The notes beneath the pieces are model-generated. The model was not told the origin of the DNA. It saw nothing but the letters and a program-made list of their open reading frames with translations, and searched no databases. From Luteimonas huabeiensis HB2 (lineage in GTDB: Bacteria; Pseudomonadota; Gammaproteobacteria; Xanthomonadales; Xanthomonadaceae): a stretch of 64,000 bases of DNA. This document shows positions 1 to 64,000 of this stretch, in pieces. Numbering within the stretch: the first letter of the stretch is position 1; every line of letters begins with the position of its first letter. A program made the position numbers and the translations under genes. Where the stretch lies: positions 124,001 to 188,000 of the forward strand of contig NZ_JAAN01000035.1 in assembly GCF_000559025.1 (NCBI RefSeq), in the 5' to 3' direction.

Positions 1-498
1 CCAGTAGCGCAGGCCGAGCCGGCGACGCAGCGCGTTGAGCAGCAGGTTGCCGGTGAGGATGCGGTCGTGCAGCCAGTCGCCGAGCGCCTCCTGCAGCCCG
101 CCGAAGCGGGTGGCGCCGTCGTAGTCGTCGCCGTGGGTCACCAGCAGCCGGCGCCCGTCGGCGGTGACGTGGACCGCGCGCCGGCGCACCCGCGCGGCGG
201 GCAGCGCCAGCCCGCAGGCGCGGCGCAGCGCGCGGTCGTGGTTGCCGGGGATGTAGATCAACTCGGTGCCGGCGCGGCGCAGCGCGTGCAGCGCCTCGAT
301 CGCCTCGTGGTGCGCGGGCCCCCAGTGCGCGCGCCGCTGCGCCAGCCACCACAGGTCGAAGATGTCGCCGACCAGGTACAGCCGCTGGCAGCGCAACCCG
401 GCGAGGAAGCGGGCCAGGTCCGCGGCATGGCAGTGCCGGGAGCCCAGATGGGTGTCGGAGAGGAACACGGCGCGTCGGATCGGCTGCAGGGTCTTCAT
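1..498 (-). CDS. LpxH-like metallophosphoesterase (3' end beyond window)
   Basis: Partial gene: 166 codons are visible and the frame stays open to base 1. The translated product has the calcineurin-like metallophosphoesterase motifs in order: SDTHLGSR (residues 14-21), GDIFDLW (44-50), GNHD (85-88) and THGDD (121-125), which bind the two metal ions. GDIFDLW followed by a Trp-rich stretch is typical of UDP-2,3-diacylglucosamine hydrolase (LpxH) and its paralogues, which act on lipid A precursors at the inner membrane. Whether this is the true LpxH or a paralogue cannot be decided from this part. The ATG at 498 overlaps the TGA of the upstream acyltransferase gene (ATGA), so the two are probably translationally coupled and share a lipid-related role. 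Confidence 0.85.
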   Translation of the reverse strand, partial: MKTLQPIRRAVFLSDTHLGSRHCHAADLARFLAGLRCQRLYLVGDIFDLWWLAQRRAHWGPAHHEAIEALHALRRAGTELIYIPGNHDRALRRACGLALPAARVRRRAVHVTADGRRLLVTHGDDYDGATRFGGLQEALGDWLHDRILTGNLLLNALRRRLGLRYW

Positions 499-2183
499 GC
501 GGGCATCCCGGTGGCGGAAAGGTAGCGCTGCCGCTTGCGTGCGCGCAGCCGGTGCAGATCGACCTCGATCAGGCCGTCGATCGAGTCGCTGAAATCCGGG
601 TCCACGCCGAAGGCGAGGAAGCGCGCCCCGCCCGGCTCGCAGAGCTCGGTGTACTGCCGGTACAGCACCGGCACGGTGGCGCCCAGCGCGGCCAGGTTGG
701 CGCGCAGGGTCTCGAAGGCGGCCTCGGCATCGAGCCCGGGGAAGTCCGGCGGCGCGGCCAGGTAGCGGAACGGGCGCGCGGCCTCGGCGATCGCTTCGCC
801 GGCGCCGTAGTAGCGCGCGTAGTAGGCCACCAGTTGCTCGCGCGCCTCGCGCGGCATGGCGGCGCTGATCGAGACCGCGCCGAGCAGGTAGCGCACCCGC
901 GGATGCCGCCGCAGGTAGGCGCCGATCCCTTGCCACAGATAGTCGAGGCTGCGGCTGCCCCAGCACTCCGGCACGACGAAGCTGCGCCCCAGCTCCAGCC
1001 CCTGGGCGATGCGCGGGATGGCATCGTCGGCGTAGCGGAACAGCGAGGCGGTGTAGAGCCCGCCCAGTCCGCGCTCGGCCAGCAGCCGTGCGCCGCGCGC
1101 GACGCGATAGGCGCCGGCGATGCGCGCGGCGGTCGCATCCCAGACCACGATGTGCTCGTAGTCGGGGTCGAAGCGGTCGAGATCGCGCGCGCGGCCGGTG
1201 CCCTCGCCGACCCGGCGGAAGGTCAGCTCGCGCAGCCGCCCCAGTTCGAGCAACAGCGGCGAGCCGGCCGCGCAGCGCGCCAGCCGGATCTGCTTGCCGT
1301 CGGCGGTCTGGCCCAGCAGTTCCGCGCCCGCCAGCTGCGCCGCCACCCGCGCCGGATCGACCGGCGACGCCAGCGGCCGCTGCGCCGGCGCGGTCCGCCG
1401 GCCCAGCGCGTACAGCGCCTCGCGCACCCGGCGCAGCTGCGCGCCGGCGTCCTCGTCCTCGGGCAACCGCAGCGGCTCGCCCACCCACAGCGTCAGCGGT
1501 CGCCCGCGGCGCGCGAACATCTCGCGCGCCAGCAGCGCGGTGCCGGCCGGCTTGAACAGCGCCGATGCGCCGTAGAACAGCGCCGAGTTGCGCGCGCCCA
1601 CGCGCACCGGCAGTACCGGCGCGCCGGTGCGCCGCGCGAAACGGACGAAGCCGCGGCGCCAGCGGCCGTCGCGCACGCCGCGCAACGACAGCCGCGAGAC
1701 CTCGCCGGCGGGGAACACGATCACGCAGCACTCCTCCCGCAACGCCCGCTCCACCGCCTGCAGGCTGCGCGGGCACGGCCGCCCGCCGAGCACGCGCACC
1801 GGCAGCAGCAGTTCCTCGAGCGGCGCCAGGCCGGCGAGCAGGTCGTTGGCGACGATGCGCACGTCGCGCCTGACCCGGCCCACGCAATCCAGCAGCGCCA
1901 GGGCGTCGAGCGCGCCGGACGGATGGTTGGCGACCAGCAGCAGCCGCCCGCGCGGCGGAATCCGCGATGCGTCCATCGCCAGGTAGCGCGCGCCCAGGTA
2001 CGCCAGCGCGGCGGCGACGAACGCGAAGCCGCGCAGGCCGGGGTGGGCTGCGAGGAAGTCCTCGATCGCCTGCAGCCGCGACCAGCGGCCTACCTGCCGC
2101 AGCAGCGGGCGGGCGATGCCGGCGCGCCGGCCGCGAAACCAGTGCGGGTAGCGCTGCTGCAGACGGTCTTCGAGCGGTGGCAT
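495..2183 (-). CDS. Fused lysophospholipid acyltransferase / OlsB-like GNAT acyltransferase
   Basis: 562 aa. The N-terminal half is a PlsC-type glycerolipid acyltransferase, with the catalytic block NHPSGALD at residues 86-93 (His and Asp five residues apart, as in the hemolysin/OlsA-like subgroup) and FPAGEVSR at 157-164. From about residue 310 a second domain resembles the OlsB/hemolysin-type N-acyltransferase (ornithine lipid synthesis): a FDPDYEH block, a GAYR strand, a YTAS block and an ELGRSFV block. The two domains together would let one protein N- and O-acylate an amino acid or similar head group, as reported for ornithine lipid synthases; the substrate here is inferred only. I chose the ATG at 2183 because family homology starts there; codons upstream in the same frame read as non-coding. 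It overlaps the downstream phosphoesterase by ATGA. Confidence 0.82.
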   Translation of the reverse strand: MPPLEDRLQQRYPHWFRGRRAGIARPLLRQVGRWSRLQAIEDFLAAHPGLRGFAFVAAALAYLGARYLAMDASRIPPRGRLLLVANHPSGALDALALLDCVGRVRRDVRIVANDLLAGLAPLEELLLPVRVLGGRPCPRSLQAVERALREECCVIVFPAGEVSRLSLRGVRDGRWRRGFVRFARRTGAPVLPVRVGARNSALFYGASALFKPAGTALLAREMFARRGRPLTLWVGEPLRLPEDEDAGAQLRRVREALYALGRRTAPAQRPLASPVDPARVAAQLAGAELLGQTADGKQIRLARCAAGSPLLLELGRLRELTFRRVGEGTGRARDLDRFDPDYEHIVVWDATAARIAGAYRVARGARLLAERGLGGLYTASLFRYADDAIPRIAQGLELGRSFVVPECWGSRSLDYLWQGIGAYLRRHPRVRYLLGAVSISAAMPREAREQLVAYYARYYGAGEAIAEAARPFRYLAAPPDFPGLDAEAAFETLRANLAALGATVPVLYRQYTELCEPGGARFLAFGVDPDFSDSIDGLIEVDLHRLRARKRQRYLSATGMPA

Positions 2184-2366
2184 CGGCGTCGCTGGGCGGC
2201 CCGGATGGCCGGCAGCCTGCGCCCGGCAGACGACAGCGCGGTTGCCGCCGCGCGTCGGCCTGATGACCGCGGCCGCCGCCGGCTTCCGGTTTAACCTACG
2301 CTCAATGCCGGCCCCGCCGCCATGCAAAGCACCGGTCGCCCCTGTATCATGCGCGACCATCTTTTC

Positions 2367-2382
2367 ATCCGAATAAAGGGAT
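2367..2382 (+). promoter_or_regulatory. Possible operator upstream of metK, shared with metF
   Basis: The 16-mer ATCCGAATAAAGGGAT lies 8 bases before the metK ATG. It matches the metF upstream 16-mer at 19271-19286 at 12 of 16 positions and has the same imperfect inverted-repeat ends (ATC..GAT). It overlaps the likely metK Shine-Dalgarno (AAAGGG), so part of the similarity could simply be a ribosome binding site. A shared methionine/SAM-cycle regulator is an inference. Confidence 0.35.
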
Positions 2383-2389
2383 ATTGCCG

Positions 2390-3619
2390 ATGTCGAGCTA
2401 CCTGTTCACCTCCGAATCGGTGTCCGAGGGCCATCCGGACAAGGTCGCCGACCAGATCTCGGATGCGGTCCTGGACGCGATCCTGGCCCAGGACCCGCGC
2501 GCGCGCGTGGCCTGCGAGACCATGGTCAAAACGGGCGTGGCGATCGTCGCCGGCGAGGTGACCACCAGCGCCTGGGTGGACATCGAGGAGCTGACCCGCA
2601 AGGTCATCAACGGCATCGGCTACACCAATTCCGACGTCGGCTTCGACGGCCACACCTGCGGCATCCTCAACCTGATCGGCAAGCAGTCGCCGGACATCGC
2701 CGCGGGCGTGGACGGCACCCGGAAGAAGCAGAAGAAGCCCGAGGAACAGGGCGCGGGCGACCAGGGCCTGATGTTCGGCTACGCCTGCGACGAGGCCCCG
2801 GAATACATGCCGGCCCCGATCTACTACAGCCACCGGCTGGTCGAGCAGCAGGCCAAGGTGCGCAAGAACGGCAAGCTGAAGTGGCTGCGCCCGGACGCCA
2901 AGAGCCAGGTCACCCTGCGCTACGACGGCAACAACGAAGTCGTCGGCCTGGACGCGGTGGTGCTGTCGACCCAGCACGATCCGGACATCAAGCAGAAGGA
3001 CCTGATCGAGGCCGTGCGCGAGCACGTGCTCAAGCCGGTGCTGCCGAAGAAGTGGCTGGAGACGCTGCCGAAGAACAAGGTGCACATCAACCCGACCGGC
3101 GTGTTCGTCATCGGCGGGCCGGTCGGCGACTGCGGCCTGACCGGGCGCAAGATCATCGTCGACACCTACGGCGGCATGGCCCGCCACGGCGGCGGCGCGT
3201 TCTCCGGCAAGGACCCCTCCAAGGTCGACCGTTCGGCCGCCTACGCCGCGCGCTACGTGGCCAAGAACGTGGTCGCCGCGGGCCTGGCCGAGAAGTGCGA
3301 GGTGCAGGTGAGCTACGCCATCGGCGTGGCCGAGCCGACCTCGATCTCGGTCACCACCTTCGGCACCGGCAAGGTCCCGGACGAGAAGATCGAGAAGCTG
3401 ATCCGCGCGCACTTCGACCTGCGCCCCTACGGCATCATCCGCATGCTCGACCTGATCCATCCGATGTACCAGCAGACCGCCTCCTACGGCCACTTCGGCC
3501 GCAAGCCGAAGGCGTTCGCCTACACCAACGGCGCCGGCGAGCGGGTGGAAGCGACCGCGTTCTCGTGGGAGCGGACCGACCGCGCCGCCGCCCTGCGCGC
3601 GGACGCCGGGCTGAAGTAA
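2390..3619 (+). CDS. metK: S-adenosylmethionine synthase (methionine adenosyltransferase)
   Basis: 409 aa, close to the usual 385-405. It makes SAM from methionine and ATP in the cytoplasm. The N-terminal motif [12 protein letters not shown], the central [12 protein letters not shown] and the glycine loop [14 protein letters not shown] are the family signatures that bind ATP, Mg2+ and K+. The ATG at 2390 is preceded by AAAGGG at a suitable distance; a TTG two codons upstream (2384) is less likely. A possible -10 (TATCAT, 2345-2350) lies about 40 bases before the ATG. The gene is monocistronic and ends in a strong terminator. The SAM-cycle partners ahcY and metF are at 15 and 19 kb. Confidence 0.97.
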
Positions 3620-3640
3620 GGCCGCCCGCAAGGCACGACC

Positions 3641-3672
3641 CGACGGGCCGCTCGCGCGGCCCGTCGTTTTTT
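3641..3672 (+). terminator. Rho-independent terminator of metK
   Basis: A perfect 11-bp stem, CGACGGGCCGC / GCGGCCCGTCG, with a 4-base loop, followed directly by six T residues at 3667-3672. It sits 21 bases after the metK stop and separates metK from the convergent gene ending at 3722. Confidence 0.93.
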
Positions 3673-3721
3673 CGCCTTGCCTTTGCATGACGGCGCGGCG
3701 GCGGCCGCCGGCCGCCGCCGG

Positions 3722-5833
3722 CTACAGCCGCACGCTCAGACGCACCTCCTCGTCGCCGCCATCGCGCGCGACCAGCACCCGATCGCCCGCGCGCTCGAAA
3801 CGCAGGTCCAGCCAGCCCTCGCCCACCCGCAGGCGCTGCAGGTGCAGGCGGTCCACGCCTTCCGGAAGCCGCGGCCGGTCCACCGACACTTCGTGGCGCG
3901 CGGCATCGATGCGCAGCCCCAGGCAGGCCTGCAGCAGCATGAACACCGAGCCCGCGGCCCACGCCTGCGGCAGGCAGGCCACCGGATAGGCGACCGGCGG
4001 CTGGCCGGGCGTGCGCGGGAAGCCGCAGAACAGCTCCGGCAGCCGCATGCCGAAGCGGGTCGCGGCCTCGAACAGGTCGGCCAGCAACCGCGCCGCGTGC
4101 GCGCGGTCGCCGTAGCGGGCGACGCCGGCCGCGCACAGCGCCACGTCGTGCGGCCAGACCGAACCGTTGTGGTAGGACATCGGGTTGTAGCGGGCCTGTC
4201 CAGCGGCCAGGGTGCGGATCCCCCAGCCGCTGTCGAAGGCGGGCGACGCGAGTTGCGCGGCCACCTGGCGCGCGCGCTCGGCCGGCACCGCGCCGGCATA
4301 GAGCAGGTGCCCGGCGTTGGAGCCGCGCACCCGGCAGGGCCGGCCCTCGCCGTCGCGGGCGATCGCGTAGTAGCCCTGCTCGGGCATCCAGAAGGTCCGC
4401 TCGATGCGCGCCCGGATCGCCTGCGCGCGGGCGCGCCAGCGGATCGCCGCCTCCTGCTCGCCGCGCGCGGCGGCCAGCACCGCCAGCCGGGACAGTCCCG
4501 CGCAGACGTAGCCCTGCACCTCCACCAGCGCGATCGGCCCCGGCGGGATCCGCCCGTCGTCGTGGAAGATCGCATCGCCGCTGTCCTTCCAGCCCTGGTT
4601 GAGCAGCCCGCCGGCCTCGCCGCGCCGGTAGGCGAGCAGGCCGTCGCGGTCGGCATCGCAACTGCGCTCGATCCAGCCGGCGGCGGCGACCAGTGAGGGC
4701 CACAGCGCGTCGATGAACTCGCCGTCGGCGGTACGCGCGGCGTACTCGCAGGCCAGCAGCAGGAACAGCGGCGTGGTATCGACGCCGCCGTAGTAGCGGG
4801 CGAACGGCAGCTCCTCCAGCGCGACCATCTCGCCCTTGCGCGCCTCGTGCAGGATCTTGCCCGGCGCGGCGTCGCGGAAGGACGAGGCCTCGCGCGCCTG
4901 GTGGCGGGCCAGGTAGGCCAGCACGCCGCGCGCGAGCGCCGGGTCCAGCCACAGGGTCTGCAAGGCGGTGATCACCGCATCGCGGCCGAACGGCGTGGAA
5001 AACCAGGGGATGCCGGCATAGGGATAGGGGCCGGTCGGCAATTCGGTGGTGAGCAGGGCGATGTCCGCGCGCGAGCGTTCCAGCCAGGCGTTGAACAGGC
5101 GGTTGCCGCTACGCAGCCGCGCGCCGGTGCGGCGGCGCGCGCGCATCGCGCGGCGGGCGGCGGCGGCGGCGCGGCGGAAGCGCTCGCGCCCGGGGGCGGC
5201 GGGCTCCGCGCCGGCCTCCAGGTAGAGCGTTTCGGCCTGCCCCGGCGCGAGCTCGAACTCGAAGTCGGCGCGGCCTTCGCGCAACGGACGCGGCGCGCGG
5301 GAGAACGCCAGGCACAACCGCCGCTGCTGGCCATCGAGCCCGACGTAGGCCAGGGTCGCGGCCTGCGCATCGAGTTCGGCGGGCAGGCGGCGCCCGCGCT
5401 CCTTGCGCCGCGCGCCGCGGACTTCGAACATGTCGCGGAAGTCGGCGTCGAACTCCAGGGCCAGGCCGAACCTCGCGGGCGCGGTGCCGTAGTTGCGGCA
5501 GGCGATGCGCTCGTACATGCGCGCGCCCCACAGGAAGCGCGCGCGCTCGACGTGGATTACCCCCTCGGGCGATGCGCTGTCGCCCAGCGGCGGCAGCGGC
5601 CGGTTGGTGAGGTGCACGGTCAGGAACACGTTGTCGGCGCCCACGCCCGCGCTCAGCAGGCTGGGCGCCTCCTCGCCCAGCCGCAGGCGCAGCCGCGACA
5701 GCACGCGCGTGCCGTCCCGGTACAGGCCGTCGGCGTCGCCGTCCACCAGATCGCCGCGCGCATCGCAGACCAGGAACGCGTCGCCATCCTTGAGCGCGTA
5801 GCGGGCCGCGGGTGCGTCGTCGCGCTCAGGCAT
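3722..5833 (-). CDS. Glycogen-debranching-type glycoside hydrolase (amylo-alpha-1,6-glucosidase family)
   Basis: 703 aa. It starts with an N-terminal beta-sandwich domain typical of bacterial debranching-like proteins (about residues 10-210, with repeated DGLYRDGTR / RLRLRLG strands). An (alpha/alpha)6-barrel catalytic region follows, containing FGRDAVITALQTL, YYGGVDTTPLF and DADRDGLLAY blocks and the late SVWPHD block. These features fit proteins annotated as amylo-alpha-1,6-glucosidase / MGH1-type hydrolases; the real substrate is unknown. No signal peptide is visible. The start overlaps the stop of the upstream glycosyltransferase by 8 bases, indicating an operon making or remodelling a glucan-like compound. 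An Hsp20 gene lies upstream on the same strand, so the group may be stress-related, but this is inference. Confidence 0.8.
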   Translation of the reverse strand: MPERDDAPAARYALKDGDAFLVCDARGDLVDGDADGLYRDGTRVLSRLRLRLGEEAPSLLSAGVGADNVFLTVHLTNRPLPPLGDSASPEGVIHVERARFLWGARMYERIACRNYGTAPARFGLALEFDADFRDMFEVRGARRKERGRRLPAELDAQAATLAYVGLDGQQRRLCLAFSRAPRPLREGRADFEFELAPGQAETLYLEAGAEPAAPGRERFRRAAAAARRAMRARRRTGARLRSGNRLFNAWLERSRADIALLTTELPTGPYPYAGIPWFSTPFGRDAVITALQTLWLDPALARGVLAYLARHQAREASSFRDAAPGKILHEARKGEMVALEELPFARYYGGVDTTPLFLLLACEYAARTADGEFIDALWPSLVAAAGWIERSCDADRDGLLAYRRGEAGGLLNQGWKDSGDAIFHDDGRIPPGPIALVEVQGYVCAGLSRLAVLAAARGEQEAAIRWRARAQAIRARIERTFWMPEQGYYAIARDGEGRPCRVRGSNAGHLLYAGAVPAERARQVAAQLASPAFDSGWGIRTLAAGQARYNPMSYHNGSVWPHDVALCAAGVARYGDRAHAARLLADLFEAATRFGMRLPELFCGFPRTPGQPPVAYPVACLPQAWAAGSVFMLLQACLGLRIDAARHEVSVDRPRLPEGVDRLHLQRLRVGEGWLDLRFERAGDRVLVARDGGDEEVRLSVRL

Positions 5834-6908
5834 GGGCCCGGGCGTCCAGCGCGTGCCCGACCACGGGGCTCGCCCGCTCGGACCCCAGCAGCTGCCGGTA
5901 GACGTCGAGGTAGTGCTCGGCCATCACCCGCGCGCCGAAGCGCGCCTCGAAGCGCCGGCGGATCGCGCCGCGATCCAGCGTGGCGGCGCGCTCGACCGCG
6001 GCCGCGGCGGCCTCTTCGGAATCGACGATGAAGCCGGTGATGCCGTCCTCGATCACCTCGCGCACCGAGCCGCAATCCCAGGCGATCACCGGCGTGCCGC
6101 AGGCCATCGCCTCGATCATGACCAGCCCGAACGGCTCGGGCCAATCGATGGGGAACAGCAGCGCGCGCGCGTGCCCGAGTAGTTCGCGCTTGCCGGCGTC
6201 GTCCACCTCGCCGATCAGTTCCGCGCCGCCGCCGGCCAGCAGCGGCTCGATGCATTGCCGGTGGTAGTGGGCATCGGCCGCGTCGATCTTGGCGGCGATG
6301 CGCAGCGGCAGGCCAGCGCGCCGGGCGATGGCGATCGCGCGGTCGGGCCGCTTCTCCGGCGAGATCCGGCCCAGGAAGGCCAGATAGTCGCCACGCGGCG
6401 ACGCCACCGGCGCGTACAGATCCTCGGGCAGGCCGTGCGGCACCGTGGCCACCCAGTTGCCCATCGGCAGCGGGCCGCGCTGCTGGTGCGAGATGGAAAC
6501 CAGCGGGTACTGCGGCCAGCGCCGGTACGCCTCGGCGAGATCCTTCAGGTCCAGGCGCCCGTGCAAGGTCGTCACCGTGCGCGAGGCGATGTCCTCGAAG
6601 AACGGGAAGTGCAGCAGGTCGACGTGGAAATGCAGGATGTCGAAGCGGCCGGCCTGGCGCCGCACCTCCTGCAGCATCGACAGGTGGGCGGCGAGATCGG
6701 ACTTCAGCGGCGCCGGGTCCAGGCGGATGGCGCGGTCGCGCATGGGGAACAGTTCGGCGCGCGTGCGCGTCTCCGCGCTGGCGAACACGGCGACCCGGTG
6801 GCCCAGTTCGACCTGGGCGTCGGCGAGATAGGCGACGATGCGTTCGGTGCCGCCGTACAGCTTCGGCGGCACCGCCTCGTAGAGCGGAGCGATGTGGGCG
6901 ATGCGCAT
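5826..6908 (-). CDS. GT4-family glycosyltransferase
   Basis: 360 aa, GT-B fold. The N-terminal block has the glycine-rich acceptor loop KLYGGTERIVAYLAD. The C-terminal half has FLGRISPEKRPD, the P-E-PFGLVMIEAMACG-type donor-site motif (EPFGLVMIEAMACGTPVIA) and a conserved Glu for nucleotide-sugar binding. It is a retaining glycosyltransferase; donor and acceptor cannot be named. The start (MRIAHIAP) was chosen because homology begins there and the frame upstream reads as spurious low-complexity sequence. Its 3' end overlaps the debranching-type hydrolase gene by 8 bases, so the two are very likely co-translated and act on the same sugar polymer or compatible solute. Confidence 0.85.
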   Translation of the reverse strand: MRIAHIAPLYEAVPPKLYGGTERIVAYLADAQVELGHRVAVFASAETRTRAELFPMRDRAIRLDPAPLKSDLAAHLSMLQEVRRQAGRFDILHFHVDLLHFPFFEDIASRTVTTLHGRLDLKDLAEAYRRWPQYPLVSISHQQRGPLPMGNWVATVPHGLPEDLYAPVASPRGDYLAFLGRISPEKRPDRAIAIARRAGLPLRIAAKIDAADAHYHRQCIEPLLAGGGAELIGEVDDAGKRELLGHARALLFPIDWPEPFGLVMIEAMACGTPVIAWDCGSVREVIEDGITGFIVDSEEAAAAAVERAATLDRGAIRRRFEARFGARVMAEHYLDVYRQLLGSERASPVVGHALDARAHA

Positions 6909-7033
6909 GGCGGGGGCGGGATACGGTCGAGGGCGCCCCGGCGCGGCGAACCGCACCGGGGACGCGGTGAAGGGGCACGTGGGTGGGCCGCGCGACGGCG
7001 GTCGCGCCGCGCGGCCGGCCGGAACGCCGGCGA

Positions 7034-7546
7034 TCAGGCGGCCTTGGCGATCGGAATGCGCACCGGCTTCGCCCGCGCCTGCTCGGTCTTGGGCAGAACC
7101 ACGGTCAGCACGCCGTCGCGGAACTGCGCGCTGGCCCGGTCCACGTCGACCTCGGTGTCCAGCGCGATCCGGCGCTCGAAGCGCCCGTAATAGCGCTCGC
7201 TGATCCGCCGCCCGCGCTCCTCGCGCTCGGCGCGGTGCTCGCCGCGCAGGACCAGGTCGCCGTTCTCGAACTCCACCTCGACGTCCTGCTCGCGCAGGCC
7301 CGGCAGCTCGGCGCTGACCGCGTATTCGTCGTCGCGCTCCACCACCTCGACCCGCGGCCAGCCGGCGACCGCCGACGACCCGGCCTGCGGCAGCACGGCA
7401 TCCACCTCGCGCCACAGGTCGTCGAACAGGCGGGTCATTTCGCGATGCAGCGCATCGAAGGGATCGCGCATGTCGCGCGGGGACGCGACGGCTCCGCGAT
7501 CGCGGCCACGGCCGCGGTTCCAAGGAATCAACTGACTCACGCTCAT
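7034..7546 (-). CDS. Hsp20 small heat-shock protein
   Basis: 170 aa with one alpha-crystallin domain (about residues 55-150): the VEVVERDDEYAVSAELPG strand, the GLREQDVEVEFENGDLVLRG region, and the end signature DGVLTVVLPK. Residues R..I near the C terminus (KPVRIPIA) form the IxI-like tail used for oligomer assembly. It is an ATP-independent holdase chaperone in the cytoplasm. The ribosome binding site GAGGAGA lies 8 bases upstream of the ATG. The upstream DNA has a perfect sigma-32-like -35 element (CTTGAAA), consistent with heat-shock induction. Slightly longer than typical Hsp20 because of a charged N-terminal arm (NRGRGRDRG). Confidence 0.94.
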   Translation of the reverse strand: MSVSQLIPWNRGRGRDRGAVASPRDMRDPFDALHREMTRLFDDLWREVDAVLPQAGSSAVAGWPRVEVVERDDEYAVSAELPGLREQDVEVEFENGDLVLRGEHRAEREERGRRISERYYGRFERRIALDTEVDVDRASAQFRDGVLTVVLPKTEQARAKPVRIPIAKAA

Positions 7547-7673
7547 GACAGTATCTCCTCGAATCGTTTGGCTCGGCGCCCGGCCGCCCCGGAGGCCGGC
7601 GCCACGCTCGCCGGACGGCGGCGGCGCGGCCCGCGGGACCGGGCAAGGCCGCAGGTAGGTGCGGGCGGGCGGA

Positions 7674-7680
7674 TTTCAAG
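7674..7680 (-). promoter_or_regulatory. Sigma-32-like -35 element before hsp20
   Basis: On the minus strand the heptamer is CTTGAAA, identical to the heat-shock -35 consensus, about 130 bases upstream of the hsp20 ATG. The match at the expected -10 position (CCTACCTG, about 14 bases further on) is weak, so the call depends mainly on the -35 and on the gene's identity. A leader of roughly 100 bases of very GC-rich sequence would result. Confidence 0.4.
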
Positions 7681-7767
7681 CCCCCCGACCGCCACGGCCC
7701 CGGGGGGCGCTTTGCAAGCCACCGCCGACGTGCTATCCCTGTCGCGGAAGTCCGCCATGGAGCCCGG

Positions 7768-9180
7768 GTGAGCGCCCATTACGACGAGATGCACGATGCC
7801 ACGGGCGAGGTCCGCCCCCATTACCGTGCGCTCGACGCCTGGCTGCGCAGCACCCCGGAGGAGCAGCTCGCGCACAAGCGGCGCGAGGCGGAGGTGTCCT
7901 TCCATCGCGTCGGCATCACGTTCTCGGTCTACGGCGAGGAGGCCGGCAACGAACGGCTGATCCCGTTCGATATCGTGCCGCGGATCGTGCCAGCGGCCGA
8001 GTGGCGGATGCTGGAGGCCGGCCTGCGCCAGCGCGTGCACGCGCTCAACCTGTTCCTGGGCGACATCTACGGCGAGCAGCGCATCCTGCGCGAGCGCCGG
8101 GTGCCGCCCGAACTGGTGCTCGACAACAGCGAGTTCCGCGCCGAGATGCACGGCCTGCCGGTGGCGGGCGGCATCTACTCGCACATCTCCGGCATCGACC
8201 TGGTACGCGCCGGCGACGGCGAGTACTACGTGCTGGAGGACAACCTGCGGGTGGCCTCGGGCGTGTCGTACATGCTGGAGAACCGCCGCATGATGACCCG
8301 GCTCATTCCGGAGCTGTTCGCCAGCCAGCAGATCGCGCCGGTCGAGCGCTACCCCGACGCCCTGCTGGAGGTGCTGCGCCAGGCGGCGCCGGCCAACATC
8401 GACAACCCCACGGTCGCGGTGCTGACCCCGGGCGCGGCCAACTCGGCGTACTTCGAACACGCCTTCCTCGCCCAGCAGATGGGCGTGGAACTGGTGGAGG
8501 GCGCGGACCTGTTCGTGCGCGACGACATGGTCTACATGGGCACGACCCGCGGCCCGCAGCGGGTGCACGTGATCTACCGCCGGATCAACGACGACTTCCT
8601 CGACCCGACGGTGTTCCGCCCGGACTCGCTGCTGGGCGTGCCCGGCCTGTTCGCCGCCTACCGCGCCGGCAACGTCACCCTCGCCAACGCGCCGGGCACC
8701 GGCGTCGGCGACGACAAGTCGGTGTATCCCTACGTGCCGGAGATGATCCGCTTCTACCTCAGCGAGGAGCCGATCCTGCACAACGTGCCCACCCGCATGC
8801 TGCGCGATCCCGACGATCTGCGCTACGCGCTGGAGCACCTGCACGAGCTGGTGGTGAAGGAAGTCCACGGCGCCGGCGGCTACGGCATGCTGGTCGGCCC
8901 GGCCGCCAGCCGCGCGGAGATCGAGGAGTTCCGCGCGCGCATCCTGGCCGATCCCGGCAACTACATCGCGCAGCCGACCTTGTCGCTGTCGACCTGCCCG
9001 ACCTTCGTCGAAAGCGGACTGGCCCCGCGCCACGTCGACCTGCGTCCCTACATCCTCAGCGGGCAGCGCATCCACGTGATCCCAGGCGGCCTGACCCGGG
9101 TCGCGCTGCGCGAAGGCTCCCTGGTGGTGAACTCGTCCCAGGGCGGCGGCACCAAGGACACCTGGGTGCTGGAGGGCTGA
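7768..9180 (+). CDS. Circularly permuted ATP-grasp type 2 family protein (Anbu cluster)
   Basis: 470 aa. It matches the circularly permuted ATP-grasp family: N-terminal HRVGITFSVYG and RIVPAAEWRMLEAGL blocks, LFLGDIYGEQRIL, a central DLVRAGDGEYYVLEDNLRV block, and the late VVKEVHGAGGYGMLVGP block carrying the ATP-phosphate loop. ATP-grasp enzymes ligate carboxylates to amines, which suggests peptide or amide formation; the substrate is unknown. The start is the GTG at 7768 with GGAG just upstream; an ATG at 7789 is the alternative. The stop overlaps the next start (TGATG at 9178-9182). This gene, the alpha-E gene and anbu form a recognised conserved cluster. Confidence 0.9.
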   Translation: MSAHYDEMHDATGEVRPHYRALDAWLRSTPEEQLAHKRREAEVSFHRVGITFSVYGEEAGNERLIPFDIVPRIVPAAEWRMLEAGLRQRVHALNLFLGDIYGEQRILRERRVPPELVLDNSEFRAEMHGLPVAGGIYSHISGIDLVRAGDGEYYVLEDNLRVASGVSYMLENRRMMTRLIPELFASQQIAPVERYPDALLEVLRQAAPANIDNPTVAVLTPGAANSAYFEHAFLAQQMGVELVEGADLFVRDDMVYMGTTRGPQRVHVIYRRINDDFLDPTVFRPDSLLGVPGLFAAYRAGNVTLANAPGTGVGDDKSVYPYVPEMIRFYLSEEPILHNVPTRMLRDPDDLRYALEHLHELVVKEVHGAGGYGMLVGPAASRAEIEEFRARILADPGNYIAQPTLSLSTCPTFVESGLAPRHVDLRPYILSGQRIHVIPGGLTRVALREGSLVVNSSQGGGTKDTWVLEG

Positions 9181-10181
9181 TGCTCTGCCGGACCGCCAAC
9201 GACCTGTACTGGGTCTCGCGCAACATGGAGCGCGCCGAGAACACCGCGCGCCTGATCGACGTGACCCTGCGCATCGCCATGCTGCCGGAGCGGCTGGACC
9301 GCGGGAAGTCGGAGGCCGCGCCCTGGCGGCGCGCGCTCGACGCGCTGGGCCTGGCGGAGTCGTTCGCCTCGCTGCACGGCCCGATCGATTCCGAGCACGT
9401 GCTGCGGCACCTGCTGCTGGCGCCCGACAACCCCTCGTCGATCTACAGCTGCTTCCGCGACGCGCGCGAGAACGCCCGCGCCCAACGCGTGGCCATCACC
9501 TCGGAAATGTACGAGGACCTCAACGCCTCGTGGCTGGAGTTCCGCACCCGCAGCTGGCCGCGCATCCGCGCCGAGGGCGTGAGCAACGTGCTGGAATGGG
9601 TCAAGAGCCGCTCCGCCTCGTTCCGCGGGGTGACCCTGGGCACCCTCGGCCGCGGCGAGGGCTACCACTTCCTGGCGCTGGGCGCCTTCATCGAGCGCGC
9701 CGACTGGGCGGTGCGCCTGCTCGACGTGATCGGCAGCGATGCCGATCTGCCCGAGGGCGGCGAGGCGCGCGACGCGGTGGAGTACTTCCAGTGGAGCGCG
9801 CTGCTGCAGTCGCTGTCGGCGTTCGAGATGTACCGCCGGCTGTACCGCGAATCGGTGACGCCGGTCGGCGTGACCGAACTGATACTGCTGCGCGAGGAGA
9901 ACCCGCGCTCGCTGCTGACCTGCGTCGGCACCCTGCACCGGGTGCTGCGCAAGCTTTCCGGCGGCGAGGCGATGGAGGTCGAGCGGCTGGCCGGCGCGCT
10001 GTGGGCGCAATCGCGCTACGCGCGCATCGACGAGGTCATCGCCGGCGGCCTGGAGCCCTACCTGCAGGACACCCTGGACCGGCTGACCGCGCTCGGGCAG
10101 GCGATCCACGCGCAGTTCATGGTGCCGACCCTGTCGCGCGACCGGGTCGGCGGCCGCCGCCAGTGGCAGAGCATGGGCTGA
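9180..10181 (+). CDS. Alpha-E domain-containing protein (Anbu cluster)
   Basis: 333 aa, nearly all predicted helix, beginning MLCRTANDLYWVSRNMERAENTARLIDVT, the standard start of the bacterial alpha-E family. Further conserved blocks are RENARAQRVAITSEMYEDLN, GRGEGYHFLALGAFIERADW and REENPRSLLTCVG. The biochemical role is unknown; the family nearly always sits next to a circularly permuted ATP-grasp gene and often next to a transglutaminase-like gene and anbu. The start codon overlaps the upstream stop, so expression is coupled. No transglutaminase-like gene follows, which differs from the fuller version of this cluster. Confidence 0.9.
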   Translation: MLCRTANDLYWVSRNMERAENTARLIDVTLRIAMLPERLDRGKSEAAPWRRALDALGLAESFASLHGPIDSEHVLRHLLLAPDNPSSIYSCFRDARENARAQRVAITSEMYEDLNASWLEFRTRSWPRIRAEGVSNVLEWVKSRSASFRGVTLGTLGRGEGYHFLALGAFIERADWAVRLLDVIGSDADLPEGGEARDAVEYFQWSALLQSLSAFEMYRRLYRESVTPVGVTELILLREENPRSLLTCVGTLHRVLRKLSGGEAMEVERLAGALWAQSRYARIDEVIAGGLEPYLQDTLDRLTALGQAIHAQFMVPTLSRDRVGGRRQWQSMG

Positions 10182-10259
10182 AGGTCAACCCTTCCGCCGC
10201 GCGGCCGGGGCCAGTATCTTCACACGCCGTCGACCCGCCTTCCGGATGCCGCCGCCGCG

Positions 10260-10991
10260 ATGACCTACTGCGTTGGACTCAATCTCCAGGAAGGCCTGAT
10301 CCTGGCCTCCGACTCGCGCACCAACGCGGGCCTCGACGACATCGGCCGTTTCGGCAAGATGCGGGTGATCGCCGAGGACGGCGAGCGGGTGATCGTGACC
10401 CTGTCCGCAGGCAACCTGTCGGTCAGCCAGAACGCGCTCAACCTGCTGGAGCAGCGCGCCCGCCACGCGCCCGCGCAGCTGGGCGTGCACAACGCGCGCT
10501 CGATGTTCGAGGTCGCCACTCTGCTCGGCGACGCCATGCGCGAGATCCGCGGCCGCGACGAGGCCTATCTCAAGGCCAGCGGAGTCGATCCCGGCGCCAC
10601 CTTCATCCTCGGCGGCCAGATCCGCGGCGAGGCGCCGCGGCTGTTCCTGGTCTACTCCGAGGGCAACTTCATCGAGAACTCGGACGAGACGCCGTTCTTC
10701 CAGACCGGCGAGACCAAGTTCGGCAAGCCGATCCTCGACCGGGTGATCGACCGCGGCACCTCGCTGGTCGAAGCGGCCAAGTGCGTGGTGGTCTCGTTCG
10801 ATTCCACCATCCGCTCCAATCTCTCGGTCGGGCCGCCGATCGACCTGCTGGTGTACCGCCGCGACAGCCTGCAGGTGCACGCGCAACGACGCCTGCAGGA
10901 GGACGACCCCTACTTCGCCGCCGTGCGCAAGCAGTGGAACGACAGCCTGCGCACCGCGATCGCGGCGCTGCCGCAGCCGGACTGGCTGTAG
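10260..10991 (+). CDS. Anbu proteasome-like peptidase subunit
   Basis: 243 aa. It begins MTYCVGLNLQEGLILASDSRTNAG, so removal of Met exposes a Thr N-terminal nucleophile as in proteasome beta subunits and HslV; the Asp of SDSR and the Lys of GKMR are the expected catalytic partners. It belongs to the Anbu (ancestral beta-subunit) branch, small self-assembling rings in the cytoplasm whose substrates are not known. It lies 78 bases after the alpha-E gene, a larger gap than between the first two genes, and may have its own promoter. The C-terminal part (YRRDSLQVHAQRRL) is typical of the family. Confidence 0.92.
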   Translation: MTYCVGLNLQEGLILASDSRTNAGLDDIGRFGKMRVIAEDGERVIVTLSAGNLSVSQNALNLLEQRARHAPAQLGVHNARSMFEVATLLGDAMREIRGRDEAYLKASGVDPGATFILGGQIRGEAPRLFLVYSEGNFIENSDETPFFQTGETKFGKPILDRVIDRGTSLVEAAKCVVVSFDSTIRSNLSVGPPIDLLVYRRDSLQVHAQRRLQEDDPYFAAVRKQWNDSLRTAIAALPQPDWL

Positions 10992-11431
10992 GGCCGCAAC
11001 TTCGTCCTCGTCGGCGGAGCGCGCTCGCGCGCGACCGGCAAGGCGCCAGCGGCACCCCGTCCGCAGAAGACCGCGCCCCCGCGCGCGGGCGACGGCGAGC
11101 GACGGCCGGCAGCCCGGAGCCGCTCCTGGGGTGTATCGACACTCGACCTGCAGCGCCGAGGCGGTCCCCGCTTCCGCAAGCGGCAGATTGTCGTCCGCTC
11201 CCGCAAGCGGGCACACCTTGTTTTCTCCTTCTCCCGCAAGCGGGCGCATGCCGTTCCTTCTCCCGCAAGCGGGCGCATGCTGTCCCTTCTCCCGCAAGCG
11301 GGGGCATGCCGTTCCTTCTCCCGCAAGCGCGTGCCCCCATCCGCCTTCGGCACCTTCCCCCGCTTGCGGGGAATTGCAGGCGGTGGCGGCCGGGAACCGA
11401 GTGTCTGCGGGTAGCCCTCGCTGCCCCGGCG
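10992..11431. other. Gene-free interval between convergent genes, carrying a hairpin repeat array
   Basis: 440 bases between the stop of anbu (+) and the stop of the S9 peptidase gene (-). No credible gene is present; open frames here translate repeat units into low-complexity Arg/Gly/Ala peptides. The left third is plain GC-rich sequence; the right part is the array annotated separately. Confidence 0.75.
11171..11371. repeat. Array of CCCGCAAGCGGG hairpins, 29-bp period
   Basis: The 12-mer CCCGCAAGCGGG, a 4-bp GC hairpin stem with a 4-base loop, occurs at 11200-11211, 11233-11244, 11262-11273 and 11291-11302. One-mismatch copies lie near 11172 and at 11320-11331. From 11233 the copies are exactly 29 bp apart, with a spacer of the type GCATGCCGTTCCTTCT. 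A reverse-orientation copy (CCCCGCTTGCGGGG, 11358-11371) closes the array. The layout looks like a REP/intergenic-palindrome type element or a bidirectional transcription block between convergent genes. Confidence 0.85.
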
Positions 11432-13939
<2,508 letters not shown>

Positions 13940-14107
13940 CCGCGGGCTCGCTCTGGTCTGGATAACGGCACAGCCTAGGCCAGCAGGCAAGCAAAAGGCC
14001 CATGCCGACGGTCACGATCTCGCTCGCGTACGCGTCCCTTCGCCGCCGGACTGGCGAGCCCAGCCCGCGGGGCCGGGCTGCCCGCGCCCCGTGCCTGGAG
14101 GTGCCGG

Positions 14108-14596
14108 TCAGGCGATCACGAAGCGCGCCGACTCGCCGTTTCGCACCGCGCTCGTGGCCATCCGCTTGTCGAACGTCGCCAGCCGCCCGCCGCGCTTCAC
14201 CGCCAGCGCGAGCAGATAGGTATCGGTCACCTGTTCCGATGCCAGCAGGCGCTCGCGGTCGATCAGCGGCGAATCCAGCAGGCTGAGATCCGAAGCCCAG
14301 AAGACGTGGCCCGGGTGGCCGCACAGATCGGCCAGCAGTTCCGCGGCGACCGCGGTCGACGCCACCGCGTTGCCGTAGCGCGGGTGCGACATGATCCGCA
14401 GGGCGCCGTTCTGGGTGACACCGCAACTGGCCCACGAGGCGCCGGCCTCGGCGAACCACTCGTGCGCCAGCGCGTGGTGCGGATGCACCGGATCGAGCAG
14501 GGCCAGCAGGACGTTCACGTCCAGCAGCCAGGTGATGGCCCCGGGAAGCGACGGCTCGCCGGCGTCCTCTACCCGCAGGGCACGGGACCGGGTCAT
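14108..14596 (-). CDS. vapC: VapC-type PIN-domain toxin
   Basis: 162 aa. The PIN ribonuclease core is clear: LLDVNVLLALLDP near residue 24 with the first acidic metal ligand, the TQNGALRIMSHPRYG block, VTDTYLLALA with another Asp, and the final ATFDKR. These acidic residues coordinate Mg2+/Mn2+ in RNA-cleaving VapC toxins. The ATG at 14596 overlaps the TGA of the antitoxin gene (ATGA), the usual toxin-antitoxin arrangement. The N-terminal arm of about 20 residues before the PIN core is longer than usual, so an internal start is possible, but none has a good ribosome binding site. Confidence 0.85.
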   Translation of the reverse strand: MTRSRALRVEDAGEPSLPGAITWLLDVNVLLALLDPVHPHHALAHEWFAEAGASWASCGVTQNGALRIMSHPRYGNAVASTAVAAELLADLCGHPGHVFWASDLSLLDSPLIDRERLLASEQVTDTYLLALAVKRGGRLATFDKRMATSAVRNGESARFVIA

Positions 14597-14868
14597 GGCG
14601 CGTCAGGAACCTCGTCGCGGAGCCTGTTGATCTCGTCCAGCGAGGTGGGGCGCGCATCCGGCCGCACCGGCATCAGGCGAATCCCGTTGCGGTAGCGCGC
14701 CGCCGCCGGCGCCGGTGCCAGCCCCTTGCGCGCCAGTTCGGAGACCACCTCGCCCAGGGTGCGCCCCTGCCGCGCGGCCAGCGCCTTCGCGGCGGCGAGC
14801 ACGTCTTCGTCGAGTCGCAGGGTGGTACGCATGGCGTTGGCCGCATTACGGAGTGCATCGATCATCAC
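14593..14868 (-). CDS. vapB: VapB-type ribbon-helix-helix antitoxin
   Basis: 91 aa. The N-terminal strand MRTTLRLDEDVL followed by AAAKALAARQGRTLGEVVSELARKGL is a CopG/ribbon-helix-helix DNA-binding fold; the C-terminal tail (NGIRLMPVRPDARPTSLDEINRLRDE) is the expected toxin-neutralising part. The antitoxin binds VapC and represses its own operon. The start may be the ATG at 14868 or the ATG at 14832, where the RHH strand begins; neither has an ideal Shine-Dalgarno (a GGGAGA lies 13 bases before 14868). It is transcribed divergently from ahcY. Confidence 0.83.
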   Translation of the reverse strand: MMIDALRNAANAMRTTLRLDEDVLAAAKALAARQGRTLGEVVSELARKGLAPAPAAARYRNGIRLMPVRPDARPTSLDEINRLRDEVPDAP

Positions 14869-14937
14869 GCATCAGGCATCTCCCGTCAACCCGTCGTCCG
14901 ACGGCAGGCGCAGCGGCCTGGAGGCTGCCCTTCCTTA

Positions 14938-14943
14938 TATAAT
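14938..14943 (+). promoter_or_regulatory. -10 promoter element (TATAAT) for ahcY
   Basis: A perfect TATAAT in otherwise GC-rich DNA, ending 8 bases before the riboswitch begins, so transcription would start at about 14950. No good -35 hexamer is visible 17 bases upstream. Confidence 0.7.
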
Positions 14944-14950
14944 TCGCAGT

Positions 14951-15022
14951 CCCGCCGAGGGGCGCTGCGACCGTGCACGGCACGGCCAGGCTCGCCGGGC
15001 AGCGAACCGCAACGGCGCCCGT
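14951..15022 (+). promoter_or_regulatory. S-adenosylhomocysteine (SAH) riboswitch
   Basis: The sequence matches the SAH riboswitch pattern: CCGAGGGGCGCTGCGACC at the 5' side, a variable hairpin (CCGTGCACGG), GGCCAGGCTCG, then AACGGCGCCC at the 3' side. GGGCGC (14960-14965) pairs with GCGCCC (15015-15020) as the closing stem, and CGAG (14956-14959) can pair with CTCG (14991-14994) for the pseudoknot. SAH binding stabilises this fold and turns on ahcY. The ribosome binding site lies about 25 bases after the last stem, so exposure of the translation start is a plausible mechanism. Confidence 0.93.
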
Positions 15023-15057
15023 GAACCCGCAATCCACCGCACTCACGGAGCATCCGC

Positions 15058-16503
<1,446 letters not shown>

Positions 16504-16521
16504 TCCGCGCTGCGGTGGATA

Positions 16522-16553
16522 CGAAACGGGCGCCTCGCGGCGCCCGTTTTCGT
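16522..16553 (+). terminator. Rho-independent terminator after ahcY
   Basis: ACGGGCGCC (16526-16534) pairs with GGCGCCCGT (16539-16547) around a TCGC loop and is followed by a short T-run (TTTTCG). The arms also extend through CGAAA/TTTTCG, so the reverse transcript ending at 16558 could use it as well. Confidence 0.85.
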
Positions 16554-16557
16554 TGGC

Positions 16558-16968
16558 CTAACGCCTGCGCAACAGCCACCAGGCGGCGAGCGCGGCGCCG
16601 GCGCCGGCCAGCGCCGCCTTGCCCGGCGACCGGCGCAGGTCGGCCGCCAGGCCTTCCGCCACGTCGACGCGGTCGGCGGCGATCAGCAGCAGCCAGTGCC
16701 CGATGTCGTTCTCGCTGCGACGGAACGCCGCCCGGCGGATCGCGCCGCTCAGGCCCTTCGGCGGCAGCCGCGTGCCGAACGTGCGCGAGTGCTCCGGACG
16801 TTCCGCCGAGCGCAGGATCTCGACGGTCATCGGCTGCTGCGGCGGCGGATCGCTCCATGGCACGTCCAGCCGCGGCGGCGTGCGCTCCATCGGCACCGCC
16901 GGACGGTTCTCTCGGTCCAGGTCGGATCCCCAGCCGGGGATGTGGGCGTACTGCTTGGCGCTGTCCAT
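16558..16968 (-). CDS. Hypothetical protein with C-terminal membrane anchor
   Basis: 136 aa, not assigned to a named family. It begins MDSAKQYAHIPGWGSDLDRENRPAVPMERTPPR-type, with a Pro-rich and acidic front. A middle block follows with EILRSAERPEHSRTFGTRLPPKGLSGAIRR, then ENDIGHWLLLIAADRVDVAEGL, and a single C-terminal hydrophobic segment (AALAGAGAALAAWWLL) with an RRR stop. The ATG at 16968 has GGGAGA 6 bases upstream; an ATG at 16995 that overlaps the dehydrogenase stop codon is the alternative. It follows the zinc dehydrogenase gene on the same strand and is probably in its operon. The terminator at 16522-16553 may serve it too. Confidence 0.7.
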   Translation of the reverse strand: MDSAKQYAHIPGWGSDLDRENRPAVPMERTPPRLDVPWSDPPPQQPMTVEILRSAERPEHSRTFGTRLPPKGLSGAIRRAAFRRSENDIGHWLLLIAADRVDVAEGLAADLRRSPGKAALAGAGAALAAWWLLRRR

Positions 16969-16994
16969 GTGGGTCTCCCGTTCGGTGCCGGCCA

Positions 16995-18155
16995 TCACGC
17001 GGCATCCCGCGCCGACGGCGGGATGAGCACCGGCTTGATGCAGTGGTCGCGCTTGTTGACGAAGAGGTCGTAGGCGTCGGCGACGTCTTCCAGCGGGATG
17101 CGATGGGTGATGATCTCGCGCGGCGAAATGTGCCCGGCGCGGATGTGTTCGATCAGGCGCGGCAGGTGCCGCTTCACGCTGGCCTGGTTCATCCTCAGCG
17201 TGAGGCCCTTGTTGACCGCGTTGCCGATGGGAATCATGTTGAAGGTCGGGCCGTAGACGCCGACGATCGAGATCCTGCCGCCCTTGCGCGCGCTGTTGAT
17301 CGCCCAGTGCAGCGCGATCGGCGAGCCGGCCTGCAGCATCATCGTCTTGCCGGTGAAGCTGTGGAAGGCGCTGCCGGTGGCGTCGCAGCCCACCGCATCG
17401 ATGCACACGTCCGCGCCCAGCCAGTCGGTCATCTTCTTCAGGTGCGTGGCCATGTCGTCCACTTCGGTGAAATTCACCGTCTCGCAGTGGGCGAACTTCC
17501 TCGCGAACGCCAGGCGGTAGTCCTCGCGGTCGACCACGATCACGCGGCCGGCGCCGAAGAACCACGCGCTCTTGGCCGCGAACAGCCCGACCGGGCCCGC
17601 GCCGAACACCACCACGGTGTCGCCCTCGCGGATGCTGCCCATCTCCGCGGCCTGGTAGCCGGTCGGGAAGGCGTCGGTCAGCAGCACCGCATCCTCGATG
17701 TGGATGTCGTCGGGAATGAGGGTGGGACCGACGTCGGCGAAGGGCACCCGCACGTATTCGGCCTGGCCGCCATCGTAGCCGCCTGCGGTATGGGTATAGC
17801 CGTAGAAGCCGCCCATCGCGCTGGCTTGCGAGTTGACGTTGTGGCAGTTGCCGTAGAGCTCCTTCTGGCAGAAGAAGCAGCTGCCGCAGAAGATGTTGAA
17901 CGGCACCAGCACGCGGTCGCCGGCTTTCAGGTTGCGCACCGACGGGCCGATCTCCTCGACCACGCCGCAGAACTCGTGGCCGATGATCGAGCCGACGCGG
18001 GTGTCGGGCACCAGGCCGTTGTAGATGTGGATGTCGGAGCCGCAGATGCACGAGCGGGTGACGCGCACGATCGCGTCGTTGGGATGCTCGATCTCGGGCT
18101 CGGCGACGCGCTCGATGCGCATCTTGCGCGGTCGGCGGTAGGTGGTGGCCAGCAT
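16995..18155 (-). CDS. Zinc-dependent alcohol dehydrogenase (formaldehyde-dehydrogenase-like)
   Basis: 386 aa, medium-chain dehydrogenase family. The catalytic zinc ligands are in RSCICGSDIH and GHEFCGVVEE; the structural zinc loop is CGSCFFCQKELYGNC; the Rossmann motif is GAGPVGLFAA, followed by DREDYRL with the Asp that favours NAD over NADP. The insert around YTHTAGGYDGGQAEYVRVPFAD is typical of the subgroup of glutathione-independent formaldehyde dehydrogenase-like enzymes. The substrate is not fixed by sequence. GGAGAG lies just upstream of the ATG. The downstream hypothetical membrane protein gene begins at or near its stop codon. Confidence 0.9.
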   Translation of the reverse strand: MLATTYRRPRKMRIERVAEPEIEHPNDAIVRVTRSCICGSDIHIYNGLVPDTRVGSIIGHEFCGVVEEIGPSVRNLKAGDRVLVPFNIFCGSCFFCQKELYGNCHNVNSQASAMGGFYGYTHTAGGYDGGQAEYVRVPFADVGPTLIPDDIHIEDAVLLTDAFPTGYQAAEMGSIREGDTVVVFGAGPVGLFAAKSAWFFGAGRVIVVDREDYRLAFARKFAHCETVNFTEVDDMATHLKKMTDWLGADVCIDAVGCDATGSAFHSFTGKTMMLQAGSPIALHWAINSARKGGRISIVGVYGPTFNMIPIGNAVNKGLTLRMNQASVKRHLPRLIEHIRAGHISPREIITHRIPLEDVADAYDLFVNKRDHCIKPVLIPPSARDAA

Positions 18156-18279
18156 GAGGCTCTCCGGTGGGGACGGACGCGGCCGGCAGCGCCGGCACGG
18201 CCCCGACCTTCTCGCGTCGCGAGTGAACGCAGCGCGTGGGGCGCGTCGTCGTCGCGTGGAGATCGCGCAGTCAGGAACC

Positions 18280-18837
18280 TCAGGACCGCCAGTTGGCGTT
18301 GGCCTCCCAGAACGCCACGCTGCGCCGATAGGCCTCGCGGTCCAGCGGCACGCCCGATCCGCCCTCCTCCACGCCGAGCGCGTTGCGCATCATGGTGATC
18401 GGGGCCATCGGGATCTCCTCCGGCTCCAGGGTGTAGAGGCAGCCGACCACGCCCCACTCGGCGTCGATCGGCGTGCCCTCCTTCGCCAGTTGCTCGCGGC
18501 TGTAGAGGATCGGGATGAGCCAGCGCGCCACCGGCGCCTCCAGGCCTTCGAACCAGCGCACCAGCACCGGCAGCTCCTCGCGCGTGCGCGCCTCGTAGGC
18601 GCTGCGCAGCAGGTGGCGGTTGGCGTCGGTGATCGGGATGGTCAGGCAGCGGGTCGAGGTCCAGTTGCGATGCGCGTGCAGGCGGCAGAACGGCGCGTAG
18701 CCGGCGATGACGCGCTCCGGCGGCGCCTCGTTGAGCCGGCGCTCGAAGGCCTCCGCGCTGCAATCGCGGATCGTGTTGGCCCGCGGGGGCGACGGGAACA
18801 GGCGCGCGCGGGCGAAGTCGGTGAGCACGATCGACAT
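18280..18837 (-). CDS. DUF3228 family protein
   Basis: 185 aa. I recognise the DUF3228 family from MSIVLTDFARARLFP, GYAPFCRLHAHRNWTSTRCL, ANRHLLRSAYEARTREELPVLVRWFEG and the highly conserved AEWGVVGCL..EPEEIPMAPITMMRNALG end. Function is unknown. No signal peptide or membrane segment; Cys and His residues in the FCRLHAH block could bind metal, but that is speculation. The gene stands alone between a dehydrogenase gene (same strand, 124 bases downstream) and the divergent bolA gene. Confidence 0.85.
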   Translation of the reverse strand: MSIVLTDFARARLFPSPPRANTIRDCSAEAFERRLNEAPPERVIAGYAPFCRLHAHRNWTSTRCLTIPITDANRHLLRSAYEARTREELPVLVRWFEGLEAPVARWLIPILYSREQLAKEGTPIDAEWGVVGCLYTLEPEEIPMAPITMMRNALGVEEGGSGVPLDREAYRRSVAFWEANANWRS

Positions 18838-18932
18838 GGAACCTCCGGCGAAAAGGCCTCAGGGTAGCCGCCACGACGGGCCGCTGCGCACGGCGTGGCA
18901 TCATCGGCCGCCCGCGCCCGCGATTCGCATCC

Positions 18933-19280
18933 ATGACCCTGACCATCGACCGCCTGCGCGCCGCGCTTCAGCCGCTGGCGCCCACCCACCTCGAATTGAT
19001 CGACGAAAGCCGCATGCACAGCCGCGGCCGCCAGACCCACTACAAGGCGGTGATCGCCAGCGAAGCGTTCGCGGGCCTCGGCCGCGTCCAGCGCCACCGG
19101 AAGGTCCATGCCGCGCTGGGGGCGCTGATGCAGGACATCCATGCCCTGGCGCTGCATGCCTGGACGCCGGAAGAATGGGCGCAGCGCCAGGGCAAGGCTC
19201 CGGACTCGCCGCGCTGCCGGGGCGGCGGCCGCCCCGGCGCGGACCCGCGCCCGGGCGAGACCACACATCCATCGCGATAA
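18933..19280 (+). CDS. bolA: BolA family protein
   Basis: 115 aa. The first 85 residues form the BolA fold: LRAALQPLAPTHLELIDESRMH, then the block with SRGRQTHYKAVIASEAFAGL and the signature RVQRHRKVHAALG with the invariant His used with monothiol glutaredoxin for 2Fe-2S binding; IHALALHAWTPEEW ends the domain. A Gly/Arg/Pro-rich tail of about 25 residues follows. Roles of the family are iron-sulfur trafficking and stress-related morphology. The metF start is 38 bases downstream, and the candidate metF operator overlaps the last codons of bolA. Confidence 0.9.
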   Translation: MTLTIDRLRAALQPLAPTHLELIDESRMHSRGRQTHYKAVIASEAFAGLGRVQRHRKVHAALGALMQDIHALALHAWTPEEWAQRQGKAPDSPRCRGGGRPGADPRPGETTHPSR

Positions 19281-19286
19281 AGCGAT
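19271..19286 (+). promoter_or_regulatory. Inverted-repeat operator candidate upstream of metF
   Basis: ATCGC, 6 bases, GCGAT: a 16-bp palindrome overlapping the bolA stop codon and lying 32 bases before the metF ATG. The octamer GCGATAAA is also repeated perfectly in tandem at 19274-19289. It resembles the sequence upstream of metK (2367-2382). Palindromes of this size suit ArsR-type or similar dimeric repressors known to control SAM-cycle genes in Proteobacteria; the binder is not identified here. Confidence 0.45.
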
Positions 19287-19317
19287 AAACTGCGTCGGTT
19301 CCCAGCAGGCCCTCGCC

Positions 19318-20142
19318 ATGGTTCCGCTCAGCTTCGAGTTCTACCCGCCCAAGACCGACGAGCAGCGCGCGCAGCTGGACCGCACCGCACGACGGCTGAA
19401 GACGCACGCGCCCGAATACGTGTCCTGCACCTTCGGCGCCGGCGGCTCGACGCTGAGCTACACCCCGGAGACCGTGCGCCGGCTGCACCAGCAGCACGGT
19501 TTCGAGGCCGCGCCGCACCTGTCCTGCGTCGGCGGCACGCGCGAGGAGATCCGCGAGTTGCTCAAGCTCTACCGCGCGATCGGCTGCCGCCGCCTGGTCG
19601 CGCTGCGCGGCGACCTGCCGTCTGGCATGGGCCACCCCGGCGACCTGCGCTATGCCGCCGAGCTGGTGGCCTTCATCCGCGCCGAGACCGGCCGCCACTT
19701 CCGCATCGAGGTGGCCGCCTATCCCGAGACCCACCCGCAGGCCGAGGACGCGCAGACCGATCTGCGCCACTTCAAGGCCAAGGTGGATGCCGGCGCCGAT
19801 GCCGCGATCACCCAGTACTTCTACAACGCCGACGCGTACTTCCGCTTCGTCGAGGACGCGCGCCGGCTCGGCGTGCAGGTCCCCATCGTCCCCGGCGTGA
19901 TGCCGATCGCCAATTTCTCCCAGCTGCGCCGCTTCTCCGAGGCCTGCGGCGCCGAAATCCCGCGCTGGATCGGCAGGCGCATGGCCGGCTACGGCGACGA
20001 CGCCGCGGCGATCCGCGAATTCGCCGCCGACCTGGTGGCCGGCCTGTGCCGTCGCCTGATCGAGGGCGGCGCGCCGGCGCTGCACTTCTACACCCTCAAC
20101 CTCGCCCGCCCGACCCAGGCGGTGCTCGCCCGCCTGCGCTGA
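19318..20142 (+). CDS. metF: Methylenetetrahydrofolate reductase [NAD(P)H]
   Basis: 274 aa, the usual bacterial length. It reduces 5,10-methylene-THF to 5-methyl-THF with FAD, supplying the methyl group for methionine synthesis. Signatures: LSFEFYPPKTDEQ with the catalytic Glu, VSCTFGAGGS, LVALRGDLP, the block IEVAAYPETHPQA, the AITQYFYNADAYFRF motif and VPIVPGVMPI. The ATG at 19318 begins the conserved protein. It probably reads from its own promoter in or near bolA, with the palindrome at 19271 as a candidate control site, and not from the ahcY riboswitch 4 kb upstream. Confidence 0.96.
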   Translation: MVPLSFEFYPPKTDEQRAQLDRTARRLKTHAPEYVSCTFGAGGSTLSYTPETVRRLHQQHGFEAAPHLSCVGGTREEIRELLKLYRAIGCRRLVALRGDLPSGMGHPGDLRYAAELVAFIRAETGRHFRIEVAAYPETHPQAEDAQTDLRHFKAKVDAGADAAITQYFYNADAYFRFVEDARRLGVQVPIVPGVMPIANFSQLRRFSEACGAEIPRWIGRRMAGYGDDAAAIREFAADLVAGLCRRLIEGGAPALHFYTLNLARPTQAVLARLR

Positions 20143-20183
20143 CCCGCGCCGGGCGCGCCCGGCCGAACTGCTAGGCTTGGGCC

Positions 20184-20777
20184 ATGACCGTTTCTCCGCC
20201 CCCGCTGCTGGCGTTCGCCGCCGCGACGCTGGCGGCGCTCGCCGCCGTCGCGGCCTGCGGGCCGGCGCAGGCGCAGTCGCAGATCAACCGCTGCCGCAGC
20301 GCCGATGGGGTCACCGTGTACACCGACAAGCGCTGCAGCGACGTCGGCGCGGTGGCGGCCGGCCGGAGCGATGCCGACGGCGGCGCGCGGCGCGGTACGC
20401 GCGGATGCGCGCGCAACCTGCGCGACCTCGTCCACGAGGTCACCGCGGCCATCGATGGCCGCGACGCCAACCGGCTCGGCGGGGTCTACCACTTCGCCGG
20501 CATGTCGCACCGCGGCGGCTATGCGGTCATGGACCGCCTGGAACTGATCGTGCAGCGGCCGCTGATCGACATCGTCGCGCTGCGCCCGGCCGCCGCCGCG
20601 CCCGAGGCATCGTGGCCGGCGGTGCCCAGCGCGGCGCACGCCGCGGAGGCCACCGCGGCGGCCGCCCGGCGCCCGCCCACCGCCCTGCGCCTCGAGCAGG
20701 CCGGCCAGGACGGCGCCCGCAGGCGCATGCTGCTCTCGCTGCGGCGCCACATGGGCTGCTGGTGGGTGAGCCTCTGA
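20184..20777 (+). CDS. Secreted protein with DUF4124-like N-terminal motif
   Basis: 197 aa. Signal peptide: MTVSPPPLLAFAAATLAALAAVAACGPAQAQ; the AAC could also serve as a lipobox, though AQAQ cleavage looks better. Mature protein starts with INRCRSADGVTVYTDKRCSD, the C..DG.xxYTD..C pattern of DUF4124 proteins common in this family. The rest has RGGYAVMDRLELIVQRPLIDI and a C-terminal RRMLLSLRRHMGCWWVSL-like block with a Cys. Function unknown; likely periplasmic. Stands alone between metF and a protease gene, all on the plus strand. Confidence 0.78.
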   Translation: MTVSPPPLLAFAAATLAALAAVAACGPAQAQSQINRCRSADGVTVYTDKRCSDVGAVAAGRSDADGGARRGTRGCARNLRDLVHEVTAAIDGRDANRLGGVYHFAGMSHRGGYAVMDRLELIVQRPLIDIVALRPAAAAPEASWPAVPSAAHAAEATAAAARRPPTALRLEQAGQDGARRRMLLSLRRHMGCWWVSL

Positions 20778-20969
20778 CGGCGGCCGGCCGGACCCGATGC
20801 GCCGGGTTCCGCCATGACGGTCACAAACGCACCGGCGAGCCGCTCACAGTCCCGGAGATCGGCCTGGGCCGCACTTTCTGAATGGCCACGGGGTCGCCCG
20901 CTCCGGACCTACTCTGGGCGGGCGTCGCCGCGACGTCGACGCTGGACACCCACCTTCAAGGAGTACGTC

Positions 20970-22232
20970 ATGATCGTTCGCGTCTTCAGGCGACGCCTGC
21001 TCGCCGCCCTGCTCCTGTCCGGATTCGCAGCCGCGGCGACCGCGGCGCAACCGCCCCTGCTGGTCTCCCTGGTCCCGGGCGGCGCAGCGGCCAAGGCGGC
21101 CAGCGGCGACCGCGTGCTATCGGCGATCCGCGCGGAGCCTGCCACCGACACCATCGAGTCGGTCGCGGTGCAGGCCGCGCACCTCACCGAATCCACCCCC
21201 GCCCTCGACCTGCAACTCGCGCCCGGCCGCAGCATCCGCGCGCACCAGGACTACGCCTACGCCAACCCCGACGGCACCGTGGTCTGGTCGGGCCGGATCG
21301 AGGGCCTGGACGACCCCGCCGCGCGCCTGCGCCGCTTCGGCGACGCGGAGGCGCTCGAGGCATCGGACGCCTCGGTGCTGATCGTGCGCAACGGCGACAA
21401 GCTCACCGGCACCATCCGCGCCGGCGAGGACGTCTACCAGCTGCGCCCGCTGGCCGACGGCGGCCACGTGCTGAGCCGGCTCGACCTCAGCCGCATGCCG
21501 CCCGACCACCCGGCCGATTACCGCACGCAGCTGGTCCAGCCGCTGGACCTGGACGCCCTGGCCGAGCCCGCCGACAAGGCCAACACCGTGATCCGCGTCG
21601 GCGTGCTGGTCTCCAGTTCCGCGGCCAGCGCGATCGGCGACCTGACCGGCTTCGCCAACCTCGCCATCGCCGAGAGCAACCAGGGCTTCGCCAACAGCGG
21701 CATCCAGGTCACCCTGCAGCTGTCCTACCTGGGCACGACGAGCTACTCGGGCACCAACTTCAGCACCGCGCTCAGCCACTTCGCCGGCACCAGCGACGGC
21801 AACATGGACTCCTGGCACGCCACCCGCAACAGCACCGCCTCCGATCTCAGCGTGCTGATCATCAACAACAGTTCGTCCTGCGGAATCGGCTACCTCAATT
21901 CGAACGCGAGCACGGCCTTCAGCGTGACCCACTACGGCTGCGCCACCGGCTACTACACCTTCGCCCACGAGATCGGCCACAACTTCGGCGCGCACCACAA
22001 CCCCGAGGCGCCGGCCAACAACACCATCTACCCCTACGGCCACGGCTACCTCGCCCCCGCCCGCACCTGGCGCACGGTGATGGCCTACAACTGCCCGAGC
22101 GGCTGCCCGCGGGTCAACTACTGGTCCAACCCGGGCGTCACCTACGGTGGCGTGCCGATGGGTACCGCGTCCACCCACGACAACGCGCGCGTGCTCAACC
22201 TGCGCCGCGCCACGGTGGCGGCGTTCCGCTGA
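20970..22232 (+). CDS. Secreted reprolysin-like zinc metallopeptidase (M12 type)
   Basis: 420 aa. Signal peptide at residues 1-26 (RRRLLAALLLSGFAAAATAA). A propeptide-like region of about 180 residues follows, then the catalytic domain with the zinc motif HEIGHNFGAHH (three His ligands and catalytic Glu) and the Met-turn VMAYNC. Four Cys in the SSCGIGYLN..GCATGYY..NCPSGC region may form disulfides. Secreted protease, likely activated by propeptide removal. The ATG at 20970 has AAGGAG (20958-20963) upstream. No C-terminal beta-barrel or PPC domain. Monocistronic as far as visible. Confidence 0.9.
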   Translation: MIVRVFRRRLLAALLLSGFAAAATAAQPPLLVSLVPGGAAAKAASGDRVLSAIRAEPATDTIESVAVQAAHLTESTPALDLQLAPGRSIRAHQDYAYANPDGTVVWSGRIEGLDDPAARLRRFGDAEALEASDASVLIVRNGDKLTGTIRAGEDVYQLRPLADGGHVLSRLDLSRMPPDHPADYRTQLVQPLDLDALAEPADKANTVIRVGVLVSSSAASAIGDLTGFANLAIAESNQGFANSGIQVTLQLSYLGTTSYSGTNFSTALSHFAGTSDGNMDSWHATRNSTASDLSVLIINNSSSCGIGYLNSNASTAFSVTHYGCATGYYTFAHEIGHNFGAHHNPEAPANNTIYPYGHGYLAPARTWRTVMAYNCPSGCPRVNYWSNPGVTYGGVPMGTASTHDNARVLNLRRATVAAFR

Positions 22233-22342
22233 GCGACCTCCGGCGGGCCCAGGGACGGGCTCGCCGCATTCGTCGGGGCGGCCGTGCCCGAGCGCCCGGG
22301 AGAATGGCAGAATGCCGCCTCCCCGGCACACAGGCGCGCGCG

Positions 22343-23254
22343 ATGCAATACCCCGAATGGATCTGGCACAACGGCGAGATCAAGCCCTGGGCCGAGGCCA
22401 CCACCCACGTGATGGCGCACGCGCTGCACTACGGTTCCTCGGTGTTCGAGGGCATCCGCTGCTACCGCACCCCCGACGGCCCGGCGATCTTCCGCCTCAG
22501 CGACCACAACCGTCGGCTCCACGCCTCGGCCAAGATCCACGACTTCGCCATCCCCTATTCGCTGGACGAGCTCAACGCCGCCACCCGCGAGGTGCTGCGC
22601 CGCAACCGCCTGGACGCGGCCTACATCCGCCCGGTGGCCTTCCGCGGCCTGGGCGGCTTCGGCCTGACCGCCGAGACCCCGATCGAGGTGTCCATCGGCG
22701 CCTGGCCCTGGGGCACCTACCTCGGCGAAGGCGTGCTGGAGAGCGGCATCGACGCCTGCGTGTCGAGCTGGCAGCGCTTCGCGCCCAACACCATCCCCGC
22801 CGGCGCCAAGGCCGGCGGCAACTACCTGTCCGGCCAGCTGGTGGCGCGCGAGGCGCGGCGGCTGGGCTTCGGCGAGGGCATCGCCCTGGCCTCCACCGGG
22901 CTGCTGTCCGAAGGCGCCGGGGAGAACCTGTTCCTGGTCTTCGACGGCGTGCTGCACACCCCGCCGGTCAGCGCCGCCCTGCTCAACGGCATCACCCGCC
23001 ACAGCCTGATCGTGCTGGCCCGCCAGGCCGGGCTGGAGGTGGTGGAGCGCGACATGCCGCGCGAGTACCTGTACCTGTGCGACGAGCTGTTCATGTGCGG
23101 CACCGCCGCCGAGATCACCCCGATCCGCTCGGTCGACGGCCGCCAGGTCGGCGAGGGCCGCGCCGGGCCGGTGACGCGGCGGCTGCAGGAACTGTTCTTC
23201 GGCCTCTTCGACGGCCGCACGCCGGACGTCCACGGCTGGCTGGAGCGGGTGTAG
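22343..23254 (+). CDS. ilvE: Branched-chain amino acid aminotransferase
   Basis: 303 aa, fold-type IV PLP enzyme. It transfers the amino group for Leu, Ile and Val with glutamate. Starts with EWIWHNGEIKPWAEATTHVMAHALHYGSSVFEGIRCY; the PLP Lys is K156 in PAGAKAGGNYLSG; EGAGENLF, the GITRHS loop and FMCGTAAEITPI complete the signatures. The ATG at 22343 gives the normal N terminus. A weak -10-like GCAGAAT lies about 35 bases upstream. No biosynthetic partners nearby, as is common for ilvE. Confidence 0.95.
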   Translation: MQYPEWIWHNGEIKPWAEATTHVMAHALHYGSSVFEGIRCYRTPDGPAIFRLSDHNRRLHASAKIHDFAIPYSLDELNAATREVLRRNRLDAAYIRPVAFRGLGGFGLTAETPIEVSIGAWPWGTYLGEGVLESGIDACVSSWQRFAPNTIPAGAKAGGNYLSGQLVAREARRLGFGEGIALASTGLLSEGAGENLFLVFDGVLHTPPVSAALLNGITRHSLIVLARQAGLEVVERDMPREYLYLCDELFMCGTAAEITPIRSVDGRQVGEGRAGPVTRRLQELFFGLFDGRTPDVHGWLERV

Positions 23255-23285
23255 CGCGCCGCGCGCCCGGGCGCGCGCGATGCGC

Positions 23286-23939
23286 CTACGGCGGCCGGAC
23301 CAGGCGGAAGGTCAGGTTGATCCGCGGGCCGACCGGCTTCGCGGTCTTCGGCAGCGCGTGGCGGTAGCGGCGCTGGGTGTCGCCGGCCATCAGCAGCAGG
23401 CTGCCGTGCGGCAACGCCAGGGCCAGCCGGGCGTCGCCCGTGCGTGCCTTGAGCGCGAAGCGGCGCGGCGCGCCCAGGCTCAGCGAGGCGATCAGCGGCC
23501 GCGGCCCCAGCTCCGGCTCGTCGTCGCTGTGCCAGCCCATGCCGTCGCGGCCGTCGCGGTACAGGTTGGCCAGCACGCTGTTGAACGCGGCGCCGGTCGC
23601 CGCCTCCAGCCGCGCCCGCAGCGCCTGCAGCGCCGGCGGCCACGGATGCGGGGCGAAGCGCGCGCCCGAGTAGCGGTAGACGGCCCCCGGATCGCCGATC
23701 CACAGGCTCAGCCGCGGGCTGGCGACCTCGCGGCCGAACAGGCGGATGCGATGGGTCTCCCACGGCAGGTCGCGCTGCAGCATCGCGAGCAGCGCATCGG
23801 CCTCGGCGCCCGGCAGCCAGGCGGGGTCGAAGCGCAGGTCGGCGCCGGGCAGGGGCAGCGGTTCGAGCGGCACGGCGGCGCGGGCGTCCTTCGCGATGGA
23901 GCCCTTCAATTTGCCGCATTCACGCCTGAACCGCGACAA
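23286..23939 (-). CDS. alkB: AlkB-like 2-oxoglutarate/Fe(II) dioxygenase
   Basis: About 217 aa. AlkB-type demethylase of alkylated bases: RLSLWIGDPGAVYRYSG, FNSVLANLYRDGRDGMGWHSDDE with the HxD iron ligands, SLSLGAPRRFALK, GSLLLMAGDTQRRYRHALPK with the second His, and the RINLTFR end with the 2-oxoglutarate Arg. Repairs methylated DNA or RNA in the cytoplasm. The N terminus is uncertain: the frame opens with a TTG at 23939 close to the divergent ETF-QO start, and a TTG ten codons later is an alternative. No nearby ada or alkA. Confidence 0.88.
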   Translation of the reverse strand: MSRFRRECGKLKGSIAKDARAAVPLEPLPLPGADLRFDPAWLPGAEADALLAMLQRDLPWETHRIRLFGREVASPRLSLWIGDPGAVYRYSGARFAPHPWPPALQALRARLEAATGAAFNSVLANLYRDGRDGMGWHSDDEPELGPRPLIASLSLGAPRRFALKARTGDARLALALPHGSLLLMAGDTQRRYRHALPKTAKPVGPRINLTFRLVRPP

Positions 23940-23965
23940 TCGCGGCCTGCGACCCGGGAGCCAGC

Positions 23966-25609
23966 ATGAACCAGCCAGCCGACGCCATCGAACGCGACGT
24001 GATGGAGTACGACGTCGTCACCGTGGGCGCCGGGCCCGCGGGCCTGTCGTTCGCGATCCGCCTGAAGCAGCTGAACCCGGAGCTGTCGGTCTGCGTGATC
24101 GAGAAGTCCAGCACCATCGGCGCCCACATCCTCTCCGGCGCGGTGATCGAGCCCGGCCCGCTGGACGCGCTGCTGCCCGGCTGGCGCGAGGCGCCGCCGC
24201 CGGTCTGCGTGCCGGCGAAGGAGGACGAGTTCTGGCTGCTGACCCGGGACGGCGGGCGCAAGGCGCCGATCGTGCCGCCGGGCATGCGCAACCACGGCAA
24301 CTTCATCGTCTCGCTGGGCGCCCTGTGCGCCTGGCTCGCGCCGCAGGCCGAGGCGCTGGGCGTGGAGATCTACCCGGGCTTCGCCGCCGCCGAGACCCTG
24401 CACGACGAGGACGGCACCGTACTGGGCGTGCGCATCGGCGACATGGGCATCGCCCGCGACGGCAGCCACAAGCCCGGCTACACACCCGGGATCGACATCC
24501 GCGCCAAGGTCACCGTGCTCGCCGAGGGCGCGCGCGGCCACCTGACCAAGCGCCTGGTGCGCCGCTTCGGGCTCGACGCCGACAGCGATCCGCAGGCCTA
24601 CTCGATCGGCATCAAGGAACTGTGGCAATTGCCGGCCGGCCGGGCGCAGCCGGGCAAGATCGTCCACACCCTCGGCTGGCCGGCCGACAACCGCACCTAC
24701 GGCGGCAGCTTCCTCTACCACCTGGAGCACGACCAGGTGGCGATCGGCTACGTCAGCGGGCTGGACTACCGCGACCCGGAATACGCGCCCTACGAAGCGT
24801 TCCAGCAGTGGAAACACCACCCGCTGATCAAGCCGCTGCTGGAAGGCGGCAACATTCTCTCCGCCGGCGCGCGCGCCATCGTCACCGGCGGCTGGCAGTC
24901 GCTGCCCAGGGTGGAGATGCCCGGCGCACTGCTGATCGGCGACGCCGCCGGGCTGCTCAACGTCCCCAAGATCAAGGGCACCCACCAGGCCGTGCGCAGC
25001 GGCATGCTCGCCGCCGAACACCTCGTCGAGAACGCACTGGCGCCGACCGGCTTCGACGCCACCCTGCGTGCCTCCGAGGCCGTGCGCGAGCTGCACAAGG
25101 TGCGCAACATCAAGCCCGGCTTCAAGCGCGGCCTGTGGTTCGGCCTGGCCAACGGCGCCTGGGAGACCGCGACCGCCGGCAAGTCGCCATGGACGCTGAA
25201 GGTGACGCCGGACTGGTCCTCGCTCGACCGCCTCGACGCCCGCGCCGGCGCGCAGGAGCGGCCCCGGCGCGACTACGTGCAGCGCACGCTGCCCCCGCGC
25301 GACCGCCTGGCCGGGGTGTACTTCGCCGCCACCGAGCACGACGAGGACCAGCCGGTGCATCTGCACGTGCACGACACCTCGATCTGCGTCACCCGCTGCG
25401 TGGAGGAGTACGGCAACCCCTGCACGCGCTTCTGCCCGGCCGCGGTCTACGAGATCGTCGAGGATGCCCAGGCCGAGCACGGCAAGCGCCTGCAGATCAA
25501 CGCCGCCAACTGCGTGCACTGCAAGACCTGCGACATCAAGGACCCCTACGAGATCATCACCTGGGTCACCCCCGAGGGCGGCTCTGGGCCGAACTACCAG
25601 AACCTGTGA
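23966..25609 (+). CDS. Electron transfer flavoprotein-ubiquinone oxidoreductase
   Basis: 547 aa, normal length. Membrane-associated enzyme passing electrons from ETF to ubiquinone. FAD-binding GAGPAGLSFAIRLKQ near the N terminus; GAHILSGAVIEPG; GDAAGLLNVPKIKGTH; C-terminal 4Fe-4S cluster with ligands in CVEEYGNPCTRFCPAAVYE and NAANCVHCKTCDIKDP; ends PEGGSGPNYQNL, the standard end. Its partner genes etfBA lie 9 kb away at 34.4-36.2 kb, separated by sugar-nucleotide genes. The next gene, a glycosyltransferase, may start with a GTG overlapping its stop. Confidence 0.96.
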   Translation: MNQPADAIERDVMEYDVVTVGAGPAGLSFAIRLKQLNPELSVCVIEKSSTIGAHILSGAVIEPGPLDALLPGWREAPPPVCVPAKEDEFWLLTRDGGRKAPIVPPGMRNHGNFIVSLGALCAWLAPQAEALGVEIYPGFAAAETLHDEDGTVLGVRIGDMGIARDGSHKPGYTPGIDIRAKVTVLAEGARGHLTKRLVRRFGLDADSDPQAYSIGIKELWQLPAGRAQPGKIVHTLGWPADNRTYGGSFLYHLEHDQVAIGYVSGLDYRDPEYAPYEAFQQWKHHPLIKPLLEGGNILSAGARAIVTGGWQSLPRVEMPGALLIGDAAGLLNVPKIKGTHQAVRSGMLAAEHLVENALAPTGFDATLRASEAVRELHKVRNIKPGFKRGLWFGLANGAWETATAGKSPWTLKVTPDWSSLDRLDARAGAQERPRRDYVQRTLPPRDRLAGVYFAATEHDEDQPVHLHVHDTSICVTRCVEEYGNPCTRFCPAAVYEIVEDAQAEHGKRLQINAANCVHCKTCDIKDPYEIITWVTPEGGSGPNYQNL

Positions 25610-25635
25610 GCGGGGCGCGCGCCGCGCTGGTCGCC

Positions 25636-26922
25636 ATGGGCTGGCGCATCGGTCGCATCGGCTACCGCCTGCGTAACACCTGGGCTGGCCTGCGCCGCCG
25701 CGGGTTGCGCGGCTCGGTCGAGGCGATCGCTGCGGAGCTGCGGCGACGTGCCACGATGTCGGCGGAGCCGATGGCCGCTAGTACGTTGCCGGCCGGCGAC
25801 ACGGTCGCCGACGTGCTCGTCATCGACCAGATGCTGCCCGATCCCACTCGCGATTCCGGTTCGGTACGCCTGCTGGCGATCTTACGACTGCTGCAGGCTA
25901 GTGGTCGCCGGGTCGCCTTCATGCCCGACAACGGTCGCGACGTGCCGGAAGCCTCTGCACGACTGCGCGCGATAGGCGTGGCGCTGATCGGCTTGCCCGG
26001 CGCCCCGGCGCTGCCCGCGTGGCTGAAGGCCGCAGCCGGACGCCGCGCCATGGTGCTGTTGTGCCGCTGCGAAGTCGCCAGCCGCCACCTGTCGCTGGTC
26101 CGCGCCCTGGCACCCGACGCGCTGGCGGTCTTCGACACCGTCGACCTGCACCACCTGCGCGAGCGCCGCGCGGCACGGCGCGCAGGAGATGCGCGGGGAC
26201 TCGCCCGCGTACGCCGCATCGAGCGCATGGAACTCGATCTGGTCGCACGCTGCGACGCCACCTTGGTGGTCAGCACGGTCGAGCGAGACTACGTTGCCGA
26301 GCGTTGCCCCCAGGCACGCATCGAGGTATTGAGCAACGTGCACGAGGCGCGGGGTCCTGGGCCGGCCTTCACGGCACGACACGGGATGATCTTCATCGGC
26401 GGTTTCGGCCACCCACCCAACCGCGAGGCGGTCGCCTGGCTGGTCGGCGAGATCCTGCCGCGCGTGCGCGAAGCGCTGCCGGGCCTGCCGCTGCACCTGG
26501 TCGGCGACGTGCCCCCCAAGGACGCCGCTGCGCTGGAGCGCGCCGGCGTGACCGTGCATGGCCGGGTCGTCGAGCTGGCGCCGCTGCTCGACGCCGCGCG
26601 GGTAAGCGTGGCACCGCTTCTCTCGGGTGCGGGGGTCAAGGGCAAGATTAATACCGCCATGAGCCACGGCCTGCCGGTGGTCACGACCCGGATCGGCGCC
26701 GAGGGCATGCACTTGGCGCACGGGCACGACGCCTTGATCGTCGAGGACGCCTCGGCCTTCGCCGCTGCGGTCGTGGACTTGCACGAGGACGAGGCGCTGT
26801 GGAACCGGCTCGTGCGCGGCGGCCTGGAGAACGTCGAGGCGCACTTTTCCCCCGCCGCAGCCGCACGCACGCTAGAGGCGCTGCTGCCGCGTCCGGCAGG
26901 AACGGCACGGGGGCCCACGTAA
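25636..26922 (+). CDS. GT4-like glycosyltransferase at the edge of the polysaccharide region
   Basis: 428 aa. Non-membrane GT-B protein. N-terminal region starts with a basic helix (WRIGRIGYRLRN), then VADVLVIDQMLPDPTRDSGSVRLLAILRLL, a common opening for this group. The C-terminal nucleotide-sugar domain has FIGGFGHPPNREAV, GVTVHGRVVELAPLLDAARVSVAPLLSGAGVKGKI and MSHGLPVVTT. Donor and acceptor unknown. The ATG at 25636 is used here; an in-frame GTG at 25606 overlapping the ETF-QO stop (GTGA) is an equally good start and would couple the two genes. It converges with galE at 26975. Confidence 0.85.
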   Translation: MGWRIGRIGYRLRNTWAGLRRRGLRGSVEAIAAELRRRATMSAEPMAASTLPAGDTVADVLVIDQMLPDPTRDSGSVRLLAILRLLQASGRRVAFMPDNGRDVPEASARLRAIGVALIGLPGAPALPAWLKAAAGRRAMVLLCRCEVASRHLSLVRALAPDALAVFDTVDLHHLRERRAARRAGDARGLARVRRIERMELDLVARCDATLVVSTVERDYVAERCPQARIEVLSNVHEARGPGPAFTARHGMIFIGGFGHPPNREAVAWLVGEILPRVREALPGLPLHLVGDVPPKDAAALERAGVTVHGRVVELAPLLDAARVSVAPLLSGAGVKGKINTAMSHGLPVVTTRIGAEGMHLAHGHDALIVEDASAFAAAVVDLHEDEALWNRLVRGGLENVEAHFSPAAAARTLEALLPRPAGTARGPT

Positions 26923-26974
26923 CCGCGGCCGCCAGGAGCGCGGGCCCGCGCGGTCATTGCCGCGGGGCGCCGCT

Positions 26975-27949
26975 TTAATAGCGCGGTTCGCGGTGCCAGG
27001 CCCAGGCGGTGGCGATGATCTCGCCAATGTCGGTATAGGCCGGGCGCCAACCCAGACGTTCGCGTGCGAGCGCGCTGGAGGCCACCAGTACCGCCGGGTC
27101 GCCCGGCCGCCGCGCGCCCACCGTGAAGGGCACTTCGCACCCGACGACCGCGCGGGCGGCCGCGATCACCTCCAGCACGCTGAAGCCGTCGCCGTTACCG
27201 AGGTTGAAAGCGTGCGCGCCCGGCGCCGCATCCATGTAGTCCAGCGCAGCCAGGTGCGCGGCGGCGAGGTCATCCACGTGCACGTAGTCGCGCACGCAGG
27301 TGCCGTCGCGCGTGGGATAGTCCGCCCCATGGACGGTCAGCCCATGGCCCTCGCCGCGCATCGCGCGCAGCACGTTGGGGATCAGGTGGGTCTCGGGATC
27401 GTGCGACTCGCCGATCCTGCCCGTGGGGGCGGCGCCGGCCGCGTTGAAGTAACGCAACGAGACGGAACGCAGCCCGTAGCCGGCCGCGGCATCGGCGAGC
27501 ATGCGCTCGACCATGGCCTTGCTGGCGCCGTAAGGGTTGATCGGCGCGATCGGGTGCGTCTCGTCGATGGCGTCGCTGCGCGGCTCGCCGTAGACCGCGG
27601 CGGTGGACGAAAACACCAGCCGCTCGACGCCGGCGCCTCGCATCGCCTGCAGCAGGCGCAGGGTGCCGGCGACGTTGTTCTCGTAGTAGGCGAGCGGCGC
27701 GCGCACTGATTCGGCGACCAAAGAACGCGCGGCGAAGTGCATGACCGCATCGAAGCGTCCGCCGGCGAAAGCCGCTTCCAGATCGCCCGGGCGCAACAAG
27801 TCGCCTTCGACCAGCGGCGCATCGTCCACCGCGGCACGATGGCCGGTGGAGAGGTTGTCGAACACCACGGCCTCATGGCCGGCGGCCGCCAGGTGGGCGA
27901 GCATGTGCGAGCCGATATAGCCGGCGCCGCCGCAGACCAGGACCCTCAC
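26975..27949 (-). CDS. galE: UDP-glucose 4-epimerase
   Basis: 324 aa, extended short-chain dehydrogenase. NAD loop GGAGYIGSH, VFDNLSTGH, the catalytic Ser in SSTAAVYG, YGASK with the Tyr/Lys pair, RYFNAAGA, and the C-terminal DYVHVDDLA and RPGDPA blocks, all typical of GalE. It interconverts UDP-glucose and UDP-galactose, supplying precursors to surface polysaccharides. The start is a GTG at 27949, before the conserved RVLVCGGAGY. Lies 27 bases downstream of ugd on the same strand. Confidence 0.94.
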   Translation of the reverse strand: MRVLVCGGAGYIGSHMLAHLAAAGHEAVVFDNLSTGHRAAVDDAPLVEGDLLRPGDLEAAFAGGRFDAVMHFAARSLVAESVRAPLAYYENNVAGTLRLLQAMRGAGVERLVFSSTAAVYGEPRSDAIDETHPIAPINPYGASKAMVERMLADAAAGYGLRSVSLRYFNAAGAAPTGRIGESHDPETHLIPNVLRAMRGEGHGLTVHGADYPTRDGTCVRDYVHVDDLAAAHLAALDYMDAAPGAHAFNLGNGDGFSVLEVIAAARAVVGCEVPFTVGARRPGDPAVLVASSALARERLGWRPAYTDIGEIIATAWAWHREPRY

Positions 27950-27976
27950 CCGCGACTCCGATGAACGACCGCTCCG

Positions 27977-29317
27977 TTAAGCGGCGGACACGATCGAGCG
28001 GCCGCGACCGATGCCATAGTAGGCGACTCCGAACGATTCGATTTCCGCCGGATCGTACAGGTTCCGCCCGTCGAACACGACCCGGTCGGCGAGCGCGCCC
28101 AGCAACCCGCGATCTGGACTACGGAACTCGCGCCATTCGGTCACGATCGCGAGCGCATCGGCACCGGCGACGGCCTCGGCCGCGGAACGGCACAGGCGCA
28201 GATCCGGCCGCTCGCCATACAGGCGCCTGGCCTCGTCCGCAGCCTCGGGGTCGTAGGCCTGCACCGTCGCGCCGGCCGCCCAGAGCTGCTCGAGCAGGCG
28301 GCGGCTGGAGGCCTCGCGCATGTCATCGGTGTCCGGCTTGAACGCCAGCCCCCACACGGCGAAGGTCTTGCCCGCCGGCTCGGCGCCATAGTGACGCCGG
28401 ACGAGCGAGTAGAGGTGTTCTTTCTGCCGCGCGTTGACCGCCTCCACCGCCTCGAGCAGCTGCGGCGCCACCCCGAGCTTCTGCGCGGTGCGCACCAGCG
28501 CCTGCACGTCCTTGGGAAAGCAGGACCCGCCATAGCCGGCGCCCGGATAGATGAAGTGCCAGCCGATGCGCGGATCCGAACCGATCCCCAGGCGCACCCG
28601 CTCGATGTCGGCGCCCACGCGCTCGGCGATGTTCGCCATCTCGTTCATGAAGCTGATCTTGGTGGCCAGCATCGCGTTGGCCGCGTACTTGGTCAGCTCC
28701 GCGGACGTCACGTCCATCACCACGAAACGATCGTGATTGCGCACGAACGGCGCGTACAGGCGCTGCAGGGCCAGTGCGGCGTCCTCGTCGTCGGTGCCGA
28801 TGACGATGCGGTCGGGATGCATGCAGTCCTTGACCGCCGCGCCCTCCTTCAGGAACTCCGGATTGGAGACGACCTCGAACTTCAGCTCCAGCCCGCGGCG
28901 CTCGAGCTGGGCCGCCACCTCGCGCCGGACCAGCGCCGCGGTGCCGACCGGCACGGTGGACTTGTTGACCACGATCGCGGGCGCGGCGAGATGCTCGCCG
29001 ATGGTGCGCGCCACCGCCAGCACGTGCCGCAGGTCGGCGCTGCCGTCCTCGTCGGGCGGCGTGCCGACGGCGATGAAGAGCAGTTCGTTGGCCTCGATCG
29101 CCGGGCCGGGCTCGGTGGTGAAGCGCAGCCGCCCGGCCGCGTGGTTGCTGCGGACGAGGCCCTCCAGGCCCGGCTCGTAGAACGGAACGATCCCGTCGCG
29201 GAGCCCCTGGACCCGGGCTTCGTCGATATCGACGCAGGTCACGTCATGGCCGATCTCGGCAAGACACGCCCCGGTGGCCAGGCCGACGTAGCCCGCGCCG
29301 AAGATCGCGACCTTCAT
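27977..29317 (-). CDS. ugd: UDP-glucose 6-dehydrogenase
   Basis: 446 aa. Oxidises UDP-glucose to UDP-glucuronate. NAD loop [11 protein letters not shown] at residues 5-15; [26 protein letters not shown]; the catalytic Cys in YGGSCFPKD; and [20 protein letters not shown] at the C-terminal domain. The ATG at 29317 gives MKVAIFGAG; a GTG two codons earlier is possible. UDP-GlcA could feed O-antigen uronic acids or pentoses. Between galE and the CoA-transferase genes on the minus strand. Confidence 0.96.
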
Positions 29318-29348
29318 TCGCACACCCGCTCCTGGCGACAGGCGGACT

Positions 29349-29987
29349 CTAGTGCGCGATTGTTACAAACGGCACGCCGGTCTTCTCCCGCAGCTCGTCC
29401 AGGCCCACGCCGTCGGCCGTCTCCACCAGCACCAGTCCGTCCGGCGCGACGTCGAACACCGCCAGGTCGGTGATGATGCGATCCACCACCCCGACGCCGG
29501 TCAGCGGCAGCGTGCACTCGGGCAGGATCTTGTGGCTACCGTCCTTCGCCACGTGCTCCATCAGCACCACCACGCGCTTGACCCCGGCGACCAGGTCCAT
29601 CGCGCCGCCCATGCCCTTGACCATCTTGCCGGGCACCATCCAGTTGGCCAGGTCGCCGCGATGGGTCACCTGCATCGCGCCCAGGATCGCCAGGTCGATG
29701 TGGCCGCCGCGGATCATCGCGAACGAGTCGTGGCTGCCGAAGTAGCTGGCGCCCTTGCGCGCGGTGACGGTCTGCTTGCCGGCGTTGATCAGGTCGGCAT
29801 CCACCTCGTCCTCGGTCGGGAACGGACCGATGCCGAGCAGGCCGTTCTCCGACTGCAGCCAGACGTCGACCCCGTCGGGGATGTGATTGGCCACCAGCGT
29901 CGGCAGGCCGATGCCGAGGTTGACGTAGGCGCCGTCGGTCAGCTCGCGCGCGGCGCGCGCGGCCATCTGGTCGCGGGTCCAGGCCAT
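29349..29987 (-). CDS. scoB: 3-oxoacid CoA-transferase subunit B
   Basis: 212 aa. Beta chain of succinyl-CoA:3-ketoacid CoA-transferase, which moves CoA between succinyl-CoA and acetoacetate. It has [17 protein letters not shown], the catalytic Glu in [12 protein letters not shown], and [14 protein letters not shown]. The ATG overlaps the stop of scoA by one base (TGATG type). In Xanthomonas campestris the equivalent CoA-transferase genes beside the rml operon were, as I recall, named lpsIJ, so their position in this locus is not accidental, although a role in LPS is unproven. Confidence 0.93.
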
Positions 29988-30733
29988 CAGTGTTCTCCTG
30001 TCTGGCGCACGGTGCGCTGTTCGATGCGCTTCTCCGGCGTTGCGTTGACGACGATGCGATCGACATAGATGCCCGGCAGGTGCACGTGGTCCGGGTCGAT
30101 GTCGCCGATTTCCACCAGTTCCTCCACCTCGGCCACGCAGATCTTGCCGGCCATCGCGCAGGCCGGGTTGAAGTTGCGCGCGGTCTTGCGGAACACCAGA
30201 TTGCCGGCGCGATCGGCCTTCCACGCCTTGACCAGCGCGACGTCGGCCACCAGCGCGGTCTCCAGCACGTAGTGCTTGCCGTCGAACTCCCGGGTTTCCT
30301 TGCCCTCGGCGACGATGGTGCCGTAGCCGGTGGCGGTGAAGAACGCCGGGATGCCCGCGCCGCCGGCGCGCAGGCGCTCGGCCAGCGTGCCCTGCGGATT
30401 GAACTCCAGCTCCAGCTCGCCGCCCAGGTACTGGCGCTCGAATTCCTTGTTCTCGCCCACGTAGGAGGAAATCATCTTGCGGATCTGCCGCGTCTCCAGC
30501 AGTTGGCCGAGGCCGAAGCCGTCGACGCCGGCGTTGTTGGAGATGACCGTCAGTCCGGAGACCCCGGAATCGCGCAGCGCGGCGATCAGCGCCTCGGGGA
30601 TGCCGCACAGGCCGAAGCCGCCGACCGCCAGGGTCTGGTCGTCGGCGACGACGCCGTCGAGCGCGGCGCGCGCATTGGGAAAGAGCTTGCCGGCGCCGTG
30701 TGCGGCGCGCTCGGGAGAGGTCGTTTCGCTCAT
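29987..30733 (-). CDS. scoA: 3-oxoacid CoA-transferase subunit A
   Basis: 248 aa. Alpha chain of the CoA-transferase: [83 protein letters not shown] with the glycine CoA loop, and FFTATGYGT. Cytoplasmic, with scoB forming the active heteromer. A typical start at 30733 with no overlap upstream; the gap to rfbD (70 bases) leaves room for a promoter. Confidence 0.93.
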
Positions 30734-30802
30734 CGGGCGGTCTCGCGCGGGGATGGCCCGCCATTCTAGCCCGAGCCGCCCGCCGTGCCCTTGGACCTTC
30801 GG

Positions 30803-31708
30803 TCAATCCGCCGCGGCCGCCAGCGCATCCAGCACGCCCGCCAGGCCGTCGCGCCAGTCCGGGAGCGCGACGCCGAAATCGCGCTGCAGCGAGGCGGTAT
30901 CCAGGCACGAATAGGCCGGGCGGCGCGCAGGCGTCGGATAGTCCGCCGTGGCGATCGCTTCGACCCGTGGCGCGCGCGCCAGCAGGCCGCGCGCCACCGC
31001 ACCGGCGAAGATCGCCTCGGCGAAGCCGTGCCAGCTGGTCTGGCCGGCCGCGGTCAGGTGCCAGGTGCCGGAGCGTTCGCCCCCCGCGGCCAGCGCCCGC
31101 GCGGTGACGTCGGCGATCAGCGCGGCCGGGGTCGGCGTGCCGACCTGGTCGGCCACCACCCGCAGGACGTGGCGCTCGGCCCCCAGGCGCAGCATGGTGC
31201 GCAGGAAGTTGTGGCCGTGGGGGGCGTAGACCCAGGCGGTGCGGAAGATCAGGTGGCGGCCGCCGGCGGCGCGGATCGCCGCCTCGCCGGCCAATTTGCT
31301 CGCGCCGTAGACGCCGAGCGGCGCAGTGGCATCGTCGGGCCGGTACGGGCGCGTGGCGCTGCCGTCGAATACGTAGTCGGTCGAGTAGTGCACCAGCGGC
31401 ACGCCGTGCGCGGCGCACCAGCCGGCGATCGCCCCCGGCGCGCGCGCATTGGCGGCGAACGCCGCCTCGGGCTCGCTCTCGGCACGGTCGACGGCGGTGT
31501 AGGCCGCGGCGTTCACCACCACGGACGGGCGCTCGCGGTCCAGCAGCGCCAGCGCCTGGCCCGCATCGGCGAAATCGGCGCGAGCGCAAGGGCTGCCATC
31601 TGCCAGAGCGCCGCTGCGCGTTGCCGCCACCAGGCGATCGCCGCCGGCCAGCGCGCGCAGCAGCTCGCGCCCGACCTGCCCGTTGGCGCCGAAGACCAGG
31701 ATCGTCAT
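30803..31708 (-). CDS. rfbD: dTDP-4-dehydrorhamnose reductase
   Basis: 301 aa. Last step to dTDP-L-rhamnose. NADPH loop [42 protein letters not shown] with the Tyr/Lys pair, [14 protein letters not shown], and VADQVGTPT. The ATG overlaps the rfbC stop (ATGA), so it is the last gene of a tightly coupled rfbB-A-C-D operon on the minus strand. Confidence 0.95.
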
Positions 31709-32262
31709 GGCGCGTAGACCGGCAGCCGTTCCTCGGCCACGTCGGCCAGCCGCGGCGCCGCGGCGTCCTTGTCCGACAGCACGGGCGATGCGATCGGCCA
31801 GTCGATGCCGATGTCCGGATCGTCCCAGCGCACGCCGGCGTCGGCCTCCTTCACGTAGACGTCGGTGCACAGGTAGCTGAAGACCGCGCGCTCGGACAGC
31901 ACCGCGAAACCGTGCGCAAAGCCCTCCGGAATCCAGAGCTGCCTGCGGTTCTCCGCGCTCAGCACCACGCCGATCCAGCGACCAAAGTGGGGCGAACCGC
32001 GGCGAATGTCCACGGCAACGTCGAAGACCTCGCCTTCCAGCACGCTGACCAGCTTGCCCTGCGGCCGCGGCCACTGGTAGTGCAGGCCGCGCAGCACGCC
32101 CTGGGCCGAGGACGAGACGTTGCTCTGCACGAAACGAGTCGGCAGCCCGTGCTCGCCGAAGCGTTCGGCATTCCAGGTCTCGAAGAAAAAGCCGCGCGCA
32201 TCGCCGAACACCGCAGGCTCGATGATCGTGCAGCCCGGCAATTCGGTGCGTTCGATCTTCAT
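31705..32262 (-). CDS. rfbC: dTDP-4-dehydrorhamnose 3,5-epimerase
   Basis: 185 aa, RmlC cupin. Signatures: [31 protein letters not shown] with the active-site His, [39 protein letters not shown], and the Tyr region YLCTDVY. Its start overlaps rfbA's stop and its stop overlaps rfbD's start, each by four bases. Confidence 0.95.
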
Positions 32263-33146
32263 GGCACCACCCCGCGCTGCGCCAGCGTGTGCAGGTACTG
32301 GCCGTAGCCGTTCTTGCGCAGCGGGGCGGCCAGCGCCTCCAGCTGCTCGGCGTCGATCCAGCCCTGCCCGAATGCGATCTCTTCGGGGCAGCAGACCTGC
32401 AACCCCTGCCGGGTCTGGATGGTCTCGATGAAGTTGGCCGCCTCGTGCAGTGACTGGTGGGTGCCGGTGTCGAGCCAGGCATAGCCGCGGCCGAGTTGCT
32501 CGAGATACAAGGCGCCCTCGTCGAGATAGCGGCGGTTGAGGTCGGTGATCTCCAGCTCGCCGCGCGGCGAGGGCTTCAGCTCGGCGGCGTAGTCGCTGGC
32601 GCGGCCGTCGTAGAAGTACAGCCCCGTCACCGCGTAGTTGGAGCGCGGGCGTTCCGGCTTCTCGGCGATGTCGATCACCTTGCCTTGCGCGTCGAACTCG
32701 GCCACGCCGTAGCGCTCTGGATCGTTGACCCAGTAACCGAAGACCGTCGCACCGTGCGTACGCGCATCGGCACGGTGCAGGATGTCGCGAAAGCCGTGGC
32801 CATGGAAGATGTTGTCGCCCAGCACCAGACAGCTCGGCTGACCGCCCACGAAATCGCGCCCGATCAGATAGGCCTGGGCCAACCCATCCGGACTCGGCTG
32901 CACGGCATACTGGATGTCCATGCCCCACTGCGCGCCGTCGCCCAGCAGCGCCTGGAACAGCGCCTGTTCGTGCGGGGTATTGATGATCAGCACCTCGCGG
33001 ATGCCCGCCAGCATCAGCACGCTGAGCGGGTAGTAGATCATCGGCTTGTCGTAGACCGGCAGCAGTTGCTTGCTCACGCCCTTGGTGATCGGGTACAGCC
33101 GCGTCCCGGAGCCGCCGGCGAGGATGATGCCCTTGCGCGCGGTCAT
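32259..33146 (-). CDS. rfbA: Glucose-1-phosphate thymidylyltransferase
   Basis: 295 aa. Makes dTDP-glucose. [16 protein letters not shown] nucleotide loop, [46 protein letters not shown] and [13 protein letters not shown]. Overlaps rfbB by four bases at its start and rfbC at its stop. Confidence 0.96.
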
Positions 33147-34198
33147 GCCGTGGCCCCCATGCGCTCCAGCCGGTAGCTGCCGTCGAGGATGCGCTGCACC
33201 CAGTCCTGATTGGCCAGGTACCAGTCGACCGTCTTGGCGATGCCGCTGTCGAAGTCGTGGCGCGGGCGCCAGCCGAGTTCGTCGCGCAGCTTGGAAGCGT
33301 CGATGGCGTAGCGCCGGTCGTGACCCGGGCGATCGGCGACGAAGGCGATCTGGCTGCTGCGCGGCCGGCCGTCCTCGCGCGGGCGGCGCTCGTCGAGCAG
33401 GCGGCAGATCGTGCGCACGACCTCGATGTTCTCGCGCTCGGCATCGCCGCCGACGTTGTAGGTCTCGCCCACCTGCCCCTTCGCCAGCACCGTGCGGATC
33501 GCTTCGCAGTGATCGGTCACGAACAGCCAGTCGCGCACCTGCCGGCCGTCGCCGTACACGGGCAACGGCTCTCCGGCCAGCGCCTTGGCGATCGTCAGCG
33601 GAATGAGCTTCTCCGGGAAGTGATAGGGCCCGTAGTTGTTGGAACAGTTGGTGGTGAGCGTCGGCAGGCCATAGGTGTGGTGGAAGGCGCGCACCAGGTG
33701 GTCCGAGGCGGCCTTGGAGGCCGAATACGGCGAGTTCGGCGCGTACGGGGTGGTCTCGGTGAACTTGCCGGTCTCGCCGAGCGAGCCGTAGACCTCGTCG
33801 GTGGACACGTGCAGGAAGCGGAACGCCGCCTTGACCTCCCCGTCGAGCGCCTTCCAGTAATCGCGCACGGCCTCCAGCAGGGCCAGGGTACCGACCACAT
33901 TGGTCTGCACGAACGCCGCCGGTCCGTCGATGGACCGATCGACGTGACTTTCGGCGGCGAAGTTGAGCACCGCATCGGGCCGATACTCGGAAAGCAGGCG
34001 CGCCACCAGCGCGCGGTCGCCGATGTCGCCGTGCACGAACACGTGGTCCGGATTGCCCTCGAGCGAGGCCAGCGTGTGCAGGTTGCCCGCATAGGTCAGC
34101 GCGTCGAGGTTCACCACGCGCGCGCCCTGGCGCACCGCCTCGAGTACGAAGTTGCCGCCGATGAAGCCGGCCCCGCCGGTCACGAGCCAGGTTGGCAC
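33143..34198 (-). CDS. rfbB: dTDP-glucose 4,6-dehydratase
   Basis: 351 aa. First committed step to dTDP-rhamnose. NAD loop [21 protein letters not shown], the [13 protein letters not shown] catalytic block, [14 protein letters not shown] with Tyr/Lys, [14 protein letters not shown], and [11 protein letters not shown]. The start is a GTG at 34198 with AAGGAG 8 bases upstream. First gene of rfbBACD; divergent from etfB across 210 bases. Confidence 0.96.
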
Positions 34199-34332
34199 TG
34201 GGTAGATCTCCTTGTGGGGGCGCAACGCGCCGAGTCGAGGTAAAGCCGCTGAAACAGGATATACGCTTCCCGGCGTCCGCCGCCCGGCCAAAGCTGAACT
34301 CAGGGCCGGTCGCACGGCCGCCCCCCAGCCGC

Positions 34333-34338
34333 TAGAAT
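34333..34338 (+). promoter_or_regulatory. Possible -10 element for etfBA
   Basis: TAGAAT in the 210-base divergent space between rfbB and etfB, about 70 bases before the etfB ATG. The -35 region is not recognisable, so this is tentative. Confidence 0.3.
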
Positions 34339-34408
34339 CCCGGGGTTCGCCCCGGGCCGGCCGCCGCGGCCGGGAGAGACCCGCCAGCATTCAAGGAATC
34401 CCGCTCTG

Positions 34409-35155
34409 ATGAAGATCCTCGTCGCCTACAAGCGCGTGGTGGACTACAACGTCCGCATCCAGGTCAAGCCGGACGGCTCCGGCGTCGTCACCGACGGCGT
34501 CAAGCTCTCGCCAAACCCGTTCGACGAGATCGCGCTGGAAGAAGCCCTGCGCCTGCGCGACAAGGGCGTCGCCAGCGAGGTCGTGGTCGCCACCATCGCC
34601 CCGGCGGACGCCCAGCCGCACCTGCGAAACGGCCTGGCCATGGGCGCCAACCGCGCCATCCACGTGGTCAGCGACCGGGCCATCCAGCCGCTGACCGCGG
34701 CCCGCACCCTGCTCAAGCTGATCGAGAGGGAGCAGCCCGGGCTGGTCCTGCTGGGCAAACAGGCCATCGACGACGACGCCAACCAGACCGGGCAAATGCT
34801 GGCCACGTTGTGGTGCCGCCCGCAGGCCACCTTCGCATCGAAGCTGGAGGTCGCGGGCGACAAGGCCACCGTGATCCGCGAGGTGGACGCCGGCCTGGAG
34901 ACCCTGGAAGTGGACCTGCCGGCGGTGGTCACCACCGACCTGCGCCTCAACGAGCCCCGCTTCATCAAGCTGCCCGACATCATGAAGGCCAAGAGCAAGC
35001 CGCTGGAAACGATTCCCTTCGCCGATCTCGGCGTCGATCCCGGCGACTTCCTCGAGACCACGCACTATGCCGCGCCCGCCGGCCGCAGCCGCGGTGTGAT
35101 GGTCAAGGATGCCGCCGAACTGGTCGCCAAGCTCAAGGAAAAGGGCCTGCTGTAA
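34409..35155 (+). CDS. etfB: Electron transfer flavoprotein beta subunit
   Basis: 248 aa. MKILVAYKRVVDYNVRIQVK start, the AMP-site and DLRLNEPRFIKLPDIMKAKSK signature with the recognition loop toward acyl-CoA dehydrogenases, ending in a KLKEKGLL tail. Carries electrons from acyl-CoA dehydrogenases to ETF-QO (23966-25609). Followed by etfA after 89 bases. Confidence 0.96.
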   Translation: MKILVAYKRVVDYNVRIQVKPDGSGVVTDGVKLSPNPFDEIALEEALRLRDKGVASEVVVATIAPADAQPHLRNGLAMGANRAIHVVSDRAIQPLTAARTLLKLIEREQPGLVLLGKQAIDDDANQTGQMLATLWCRPQATFASKLEVAGDKATVIREVDAGLETLEVDLPAVVTTDLRLNEPRFIKLPDIMKAKSKPLETIPFADLGVDPGDFLETTHYAAPAGRSRGVMVKDAAELVAKLKEKGLL

Positions 35156-35244
35156 CCCGTCCCATCGCCGCTTCCGCAGGGAAGCGCGGGGCCGGGGCGC
35201 GCGGCCGACGCCGCCGCGACCCGCCCCACTCTCAGGAGAACGTC

Positions 35245-36183
35245 ATGTCCAAGGTTCTGATCGTCGCCGAGCACCACGAAGGCCGGCTCAACGGCGCCAC
35301 CGCCAAGTGCGTCGCCGCCGCCGGCGCGCTGCAGCCCGAGGCCGTCGACATCGTCGTCCTGGCCGCGGACGCCGCGCCCGTGGCCGCCGAGGCTGCACAG
35401 ATCGAAGGCGTGCGCAAGGTACTGGCGGTCAGCGCCGAGGCCAATGCGCACCCAATCGCGCAGGTGCTGGGGCCGCAGGTGGCCAAGCTCGCCCAGGGCT
35501 ACAGCCACGTGTTCGGCCCCTCCACCACGTTCGGCAAGGACCTGATGCCGGTCGTCGCCGCCCTGCTGGGCACCGCGCAGGTCTCCGACGTGATGGCGGT
35601 GGAAAGCACGCACACCTTCAAGCGCCCGATCTACGCCGGCAACGCGATCGTCACCGTCCAGGCGCCCACCGACCGGCCGGTCGTGGCGACCGTGCGCTCC
35701 GCCTCCTGGCCGGAAGCCGCCCGCGGCGGCAGCGCGGAGGTCGAAGCCGTATCGGTGGAGGCCCAACTGCCCAGCCACACCCGCTTCGTCGGCCTGGCGG
35801 CCGGCAGCAGCGACCGCCCCGATCTGCAGAGCGCGCGCCGCGTCGTCGCCGGCGGCCGCGGCGTCGGCTCGGAGGAGAACTTCCGCATCATCTTCGACTT
35901 CGCCGACAAGCTTGGCGCGGCGGTGGGCGCCTCGCGCGCGGCCGTGGACGCGGGCTACGTGCCCAACGAACTGCAGGTCGGCCAGACCGGCAAGATCATC
36001 GCGCCCGAGCTCTACGTCGCCATCGGCATTTCCGGTGCGATCCAGCACCTGACCGGCATCAAGGACGCCGGCACCATCGTCGCCATCAACAAGGATGCCG
36101 ACGCGCCGATCTTCGAGATCGCCGACATCGGGCTAGTGGGGGATTTGTTCAAGGTGCTGCCGGAGCTGGAAGCGACGCTCTGA
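35245..36183 (+). CDS. etfA: Electron transfer flavoprotein alpha subunit
   Basis: 312 aa. FAD-binding C-terminal half: [56 protein letters not shown], and [27 protein letters not shown] precedes the ATG. etfA is the classic left border of the LPS locus in Xanthomonas. The first polysaccharide gene starts only 24 bases after its stop without a visible terminator, so the glycan genes may be read through from etfBA. Confidence 0.96.
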
Positions 36184-36207
36184 CAGTCCAACAACGCGCG
36201 ACAGCGA

Positions 36208-37167
36208 GTGCGCCCATTATTGCGTCTAAGCAGCAAGGCCTCGTCCGCTGCATGGCTTTGCGTCGCAGCGGCGTGTTATTTCATCGCGCTGCTCTGGCTG
36301 GAACACGACCTGGAAATCATGAGCCGGTTGCGCTCGATCTCCGGGCCGCTCTTGGCGACGCTGCCGCTGGCCCTCGGCAGCTTCGCTTTGCGTTTTCTCC
36401 GCTGGCGGCTCCTGCTGGAGCGGTCGGGCCATCCCATCGCCCTGTCGAGCTTTTCCGCCTATCTCGCCGGCTTCGCCTTCACGGCCTCGCCCGGAAAAGC
36501 AGGTGAGCTGATCCGGATCCGCTATTTCCTCCGGCAAGGCGTGCCAGCAGCACGGACGATCTCGGCATTCGTCTTCGAGCGGGCATGCGATCTGGCTGTC
36601 GTGCTGGGGCTCGCCGCGGTGGTCGCGGTGTTGGTGCCGGCGTTCGCCCTACTGGCAGTCGTCATCGCCGCGATTCTGGCCGCGATCGTGCTCTGCGCCC
36701 GGGCCCCTCTCGTGCTGCGCCTCCTCCGACGCGGTATCCACGTCAGGGCACCAGGGCACTGGATCGCACGCGCTGCGGCAGCGCTACTGGACGGGCTTGC
36801 CGGCGTCCGCCCATTGCTCGCTTGGCAGACCGTCCGCCCTAGCCTGGGCCTGGGCGCGCTCGCGTGGCTGCTTCCGAGCATCGCGTTCGGCGTGCTGTGC
36901 AAGGCCCTGGGTATCTCGCTCCCCTGGTGGACCCTGATCGGCCTATACCCGGCGGCCATGCTGATCGGCGCTTTGTCGTTCGTGCCTGGCGGCCTGGGAA
37001 CGACCGAAGCGGCGATCGTAGTGCTCCTGGGCACCCTCGGCATAGATTTTCCCGACGCGATAACGGTTGCGATCGCGATCAGATTGGCGACTCTTTGGGT
37101 GTCCATCGTGCTGGGGATGGCATGCCTCGCCTGGCTGGAGTTGCGGCCCGCGCTCGCTAACCGCTGA
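36208..37167 (+). CDS. Flippase-like integral membrane protein (LPG_synthase_TM type)
   Basis: 319 aa with about 8 membrane segments. The [19 protein letters not shown] region, [20 protein letters not shown] and [17 protein letters not shown] are the marks of the lysylphosphatidylglycerol-synthase transmembrane domain family, which includes presumed flippases for polyprenyl-linked sugars. The start is a GTG at 36208. In an operon with UbiA, DprE1 and DprE2 homologues, a role in flipping a lipid-linked sugar (possibly polyprenyl-phosphate-pentose) across the inner membrane is plausible; donor not shown by sequence. GC content drops here relative to etfA. Confidence 0.8.
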
Positions 37168-37197
37168 TCGACCGTCACGGCCGCTGCCTGCGCCGCG

Positions 37198-38580
37198 GTG
37201 GCCGCCCGCGGCCACGCCCGACAACCGCGAGGAGGCCAGCTGCTCGCGCTGCTCGCGCGCAACCCGCTTTATCTCCTGATGCTGCCGCTATGGCTGTTGC
37301 GGGGTAAAGCAGCGCTCAAGCGAGAGCTCGCCCGGCGCGTACAGCTCCCACCCGATGCCCTGCCCTACAACCCGGCAGTGCTTGAACTCCTGAGGACGAC
37401 CACACAACGGCCCAGAGTGCTCTGCACTGCGTCAGACATGCTGCTGGTGGAGCCGATCGCCAAGCACCTTGGGCTCTTCGAGCAGGTCATCGCAAGCGAT
37501 GGGCAACGCAATCTCGCCGGATCACACAAAGCGCAAGCGCTTGTGGACGCATTCGGCGAAAAGAACTTTGATTATGTGGCCAACGGCCGCGTCGACCTCG
37601 AAGTCTGGCGGCACGCATCCGGCGCCTGGGTCGTCAATAACGACACCGCGCTTGCGGAGGCCGTTGCGCGTCTTACTCGCGTTCATGCCCACTGGCCAGC
37701 GCCTGCCCGAGCAAAGGCTTGGCTCAAGGCACTGCGCCTGCACCAGTGGCTGAAAAACCTGCTGGTCCTGGTGCCCCTGGTGATGGCGCATAGAGTGTTC
37801 GAGCCAGACGCTCTTTGGCAGGCCATGATCGCAGTGGTGTCCTTCGGATTGTGCGCATCCGGCGTCTATGTGCTCAACGACCTGCTCGACCTGGTCCCGG
37901 ATAGGCAGCACCCCCGCAAGCGGCAACGCCCATTCGCAGCCGGACATCTGCCGCTTCTGCAGGGGATATTCGCAGCGCCAGCGCTGACGCTCGCGGGATT
38001 GGCCCTCTCCATCGCGTGCGGACTCAATTTCACTCTTGTGCTGTTGACGTACTACGTCCTCACCCTGGCATATTCGCTGCGCTTCAAGCGCATCGTAATG
38101 ATCGACGTCGTCATGCTCGCTGGGCTCTATACGGTGCGCATCATCGGCGGCGCTGTCGCCATCGACGCGGAGCTGTCGTTCTGGCTGCTGGCGTTCTCGA
38201 TGTTCATGTTCCTCTCGCTCGCCCTGCTCAAACGGTATACCGAATTGCACGCCATGCTGGCCAGCGGAAAGAACAAGGCGAGCGGCAGAGGCTATTCCGT
38301 AGAAGACCTGCCGCTCCTCCAATCGCTAGGCGCGGCTTCCGGATACATCGCGGTCATGGTGATGGCGCTCTATATCAATAGCCCGCAGAGTCTGGAGCTG
38401 TATACCCGGCCCCAGGCATTGTGGCTGCTGTGTCCAGTCCTGCTGTACTGGGTGAGCCGTGTGTGGATCGTGGCCCATCGCGGCCAGATGCACGACGACC
38501 CGATCGTCTTCGCCGCTACCGATCGCGTCAGCCAAGTGGTTGTCGCGCTCTGCGGCATCTTCCTGCTGAGCGCTATCTGA
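37198..38580 (+). CDS. UbiA-type polyprenyl phosphoribosyltransferase with N-terminally truncated HAD domain
   Basis: 460 aa from a GTG at 37198. The C-terminal half is a UbiA prenyltransferase: NDLLDLVPDRQHPRKRQRP with the Asp metal motif, and MIDVVMLAGLYTVRIIGG; about 8 membrane segments. This subgroup includes decaprenyl-phosphate 5-phosphoribosyltransferase. The N-terminal part is a HAD phosphatase-like domain: VLCTAS (motif II), GSHKAQAL (Lys motif III), FDYVANGRVDLEVW (motif IV). The usual motif I, DxDGT, is absent: an in-frame stop at 37165-37167 bounds the frame, and the roughly 30 residues before homology begins (QLLALLARNP) are Arg/Ala/Gly-rich and unlike the family. The phosphatase should therefore be inactive. 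The stop overlaps the next start (TGATG). Confidence 0.82.
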   Translation: MAARGHARQPRGGQLLALLARNPLYLLMLPLWLLRGKAALKRELARRVQLPPDALPYNPAVLELLRTTTQRPRVLCTASDMLLVEPIAKHLGLFEQVIASDGQRNLAGSHKAQALVDAFGEKNFDYVANGRVDLEVWRHASGAWVVNNDTALAEAVARLTRVHAHWPAPARAKAWLKALRLHQWLKNLLVLVPLVMAHRVFEPDALWQAMIAVVSFGLCASGVYVLNDLLDLVPDRQHPRKRQRPFAAGHLPLLQGIFAAPALTLAGLALSIACGLNFTLVLLTYYVLTLAYSLRFKRIVMIDVVMLAGLYTVRIIGGAVAIDAELSFWLLAFSMFMFLSLALLKRYTELHAMLASGKNKASGRGYSVEDLPLLQSLGAASGYIAVMVMALYINSPQSLELYTRPQALWLLCPVLLYWVSRVWIVAHRGQMHDDPIVFAATDRVSQVVVALCGIFLLSAI

Positions 38581-39884
38581 TGCCGCGAGCAGGCGAGTCC
38601 TGGGGCAGATATCCCCGCGTCGAGCAGCGTATGGTGCGGCTCGTCGACCGCGACGCCGCCATGCCCGCTTTCGACGGACACGCACTGCCCCACGGGAACG
38701 GCCGGAGCTACGGCGACAGCTGCCTCGATCCCGGCGGCACGCTGCTGCATGCGCGCGGGCTGGACCGCTTCATCGCCTTCGACCCGGCCACGGGCATCCT
38801 GCGCTGCGAGGCCGGGGTCACCCTGGCGGAGATCATCGAACTGGTCTTGCCTCTGGGCTGGTTCCTGCCGGTGACGCCCGGCACCCGCTACGTGACGGTC
38901 GGCGGGGCCATCGCCAACGACGTACACGGCAAGAACCACCATCGCGTCGGCACCTTCGGCCATCATGTGCGCTCGCTGGAGCTGTTGCGCAGCGACGGCA
39001 GCCGCCGGAACCTCGTTCCCGGGGCGTCCGGCGGATGGTTCGAGGCGACCGTGGGGGGCCTCGGGCTCACCGGGCTCGTCACCTGGGCCGAACTGCAGCT
39101 GCGACGTGTGCCCGGCCCCTACCTGGAGACGGAGAACGTCCGCTTCGGCAATCTGGACGAATTCTTCGCGCTCTCGCGGGAGAGCGCCGACCGCTTCGAG
39201 TACAGTGTCGCCTGGATCGACTGCCTGGCGAGCGGGCACGCCTGCGGCCGCGGGCACTTCACCCGCGCCGACCACGCGACGCAGCTGCTTTCCAAGCGGC
39301 CGCCCGCCCCTGGACAGGGACTAGCGATCCCGCTGACCCCGCCTGTTTCGATGGTCAACCGGCTGACGCTGCGGCCCTTCAACGCCGCCTACTACTGGCG
39401 GCAGCCCGCGCCGCGCAAGCGGCAGACGAGCCACCTGCTGCCCTTCTTCTACCCGCTGGACGGCATCCGGGACTGGAACCGCATGTACGGACCGAACGGT
39501 TTCCTCCAGTACCAGTGTGTGCTGCCCCCATCGGAGGCGCACGCAGGGATCGCCGCATTGCTCGCCGAGATCGCCAAGAGCGGCAGCGGCTCCTTCCTCG
39601 CGGTGCTGAAGGAATTCGGCGGCCGCCCCTCGCCGGGCATGCTGTCGTTTCCCCGCGCCGGCACCACGCTCGCACTGGATTTCCCGAATACCGGAGACAG
39701 CGTGCTCCAACTGCTCGGACGCTTGGATCGCATCGTCGACGAGGCAGGAGGCGCGATCTATCCTGCCAAGGATGCGAGAATGCCGGGCGCTTCGTTCAGG
39801 CGGGCGTACCCCCGCTGGACCGACTTCCGCGATTTCGTCGATCCACGCCTTTCCTCCGGCCTTTGGCGCCGAGTCATGGAGTAG
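38580..39884 (+). CDS. DprE1-like FAD-dependent polyprenylphosphoryl-ribose 2-oxidase
   Basis: 434 aa. FAD-binding oxidoreductase of the VAO type. GNGRSYGDSCLDPGG and TPGTRYVTVGGAIANDVHGKNHH (residues about 100-121) match DprE1 of mycobacteria closely, as do RFEYSVAWIDCLASG, PNGFLQYQCVLP and YPAKDARM with the active Lys at about 397. DprE1 oxidises polyprenylphosphoryl-beta-D-ribose to the 2-keto form. The residue aligned with the benzothiazinone-target Cys387 of M. tuberculosis is Ala365. Start ATG at 38580 overlaps the upstream stop; DprE2 homologue follows after 2 bases. Confidence 0.88.
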   Translation: MPRAGESWGRYPRVEQRMVRLVDRDAAMPAFDGHALPHGNGRSYGDSCLDPGGTLLHARGLDRFIAFDPATGILRCEAGVTLAEIIELVLPLGWFLPVTPGTRYVTVGGAIANDVHGKNHHRVGTFGHHVRSLELLRSDGSRRNLVPGASGGWFEATVGGLGLTGLVTWAELQLRRVPGPYLETENVRFGNLDEFFALSRESADRFEYSVAWIDCLASGHACGRGHFTRADHATQLLSKRPPAPGQGLAIPLTPPVSMVNRLTLRPFNAAYYWRQPAPRKRQTSHLLPFFYPLDGIRDWNRMYGPNGFLQYQCVLPPSEAHAGIAALLAEIAKSGSGSFLAVLKEFGGRPSPGMLSFPRAGTTLALDFPNTGDSVLQLLGRLDRIVDEAGGAIYPAKDARMPGASFRRAYPRWTDFRDFVDPRLSSGLWRRVME

Positions 39885-39886
39885 AG

Positions 39887-40615
39887 ATGCAACGCGTTCT
39901 CATCATCGGCGCCACGTCGGCGATCGCGGAGGCCGCAGCGAGGCGCTTCGCCGCCCGCGGCGCCGCCATCCATCTGCTGGGCCGCCAGCACGCGCGGCTT
40001 CAGGCCATCGCCGACGATCTCGGCACGCGCGGCGCCCGCGTCAGCATTGGCATCCTGGACGTCAACGACGTCGACGAGCACGGCCAAGCGCTCGACGCCG
40101 CCTGGACCGAGCTGGGCGGCGTCGATGTGGCCCTGATCGCCCACGGCACCCTTCCAGACCAGGACGCGTGCGACGCATCGGTGGATCTGGCGCTGCGCGA
40201 GTTCGAGACCAACGGCACGGCGACGATCGCGCTGTGCGCCGCGCTGGCCCAACGACTCCGGGCCGGCAGCACGCTCACCGCAATCTCGTCCGTCGCCGGC
40301 GACCGGGGGCGTGCCAGCAACTATCTTTACGGCAGCGCCAAGGCAGCCGTCAGCGCCTACCTGAGCGGTTTGGGGCAACGCTTGCGCCCGTCCGGCATCA
40401 ACGTGCTGACCGTCAAGCCCGGCTTCGTCGATACGCCCATGACTGCGTCCTTCCAAAAGGGGCCGCTCTGGGCGACGCCGGACAGGGTGGGACGGGGCAT
40501 CGTCCGGGCGATCGATCGTCGCAAGGCCGTGGTGTATCTGCCCGCGTTCTGGTGGGCGATCATGTACGTCATCCGCGCCATCCCCGAGCCAATCTTCCGC
40601 AGGATCCGCCTCTGA
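39887..40615 (+). CDS. DprE2-like short-chain dehydrogenase
   Basis: 242 aa. NAD(P) loop GATSAIAEAAARRFA, AHGTLPDQ, SSVAGDRGRASNYLYGSAKAAV with Ser/Tyr/Lys catalytic residues, and KPGFVDTPMTAS. Its C terminus is hydrophobic (VYLPAFWWAIMYVIRAIP), as in DprE2. Right after a DprE1 homologue it should reduce the 2-keto intermediate to polyprenylphosphoryl-beta-D-arabinose, completing the epimerisation. Pathway assignment is by family and gene order. Confidence 0.87.
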   Translation: MQRVLIIGATSAIAEAAARRFAARGAAIHLLGRQHARLQAIADDLGTRGARVSIGILDVNDVDEHGQALDAAWTELGGVDVALIAHGTLPDQDACDASVDLALREFETNGTATIALCAALAQRLRAGSTLTAISSVAGDRGRASNYLYGSAKAAVSAYLSGLGQRLRPSGINVLTVKPGFVDTPMTASFQKGPLWATPDRVGRGIVRAIDRRKAVVYLPAFWWAIMYVIRAIPEPIFRRIRL

Positions 40616-40616
40616 C

Positions 40617-41561
40617 ATGACCGACAAGCACGCGAAGATCGTCATCACCGGCGCAGCCGGCCTGGTAGGCCAGAACCTGATCGTTGAGCTCGAACAGCAG
40701 GGCTATACTCGGCTGGTCGCGATCGACAAACACGCGCACAATCTCGGCATCCTCCAGGGCCTGCATCCGCAGGTTCGCACCGTCCTGGCCGATCTCGCCG
40801 AACCCGGGGAATGGTCGGAAGAGTTCCGGGACGCAAGCTGCGTGGTGCAACTGCATGCGCAGATTACCGGGAAGACGACCGAGATATTCAACAGGAACAA
40901 CCTGACCGCGACCCGGCACGTGCTCGACGCCATGAAAGCGGCTGCCGTGCCCTACCTGGTGCACATCAGTTCGTCGGTCGTCAACTCGGTGGCTGTCGAT
41001 GACTACACCAACACCAAACGTGCTCAGGAGGAAATGGTGGTCTCCAGCGGGCTTCGCCATTGCGTGCTGCGTCCCACGCTGATGTTCGGCTGGTTCGACC
41101 CCAAGCACCTCGGCTGGCTATCGCGCTTCATGGCCCGGACCCCGGTGTTCCCGATCCCGGGAGACGGACGATTCATGCGGCAGCCGCTGTACGAGCGCGA
41201 CTTCTGCCGCTGCATCGTCAAGTGCATCGAGCGGGAACCGGACGGCGAGATCTACGATATCGTCGGTGCCACAAGGATCGACTATGTCGACATCATCCGC
41301 ACCATCAAGCGAGCCAAAAACCTGCGTACCATAATCGTGCACATTCCTATCGGGCTGTTCGCCTTTCTGCTGCGCACCTATTCCCTATTCAGCACCAAGC
41401 CGCCGTTCACCGCGGACCAACTGAAGGCGTTAAGCGCGGGAGACGATTTCAAGGGGGTTGATACGGAGGCCGTCTTTGGCGTGAAACAAACGCCATTCGA
41501 AGACGCCATCCTCGAAAGCTATACCCACCCCACGTATTCGAGCATCGTGCTGAAGCGATGA
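40617..41561 (+). CDS. NAD-dependent epimerase/dehydratase family protein
   Basis: 314 aa. NAD loop GAAGLVGQNLIVEL, HISSSVVNSV with the Ser, YTNTK (Tyr/Lys pair), RPTLMFGWFDP, and a C-terminal substrate part with FMRQPLYERDFCRCIVKC. The second half contains a hydrophobic stretch (VHIPIGLFAFLLRTYSLF) that suggests membrane association, unusual for soluble sugar-nucleotide epimerases, and fits a lipid-linked sugar substrate. The exact reaction is not known. Begins right after the DprE2-like gene. Confidence 0.8.
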   Translation: MTDKHAKIVITGAAGLVGQNLIVELEQQGYTRLVAIDKHAHNLGILQGLHPQVRTVLADLAEPGEWSEEFRDASCVVQLHAQITGKTTEIFNRNNLTATRHVLDAMKAAAVPYLVHISSSVVNSVAVDDYTNTKRAQEEMVVSSGLRHCVLRPTLMFGWFDPKHLGWLSRFMARTPVFPIPGDGRFMRQPLYERDFCRCIVKCIEREPDGEIYDIVGATRIDYVDIIRTIKRAKNLRTIIVHIPIGLFAFLLRTYSLFSTKPPFTADQLKALSAGDDFKGVDTEAVFGVKQTPFEDAILESYTHPTYSSIVLKR

Positions 41562-41592
41562 CCAGGGCGCCGTTCAAGAGCCGAACCAACTG

Positions 41593-42855
41593 ATGCATAT
41601 TTTGAAGGATCCTAGCCCGACCACCGATCAGCGGGAGTGGTGGGCACGAAAATCGGCATCGGCGGCGCTCCTGCTAGCGCTTGTCGTTGTCGTTCTATAC
41701 TTTCGCCGACCCGATCAGTTTTTTTCGCCCTACATTTGGGTCGAAGATGGAACCGTCAGCCTCAAGCAGTATCTCGAGCACGGGTGGCGCTATTTGGGTG
41801 AGCCCGTCGCGGGCTATCTCATTCTACCCTCGAAGCTGATCCAGCTCGCCGCGCTCTGGATCTCCGGCCTTTACTATCCGGAACTGGCGATGATCGGCAC
41901 GATAGTGTTCACGTGGCTGGTCCTATGCTGCATCGCTTATGCACCGACCACGCTGCGCTGGAAGTATGTCTGCGCCATTGCGCCGCTCGTCATCCCCACT
42001 GATTCCGAAGTTTTCGGGACCTCGCATTATGCATTCTGGTGGGGGTCACTATTACTGATTCCCGCCCTGCTTTGGCGCCCCGATGCCGGGAAGCTCCCGC
42101 TCAGATTAACAATTTCAGCACTTGGTGCGCTTTCATCACCATTGGTCATCGCACTACTACCGCTATTCGTGATCAATGCGTTATGGAGACGCCGCCCAAG
42201 TGAGTGGATTCTGCTAATCTGCATGGCTGGCGGCGCCGGCCTGCAATACTATTTTATTAAGTCCACAGGAACGCCGGGGGCCGGCCTGCCTGAGCACATA
42301 TCGATACTTGCAGTGGCTCAGAAATTTCTAGGGTATTTCGTATGGTGGCCCGCCTCCGGCAATGTGGCTTTGGCGCTGTCTGGAATAGTCTTGGCAGCGC
42401 TCTTGGCGGGGGCGGCATCCAGATGGCGCGAGATCCAATGGACGCATGTCGTCCTTGCCGGCGCTTTCGTGGTTTCTGTGGTGATTTCGATCGCCCGCGC
42501 GCCGGTGGAGATCATCGACCCCTTCTTCGCCGGACCACGCTACTTCTTTTATCCCTACATCCTGCTCAGCTGGACCTTGCTGCAGGTGGCATCGATCTCC
42601 CACAGGATCTTTGCTGGTGTTCTCCTGTCTCTACTTCTCGCGAGCACGCAGGCATTCGGCGCTCATGCGCCCCGCGGCCATCACCCCATGGACTGGCGCC
42701 TTGAGCTAGCAGAGTGCGCGGCGTCACGTGGCGACGAATACCTACTGCCAATCCACTTCGCCGGACATCGGGACCAGCTTTGGCACTTCAAGATCCGCCC
42801 CTCTGACTGTGCACGCCTGATCAGCCAGGGAGCCTTCGCGCGATCGCGGAGTTGA
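41593..42855 (+). CDS. Polytopic membrane protein, probable GT-C glycosyltransferase
   Basis: 420 aa with roughly 10 hydrophobic segments. The first external loop has FSPYIWVEDGTVSLKQYLEHGW, with an acidic ED pair where GT-C transferases using polyprenyl-phosphate sugars place their catalytic acid. No named family is evident. Clearly lower GC and more A/T third positions than the surrounding chromosome (for example 42000-42360), suggesting acquisition from elsewhere. The stop overlaps or nearly overlaps the next open frame. Confidence 0.65.
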   Translation: MHILKDPSPTTDQREWWARKSASAALLLALVVVVLYFRRPDQFFSPYIWVEDGTVSLKQYLEHGWRYLGEPVAGYLILPSKLIQLAALWISGLYYPELAMIGTIVFTWLVLCCIAYAPTTLRWKYVCAIAPLVIPTDSEVFGTSHYAFWWGSLLLIPALLWRPDAGKLPLRLTISALGALSSPLVIALLPLFVINALWRRRPSEWILLICMAGGAGLQYYFIKSTGTPGAGLPEHISILAVAQKFLGYFVWWPASGNVALALSGIVLAALLAGAASRWREIQWTHVVLAGAFVVSVVISIARAPVEIIDPFFAGPRYFFYPYILLSWTLLQVASISHRIFAGVLLSLLLASTQAFGAHAPRGHHPMDWRLELAECAASRGDEYLLPIHFAGHRDQLWHFKIRPSDCARLISQGAFARSRS

Positions 42856-42902
42856 TCGATGTCGGTTCATGCCCGCATCTGCCGAGAACAGGAATAGCCC
42901 CC

Positions 42903-45083
42903 ATGGCGACCCACCGGCTCGTGGCTGGCGTCTTCGTTCGCCTGTCGGCCTATCTTGTGTTCCTTGCAGTGGCGATGCATTTCGCGGGACCCGCGCATTC
43001 GTCACCCGTAGCCGTCGAATTCGAGGGTGGCTGCGCCACATCCAGCTCACCCTACCTAGCGGACGATAGCAGACTCGAATCGGGACGCATCTCGTACTGT
43101 GATAATGGCGACGCCTGGACGGGCCGCATCCAGTCCACTGAAGTTCCAGCGGGCACGACCGCCATTCCGCTTCTATACGCCGGCTACCCATCTCTGGAAG
43201 GTATCGAGCTGACTCTCCAGGGTCCCGCCGGCATCCACCCCATAACCCTTCCCAACAGCCAGGAATCGTGGACGTCAGCGGTGCTGGAGGTTCCGCCGGA
43301 GTTCCAGCCGCATCCGTTTAAAATCGTGGCGGATGACAACGCCGCCGGCTTTGGCGGATGGATTGGACTAGGCGTAGCCAGGCATACTTCGACCAAAACC
43401 ATCCTGCTCGGTGCGCTGGCGCTAGCATTGCCGCTGGCCCTGGCTCATTTATGGTGTGCCACCACGTCGACCCTAGTTGCTGGGCGGGTCGGCATGCCAG
43501 GCTGGAGAGCGGCCTGCGCGATTCTGGTCCTTGGCGGTGCCGGCGCAGTCTCTTTTTTTGCGTGGTGGGCATCCCCTGCCGCCGGCTTCGCTACCTCGAG
43601 CGTACTATTGGTCGCACCGGCGGCATGTTACCTGGCCGCAAAGGTGAGGCGCAGGCCTGTGGCTCGCTGGCTTGATGAGAGCACCGCTTTCATGCCTGTG
43701 ACGTTCGCTGCCGCATTTGTTCTCTGGCTCGGCTTGTACCCTTTCGAGTGGGATGGCGCCAGCTGGGAGGTACCGGCGACCCGCTGGGCCGGCCTGCCGG
43801 TCGACAATTGGCTACCGCTTGTTCTCGCTCAAATGCTGGAGTCGGGTTCGCTGATCACGCCTATGGTAGGCGATTGGCTGAGCAGTGATCGTCCACCGTT
43901 GCAGGCCGGCCTCTATCTCATGTTTTTGCCAGCCAAGCTCGCGCCTATCGGCGTCTGGTACCAAGCCCTTGCAACTTGGTTGCAATGTCTCATCCTTGTG
44001 CCCATGGGGCATATGCTGGCAGCCTGGTTCTCCAGCCGTCGCGACAGCGTGCTCGCGATCGCCGCGGTCGTGTTCAGCCCCATCTTCCTCGTGAACACGC
44101 TCTTCGTTTGGCCAAAGCTCCTCGCCGCGACTTTCTGTCTGATCTATCACATCGCTCTGTTCTCTGGCCGGAACGCACAGATGTCCTCACGATGGCTGAA
44201 CTTGGCCGCCGCGCTGGCTGCAGGCTTGGCGATGCTGTCCCACGGCGGCGCGCTTTTTGCGTTGTTGGGCACGACAGTCGCCGCACTCGCCCTGCAGCCC
44301 AAGACCGCGTTCCGACCTCTCTTATCCATCGCGCCGTTGTCGCTGGCCGTATACGCCCCGTGGATGCTATATCAGCGATACATAGACCCGCCCGGAGATC
44401 GTCTGGCAAAGTGGCATCTCGCTGGACAGATCGACGTCGACGACCGGTCTCTCGGCGAAACGCTCGCTGACTCGTATTCCGAGCTCACTCCAAGGACATG
44501 GCTGGAAGGCCGGCTAGAGAACGTCGGACACATCGCGACAGGAACGGTGGACTTTTTCCGCGCTCTCTATGAACTAATGAAGAGCTTCGGCGATCCCATG
44601 GCCCATCGAGCTGCGTGGGAACAGCTCTATGCTGGCAGCTTCTTCCATTTCTCCCACTCGCTTTGGTTCTTCGGTCCCGCCGTGGCAGCCCTCGCTTTGA
44701 TTGTGTTACTTGCACGACGTCGCCGCGTGCCTCCTGGATTCATGGCGGCTTTTTTGGCGACCTGCTGCGGATTGCTCGTTTGGATCGCGGCGATGTTCGA
44801 GCCCGGGTCGGTCTCCGTGCACCAGGGCGCCTATGCATTACCGATGCTCGCGATGCTGATTGTGATGACGTTGACATGGCATGCGGCGCCCGGCCTATTC
44901 CGCAGTCTCGCGCTGTGCAGCATCCTTCTCGCCTTATATGTATTCGCCTTCGACCGCGCTCATTCCGCAGTCGTGCTGCACGGATTTTACGTGGCCGGTG
45001 TTTTTACTCTTGGCACCCTGATATTCGGTGGTTTTCTAAGCAGCACCATACACACTCCCCGATCGCACCCAAGGATTAATTGA
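42903..45083 (+). CDS. Large membrane protein with N-terminal beta domain, GT-C-like
   Basis: 726 aa. Hydrophobic start (LSAYLVFLAVAMHFAGPAHS), then about 140 residues of beta-rich soluble domain on the periplasmic side (VAVEFEGGCATSS..., GRISYCDNGDAW, PEFQPHPFKIVADDN), followed from about residue 180 by about 12 membrane segments. Loops with WDGASWEVP and WLSSDRPPLQAGLYL resemble GT-C/ArnT-like sugar transferases. The ATG at 42903 was chosen; a TTG at 42852 overlapping the upstream stop is possible. A periplasmic carbohydrate-binding-like domain attached to a GT-C core would fit transfer of a lipid-linked pentose to a glycan outside the membrane, but this is inference. Confidence 0.62.
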   Translation: MATHRLVAGVFVRLSAYLVFLAVAMHFAGPAHSSPVAVEFEGGCATSSSPYLADDSRLESGRISYCDNGDAWTGRIQSTEVPAGTTAIPLLYAGYPSLEGIELTLQGPAGIHPITLPNSQESWTSAVLEVPPEFQPHPFKIVADDNAAGFGGWIGLGVARHTSTKTILLGALALALPLALAHLWCATTSTLVAGRVGMPGWRAACAILVLGGAGAVSFFAWWASPAAGFATSSVLLVAPAACYLAAKVRRRPVARWLDESTAFMPVTFAAAFVLWLGLYPFEWDGASWEVPATRWAGLPVDNWLPLVLAQMLESGSLITPMVGDWLSSDRPPLQAGLYLMFLPAKLAPIGVWYQALATWLQCLILVPMGHMLAAWFSSRRDSVLAIAAVVFSPIFLVNTLFVWPKLLAATFCLIYHIALFSGRNAQMSSRWLNLAAALAAGLAMLSHGGALFALLGTTVAALALQPKTAFRPLLSIAPLSLAVYAPWMLYQRYIDPPGDRLAKWHLAGQIDVDDRSLGETLADSYSELTPRTWLEGRLENVGHIATGTVDFFRALYELMKSFGDPMAHRAAWEQLYAGSFFHFSHSLWFFGPAVAALALIVLLARRRRVPPGFMAAFLATCCGLLVWIAAMFEPGSVSVHQGAYALPMLAMLIVMTLTWHAAPGLFRSLALCSILLALYVFAFDRAHSAVVLHGFYVAGVFTLGTLIFGGFLSSTIHTPRSHPRIN

Positions 45084-46373
45084 ATGACACGTTTTGCCGT
45101 TATCGGCTCCGGCCCTATGGGCCTGCGAGCTGCGACCGCGCTAATAGATGCCGGCCATAATGTCGATGTCTACGAGCGTGACGACCGCATCGGCGGCATG
45201 TCCGCGCATTTCGACTTCAACGGGCTCGACATCGAGCGCTACTATCATTTCGTCTGCCGGACCGATTACCCCCTGTTCGATCTCCTGAAGCGCTACGGCC
45301 TATCCGATCGGTTGAAGTGGACGAACACAAAAATGGGCTACTTCTATCGGGGCAAGCTCTACAAATGGGGCTCGCCGCTCGCCCTCTTGGCGTTTCCGCA
45401 CCTAAGCCCGATACAAAAGATACGCTACGCCTTGCATGTCATGCATACGAAGGGGATCCGGGACTGGAGTGCGCTCGACAAGGAAGAAGCAGGGGCCTGG
45501 ATTCGTAAATGGATTGGCGATGGCGCATACGAAGTAATGTGGAGAGACTCCTTCCGGCTGAAGTTCTTCGAGTACGCAGATAACTTGTCAGCGAGTTGGA
45601 TCGGCACCCGGATCAAGCGTATCGCGCTGTCGCGAGAGAGCCTTTTCAAGGAGAGCCTGGGCTACTTAGAAGGAGGCTCGGATCTCGTACTGGATGCCCT
45701 GGCGGGCGATATCCAGGCGCGCGGAGGGCGCATTCTACTGGCCGCCCCGGTCCAGGAAGTGACCACCCAGGACGGGAAAGTCACTGGCATTCTGTCGGCC
45801 CGTGGCTGGGCTGCGTATGACGGCGTGCTCTCTACATCTCCGATTCAGTATGTGCCGCGCATGGTTCCCACGCTGCCTGAAGACTACCGGAGAAAGATCG
45901 AGTCCATCGAAAATATCCCTGTCGCTTGTGTGATCCTCAAGCTCAGGCACGCTATTTCCGATAATTTCTGGATGAACATAAGCGATTCGCGGATTGAAAT
46001 TCCTGGAGTGATTGAGTACAGCAACTTGAATCCACTGGACGGGAAGCAACATATTCTTTACGCCCCCTTCTACATGCCGAAGACGCACCCCAAGTGGAAG
46101 AGTACAGACCAAGCTCTGATCGACGAGGTGGTGAGCTATCTGCCAATGCTCAATTCGTCCTTCGATCCCAGTTGGGTGATGGCGACGAGCTGCCATCGCT
46201 ACGAGTTCGCGCAAACCATCTGTCCGCCCGGCTTCCAGGGTGCCCTTCCCCCGATGGAGTCGCCGATTGCGGGGTTCTACATGGCGGATACCGGATACTA
46301 TTACCCGGAGGACCGATCGATTTCCGAAAGCCTCGACGTAGGTCGCCGTCTTGCCGAGGTAGCCCTGCGTTGA
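45084..46373 (+). CDS. NAD(P)/FAD-dependent oxidoreductase (amine-oxidase-like)
   Basis: 429 aa. Starts TRFAVIGSGPMGLRAATALIDAGHNVDVYERDDRIGGMSAHF, the dinucleotide loop plus the GG doublet typical of the protoporphyrinogen-oxidase/UDP-galactopyranose-mutase-like superfamily. YLEGGSDLVLDAL in the middle and GFYMADTGYYYPEDRSISESLDVGRRLAE at the end contact FAD. Function in the glycan locus unknown; it could rearrange or oxidise a sugar or lipid intermediate. Starts one base after the upstream stop, AAGGA at 45071-45075. GtrA overlaps at its stop. Confidence 0.78.
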   Translation: MTRFAVIGSGPMGLRAATALIDAGHNVDVYERDDRIGGMSAHFDFNGLDIERYYHFVCRTDYPLFDLLKRYGLSDRLKWTNTKMGYFYRGKLYKWGSPLALLAFPHLSPIQKIRYALHVMHTKGIRDWSALDKEEAGAWIRKWIGDGAYEVMWRDSFRLKFFEYADNLSASWIGTRIKRIALSRESLFKESLGYLEGGSDLVLDALAGDIQARGGRILLAAPVQEVTTQDGKVTGILSARGWAAYDGVLSTSPIQYVPRMVPTLPEDYRRKIESIENIPVACVILKLRHAISDNFWMNISDSRIEIPGVIEYSNLNPLDGKQHILYAPFYMPKTHPKWKSTDQALIDEVVSYLPMLNSSFDPSWVMATSCHRYEFAQTICPPGFQGALPPMESPIAGFYMADTGYYYPEDRSISESLDVGRRLAEVALR

Positions 46374-46774
46374 TGGCGTCCCGTCAATTCCTGTTATTCA
46401 TCTTGGCCGGCGGCGTCGCCGCGATCGCGAACTTCGGTTCCCGCATCATTCTCAGCTTGGCACTTCCCTACACCGCGGCGATAGCAGTTGCCTATTGCAT
46501 AGGGATGGCCGCCGCCTTCGCGCTGAATCGCCGTTTCGTGTTTACACACGCGGACAATTCACTGCACTCACAAGCGACGTGGTTCATCTTGGTCAATATA
46601 CTCGCGGTATTGCAGACACTCGCGATAAGCCTGCTGCTGGCACGCTGGCTGTTCCCCGTCATCGGCATGACTTTTTATCCGGAGACCGTTGCGCACGCGT
46701 TCGGAGTCGCGGTGCCTGTGGTCACCAGCTACATAGGGCACAGGGCGCTGACATTCAGGAGTCGGAAGGCATGA
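46373..46774 (+). CDS. GtrA family membrane protein
   Basis: 133 aa, four hydrophobic segments. MASRQFLLFILAGGVAAIANFGSRIILSL, YCIGMAAAFALNRRFVF and VVTSYIGHRALTFRSR are the GtrA hallmarks. GtrA-type proteins are proposed flippases for polyprenyl-phosphate-linked sugars used in O-antigen and cell-wall glycan decoration. Coupled on both sides: its ATG overlaps the oxidoreductase stop (TGATG) and its stop overlaps the next ATG (ATGA). Confidence 0.92.
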   Translation: MASRQFLLFILAGGVAAIANFGSRIILSLALPYTAAIAVAYCIGMAAAFALNRRFVFTHADNSLHSQATWFILVNILAVLQTLAISLLLARWLFPVIGMTFYPETVAHAFGVAVPVVTSYIGHRALTFRSRKA

Positions 46775-48195
46775 CGGTGCACACTGGTGCAAGGACGGGG
46801 CCAGGCCCGGCCCACGAGACTACTGCGCGCCCTTGGCTATTCGTCGGAATCGTTGCACTCTGCGCCATCTTCGTCCGGCTTGTCTACGTACAACTATTTT
46901 CCTCTCCGATGCCGTTCTGGGATCAATGGGATGGCGAGGCAGACCATGTCCTCCGTCCTTGGATCGAAGGGCATTTCGGCATGGAACACCTGTTGCGCGC
47001 CCACAATGAGCACCGGATCCTCCCGACCAAACTGGTCACCATCGTGCTGTACGAGCTCACCGGTCGCTGGAGCAACATGGACGAGGCGCGTTTGAGCGCA
47101 TGCATCTATGGGTTGATTCCAGCAATGCTGCTTTGGAGTGCGACCGTTGGCTCTTACGGCGGTCGCCCGACCTTGGTCCACAAAGCGTTAGCCGCGCTCA
47201 TATTCCTGTTTTCCGTGCTCCCCTTCTCATGGGAGAACACCCTGGTGGGGTTCCAGAGCCAGTTTTACTTCATGCTCGCGGCCAGCATCGCGGCGGTGAT
47301 CCTAGCGGCACGGCACCATAGCAACGTACTCGCAGCAGGGGGCATTTTTCTATTGTCGGCATTCGCCTGTCTCACCATGGCGTCTGGCTTGATCACGCCG
47401 CTTGTGGCGGCCTGCGTTCTCGCGATGGCGTGCGTCTTCTTACCGGGCCGGCGATGGCCTGCCGCGGTCACCAGCGTCCTCCTCCTCGCTATGGCTATCG
47501 CGGCTTATGCCACGACACCGCAGATTCCTCAGCACCAAATCCTTCGTCCGAAAACTGCGATCGCTGTTCTCGATGCGCTCAATCATCTCCTTGGATGGCC
47601 AATTACTGGTTATCATTGGGCCATGTTCTATCTGTGGCTCCCGGCACCGGTGGCCCTGACCTGGCGGGCGGCGCACAAGACGGTGACGCGCACCGACCTT
47701 GTGATGGCGGGACTTTATGGCTGGAGCCTCGTTCAAGCCCTCGCGATCGGCGCGGGCCGCGGCGAAGGCCTTGTCGAGGTGCCCTCCCGCTATGTCGAAC
47801 TCCTAATACCCGGCCTTTTCGCCAATGCCTGGTTCGCTTTGTCCATGCTCGCCGGATGCTTCAGGGAACCGTGGCGCACGCGCATTCCGGCAGCGACACT
47901 ATCAGTGGCGTTCTTCGCCGTCCTGATAGGCGGTCTCTTGGCCCGCACCCCGGCTGACTTCCAACAATTGCGTACGCGCTCGGAAGCGTTGGCAGTACAG
48001 CAATCCAACACCCTTCGATATCTCCGCTCCAACGATCCTGCTGCGCTCGACGTACCCTTCTTCGCCCTCCCCTACCCTGACCACACACGCCTGAAAGCGT
48101 TACTGGATAACCACTCGATCAGGCAGGCGCTTGGTTGGACATCGCCACTCCCGCCGCCCTCGGCAGAGCCCGAAGACGCGCCCGCTGGCAGTTGA
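46771..48195 (+). CDS. Polytopic membrane glycosyltransferase (GT-C-like)
   Basis: 474 aa with about 10-12 hydrophobic segments. First periplasmic loop PMPFWDQWDGEADHVLRPWIEG then LRAHNEHRILPTKLVT; the acidic DQWDGE and HNEHR motifs recur in a family of uncharacterised bacterial membrane proteins in polysaccharide loci, and the acidic residues sit where GT-C catalytic acids are found. Paired with GtrA, it resembles a Gtr-type decoration module (flippase plus specific transferase). C-terminal soluble tail after FQQLRTRSEALAVQQS. Ends 24 bases before the convergent lipoprotein gene. Confidence 0.75.
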   Translation: MTVHTGARTGPGPAHETTARPWLFVGIVALCAIFVRLVYVQLFSSPMPFWDQWDGEADHVLRPWIEGHFGMEHLLRAHNEHRILPTKLVTIVLYELTGRWSNMDEARLSACIYGLIPAMLLWSATVGSYGGRPTLVHKALAALIFLFSVLPFSWENTLVGFQSQFYFMLAASIAAVILAARHHSNVLAAGGIFLLSAFACLTMASGLITPLVAACVLAMACVFLPGRRWPAAVTSVLLLAMAIAAYATTPQIPQHQILRPKTAIAVLDALNHLLGWPITGYHWAMFYLWLPAPVALTWRAAHKTVTRTDLVMAGLYGWSLVQALAIGAGRGEGLVEVPSRYVELLIPGLFANAWFALSMLAGCFREPWRTRIPAATLSVAFFAVLIGGLLARTPADFQQLRTRSEALAVQQSNTLRYLRSNDPAALDVPFFALPYPDHTRLKALLDNHSIRQALGWTSPLPPPSAEPEDAPAGS

Positions 48196-48219
48196 GCGCA
48201 GCAAAAGATTGATCACTGG

Positions 48220-48729
48220 CTACGGGTCGATAGTGATTTCCGCCCCCGGAGAACATTCGACCGGCGCCGCATCTGTCATGAGAATGGATATGCGATACGA
48301 GCCAGGCGGCACGTTCACCAGATTGATGAGCGCATTGTAACCAGAGAGTCCCAGGGCTGGATTTCCAAAAGCTGCAGCCACATCCGGCCTGGAATCGCCG
48401 ACCCGGATTCTAAACTGAAAGGAGCTCGCGCCCCCCACCAGAACAAGATACGCGCGATCGGGAGCCTTGCCATCGGCATCACTGACCCACCCCGCGAATA
48501 CCAATGTCTCGCCTGATCGCGGGCGCGCTTCCGCCGGGCTCACGCCACCGACCGCATCCAACGCGCAGTTCCCTCCGGCGACGAGGCCGGGCGGGGGGGA
48601 GTAAGAGTTTGCCTGGGCGCCTCCGCCCCCGCTTACGGGCGTTTCGGGGACTGGCGCTTCATGCCTAGAGCAGCCAATGCCAAAGATCGCGATTAGAACA
48701 GAAGCAAGCACGGCACAACGGTAGCGCAT
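48220..48729 (-). CDS. Hypothetical lipoprotein with beta-sandwich domain
   Basis: 169 aa. Lipoprotein signal: MRYRCAVLASVLIAIFGIGC, with Cys20 as lipidation site. A Gly/Ser/Pro-rich linker leads to a domain with SGETLVFAGWVSD, YLVLVGGASSFQFRIRVGDSRPDVAAAFGNPAL and VNVPPGSYRISILM; this pattern (RPDVA, then PPGxYxI) occurs, as I recall, in periplasmic domains of proteins in polysaccharide loci. Function unknown. Minus strand, converging with the GT-C gene; 266 bases separate it from the upstream GT2 gene. Confidence 0.68.
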   Translation of the reverse strand: MRYRCAVLASVLIAIFGIGCSRHEAPVPETPVSGGGGAQANSYSPPPGLVAGGNCALDAVGGVSPAEARPRSGETLVFAGWVSDADGKAPDRAYLVLVGGASSFQFRIRVGDSRPDVAAAFGNPALGLSGYNALINLVNVPPGSYRISILMTDAAPVECSPGAEITIDP

Positions 48730-48995
48730 GGAAGATCCTCAGTTAACGGTTTTTTGAGATAAGATCGACCTAGTCCGCGAGAGCCCGACGAATTTCCGAA
48801 CGAGCTGGAGACCAGTCAGTTGGAGCGATTTGTACGACCAAGCGCGCAGGCCAGTCCCCAGGCCCTTTACTGAGCGTCGTCTAGAATCCGAACTGCGGGC
48901 CAGCAATGTACTGGCAGGGCACAGAACTGGCATTTCCATCGCGTCACGCCGCAGAACCGATTACAACATCTCCAAAGGCGCGCTCAGCCAGATGA
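48730..48995. other. Intergenic space before the lipoprotein gene
   Basis: 266 bases of moderate GC between the lipoprotein start and the GT2 stop. GAGGATC is a plausible ribosome binding site just before the lipoprotein ATG. Short open frames on both strands (up to about 66 codons) have no recognisable homology; a decayed gene cannot be excluded. Confidence 0.4.
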
Positions 48996-51269
48996 TTATC
49001 TGGGCGGATATGCCAGAGTAAAAGGCGCATCCACCAAGCTAAAATTAACATTATAGTATGGATCGAGCTCCAAGAGCTTGCCCCACCGCTCCTGCATGAA
49101 ACGCTCCTCGCGCTTGAAACGCTCGATTTTCTCAGGCGTATTTTCGTAGCCACGCGATGCCGATTCGTGGTGGTAAAGCTCTGCGAACGGCGTCCAGAGG
49201 TTGCGGTAACCGGCCTCACGCACCCGCAGGCAGAAGTCGACATCGTTGAAGGCCACGACCAGTTGTTCGTCGAGTCCGCCGACCTGCTCGAAGACCTCGC
49301 GACGCACCACGGCGCACGCCGCAGTCACCGCGCTGACGTTCTGAACGAGGCCAGCGCGGTGCTTGTCGCCGGGATAGCCGCGCGACATGCCGACGTAGGC
49401 ATGGCCCGCCACGCCGCCGATCCCGAGAAAAGTACCGGCGTGCTGGATGGTGTCGTTAGGGTAGTAGAGCATGCAGCCTACGACGCCGATCTCGGGCCTG
49501 AGCGCGTGCGAGACCATCTCTGACAACCACTCGGGATGTATTGCTTCGACGTCGTTGTTGAGCAACCCGATCAACTCACCCTTGGCTTCACGCGCGCCGC
49601 AGTTATTGAGTGCGGAGTAGTTGAAGGGACTGTCGTCGCGCAGGACACGGATGTTGCCCAATTTCTCCAGCGCTGCGAAATAAGCGAAAGTCGCCCGTTC
49701 GCGCGAACCATTGTCGATCACCAAAATCTCGAAGGCCGGGTAATCGGTCCGTTCCAGGATCGAGTCGATGCACTGCTTCAGCAGATCCGCCCGATCGCGC
49801 GTAGGAATGAGGATACTAACCAGTGGCGCGGGATCTGGAATCTCATACACAGTGCGATAGTAGCCGCTAAAGCCCGGAATCTCCTTCACCGTGGCACGCG
49901 TTCCGGTGCGGTCGAAATGGTCCTGGATCGCCCGTAGTGCAGCGAGATGCGCATAGTTCTTTTCACCCGGTGCGAGCGCGGTCGAGCCCTCGATCATGCG
50001 CCAGTGATAGAGCACCCGAGGCACGTGGCCGATCTCGTCGGCACGCAGCCGCTCGGCCGCCCGCAGCGCCAAGTCCCAGTCCTGTGCGCCATCGTAGCCC
50101 TGACGGAACCCACCGATCTCGGTCACCAGGTCGCGCGCATAGACGCCGAGGTGGCAGACGCAGTTCTGCGACAGGAACAGGTCCGGATTCCAGTCCGACT
50201 TGAAATATGGATCGGAGCGTCTGCCTGCTTCGTCGATCTTGTCCTCGTCGGTGAACAGCATCCGCCACGAGGGATTCTGCTGCAGCGCAAGCGCGCAGTG
50301 CTGCAGCGCGAGCGGATGGAGCGCGTCGTCGTGATCGAGCAGCGCGACGTAGTCTCCCGTAGCCAGCTCCAACGCGCTATTGGAGGCCGCCGCGATATGG
50401 CCGTTGGTCTCCCGCCGGACTGCGCGGATGCGACTGTCGGCCGCGACGTATTGCTCGATCGTGCGCCAGACCGTGGAATCCGGCGAAGCGTCGTCGGCGA
50501 TGCACAGCTCCCAGTGCGGATAGGCCTGCGCGATCACGCTATCGATGCAGGCGCGCAGCCAGCGCTCGTCGGTGTTGTAGGTGGGCACCACGATGGAGAA
50601 CTTGGGCGTGCGCTCCAGCGGCGGCATCGCCGCCAGAGCCTGCGCGATCCCCTCCGGGGAACAGTCGTCGTAAAAATCGACCCAAATCGCATAGTCGGAC
50701 AAGTCGCTGTCGGCGGTGTAGGTGGCGTACTTGTGGTACAGCCGCTCGGCCATCAGCCTCGGCCCGCCCCGCAGCAGATCGGCAAACGTCGCCGCGGAGA
50801 AGCGCAACTTGCCCAGCCCCTCGCGCGAGCCCAGCACCCGGCCGAACATGTAGCGCCCAGCCTCCACTCGGCTGAGCCGCCGCAGCGTGAACGCCTCGAT
50901 CTCGAATTCGCATGGGAGTACGCTGGGATCGAAGCGCAGACGGGTGACGTCTGAAGTCAATCGCACTAGTTGCGAGACCGAATGAGCACCCGGACGCGCG
51001 TCCGAGAGCGGGAGCACTTGCCGCTCCGCTTCGACCACATAGCCGCGCGCGTAGTCCGGATACAGCGAGGGCGCGTGGAGGCGGCCGCGCAACACCTTAA
51101 GCCGCAGTTGGGCTTCGTACCACCCGCCAGCTAGCGGGCCGTTCGCCAGTTCGACATCGAACGACGGGTCGTTGCCGGCGGCGCGCCAGCGCTGCGGCTG
51201 CGCGCCGGCGGGTCCGACGGGCTCGAGCTGGTTGAACGGTCGCAGGTTGAAGGACATGGGGTCGCTCAT
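48996..51269 (-). CDS. Large two-domain GT2 glycosyltransferase
   Basis: 757 aa. An N-terminal region of about 200 residues (beta-rich, GGWYEAQLRLKVLRGRL) precedes two GT-A domains. Domain 1: FSIVVPTYNTDERWLRACIDS (224-244), ADDASPD, and the metal motif LLDHDDALHP (312-315 DHDD). Domain 2: [56 protein letters not shown] and [10 protein letters not shown]; the second domain resembles rhamnosyltransferases. Both domains look complete, so the protein may add two different linkages to the O-polysaccharide backbone. Start overlaps the stop of its paralogue upstream (ATGA). Confidence 0.86.
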   Translation of the reverse strand: MSDPMSFNLRPFNQLEPVGPAGAQPQRWRAAGNDPSFDVELANGPLAGGWYEAQLRLKVLRGRLHAPSLYPDYARGYVVEAERQVLPLSDARPGAHSVSQLVRLTSDVTRLRFDPSVLPCEFEIEAFTLRRLSRVEAGRYMFGRVLGSREGLGKLRFSAATFADLLRGGPRLMAERLYHKYATYTADSDLSDYAIWVDFYDDCSPEGIAQALAAMPPLERTPKFSIVVPTYNTDERWLRACIDSVIAQAYPHWELCIADDASPDSTVWRTIEQYVAADSRIRAVRRETNGHIAAASNSALELATGDYVALLDHDDALHPLALQHCALALQQNPSWRMLFTDEDKIDEAGRRSDPYFKSDWNPDLFLSQNCVCHLGVYARDLVTEIGGFRQGYDGAQDWDLALRAAERLRADEIGHVPRVLYHWRMIEGSTALAPGEKNYAHLAALRAIQDHFDRTGTRATVKEIPGFSGYYRTVYEIPDPAPLVSILIPTRDRADLLKQCIDSILERTDYPAFEILVIDNGSRERATFAYFAALEKLGNIRVLRDDSPFNYSALNNCGAREAKGELIGLLNNDVEAIHPEWLSEMVSHALRPEIGVVGCMLYYPNDTIQHAGTFLGIGGVAGHAYVGMSRGYPGDKHRAGLVQNVSAVTAACAVVRREVFEQVGGLDEQLVVAFNDVDFCLRVREAGYRNLWTPFAELYHHESASRGYENTPEKIERFKREERFMQERWGKLLELDPYYNVNFSLVDAPFTLAYPPR

Positions 51270-53551
51270 GATTCGTCCTTGGAGCTCGGCATCGGGAGCG
51301 CCGCGGTTCTGGGCGTGAAATCCGCTTCCCGTAGCGGATCGACGGTGAACGCCCGGCCGCTCAGCGAGAGGTTCGGGCTGTATGCAGGATCCCGCTCCAG
51401 CGCTTCGCCCCAACGCTGCTGCATCGTCTCGACTTCGGAGGCGAAGCGGGCCTGTTTCACCGGGTCGTCCTCGTAGCCCCGGCTCGCCGATTCGTGGTGC
51501 AGCAGCTCTGCATACGGCGTCCAGAGGTTGCGATAGCCCGCACGTACGATGCGCAGGCAAAAGTCCACGTCGTTGAACGCCACGGCCAGCGACTCGTCGA
51601 GCCCACCGACCTCGTCGAAGACGCTGCGGCTCACCGCCAGGCAGGCGGCGGTGACCGCGGACATCGATTGCACCGCCAGCGCCCGCCCGAACTGGCCCGG
51701 ATGCCCACGGCCACGGCGCGCATACGGATGCGCGGCGACGCCCTTCACGCCCAGGATCACCCCGGCGTGCTGCAGCGTCCGATCCGGATACAGCAGCTTG
51801 GCGCCCACCGCACCGACGCCGGGCCTGCAGGCCTGTGAAGCCAATTCGCGCAGCCAGCCGCCGTCGATGACCTCGATGTCGTTGTTGAGCAGCACGACGA
51901 TGTCGCTCTCGCAGTGCGACACTGCAAAGTTGTTGATCGCCGAATAGTTGAACGGCGCGTCGTAGGCCAGCACCCGCACGCGCGCATCTTGCTGCGCGCG
52001 CTCGAAGTAGGCGTGGGTCGCAGGCTCCACCGAGCCGTTGTCGACGATGGTGACCCGGTAGTCGGCGCCATCGGTGAGCGCCAGGATGCTGTCGACGCAG
52101 ACCGCCAACAGGTCCACGCGGTCGCGGGTGGGGATGACGATGTCGCAGCGAACGCCATCTGGCAGCGGATAGCGCACACGCGTGGACCGCCCCGCGCCCT
52201 GCGCGACGGCCTCGGCTTCCGGCGCCGTCCGCGCGAGATGCATCGTCAGCGCGCGGTCCATGTCGCCGGTGGCGGCGAACGCATCCAGCGGCGCCGCCGG
52301 TTCGCCCGGCGGACCGAGATGGTGGCGGGCGACCACTGGCAGGTGCAGGACGCCGCCCGGACCCGCCTCGGCACCAGCCGCCAGGATGGCGGCGTAGCGC
52401 CAGGCGCGCGACGGTCGCGCGGCATCGAGCCAGCACACCAGCCATGCGCGCGACAGGAACGAGGACGGCCCTACGTAGTCGTGCTGCGCTTGCAGGTCGG
52501 GGTCCCAGGCGGGCTTGAAGTAGGGCCGGCGGCGGGTACCATCGGTGGCCAGAAAGTCCTCGTCGGTATAGAGCAACCTCGCGTCCGGGCAGGACTCGAG
52601 TGCCCGTGCCACGCTGGCCAGCGCGTGCGGGGGCATCCGCTGCCTGCCGTCGATCCAGGTCAGGTAGCGGCCGCTCGCCTGCCTCGCGCCCGGACAGGCG
52701 GCGCTCTCGTCGTCGAGCTCACGCACGACGGGCGCGCCGGCGACGTCGGGCCGGGCCATGCCCCGGGGCACCAGAATCTCGAAATGCGGATAGGACTGCC
52801 CGAGCAGCGCATCGAGGCAGGCCTCCTGGCCCGCCCGGCTACCGGACGGCAGCAGCACGACGGTGAATGTCGGCGCGCCGGCGCTCGCAGGCGGAGGCGC
52901 GCTCTGCGTGAGCGCGGGCTGCTCCTGCGCCCGGATCCAGTCCAGATAGGCCGCGTCGTCCTGCGCCTCACCGTCGCCGCGGTACTCGGCCCAGGCCAGT
53001 TCCAGCGCCGCGGCCGGTCCGTCCTCCCGCCGCGAGGCGCGCAGGCCTTCGCACAGGCGCGCGGCGTGGTAGGGGTCCGGCGCGCCGCCGCGCACCAGCG
53101 CGCGCGCCATCAGCCAGGTCGCCTCCGCCTCGCCGAGCCGGTCCCAGCGCAGGCCACCGAACACGAAGCGGCAGGCCGTCGTGGTGGGGTCGAAGCGCAG
53201 GCGACAGGCCTCGCCGTCGAAGCGCACGATCGCGTCGAGACGGCCGGTCCTCGGGTCGTAGCGCAGCGGCATGCGCTGATCCTCGCCAAAACCCCGGCCG
53301 AGGTCCACGTAGAGGCAGGGGTCAACCACATAGTCTCGCACGGCGCGCAGCGTCGCGCGCAGCCGGTACCAGCCGGCCGGCAGCGGCGGTCGCAAGCCGT
53401 ACAGGAACTGCGGGTCTTCACCCAGGCTGTCCCATTCGTCCGCATCGCGACGCTCGAGCTGGACGAAGCCGTCGGGCCAGCGCGCGCCTGACACCATCGA
53501 TGCGCCTGGTTCGGAATCGGAGCCGGCCAGCGTCACCGCGGTTTCCACCAT
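51266..53551 (-). CDS. Large GT2 glycosyltransferase with degenerate first GT-A domain
   Basis: 761 aa, a tandem paralogue of the next gene. Same plan: N-terminal beta region with [16 protein letters not shown], then two GT-A domains. In the first (about 227-370) the nucleotide-binding Asp pair is replaced by [10 protein letters not shown] and the DHDD metal motif by IDGRQR (301-305), while LLYTDEDF and [12 protein letters not shown] remain, so this domain is probably catalytically dead. The second (about 469-740) is intact: [48 protein letters not shown]. Overlaps the methyltransferase stop by 19 bases. Confidence 0.86.
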
Positions 53552-55179
53552 CGCCGCTCCTGCAGCGCCTGGAGATGCGTCAAGGCATCCTGTGCCGCCT
53601 GGAGACGCGCCAGGGCATCCTGCGCCGCCTGCTGCAACACCTCGAGCCGCGCGGTGGTCTCGGCCGCCAGGGCCTCGTCGCGCTCGACGCGGTTCAGGGC
53701 ATGCTGGGCGGCCCCGTTGGCCGCATGCTGCAACGACGCGAGGGCGTCGCGCAGCGCAGACGTGTCCGATCCGATGCCCTGTACGGAGCCCGCGATGTCC
53801 GACAGACGTTCATGAAAGGCGTCCATCGCGATCAGCGACTCGTCCTGTCCGGTGCGCAGCGCGACCAGGGTCGCCGAATCGTCCCGGGCCGCTGCAGCCA
53901 TCTCCCGCAGTTCGTGAAGCGCGGTGCCGAGCATGTTCTCGATGTGCTGGAGGTGCTGCCGCCGCTGCAAGCCCTTCGACAGGGAGTCGCGAACCACCTT
54001 GAGTACGCTCGCGCCTGCGGGGTCGGTCACGATGGCCTCGTAGTCGAGCGTCACTTCCAGCGCTGCGGGAGGACGCGGCAGGTCCGCGAGCGCATCCGCC
54101 AGATCGAGCTCGACGAACGGGTCTGCGTCCAGCGCGCCCCAGCGCACCCAGTTGGGCGCAGCCGGCGGCAACCCGACACCACCCACCGACAGCACGCGGC
54201 GCTCCAGCCCTTCGATCTCGCGCAGCACTGCGCCGTCCTCGGCCAGCAGCGCGCAGCGCGCGATGCCGAAGATACCGGGACGCTCGGCGGGGTCGATGCG
54301 GATTCGCGAAAACGCACCGGCCTGTTCCAACGACAGGCGCAAGACCGCCGGGCCGGCCGCGAGGTCGCGGCTGGCGCAGCTCTGCCGCGTCTCCGCATAG
54401 TCGCTGCCGGTCTGGCCGAAGTAGACGCGCACGTCCTCGAACGCCTCCACGCCCGAGCCCGCGTCGCCGACGGCGCCGGGTTGCGGCGCCATCGCAGCCA
54501 GGAACGCACCCAACTGCGGGTCGGCCTCCAGCGCGTCAGCGAACGCCACCAAGGGCGCCGGTTGCTGCTCGCCCACGAAGACCACGCCCAGCCCGTTGCT
54601 GTGGCGGAACTCGAAGGTGCGGTAACGCGCCGACAGTTCCTGCAGGAACCGCCCGACGCCGAAGTCGCGCTCGGCCACCGCGCTGTCGTGGAGCAACACC
54701 ACCCCGCGCGTGCTCAGCTTCGGGAGCCAGGTCTCGAAGTCGTGCTTGACCGCTTCGTAGGTGTGCAGCCCGTCGATGTGCAGCAAGTCGATCGAGCCGT
54801 CGGCGAAATCGCCCACCGCCTCGTCGAAAAACTTACGGCTCAGGGTGGAGAAGCGGCCGTAGCGCGGATCGTGATAGGCGCTGAGCGTCGCGTACACGCC
54901 TTCGCCGTAGCGCTGCGCATGATCGTCGCCCTGCCAGGAATCCACCGCCACGCAGCGCGTGGCCAGACCGAGGTGATCCACCGCCTGGCAGAACGCCAGG
55001 TAGGAGTTGCCCGTGTGGGTACCCAGCTCCACCAGGACGTCGGGCCGCACGAGATCGACCACCAGGTAGGCGAAGGGAATGTGTCCCACCCAGGAGTACG
55101 GCTGCGCGACCCGGGGCTTCTGCAGCACCACCGGATGCGCTTCCAGCCGGAAGCGTCCGCTCGTGGACTCCCCGCTCAT
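53533..55179 (-). CDS. SAM-dependent methyltransferase with C-terminal coiled coil (possible O-chain terminator)
   Basis: 548 aa. Residues about 40-215 form a class I methyltransferase: [15 protein letters not shown] (motif I, 50-63), [13 protein letters not shown] (D80), [33 protein letters not shown]. Residues about 240-400 look like a beta domain. From about 410 to 545 a long heptad-rich helix follows ([19 protein letters not shown]..., [29 protein letters not shown]), ending RRWWKPR. The plan recalls WbdD-type chain terminators, whose coiled coil acts as a length ruler, but no kinase domain is present. Start overlaps the wzt stop (ATGA), so it is made with the exporter. Confidence 0.8.
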
Positions 55180-56534
55180 GGGACCTTCTCCAGTGCGATG
55201 CGCGCCATCGGCAGACCGAGGATGCCAATCGACCAGGACTGGCAGTTGGATTTCAGCGCGAGGGCTTCGTGCACCCAGTGCTGGACCGCGTGGTCGTCCC
55301 TGCCGCCGTCGGCCACGCCGATGGTGATGAAGTAGTCGCCGGCCTTCAGACGCGGCATCTCGAACTCGAAGACCGCGCGCAAGCGCTCGCCGGCGCCGGC
55401 ATCGACGCGATTGCCCAGCGTGGTGAGGTAGGTATTGTCGCCGAACAGCAGCTGGCCCAGCCGGTCCTTGAGATAGAAACCGACGATGGGCCGGGTCACC
55501 GGCGCATCGGCGATCACCTCAACCTCCAACCGTACCGATTCGCCGCCCACGCACCAGGCGAGTTCGCGGCCGCCCCCGTCGCGCAACGTCACGTCGCCGA
55601 TGCGCGCGCGCATTTCGCCAAAACCGGGGGTGCCCGGGTCGAACGGCACCACCTCGATGTCGTTGCGCAAGTTGGTCCGGTTGATCCAGTCGCGGCGCAT
55701 GTCGTAGCGCTCGCGCTCGGCCGACTCGCCGGTGCCGCCGGCGGTGCGCACCCCCGCTTCGCCCTGGCGCGCGGCGATCACCGATTCCAGGTACATCTGC
55801 ACCACGTCGCGCGAAGGGCCATAGCCCCGCGGGGTGCCGCCGTCCAGCCACATCGCACGGTCGCACAGGCCGCTCACCGAGGCGTCGTCATGACTGACAA
55901 ACAGCAGCGTGCCGCGCTCCTTGAACTCCCGCAGGAAGCGCATGCACTTCTGGGTAAAAAACGCGTCGCCCACCGCCAGCGCTTCGTCGATGATCAGCAC
56001 GTCGGCGTCGACGTGGGCCATCACCGAGAACGCCAGCCGCATCACCATGCCGCTGGAATAGTTTCGGATCGGCTGATCGATGAACTCGCCGATATCGGCG
56101 AAGGCCAGGATCGCCTCCATCCGCGCCTGGATCTCTGCGGCCGAAAGACCCAGGATCGAAGCGTTGAGGTGGACGTTCTCTCGCCCGGTGAAATCGGGGT
56201 TGAAGCCGCTGCCCAGCTCCAGCAGCGCGGCGATGCGGCCGCGGACCTGGATCGAGCCCTCGGTCGGCGACAGGGTACCGGCGATCAACTGCAGCAACGT
56301 GGACTTGCCCGAACCGTTGCGCCCGATGATGCCCAGCGTCTCGCCACGGCGCACCTGCAGGTCCACCCCGCGCAGCGCCCAGAATTCGCGGTAGTAGCGC
56401 CGGCTGTCGCCGAACAGGCCCTGCAACAGGCGATGCGAGGGCCGGTCGTAGACGTGGTAGCACTTGCCCAGGCCACGGGCATCGATGATCAGATCTTCGC
56501 CGGCGGCCGCGGCGACGAGGCCGTTAGAGGACAT
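55176..56534 (-). CDS. wzt: Polysaccharide ABC exporter ATPase with C-terminal carbohydrate-recognition domain
   Basis: 452 aa. ABC ATPase: Walker [10 protein letters not shown] (71-79), signature [10 protein letters not shown] (158-167), Walker [15 protein letters not shown] (177-190), H-loop LFVSHDD. From about residue 285 a 165-residue extension contains [26 protein letters not shown] and [28 protein letters not shown], matching Wzt C-terminal domains that bind the modified end of the finished O-chain. The ATG at 56534 overlaps the wzm end by 11 bases; upstream open frame is not coding. Confidence 0.93.
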
Positions 56535-57357
56535 CGGCAAACCCCCGACGCGTCTTCTGGAACACCGCGAAGCCACAGTAAGCGAACAGCAGCGCCCCCA
56601 ATGCGTAGGCACCGAGCCCCGCCCAGTCTGGCGCCCGCCCCCAGAACGCCACTTCCCGCGTCTGGTCGATGATGAAGGTCAGCGGATTCAGGCGGAAGAT
56701 CACCTGGTAGCGCGCCGGCAGCGTGTCCACCGGCACGATCGCCGAGGACAGGAACAGCATCGCGGTGGCCAGCACGCCGGTGATCTGACCGATGTCGCGC
56801 AGGAACACGCTCAACGAGGAGACGAGCCAGATCACGCCCAACGCCACCAAGCCAAGGGGCAGGATCACCAGCGGCCACAACAGCACCGTCGCATGGATCT
56901 CGCCGCGCAACAGGAGGTTCAACAGCAGGAACACCAGCAAGTTGGTCAGCGTGTGGAACAGCGCCGAGAGCACGACTGTCCACGGCAGCACGTCGAGCGG
57001 GAAGACGATCTTCTTGACCAGATTGGCATTGCCCACGATCAGCGACGGCGCGCGGGTCAAGCACTCGGCGAAGAAGCCGTGCACGATCAGGCCCATGAAC
57101 AGCAGCATCGCGAAGTCGGCGGTGTTGCCGCTGGTGCCGGGCCAGCGCGCGCGCAAAATGTAGCCGAACGCGATGGTGTAGACCACCAGCATGAAGAACG
57201 GGCTGATCAGCGACCACAGCAGCCCGAAGCTGGCGCCGCGGTAGCGGCCGAGCACGTCGCGCCGGGCCAGTTCGATGGTGAGCGAACGATGCTTCAGCCA
57301 GGCGTTGAACGGCCCCGTCAGCGTGAGGACCGGAGGATGGATCGAACTCGAATGCAC
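56524..57357 (-). CDS. wzm: Polysaccharide ABC exporter permease
   Basis: 277 aa from the GTG at 57357; six membrane segments. ABC-2 type: HRSLTIELARRDVLGRYRGASFGLLWSLISPFFML, KKIVFPLDVLPW, DIGQITGVLATAMLFLSSAIVPVDTLP, YQVIFRLNPLTFIIDQTREVAFWG. With Wzt it exports a lipid-linked polysaccharide. The GTG lies one base after the metB stop; an ATG at 57405 would overlap metB by 47 bases. Hence the exporter genes probably share a transcript with metB. Confidence 0.92.
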   Translation of the reverse strand: MHSSSIHPPVLTLTGPFNAWLKHRSLTIELARRDVLGRYRGASFGLLWSLISPFFMLVVYTIAFGYILRARWPGTSGNTADFAMLLFMGLIVHGFFAECLTRAPSLIVGNANLVKKIVFPLDVLPWTVVLSALFHTLTNLLVFLLLNLLLRGEIHATVLLWPLVILPLGLVALGVIWLVSSLSVFLRDIGQITGVLATAMLFLSSAIVPVDTLPARYQVIFRLNPLTFIIDQTREVAFWGRAPDWAGLGAYALGALLFAYCGFAVFQKTRRGFADVL

Positions 57358-57358
57358 G

Positions 57359-58546
57359 TCAGCCCCCCAGCGCCCGGTCGAGATCGTCGATAAGGTCGTT
57401 CGCATCCTCGATCCCCACGCTCAGCCGCACCAGCTCGTCGGCGATGCCCAGGCGGGCGCGCCGCGCCTCCGGCACCGAGGCGTGGGTCATCACCGCGGGA
57501 TGGTTGACCAGGCTCTCCACGCCGCCGAGCGATTCGGCGAGCGTGAACAGCTCGGTGCGCTCGCAGAAGCGCTTCGCGGCCTCGAAGCCGCCCTTCAGCC
57601 GCACCGAGACGATGCCGCCGAAGCCCGACATCTGCCGCTTGGCCAGCGCGTGCTGCGGGTGCGAGGGCAGTCCCGGGTAGATCACCTGCGCCACCGCGTC
57701 GTGCGCGGCCAGGAACTCGGCGATGGCCTGGGCGTTCTCGCAGTGCGCGCGCATGCGCAACGGCAGGGTCTTCAGCCCGCGCAGGGCCAGGAAACTGTCG
57801 AACGGGCCCTGCACGGCGCCGGCGGAGTTCTGCAGGAAGGCCAGTTGCTCGGCGAGCTCGGCGTCGTCGCCGACCACGATCATCCCGCCCACCATGTCGG
57901 AATGGCCGTTGAGGTACTTGGTCGCCGAATGCAGCACCAGGTCGGCGCCCAGCGCCAGCGGCCGCTGCAGGATCGGCGAGGCGAACGTGTTGTCGACCAC
58001 CACCCGCAGTCCGCGCCGGTGGGCGACCGCGGCGATGGCCTCGATGTCGACCAGCTTCAGCATCGGGTTGGTCGGCGTCTCGATCCAGACCAGGCGGGTC
58101 TCCGGGCGGATCGCCGCTTCGAAGGCGGCGGCGTCGCTCAGGTCCGTCCAGCTCACCTCGAGCCCGGCGCTGCGCCGACGCACCCGCTCGAACAGGCGGT
58201 AGGTGCCGCCGTAGACGTCGTCCATCGCCACCACGTGGCTGCCGGCGTCCAGCAGTTCCAGTAGGGTCGCGGTGGCCGCCATCCCGGAGGCGAACGCGAA
58301 GCCGCGGCTGCCGCCCTCCAGCGCCGCGGCGCAACGCTCGTAGGCGAAGCGGGTCGGGTTGTGGGTGCGCGAGTACTCGAAGCCCTGGTGCTCGCCGGGG
58401 CTCGTCTGGGCGTAGGTCGAGGTGGCGTAGATCGGCGGCATGACGGCCCCGGTGGAGGGGTCGGGCCGCTGGCCGCCGTGGATCGCCAGCGTGGCCGGCG
58501 AGAGCTCGCTCGCGCGCTCCTGGCGCCGTGGCTCTTGGTCAGACAT
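57359..58546 (-). CDS. metB: Cystathionine gamma-synthase/lyase family enzyme
   Basis: 395 aa PLP enzyme. YEYSRT-type block (GFEYSRTHNPTRFAYE), ASGMAATATLL, DDVYGGTYRLFE, VWIETPTNPMLKL, the PLP Lys K210 in HSATKYLNGHSDMVGG, and the late SLGGVESLVNHPAVMTHAS. With cystathionine beta-synthase upstream it serves transsulfuration; family members can be synthase or lyase and sequence alone does not settle it. It is the classic right border of the Xanthomonas LPS locus. 77 bases after the cbs gene on the same strand. Confidence 0.94.
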   Translation of the reverse strand: MSDQEPRRQERASELSPATLAIHGGQRPDPSTGAVMPPIYATSTYAQTSPGEHQGFEYSRTHNPTRFAYERCAAALEGGSRGFAFASGMAATATLLELLDAGSHVVAMDDVYGGTYRLFERVRRRSAGLEVSWTDLSDAAAFEAAIRPETRLVWIETPTNPMLKLVDIEAIAAVAHRRGLRVVVDNTFASPILQRPLALGADLVLHSATKYLNGHSDMVGGMIVVGDDAELAEQLAFLQNSAGAVQGPFDSFLALRGLKTLPLRMRAHCENAQAIAEFLAAHDAVAQVIYPGLPSHPQHALAKRQMSGFGGIVSVRLKGGFEAAKRFCERTELFTLAESLGGVESLVNHPAVMTHASVPEARRARLGIADELVRLSVGIEDANDLIDDLDRALGG

Positions 58547-58623
58547 TTCGGATGGGGGACTCCGGTGAAGTGGCGGGATTCTAGCAGCGCGGGCCGGATC
58601 CTCCGTTCAGCATGCGGACGGCC

Positions 58624-60000
58624 TCACTGCACCCGCCGGCGCAGGTAGTTCAGCAGGTCGATGCGGGTGATCAGGCCGAGGAAGCGCTCGCCGTCCACGA
58701 CGATCGCCACCTGGCCGCGGTCGAACACCGGCAGCAGCGCCTCGATCGGGGAGTTCACATCCAGGCGGTCGAGCTTGCTGACCATCGCGGTGGAGACGGG
58801 ATCGCGGAACCGGGCTTCGTCGCCGTAGACGTGCAGCAGCACGTCGCTCTCGTCGACGATGCCCACCAGCGTCTCGCCGTCCATCACCGGCAGCTGCGAG
58901 ACGTCGTACAGCTTCATGCGCTGGTAGGCGGTCATCAGCAGGTCGCCCGGGGCGACCACCACGGTGTCGCGACGGCTGTAGGGGCGCAGGATCAGATCGC
59001 GCAGATCGCCGTGCTGCTCGCGCTCGACGAAGCCGTTGTCGAGCAGCCAGTAGTCGTTGTACATCTTGGAGAGGTACTTGTTGCCGGTGTCGCACACGAA
59101 GACCAGCACCTTCTTCGGCACGGTCTGCTCGCGGCAGTACTTCAGCGCGGCGGCCAGCAGGGTGCCGGTCGAGGACCCGCCCAGGATGCCCTCGGCGCTC
59201 AATAGCTCGCGCGCGGCCAGGAAGCTCTCCTTGTCGCTGATGGCATAGGCCTTGCGGACCCGGGAAAAATCGGAGATCGAAGGCAGGAAGTCCTCGCCGA
59301 TGCCCTCCACCATCCAGCTGCCCGATTTCTCGCTCAGCGTGCCCTGGTTGATGTACTCGGCGAGGATCGAACCCACCGGGTCGGCCAGGATCATCTCCAC
59401 CCCGGGCGCGTGCGCGGCGAAGTGCCGCGACAGCCCGGTCATGGTGCCGGAGCTGCCGCAGCCGAACACGATCGCGTCCAGCCCGCCGACCTCGGCCATC
59501 TGCCGCAGGATCTCCGGACCGGTGCCGTGTTCGTGCGCGGCCGGATTGTCCGGGTTGCCGAACTGGTTGATGAAGTAGGCGCCGGGCGTCTCGGCGGCGA
59601 TCCGCGCCGCCAGGTCCTGGTAGTACTCGGGGTGCCCCTTGGCCACGTCGGAACGGGTCAGCACCACCTCCGCGCCCATCGCCTTGAGGTTGAAGATCTT
59701 CTCGCGGCTCATCTTGTCCGGCACCACGAGGATCAGCCGGTAGCCCTTCTGCTGGGCCACCAGCGCCAGGCCGATGCCGGTATTGCCGGCGGTGCCTTCG
59801 ACCAGGGTGTCGCCCGGGCGGATGTCGCCGCGCCGTTCCGCGGCCTCGATCATCGACAGCCCGATGCGATCCTTGATCGATCCGCCCGGATTCTGGCTCT
59901 CGAGCTTGAAGTAGAGCTCGCATACGCCGGCATCCAGGCGCTGCGCCTTGACGATCGGGGTGTCGGCGATGAGGTCGAGGACGGAGGCGTGGATCGGCAT
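58624..60000 (-). CDS. cbs: Cystathionine beta-synthase
   Basis: 458 aa. PLP core: LESQNPGGSIKDRIGLSMIE with PLP Lys K43, EGTAGNTGIGLALVAQQKGY, GCGSSGTMTGLSRHF, SEGILGGSSTGTLLAA. Two C-terminal CBS domains (about 335-458): VVVAPGDLLMTAYQRMKLYDVSQLPVMDG and MVSKLDRLDVNSPIEALLPVFDRG. Condenses homocysteine and serine; the homocysteine comes from AhcY (15-16.5 kb). A GCGATAATCGC palindrome at 60027-60037 contains a -10-like GATAAT on this strand. The metB gene follows. Confidence 0.93.
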   Translation of the reverse strand: MPIHASVLDLIADTPIVKAQRLDAGVCELYFKLESQNPGGSIKDRIGLSMIEAAERRGDIRPGDTLVEGTAGNTGIGLALVAQQKGYRLILVVPDKMSREKIFNLKAMGAEVVLTRSDVAKGHPEYYQDLAARIAAETPGAYFINQFGNPDNPAAHEHGTGPEILRQMAEVGGLDAIVFGCGSSGTMTGLSRHFAAHAPGVEMILADPVGSILAEYINQGTLSEKSGSWMVEGIGEDFLPSISDFSRVRKAYAISDKESFLAARELLSAEGILGGSSTGTLLAAALKYCREQTVPKKVLVFVCDTGNKYLSKMYNDYWLLDNGFVEREQHGDLRDLILRPYSRRDTVVVAPGDLLMTAYQRMKLYDVSQLPVMDGETLVGIVDESDVLLHVYGDEARFRDPVSTAMVSKLDRLDVNSPIEALLPVFDRGQVAIVVDGERFLGLITRIDLLNYLRRRVQ

Positions 60001-60183
60001 GGCGCTCGCGGCGGAAAGGCGGGGCCGCGATTATCGCACCGCCGCGGATTCCCCGCGGGCGGCGCCGGCCGACGAGGAAGCCGGCGTCGCCCGCGGAAGA
60101 AAAGGAGCCGGGCCGCCCGCCGGAGCGGGCGCGGCGGACCGCCCGGGCTGGCGGGCCGCGGGGTGCCGCGGCCCGCCGCCGCA

Positions 60184-60405
60184 TCAATGCCGCTGGAGGG
60201 CGTCGTACATCCGGATCAGACGATCCTTGGCGTGGAGCTTCTCGCGCTTCATCTGCGCCAGGGTGGTTTCGTCGATCGGCAGCACGCCGAGTTCGGCATC
60301 CATGACCTTCTTGTCGAGCTCCTGGTGGTGGTGGTACAGCCGCCGGAACTCCGGATTGGCCTGGAACACCGCTTCGATCTCCGCCTGGGGTTGCCCTTCG
60401 AACAT
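60184..60405 (-). CDS. YdcH/DUF465 family small protein
   Basis: 73 aa, almost all helix: MFEGQPQAEIEAVFQANPEFRRLYHHHQELDKKVMDAE, then LAQMKREKLHAKDRLIRMYDAL. This is the DUF465 (YdcH) signature, a short coiled-coil protein of unknown function, widespread in Proteobacteria. GAGGAG lies just upstream of the ATG at 60405. The leader contains a terminator-like hairpin (60445-60467). Confidence 0.9.
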   Translation of the reverse strand: MFEGQPQAEIEAVFQANPEFRRLYHHHQELDKKVMDAELGVLPIDETTLAQMKREKLHAKDRLIRMYDALQRH

Positions 60406-60778
60406 GGAAGCCTCCTCTGTACTCGCTTGGAGTGGAAACGACAACGCCCCGGCCAGGGGCCGGGGCGCGATCGGGGCAGCAGACCGGAAACGGACATCCA
60501 CCGCCACCTCGCCGCGGACCGCTCGGTCCTGGACGCAAATCGCAGCGGGGGTCGGGAGCGTCGTCGTCATGGCCTGCTTGGGCGGGACGGCACGTCCCGG
60601 TCCGGCTTCGACCCTACTCCCAGAGCGAGAGACCGACAAGGGCCAAGCATGCGCGGGACCGGGCACGTTGCGGACACGGAACGGACGCCGGGGGCCGCGA
60701 CGTGGCGTGCCTGCGCGCCCCCAGCCTATTCACCCCACTCGTGATTTCATTGAACGCCATCGCAACGGCGACGGCGGG
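60406..60778. other. Gene-free interval upstream of the ydcH-type gene
   Basis: 373 bases between two minus-strand genes. It carries the hairpin listed below. A weak minus-strand promoter pair is possible: TTGTCG at about 60635-60640, 17 bases, then TAGGGT. No convincing gene; the frame continuing upstream from the YdcH-type protein is Arg/Ala/Pro-rich and reads through the hairpin. Confidence 0.5.
60445..60467 (-). terminator. Terminator-like or attenuator-like hairpin in the ydcH leader
   Basis: A perfect 10-bp stem, CGCCCCGGCC / GGCCGGGGCG, with a 3-base loop. On the minus strand it is followed by TTGTCGTTTCC, a weakly T-rich stretch. It lies 40 bases before the ydcH-type start, so it may end an upstream short RNA or attenuate this gene. 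Confidence 0.5.
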
Positions 60779-61363
60779 TCAGTCGCCGTCCTGCTCGGCC
60801 TGGCGCAGCAGCTCGGCTTCCTTCCGCGCCAGCTCGGCCTCGCGCGCGCGGGCCGCCCGCAGCCGGGCCGCCTGATCGCTGGCCACGCCTTCCAGCACGC
60901 TCTCGGCCTGCTGCCGCGCCATCAGCTCGGCATCCGCCGCCTCGCGCAGGCGTGCGGCTTCCTCGGCCTGGATCTGCGCCTGCACGCGCATCCGCTCGGC
61001 CTCGGCGCGGGCGCGGTCGGCCTCGCGCCGGGCGGCCTCCACCAGCAACTCGGCGCGCGTGCGCTCCAGGCGATCGATCTCGCGCCGGCGCGCTTCGGTG
61101 CGCGCGGCCAGTTCGGCGGTCTCCACCCGCCACCCGGCCACCCGGCGCAGGGTATCTCGCTGACGGGCGTTGGCGCCCAGGTAGGCCTCGATGGCCTGGC
61201 GGGCCTGCAGCTTCTCCAGCGCCGCGAAGCCGCTGGTCGCCGGGTCGGCCTCCAGCGCCTGCAGCCGCTGGGCCATCAGCGCGGCATCACCGTCGTCGGC
61301 CAGGACGACCGGGGCCGCGGCGGCGAGCGCGGCGGCGAGGAGGATCGGCAGGAGGGTCTTCAT
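60779..61363 (-). CDS. Secreted coiled-coil protein of a DUF4398/OmpA-type pair, lacking an OmpA domain
   Basis: 194 aa. Signal peptide MKTLLPILLAAALAAAAPVVLA. From about residue 60 to the end it is a long charged helix (RVETAELAARTEARRREIDRLERTRAELLVEAARREADRARAEAERMR-type heptads, interrupted rarely). Companion proteins of this kind, next to a DUF4398 lipoprotein, usually continue into a C-terminal OmpA peptidoglycan-binding domain; here the protein stops at LLRQAEQDGD and no OmpA sequence is visible downstream. Probably periplasmic. Four bases after the DUF4398 gene, so co-transcribed. Confidence 0.72.
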   Translation of the reverse strand: MKTLLPILLAAALAAAAPVVLADDGDAALMAQRLQALEADPATSGFAALEKLQARQAIEAYLGANARQRDTLRRVAGWRVETAELAARTEARRREIDRLERTRAELLVEAARREADRARAEAERMRVQAQIQAEEAARLREAADAELMARQQAESVLEGVASDQAARLRAARAREAELARKEAELLRQAEQDGD

Positions 61364-61367
61364 CGGT

Positions 61368-61748
61368 TCAGTCCTCGAGCTGCAGCTGGCGGCGCAGGTC
61401 GTCGATCTGCGCGCGGTGCTGGGCGAACTCGTTGTCGGCGACCGCCTGGCGGCTGCGGGCATGGGCGAGGTCGGCCAGCGCCGCCGTCGCCAGCGCGGCG
61501 TCGCGCGCCTCGTGGTCGCGCCCGGCGGCCATGGCCGACTGCGCCTGGGCCAGCAAGGCGCGCGCGCGCTCGATCTCGTCGTGCGCGTATTGGTCGGCAT
61601 CCGCGGCGGTCGCACGCGCCACCGCCTGCTGCGCGGTGGAGAGTTCCGCCGTCGGCGGCGGCAGGCTGGCGCAAGCTGTGAGCGCCAGCACGCTTGCGAG
61701 CGCGAGCGCCTGCAGGACCCGCGGAATTTGTGCGAAAGTGGTGAGCAT
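61368..61748 (-). CDS. DUF4398 domain lipoprotein
   Basis: 126 aa. Lipoprotein signal with lipobox LTAC (LALASVLALTACASLPPP). Then the DUF4398 helical domain: TAELSTAQQAVARATAADADQYAHDEIERARALLAQAQSAMAAG with regularly spaced Ala, typical of small outer-membrane-attached helical proteins. The ATG at 61748 is preferred since the lipobox then lies about 25 residues in; the frame is open to 61847. Divergent from pilU. Confidence 0.82.
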   Translation of the reverse strand: MLTTFAQIPRVLQALALASVLALTACASLPPPTAELSTAQQAVARATAADADQYAHDEIERARALLAQAQSAMAAGRDHEARDAALATAALADLAHARSRQAVADNEFAQHRAQIDDLRRQLQLED

Positions 61749-61839
61749 CGGTCCGCGCCGGAAGGGGAACACGCGGCCAATTGTCGATAGCATCCGCCCG
61801 CCGCGCAACGGGCGGCCGGGCTTGCCAGGGGGATCATTC

Positions 61840-62973
61840 ATGGACATCGGCTACTTCCTGAAGCTGATGACGGAAAAGAACGCGTCGGACATGTTCCTGA
61901 CCACCGGCGCCCCGGTCTACATCAAGGTGGAGGGCCGGCTCTATCCGCTGGGCCACACCAGCCTGCCGCCGGGCATGGTCAAGAAGATCGCCTATTCGCT
62001 GATGGACGAGGGCCAGGTCCCGGTGTTCGAACGCGAGCTGGAATTGAACATGGCCCTGTCGCTGCGCGATTCGGGCCGTTTCCGGGTCAACGTGTTCAAG
62101 CAGCGCGGCGAGATCGGCATGGTGATCCGCGCCATCCGCAGCACGATTCCCAGCATCGAGGAGCTGCAACTGCCGCAGGTGCTCAAGCAGATCGTGATGG
62201 CGCCGCGCGGGCTGGTGCTGATCGTCGGCTCCACCGGCTCCGGCAAGTCGACCACGCTGGCCTCGATGATCGACCACCGCAACGCCAGCACCCCGGGCCA
62301 CATCCTCACGATCGAAGACCCGATCGAGTACCTGCACCGGCACAAGAAGTCGATCGTCAACCAGCGCGAGGTCGGGCTGGACACCCACAGCTTCCACAAC
62401 GCGCTCAAGAACGCGATGCGCGAGGCGCCGGACGTGATCCTGATCGGCGAGATCCTCGACGCCACCACCATGGAGGCGGCGATCGCCTTCGCCGAGACCG
62501 GGCACCTGTGCCTGGCCACGCTGCACTCCAACAACGCCGACCAGACGATCGAGCGCATCCTCAACTTCTTCAACGAGTCCGCGCACAAGAACGTGCTGAT
62601 GAACCTGGCGCTGAACCTGCGCGCGGTGGTCAGCCAGCGCCTGGTCGTCGGCATCGACGGGCGGCGGCTGCCGGCCGCCGAGGTGCTGATCAACACGCCG
62701 ATGATCCGCGACCTGCTGCGCCGCGGCCAGGTGCACGAGATCAAGCAGGCGATGGAGGAATCGCTGGAGGAAGGCATGGAGAGCTTCGACCAGTGCCTGT
62801 TCCGGCTGCACAAGGAAGGCCGCATCGACCTGGAGGAAGCGCTGAAGGCGGCCGACTCCCGCGACGGGCTGGCGCTGAAGTTCCGCCTCTCCGAGGGCGG
62901 CGACGTGCACGATCCCTACGCCGACGTGTTCTCCGCCGAGGAGCCGTTGCGCAGCGGCCCGGTCGCCGGCTGA
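61840..62973 (+). CDS. pilU: PilU, type IV pilus retraction ATPase
   Basis: 377 aa. PilT/PilU family hexameric ATPase: N-terminal FLKLMTEKNASDMFLTTGAPVYIKVEGRLYPLG, Walker A GSTGSGKST, ILTIEDPIEYLH, HSFHNALKNAMREAPDVILIGEI (Walker B), and the His-containing AETGHLCLATLHSNNADQTIERILNFF. The C-terminal extension past LLRRGQVHEIKQAMEESLEEGMESFDQCLF identifies PilU over PilT. After the Walker B Glu the usual Arg-Asp is replaced by Leu-Asp (GEILDA). pilT, often the neighbour, is not adjacent here. Confidence 0.93.
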   Translation: MDIGYFLKLMTEKNASDMFLTTGAPVYIKVEGRLYPLGHTSLPPGMVKKIAYSLMDEGQVPVFERELELNMALSLRDSGRFRVNVFKQRGEIGMVIRAIRSTIPSIEELQLPQVLKQIVMAPRGLVLIVGSTGSGKSTTLASMIDHRNASTPGHILTIEDPIEYLHRHKKSIVNQREVGLDTHSFHNALKNAMREAPDVILIGEILDATTMEAAIAFAETGHLCLATLHSNNADQTIERILNFFNESAHKNVLMNLALNLRAVVSQRLVVGIDGRRLPAAEVLINTPMIRDLLRRGQVHEIKQAMEESLEEGMESFDQCLFRLHKEGRIDLEEALKAADSRDGLALKFRLSEGGDVHDPYADVFSAEEPLRSGPVAG

Positions 62974-62990
62974 CGGCCGCCGTCTCGGCG

Positions 62991-63647
62991 CTACGGCGCG
63001 TCGGGTTGCCGCTCGGGGCGCGCCGCGTCGAAGGCCGGCAGCGCGAGGCAGGCCCGCTCGACCGCGGCCAGGGTCGGGAAGGCATCCAGCGACACGCCGA
63101 AGCGCCGGGCGTTGTAGAGCTGCGGCACCAGGCAGCAGTCGGCCAGGCCCGGCTGGTCGCCGTCGCAGAAGGCGCCGGTCGAGGGGTGATCGCGCAGCAG
63201 CGCCTCGAAGGCGCCCAGGCCCTCGGTCATCCAGTGCTTCATCCACTCGTCGCGCTCGGGCTGCGGCACGTGCCATTCGTGCTCGAAGAAACGCATGACG
63301 CGCAGGTTGTTCAGGGGATGGATGTCGCAGGCGACCAGTTGCGCGAGTTCGCGCACGCGCTGGCGGCCGCGGGCGGACGAGGGCAGCAGCGGCGGCTGCG
63401 GCCACACCTCGTCCAGGTACTCCAGGATCGCCAGCGACTGCCGCATGCGGCGTTGCCCGTGCACCAGCACCGGCACCAGCTTCTGCGGATTCTGCGCGGC
63501 GTACTCGGGCCGGAGCTGCTCGCCGCCGTCGCGCACCAGGTGCACGGGCACGGTCTCGTACGGCAGGCCCTTGAGGTTGAGGCCGATGCGCACGCGGTAG
63601 GCCGCGCTCGATCGCCAGTAGGAATACAGCGCCAGGCGCTCGGTCAT
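62991..63647 (-). CDS. maiA: Maleylacetoacetate isomerase
   Basis: 218 aa, zeta-class glutathione transferase. ALYSYWRSSAAYRVRIGLNLKGL with the SSxxxR glutathione motif, AAQNPQKLVPVLV, RQSLAILEYLDE, and ACDIHPLNNLRVMRFFEHEW. Converts maleylacetoacetate to fumarylacetoacetate in tyrosine/homogentisate breakdown. The fumarylacetoacetate hydrolase family gene directly upstream (63751 onward) on the same strand is the next enzyme of the pathway. Confidence 0.95.
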   Translation of the reverse strand: MTERLALYSYWRSSAAYRVRIGLNLKGLPYETVPVHLVRDGGEQLRPEYAAQNPQKLVPVLVHGQRRMRQSLAILEYLDEVWPQPPLLPSSARGRQRVRELAQLVACDIHPLNNLRVMRFFEHEWHVPQPERDEWMKHWMTEGLGAFEALLRDHPSTGAFCDGDQPGLADCCLVPQLYNARRFGVSLDAFPTLAAVERACLALPAFDAARPERQPDAP

Positions 63648-63750
63648 GTGTCGTCCCCTGCCCCGCCGGCGCGCTGCCGGACCGAAGGGCACGTTAACCC
63701 GGCCGCCCGCGCGCGCGCATGCCGTCCGTCCCGTGCGGGACGCGCTTTCG

Positions 63751-64000
63751 TCAGTCCGCCCGCTCGATGCGCTGCTCGATCGCGCCGAAGATCGAACGCC
63801 CCTGCGCATCGAGCATCTCGATGCGCACCACGTCGCCGAAGGCGAGGAACGGCGTGCGCGGCGCGCCGTGCTCCAGCGTTTCGACGGTCCGCTTCTCGGC
63901 GAAGCAGGAGGCGCCCTTCGAGGTGTCGTGGTTGGCGATCGTGCCCGAGCCGACCAGCGTGCCCGCCGACAGCGGGCGGGTACGCGCCGCGTGCGCGATC
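63751..64000 (-). CDS. Fumarylacetoacetate hydrolase family protein (5' end beyond window)
   Basis: Only the last 83 codons, stop included, are inside the window. Visible C-terminal blocks: RPLSAGTLVGSGTIANHD, SCFAEKRT, PFLAFGDVVRIEMLDAQGRSIFGAIEQRI, all typical of FAH-fold enzymes. With maiA 103 bases downstream it likely hydrolyses fumarylacetoacetate to fumarate and acetoacetate. The CoA-transferase scoAB at 29-31 kb could use the acetoacetate, although not adjacent. Confidence 0.85.
   Translation of the reverse strand, partial: IAHAARTRPLSAGTLVGSGTIANHDTSKGASCFAEKRTVETLEHGAPRTPFLAFGDVVRIEMLDAQGRSIFGAIEQRIERAD

What the first reader, a model, noticed from the sequence alone, without database searches (positions are those of the whole stretch)
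36208..48195. Possible polyprenyl-phosphate-arabinose (DPA-type) glycosylation island inside an LPS locus
Seen: ten consecutive same-strand genes, mostly coupled or tightly spaced, encoding a flippase-like protein, a UbiA/HAD-type phosphoribosyltransferase homologue, DprE1-like and DprE2-like enzymes, an epimerase, three polytopic GT-C-like proteins, a FAD oxidoreductase and GtrA. Known: UbiA-type phosphoribosyltransferase, DprE1 and DprE2 make decaprenyl-phosphoryl-D-arabinofuranose in mycobacteria, and related gene sets supply D-Araf for type IV pilin glycosylation in some Pseudomonas. Inference: this bacterium may decorate LPS, O-antigen or pili with D-arabinofuranose or a derivative. The extra epimerase and FAD oxidoreductase, and three candidate transferases, suggest a product beyond plain arabinose. 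The combination with an ABC-exported O-polysaccharide is the most unusual system in this window.
Basis: partly seen in the sequence, partly recalled or inferred. Interest (0 to 1): 0.8.

Follow-up and report, generated by a model that had tools for sequence, protein, structure and literature searches.

The report
Extended arabinose-lipid sugar cassette in LPS locus
A ten-gene block in a bacterial surface-sugar locus carries the enzymes that make lipid-linked D-arabinose, plus an extra epimerase and flavin enzyme that travel with that pathway and probably turn the arabinose into another, still unidentified sugar used to decorate the cell surface.

Summary
The ten same-strand genes at 36208-48195 are real. 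Family models and active-site residues support UbiA-, DprE1- and DprE2-type enzymes, hence polyprenyl-P-D-arabinofuranose (DPA) synthesis. The block lies in the etfA-metB LPS locus of xanthomonads. Nearly the same gene set was listed in Xanthomonas in 2007 (PMC2238763); the three-component pentofuranose pathway, prototyped on ABC-exported O-polysaccharides, appeared in 2024 (PMC11127046) and left 'more elaborate' Xanthomonas systems open. So the ABC combination is not unusual.

New here: the extra epimerase (G5), with its FAD partner (G8), looks like an obligate add-on to DPA. All 8 G5 genomes of 274 in a class sample have DprE1 and G8; all 16 of 200 in an order sample have the UbiA gene; all 7 G5 plasmids have DprE1 and G8. 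The order UbiA-DprE1-DprE2-G5-G8-GtrA recurs in Alpha-, Beta- and Gammaproteobacteria. A Nod-factor arabinose operon lacks G5/G8. The product is therefore probably not plain arabinose; L-xylose and D-lyxose are untested candidates. Caveats: samples overlap and are related, this copy lacks the HAD nucleophile motif, GT-C folds could not be modelled, no chemistry exists.

The parts
34409..36183 (+). etfB (34409-35155) and etfA (in the frame 34810-36183; ETF domain from about 35254), left border of the xanthomonad LPS locus
   Evidence: Pfam ETF and ETF_alpha; metB/etfA borders described in PMC2238763
36208..37167 (+). G1: LPG_synthase_TM / flippase-like membrane protein, candidate lipid-sugar flippase
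   Evidence: PF03706 E 5.8e-36; homologue in 26 of 80 loci
37198..38580 (+). G2: HAD-UbiA fusion, polyprenyl-phosphate phosphoribosyltransferase; HAD first motif absent in this copy
   Evidence: NF006088 633 bits, cut-off 351; NDxxDxxxD and KRYxEL aligned with M. tuberculosis 8j8j; HAD motif check
38580..39884 (+). G3: DprE1-type FAD oxidase
   Evidence: NF053785 374 bits, below its cut-off of 500; aligned with solved DprE1 at E about 1e-77, HGKNHH and AKDxR kept
39887..40615 (+). G4: DprE2-type SDR reductase
   Evidence: NF005489 311.7 bits, cut-off 267; DprE2 model NF053786 187.9 bits, below its cut-off of 250
40617..41561 (+). G5: extended SDR epimerase; SSS and YxxxK residues at least 97% conserved in 93 sequences
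   Evidence: PF01370; conservation; co-occurrence
41593..42855 (+). G6: polytopic protein, candidate GT-C
   Evidence: hydropathy; relatives in 14 of 80 loci, five of them fused to the G7 N-terminal domain
42852..45083 (+). G7: 743-aa polytopic protein with an N-terminal non-membrane domain (about residues 45-182), candidate GT-C; alternative ATG 42903
   Evidence: family in 3 of 200 order genomes, all 3 with G5
45084..46373 (+). G8: FAD oxidoreductase of the PRK07233 family
   Evidence: NF005560 507.8 bits, cut-off 252; near G5 in 78 of 80 loci
46373..46774 (+). G9: GtrA family, candidate lipid-sugar flippase
   Evidence: PF04138 E 2.6e-17 (longer ORF); 72 of 80 loci
46771..48195 (+). G10: polytopic protein with conserved WDQWD, HNEHR and RY motifs, candidate GT-C
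   Evidence: alignment A2; family in 11 of 200 order genomes, 10 of them with G5
48996..52445 (-). GT2 glycosyltransferase protein of the convergent LPS unit, two GT2 stretches
   Evidence: Pfam Glycos_transf_2
53533..55179 (-). methyltransferase-domain protein of the convergent unit
   Evidence: PF13578
55176..57405 (-). Wzt with C-terminal carbohydrate-binding domain (55176-56612) and a Wzm-like permease (56524-57405)
   Evidence: PF14524 and PF00005; NF050109 44.4 bits, far below its cut-off
57359..58546 (-). metB-type PLP enzyme, right border of the LPS locus
   Evidence: PF01053 E 9.5e-156
26975..34390 (-). galE-type epimerase, UDP-glucose-dehydrogenase type enzyme, CoA transferases, rmlD-, rmlC-, rmlA- and rmlB-type genes
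   Evidence: rml names from Pfam class and order

Best explanation
An extended three-component pentose-decoration system. G2 puts ribose-5-phosphate from PRPP onto polyprenyl phosphate, a phosphatase removes the 5-phosphate, and G3/G4 invert C2 to give polyprenyl-P-D-arabinofuranose (inferred from homology and active-site residues). The G5/G8 pair then converts this lipid-linked arabinose into a further pentose (inferred from co-occurrence; the reaction is unknown). GtrA (G9) and/or G1 flip the lipid-sugar, and the polytopic proteins G6, G7 and G10 act as periplasmic transferases that decorate the O-polysaccharide exported by Wzm/Wzt (inferred from context). No step has been shown chemically for this locus.
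For: NF006088 633 bits over its cut-off; NDxxDxxxD and the R/E pair as in M. tuberculosis 8j8j and with the spacing given for ORF15 in PMC11127046. DprE1 match to solved DprE1 at about 1e-77 over residues 18-423. G5 in 8 of 274 class genomes; all 8 have DprE1 (53 of 274) and G8 (12 of 274). G5 in 16 of 200 order genomes; all 16 have an NF006088 match (49 of 200). G5 in 7 of 72,556 plasmid records; all 7 have DprE1 (64 records) and G8 at 44% identity or more. On a DprE1 tree of 38 rows the G5 label changes 8 times, at least 4 forced by supported branches. The noe region of plasmid IRBL74_p has UbiA, DprE1 and DprE2 homologues but no G5 or G8 match; the C. glutamicum control rang for DprE1 and not for the G8 family. 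The G10 family is in 10 of 16 G5-positive and 0 of 33 G5-negative genomes with an NF006088 match.
Against: HAD motif I is absent in this copy although 62 of 65 relatives show it; the noeC-like protein has no region like the HAD part and its operon still arabinosylates, so this need not be fatal. DprE1 and DprE2 model scores are below NCBIfam cut-offs, though 0 of 274 class genomes reach the DprE1 cut-off. G8 is not itself tied to DPA: 4 of the 12 class genomes with a G8-family match (G066, G084, G227, G274) have neither G5 nor DprE1 in the same samples. G337 has G5/G8 and no DprE1 match; the G335 match is partial with a stop inside. GT-C folds were not shown: structure tool off, no informative Pfam or PDB matches. 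A review records the O-antigen of X. axonopodis pv. citri strain Xcc99-1330 as a rhamnose polymer, no pentose named (PMC8042644, passage), and strain 306 of that pathovar has this gene set.
Confidence: 0.6

Rival explanations
1. Plain D-arabinofuranose system: G2-G4 feed D-Araf to one or more transferases, while G5/G8 make a second, independent sugar for another transferase.
For: Several polytopic candidates and two flippase candidates in one block; in some genomes G5-G8 sit apart from the DPA genes; the G8 family also occurs in 4 of 12 class genomes without DPA.
Against: G5 came with DprE1 in 8 of 8 class genomes, 7 of 7 plasmid records and 8 of 9 further genomes (one shared with the class sample), and with UbiA in 16 of 16 order genomes. 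Among ten neighbouring proteins scanned from six loci without DprE1 nearby, none hit a sugar-lipid synthase family.
Confidence: 0.2
2. The acceptor is type IV pilin or another protein, as in Pseudomonas paraeruginosa, not LPS.
For: Pilin D-Araf is documented there (PMC12369383, passages); a T2SSE-family ATPase gene lies at 60952-62973.
Against: The block lies inside the metB-etfA LPS locus opposite Wzm/Wzt, as in Xanthomonas.
Confidence: 0.1
3. This copy is impaired: without the HAD nucleophile the 5-phosphate stays on and the pathway stalls or leaks.
For: HAD motif I absent here.
Against: The frame stays open and the UbiA half is intact; the D18A variant of ORF15 kept part of its activity (PMC11127046, section 7); the noeC-like protein aligns with G2 only in the UbiA part. 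A local sequencing or assembly error is not excluded.
Confidence: 0.07
4. G8 acts on the polyprenyl chain rather than on the sugar.
For: PRK07233 resembles phytoene desaturase and HpnE models weakly.
Against: Where G5 is present G8 goes with it and with DPA genes.
Confidence: 0.05

Closest known systems
Three-component pentofuranose systems, Citrobacter youngae O1/O2 ORF12-15 (Kelly et al. 2024, PMC11127046; abstract in outline, sections 5, 7, 9, 11, 12 and passages read; supplement not seen)
   Same: UbiA-type polyprenyl phosphoribosyltransferase with a HAD part, epimerisation on the lipid, flippase, polytopic transferase, ABC-exported O-polysaccharide; DprE1/E2 homologues named for Araf cases; elaborate Xanthomonas systems with several epimerases or GT-Cs noted
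   Different: DprE1+DprE2 plus a further epimerase/FAD pair; GtrA and PF03706 proteins in place of a MATE flippase; three polytopic candidates without shared profile; HAD motif missing in this copy
metB-etfA LPS locus of X. axonopodis pv. citri 306, X. oryzae BXO8 and BLS256 (PMC2238763; sections 5 and 7 and passages read)
   Same: Gene set near etfA: integral membrane protein, 481-aa prenyltransferase, oxidoreductase, SDR, 746-aa protein, epimerase, phytoene-desaturase-like protein, GtrA-like protein, 581-aa protein
   Different: Described without a DPA function in the parts seen; different transferase content. A UbiA gene, a flippase-like gene and three oxidoreductases are also named for one X. 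cannabis LPS cluster (PMC12662623, passages)
noe Nod-factor arabinosylation operon (PMC5080398, passages; locus L165, which I matched to it by BN877 tags and gene order)
   Same: UbiA 48%, DprE1 41%, DprE2 41% identity, plus a GtrA-annotated gene
   Different: No G5/G8 match in the 11-kb region, no HAD-like part in the UbiA protein, NoeP-position protein not detectably related to G6, G7 or G10
Mycobacterial DPA pathway (Rv3806c, DprE1, DprE2)
   Same: Homologous synthase and oxidase with shared active-site residues
   Different: C. glutamicum, which makes DPA (recalled), did not ring for the G8 family; the position of the Cys hit by benzothiazinones reads Ala here (role of the Cys recalled)

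Membership tests
DPA (polyprenyl-P-arabinofuranose) biosynthesis | UbiA-type phosphoribosyltransferase with NDxxDxxxD and R/E loop residues | tested here: met
   residues as named in PMC11127046
DPA (polyprenyl-P-arabinofuranose) biosynthesis | DprE1 oxidase | tested here: met
   match to solved DprE1 at about 1e-77 with shared motifs; NCBIfam score below a cut-off that 0 of 274 class genomes reach
DPA (polyprenyl-P-arabinofuranose) biosynthesis | DprE2 reductase | tested here: met
   PRK07102 model over cut-off, DprE2 model below its cut-off; 41% to the noeO-position protein
DPA (polyprenyl-P-arabinofuranose) biosynthesis | D-Araf made on the lipid | not testable with these tools
   needs chemistry
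Three-component pentofuranose system | polyprenyl phosphoribose synthase | tested here: met
Three-component pentofuranose system | HAD phosphoribose-phosphatase nucleophile (in ORF15; the paper says the P. aeruginosa and M. tuberculosis proteins lack this domain, so it is not strictly defining) | tested here: not met
   motif I absent in the three forward frames printed for the window; present in 62 of 65 relatives
Three-component pentofuranose system | flippase for the lipid-sugar | tested here: inconclusive
   GtrA and PF03706 proteins present, no MATE family hit among the ten; activity untested
Three-component pentofuranose system | GT-C transferase (GT136 in the prototype) | tested here: inconclusive
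   polytopic, no informative Pfam or PDB match; GT136 sequences not at hand; structure tool off
UDP-galactopyranose-mutase-like FAD enzymes (for G8) | sequence match to UGM families or structures | tested here: not met
   none among the Pfam hits at 0.01 or the PDB hits at 0.001; PRK07233 is the best model
4,6-dehydratase-type SDR (for G5) | Asp-Glu active-site pair before YxxxK (rule recalled) | tested here: not met
   SSS and YTxxK at least 97% conserved in 93 sequences; no DE pair there

The most novel reading that the evidence does not exclude
The six-gene cassette is the unrecognised route to a rare pentose made on polyprenyl phosphate from D-arabinose. Either G8 is a new furanose-pyranose mutase and G5 a C4 epimerase, giving L-xylose (the C4 epimer of D-arabinose), or G8/G5 form a second oxidase-reductase pair that inverts C3, giving D-lyxofuranose, a sugar that PMC11127046 says is in no solved carbohydrate structure. 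G6, G7 and G10 would then be three new transferase families for it.
Probability: 0.22. Interest if true: 0.8.

Novelty: new variant of a known kind. Interest (0 to 1): 0.55.

Why it matters
The 2024 paper on three-component systems left the function of 'more elaborate' Xanthomonas systems open. The co-occurrence data turn that into a specific question: what do G5 and G8 do to polyprenyl-P-arabinofuranose? The cassette was found in many Xanthomonas and Stenotrophomonas records and on seven plasmids, one typed conjugative, so the answer would bear on O-antigen diversity, phage receptors and the supply of rare-sugar enzymes. It also predicts that looking for D-arabinose alone would miss the product.

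Tried and rejected
Rejected: that ABC export makes the system unusual (the prototype does the same). Rejected: G5 as a 4,6-dehydratase (no DE pair; rule recalled). Not supported: G8 as a classical UGM. Rejected as evidence: the 99.7% profile match between A1 and A3, because A1 held fusion proteins with a G6-type core; without them the match vanished (A4 against A3, probability 3.4). A2 against A3 was negative too. The first DprE1 tree held four wrongly extracted rows (L139-L142); they were dropped and the tree rebuilt. Two loci that I had named for the tree, L038 and L150, are not in it: they did not pass the script's own filter. The G5-minus label of L019 (G005) rests on 17 kb at a contig end only. 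No relative of G5 in viral contigs; one weak UbiA match in a phage record. Literature searches on L-xylose with Stenotrophomonas LPS, lyxose with Xanthomonas LPS, and lyxofuranose gave nothing of use. No paper assigning G5/G8 was seen in the listings. Passages of PMC3391215, PMC12573098, PMC9040725, PMC9416502 and PMC12826051 gave no phenotype that I could tie to these genes. Papers wanted but not held.

Recalled, from no call: that L-xylose is reported in Stenotrophomonas or Xanthomonas O-antigens, the role of the DprE1 Cys, the dehydratase motif rule, that C. glutamicum makes DPA, and the stereochemical relations of D-arabinose with L-xylose and D-lyxose.
Full report
Observation. Ten genes run on the + strand from 36208 to 48195. 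Pfam and NCBIfam give a PF03706 flippase-like protein (G1), a HAD-UbiA fusion (G2, NF006088, 633 bits, cut-off 351), a DprE1-type oxidase (G3), a DprE2-type SDR (G4), an extended SDR epimerase (G5), a PRK07233 FAD enzyme (G8, 507.8 bits, cut-off 252) and GtrA (G9); G6, G7 and G10 match nothing at E 0.01. G2 aligns with the solved M. tuberculosis phosphoribosyltransferase 8j8j, keeping NDxxDxxxD and KRYxEL, the motifs studied by mutation in the Citrobacter enzyme ORF15, where the first mattered most (PMC11127046, section 7). G3 aligns with solved DprE1 from residue 18 to 423 at about 1e-77.

Setting. Upstream lie etfB and etfA; downstream, on the - strand, a GT2 protein with two GT2 stretches, a methyltransferase-domain protein, Wzt with its carbohydrate-binding domain, a Wzm-like permease and metB. 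This is the metB-etfA LPS locus of xanthomonads with two convergent units (PMC2238763, passages and sections 5 and 7). Table 1 of that paper lists nearly the same set in X. oryzae BXO8 and X. axonopodis pv. citri 306: 328/292-aa membrane protein, 481-aa prenyltransferase, 433-aa oxidoreductase, 242-aa SDR, 312/314-aa epimerase, 430/428-aa phytoene-desaturase-like protein, a GtrA-like protein, and membrane proteins of up to 746 and 581 aa. G+C is 0.64-0.69 over 37-41 kb, 0.56-0.62 over 41-50 kb and 0.66-0.73 over 51-60 kb; the dip also takes in the start of the convergent GT2 gene.

Distribution. Within the genus the system is patchy: 3 of 37 genomes, the own one included, have an NF006088 match over the cut-off, and of these G005 has the DPA genes without G5 in the 17 kb read. 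A scan of genome contigs with G5 kept the best 80 of 126 relatives. In the stretches held (up to 10 kb on each side, less at contig ends): G8 in 78 of 80, GtrA 72, DprE1 69, DprE2 69, HAD-UbiA 65, G10-type 28, G1-type 26, G7-type 16, G6-type 14. 65 loci hold all six core genes, 59 of them in the order UbiA-DprE1-DprE2-G5-G8-GtrA on one strand. The same order is on plasmids of Burkholderia stagnalis, Rhizobium tumorigenes, Agrobacterium salinitolerans (typed conjugative) and Rhodobacteraceae SC52, with G5 at about 50-55% and G8 at 44-49% identity to the window.

Dependence on DPA. In a class sample of 274 genomes G5 (E 1e-50) is in 8, G8 (NF005560, 1e-60) in 12, DprE1 (1e-40) in 53 and NF006088 (1e-40) in 62. 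All 8 G5 genomes have G8 and DprE1; 7 of 8 have the NF006088 match (G238, 72% complete, does not). The reverse does not hold for G8: the other 4 of its 12 genomes (G066, G084, G227, G274) have neither G5 nor DprE1, so it is G5, and the G5-G8 pair, that go with DPA. In an order sample of 200, G5 is in 16 and NF006088 in 49, with 16 of 16 overlapping. In 72,556 plasmid records DprE1 (1e-30) is in 64 and G5 (1e-30) in 7; all 7 carry DprE1 and are the same 7 that carry G8 at 44% identity or more (16 records at 1e-5 in all). Hypergeometric values run from 1.2e-6 to 7e-13 but ignore relatedness and overlap. On a DprE1 tree of 38 rows (29 with G5, 9 without) the G5 label changes 8 times, at least 4 forced by supported branches, and is no more clustered than shuffled labels; its bootstrap had not settled. 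So the link does not look like one inherited event.

Contrast with systems that make D-arabinose. The region of plasmid IRBL74_p that I matched to the noe operon by BN877 tags and gene order has a UbiA, a GtrA-annotated, a DprE1-type, a DprE2-type and a NoeP-position gene and no G5 or G8 match at 0.01; arabinosylated Nod factors and their loss on noeP deletion are reported for strain IRBG74 (PMC5080398, passages). In the control list C. glutamicum rang for the DprE1 family but not for the G8 family. So D-Araf by itself does not seem to need G5/G8.

Transferase candidates. The G10 family is in 11 of 200 order genomes: 10 of the 16 with G5, 0 of the 33 with NF006088 but not G5, and one (G504) with neither; in G369 it lies far from the cassette. 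The G7 family is in 3 of 200, all with G5, in G362 far from it. These searches scored only five or six first-look candidates per genome, so counts may be low. A domain of about 140 residues at the N terminus of G7 is found in 21 ORFs of 19 of 80 loci: N-terminal in G7 relatives, before the core in five G6-type proteins and C-terminal in three G10-type proteins. Three cores with no detectable profile kinship (the weak match covers this domain only) thus share one mobile accessory domain inside one kind of cassette, reminiscent of the carbohydrate-binding modules on GT-C enzymes described in PMC11127046. That is indirect support for a transferase role. Pfam hits among members were single and weak and no GT-C structure matched.

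HAD domain. The three forward frames printed for 37140-37320 show no DxDGT motif, while 62 of 65 relatives have it; L080 and L110 read DLDGS, and L096 shows none in the frame examined. Either the phosphatase half is inactive in this strain or the stretch is wrongly sequenced. The noeC-position protein aligns with G2 only in the UbiA part, so a separate phosphatase may serve.

Mechanism. PRPP to polyprenyl-P-ribose-5-P (G2), dephosphorylation, C2 inversion (G3/G4), G5/G8 conversion, flipping (G9, G1), periplasmic transfer (G6, G7, G10) to the Wzm/Wzt-exported polysaccharide. The first steps rest on strong homology, the G5/G8 step on co-occurrence, the last on context. Candidate products: L-xylose would explain why a flavin enzyme and a GalE-like epimerase are both needed (ring change, then C4 inversion); D-lyxofuranose would explain them as a second oxidase-reductase pair. 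Xylose is named with rhamnose in LPS of X. translucens (PMC8042644, passage) and in the title of a cited synthesis paper on S. maltophilia O18 (reference list of PMC11089167); the configuration was not given in what I saw, and neither strain was checked for the cassette. Against this, the review calls an X. axonopodis pv. citri O-antigen a rhamnose polymer.

Verdict. The DPA core is a member of a known kind. The G5/G8 extension is a variant noticed but not explained in print ('multiple candidate epimerases or GT-Cs ... from Xanthomonas', PMC11127046, section 12; its supplementary figures were not seen).

Noticed in passing
window 37168-37240: 5' end of G2 lacks the HAD DxDGT motif that 62 of 65 relatives have; the frame stays open. 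Real loss or local sequence error unknown.
   Followed up: partly
L088 (JAHREJ010000003.1): Record titled Bacillus subtilis SK7B5 carries a cassette with G5 83% identical to the window, among Stenotrophomonas-like scores: probably mislabelled or contaminated.
   Followed up: no
L072 and L075 (CP007444.1, Dyella jiangningensis): The same cassette appears twice in one chromosome record with identical spacing, 224612-245547 and 5276616-5297551; possibly untrimmed overlap of a circular assembly.
   Followed up: no
L165 4567-4989 (noeN position): noeN, proposed in PMC5080398 as a possible phosphatase, appears to be the gene annotated as GtrA family, which would make it a flippase candidate.
   Followed up: partly
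L105 6972-7972, L108 12760-13425, L109 15424-16206, L113 12378-13409: In MAGs of Thiotrichaceae-type bacteria G5-G8 is followed by a methyltransferase and, in L105 and L113, a small protein with a sub-threshold EamA match, hinting at a methylated sugar and another flippase type.
   Followed up: partly
window 41000-50000: G+C falls to 0.56-0.62 against 0.64-0.69 over 37-41 kb, hinting at a separate origin of the extension and transferase genes; part of the convergent GT2 gene shares the dip.
   Followed up: no
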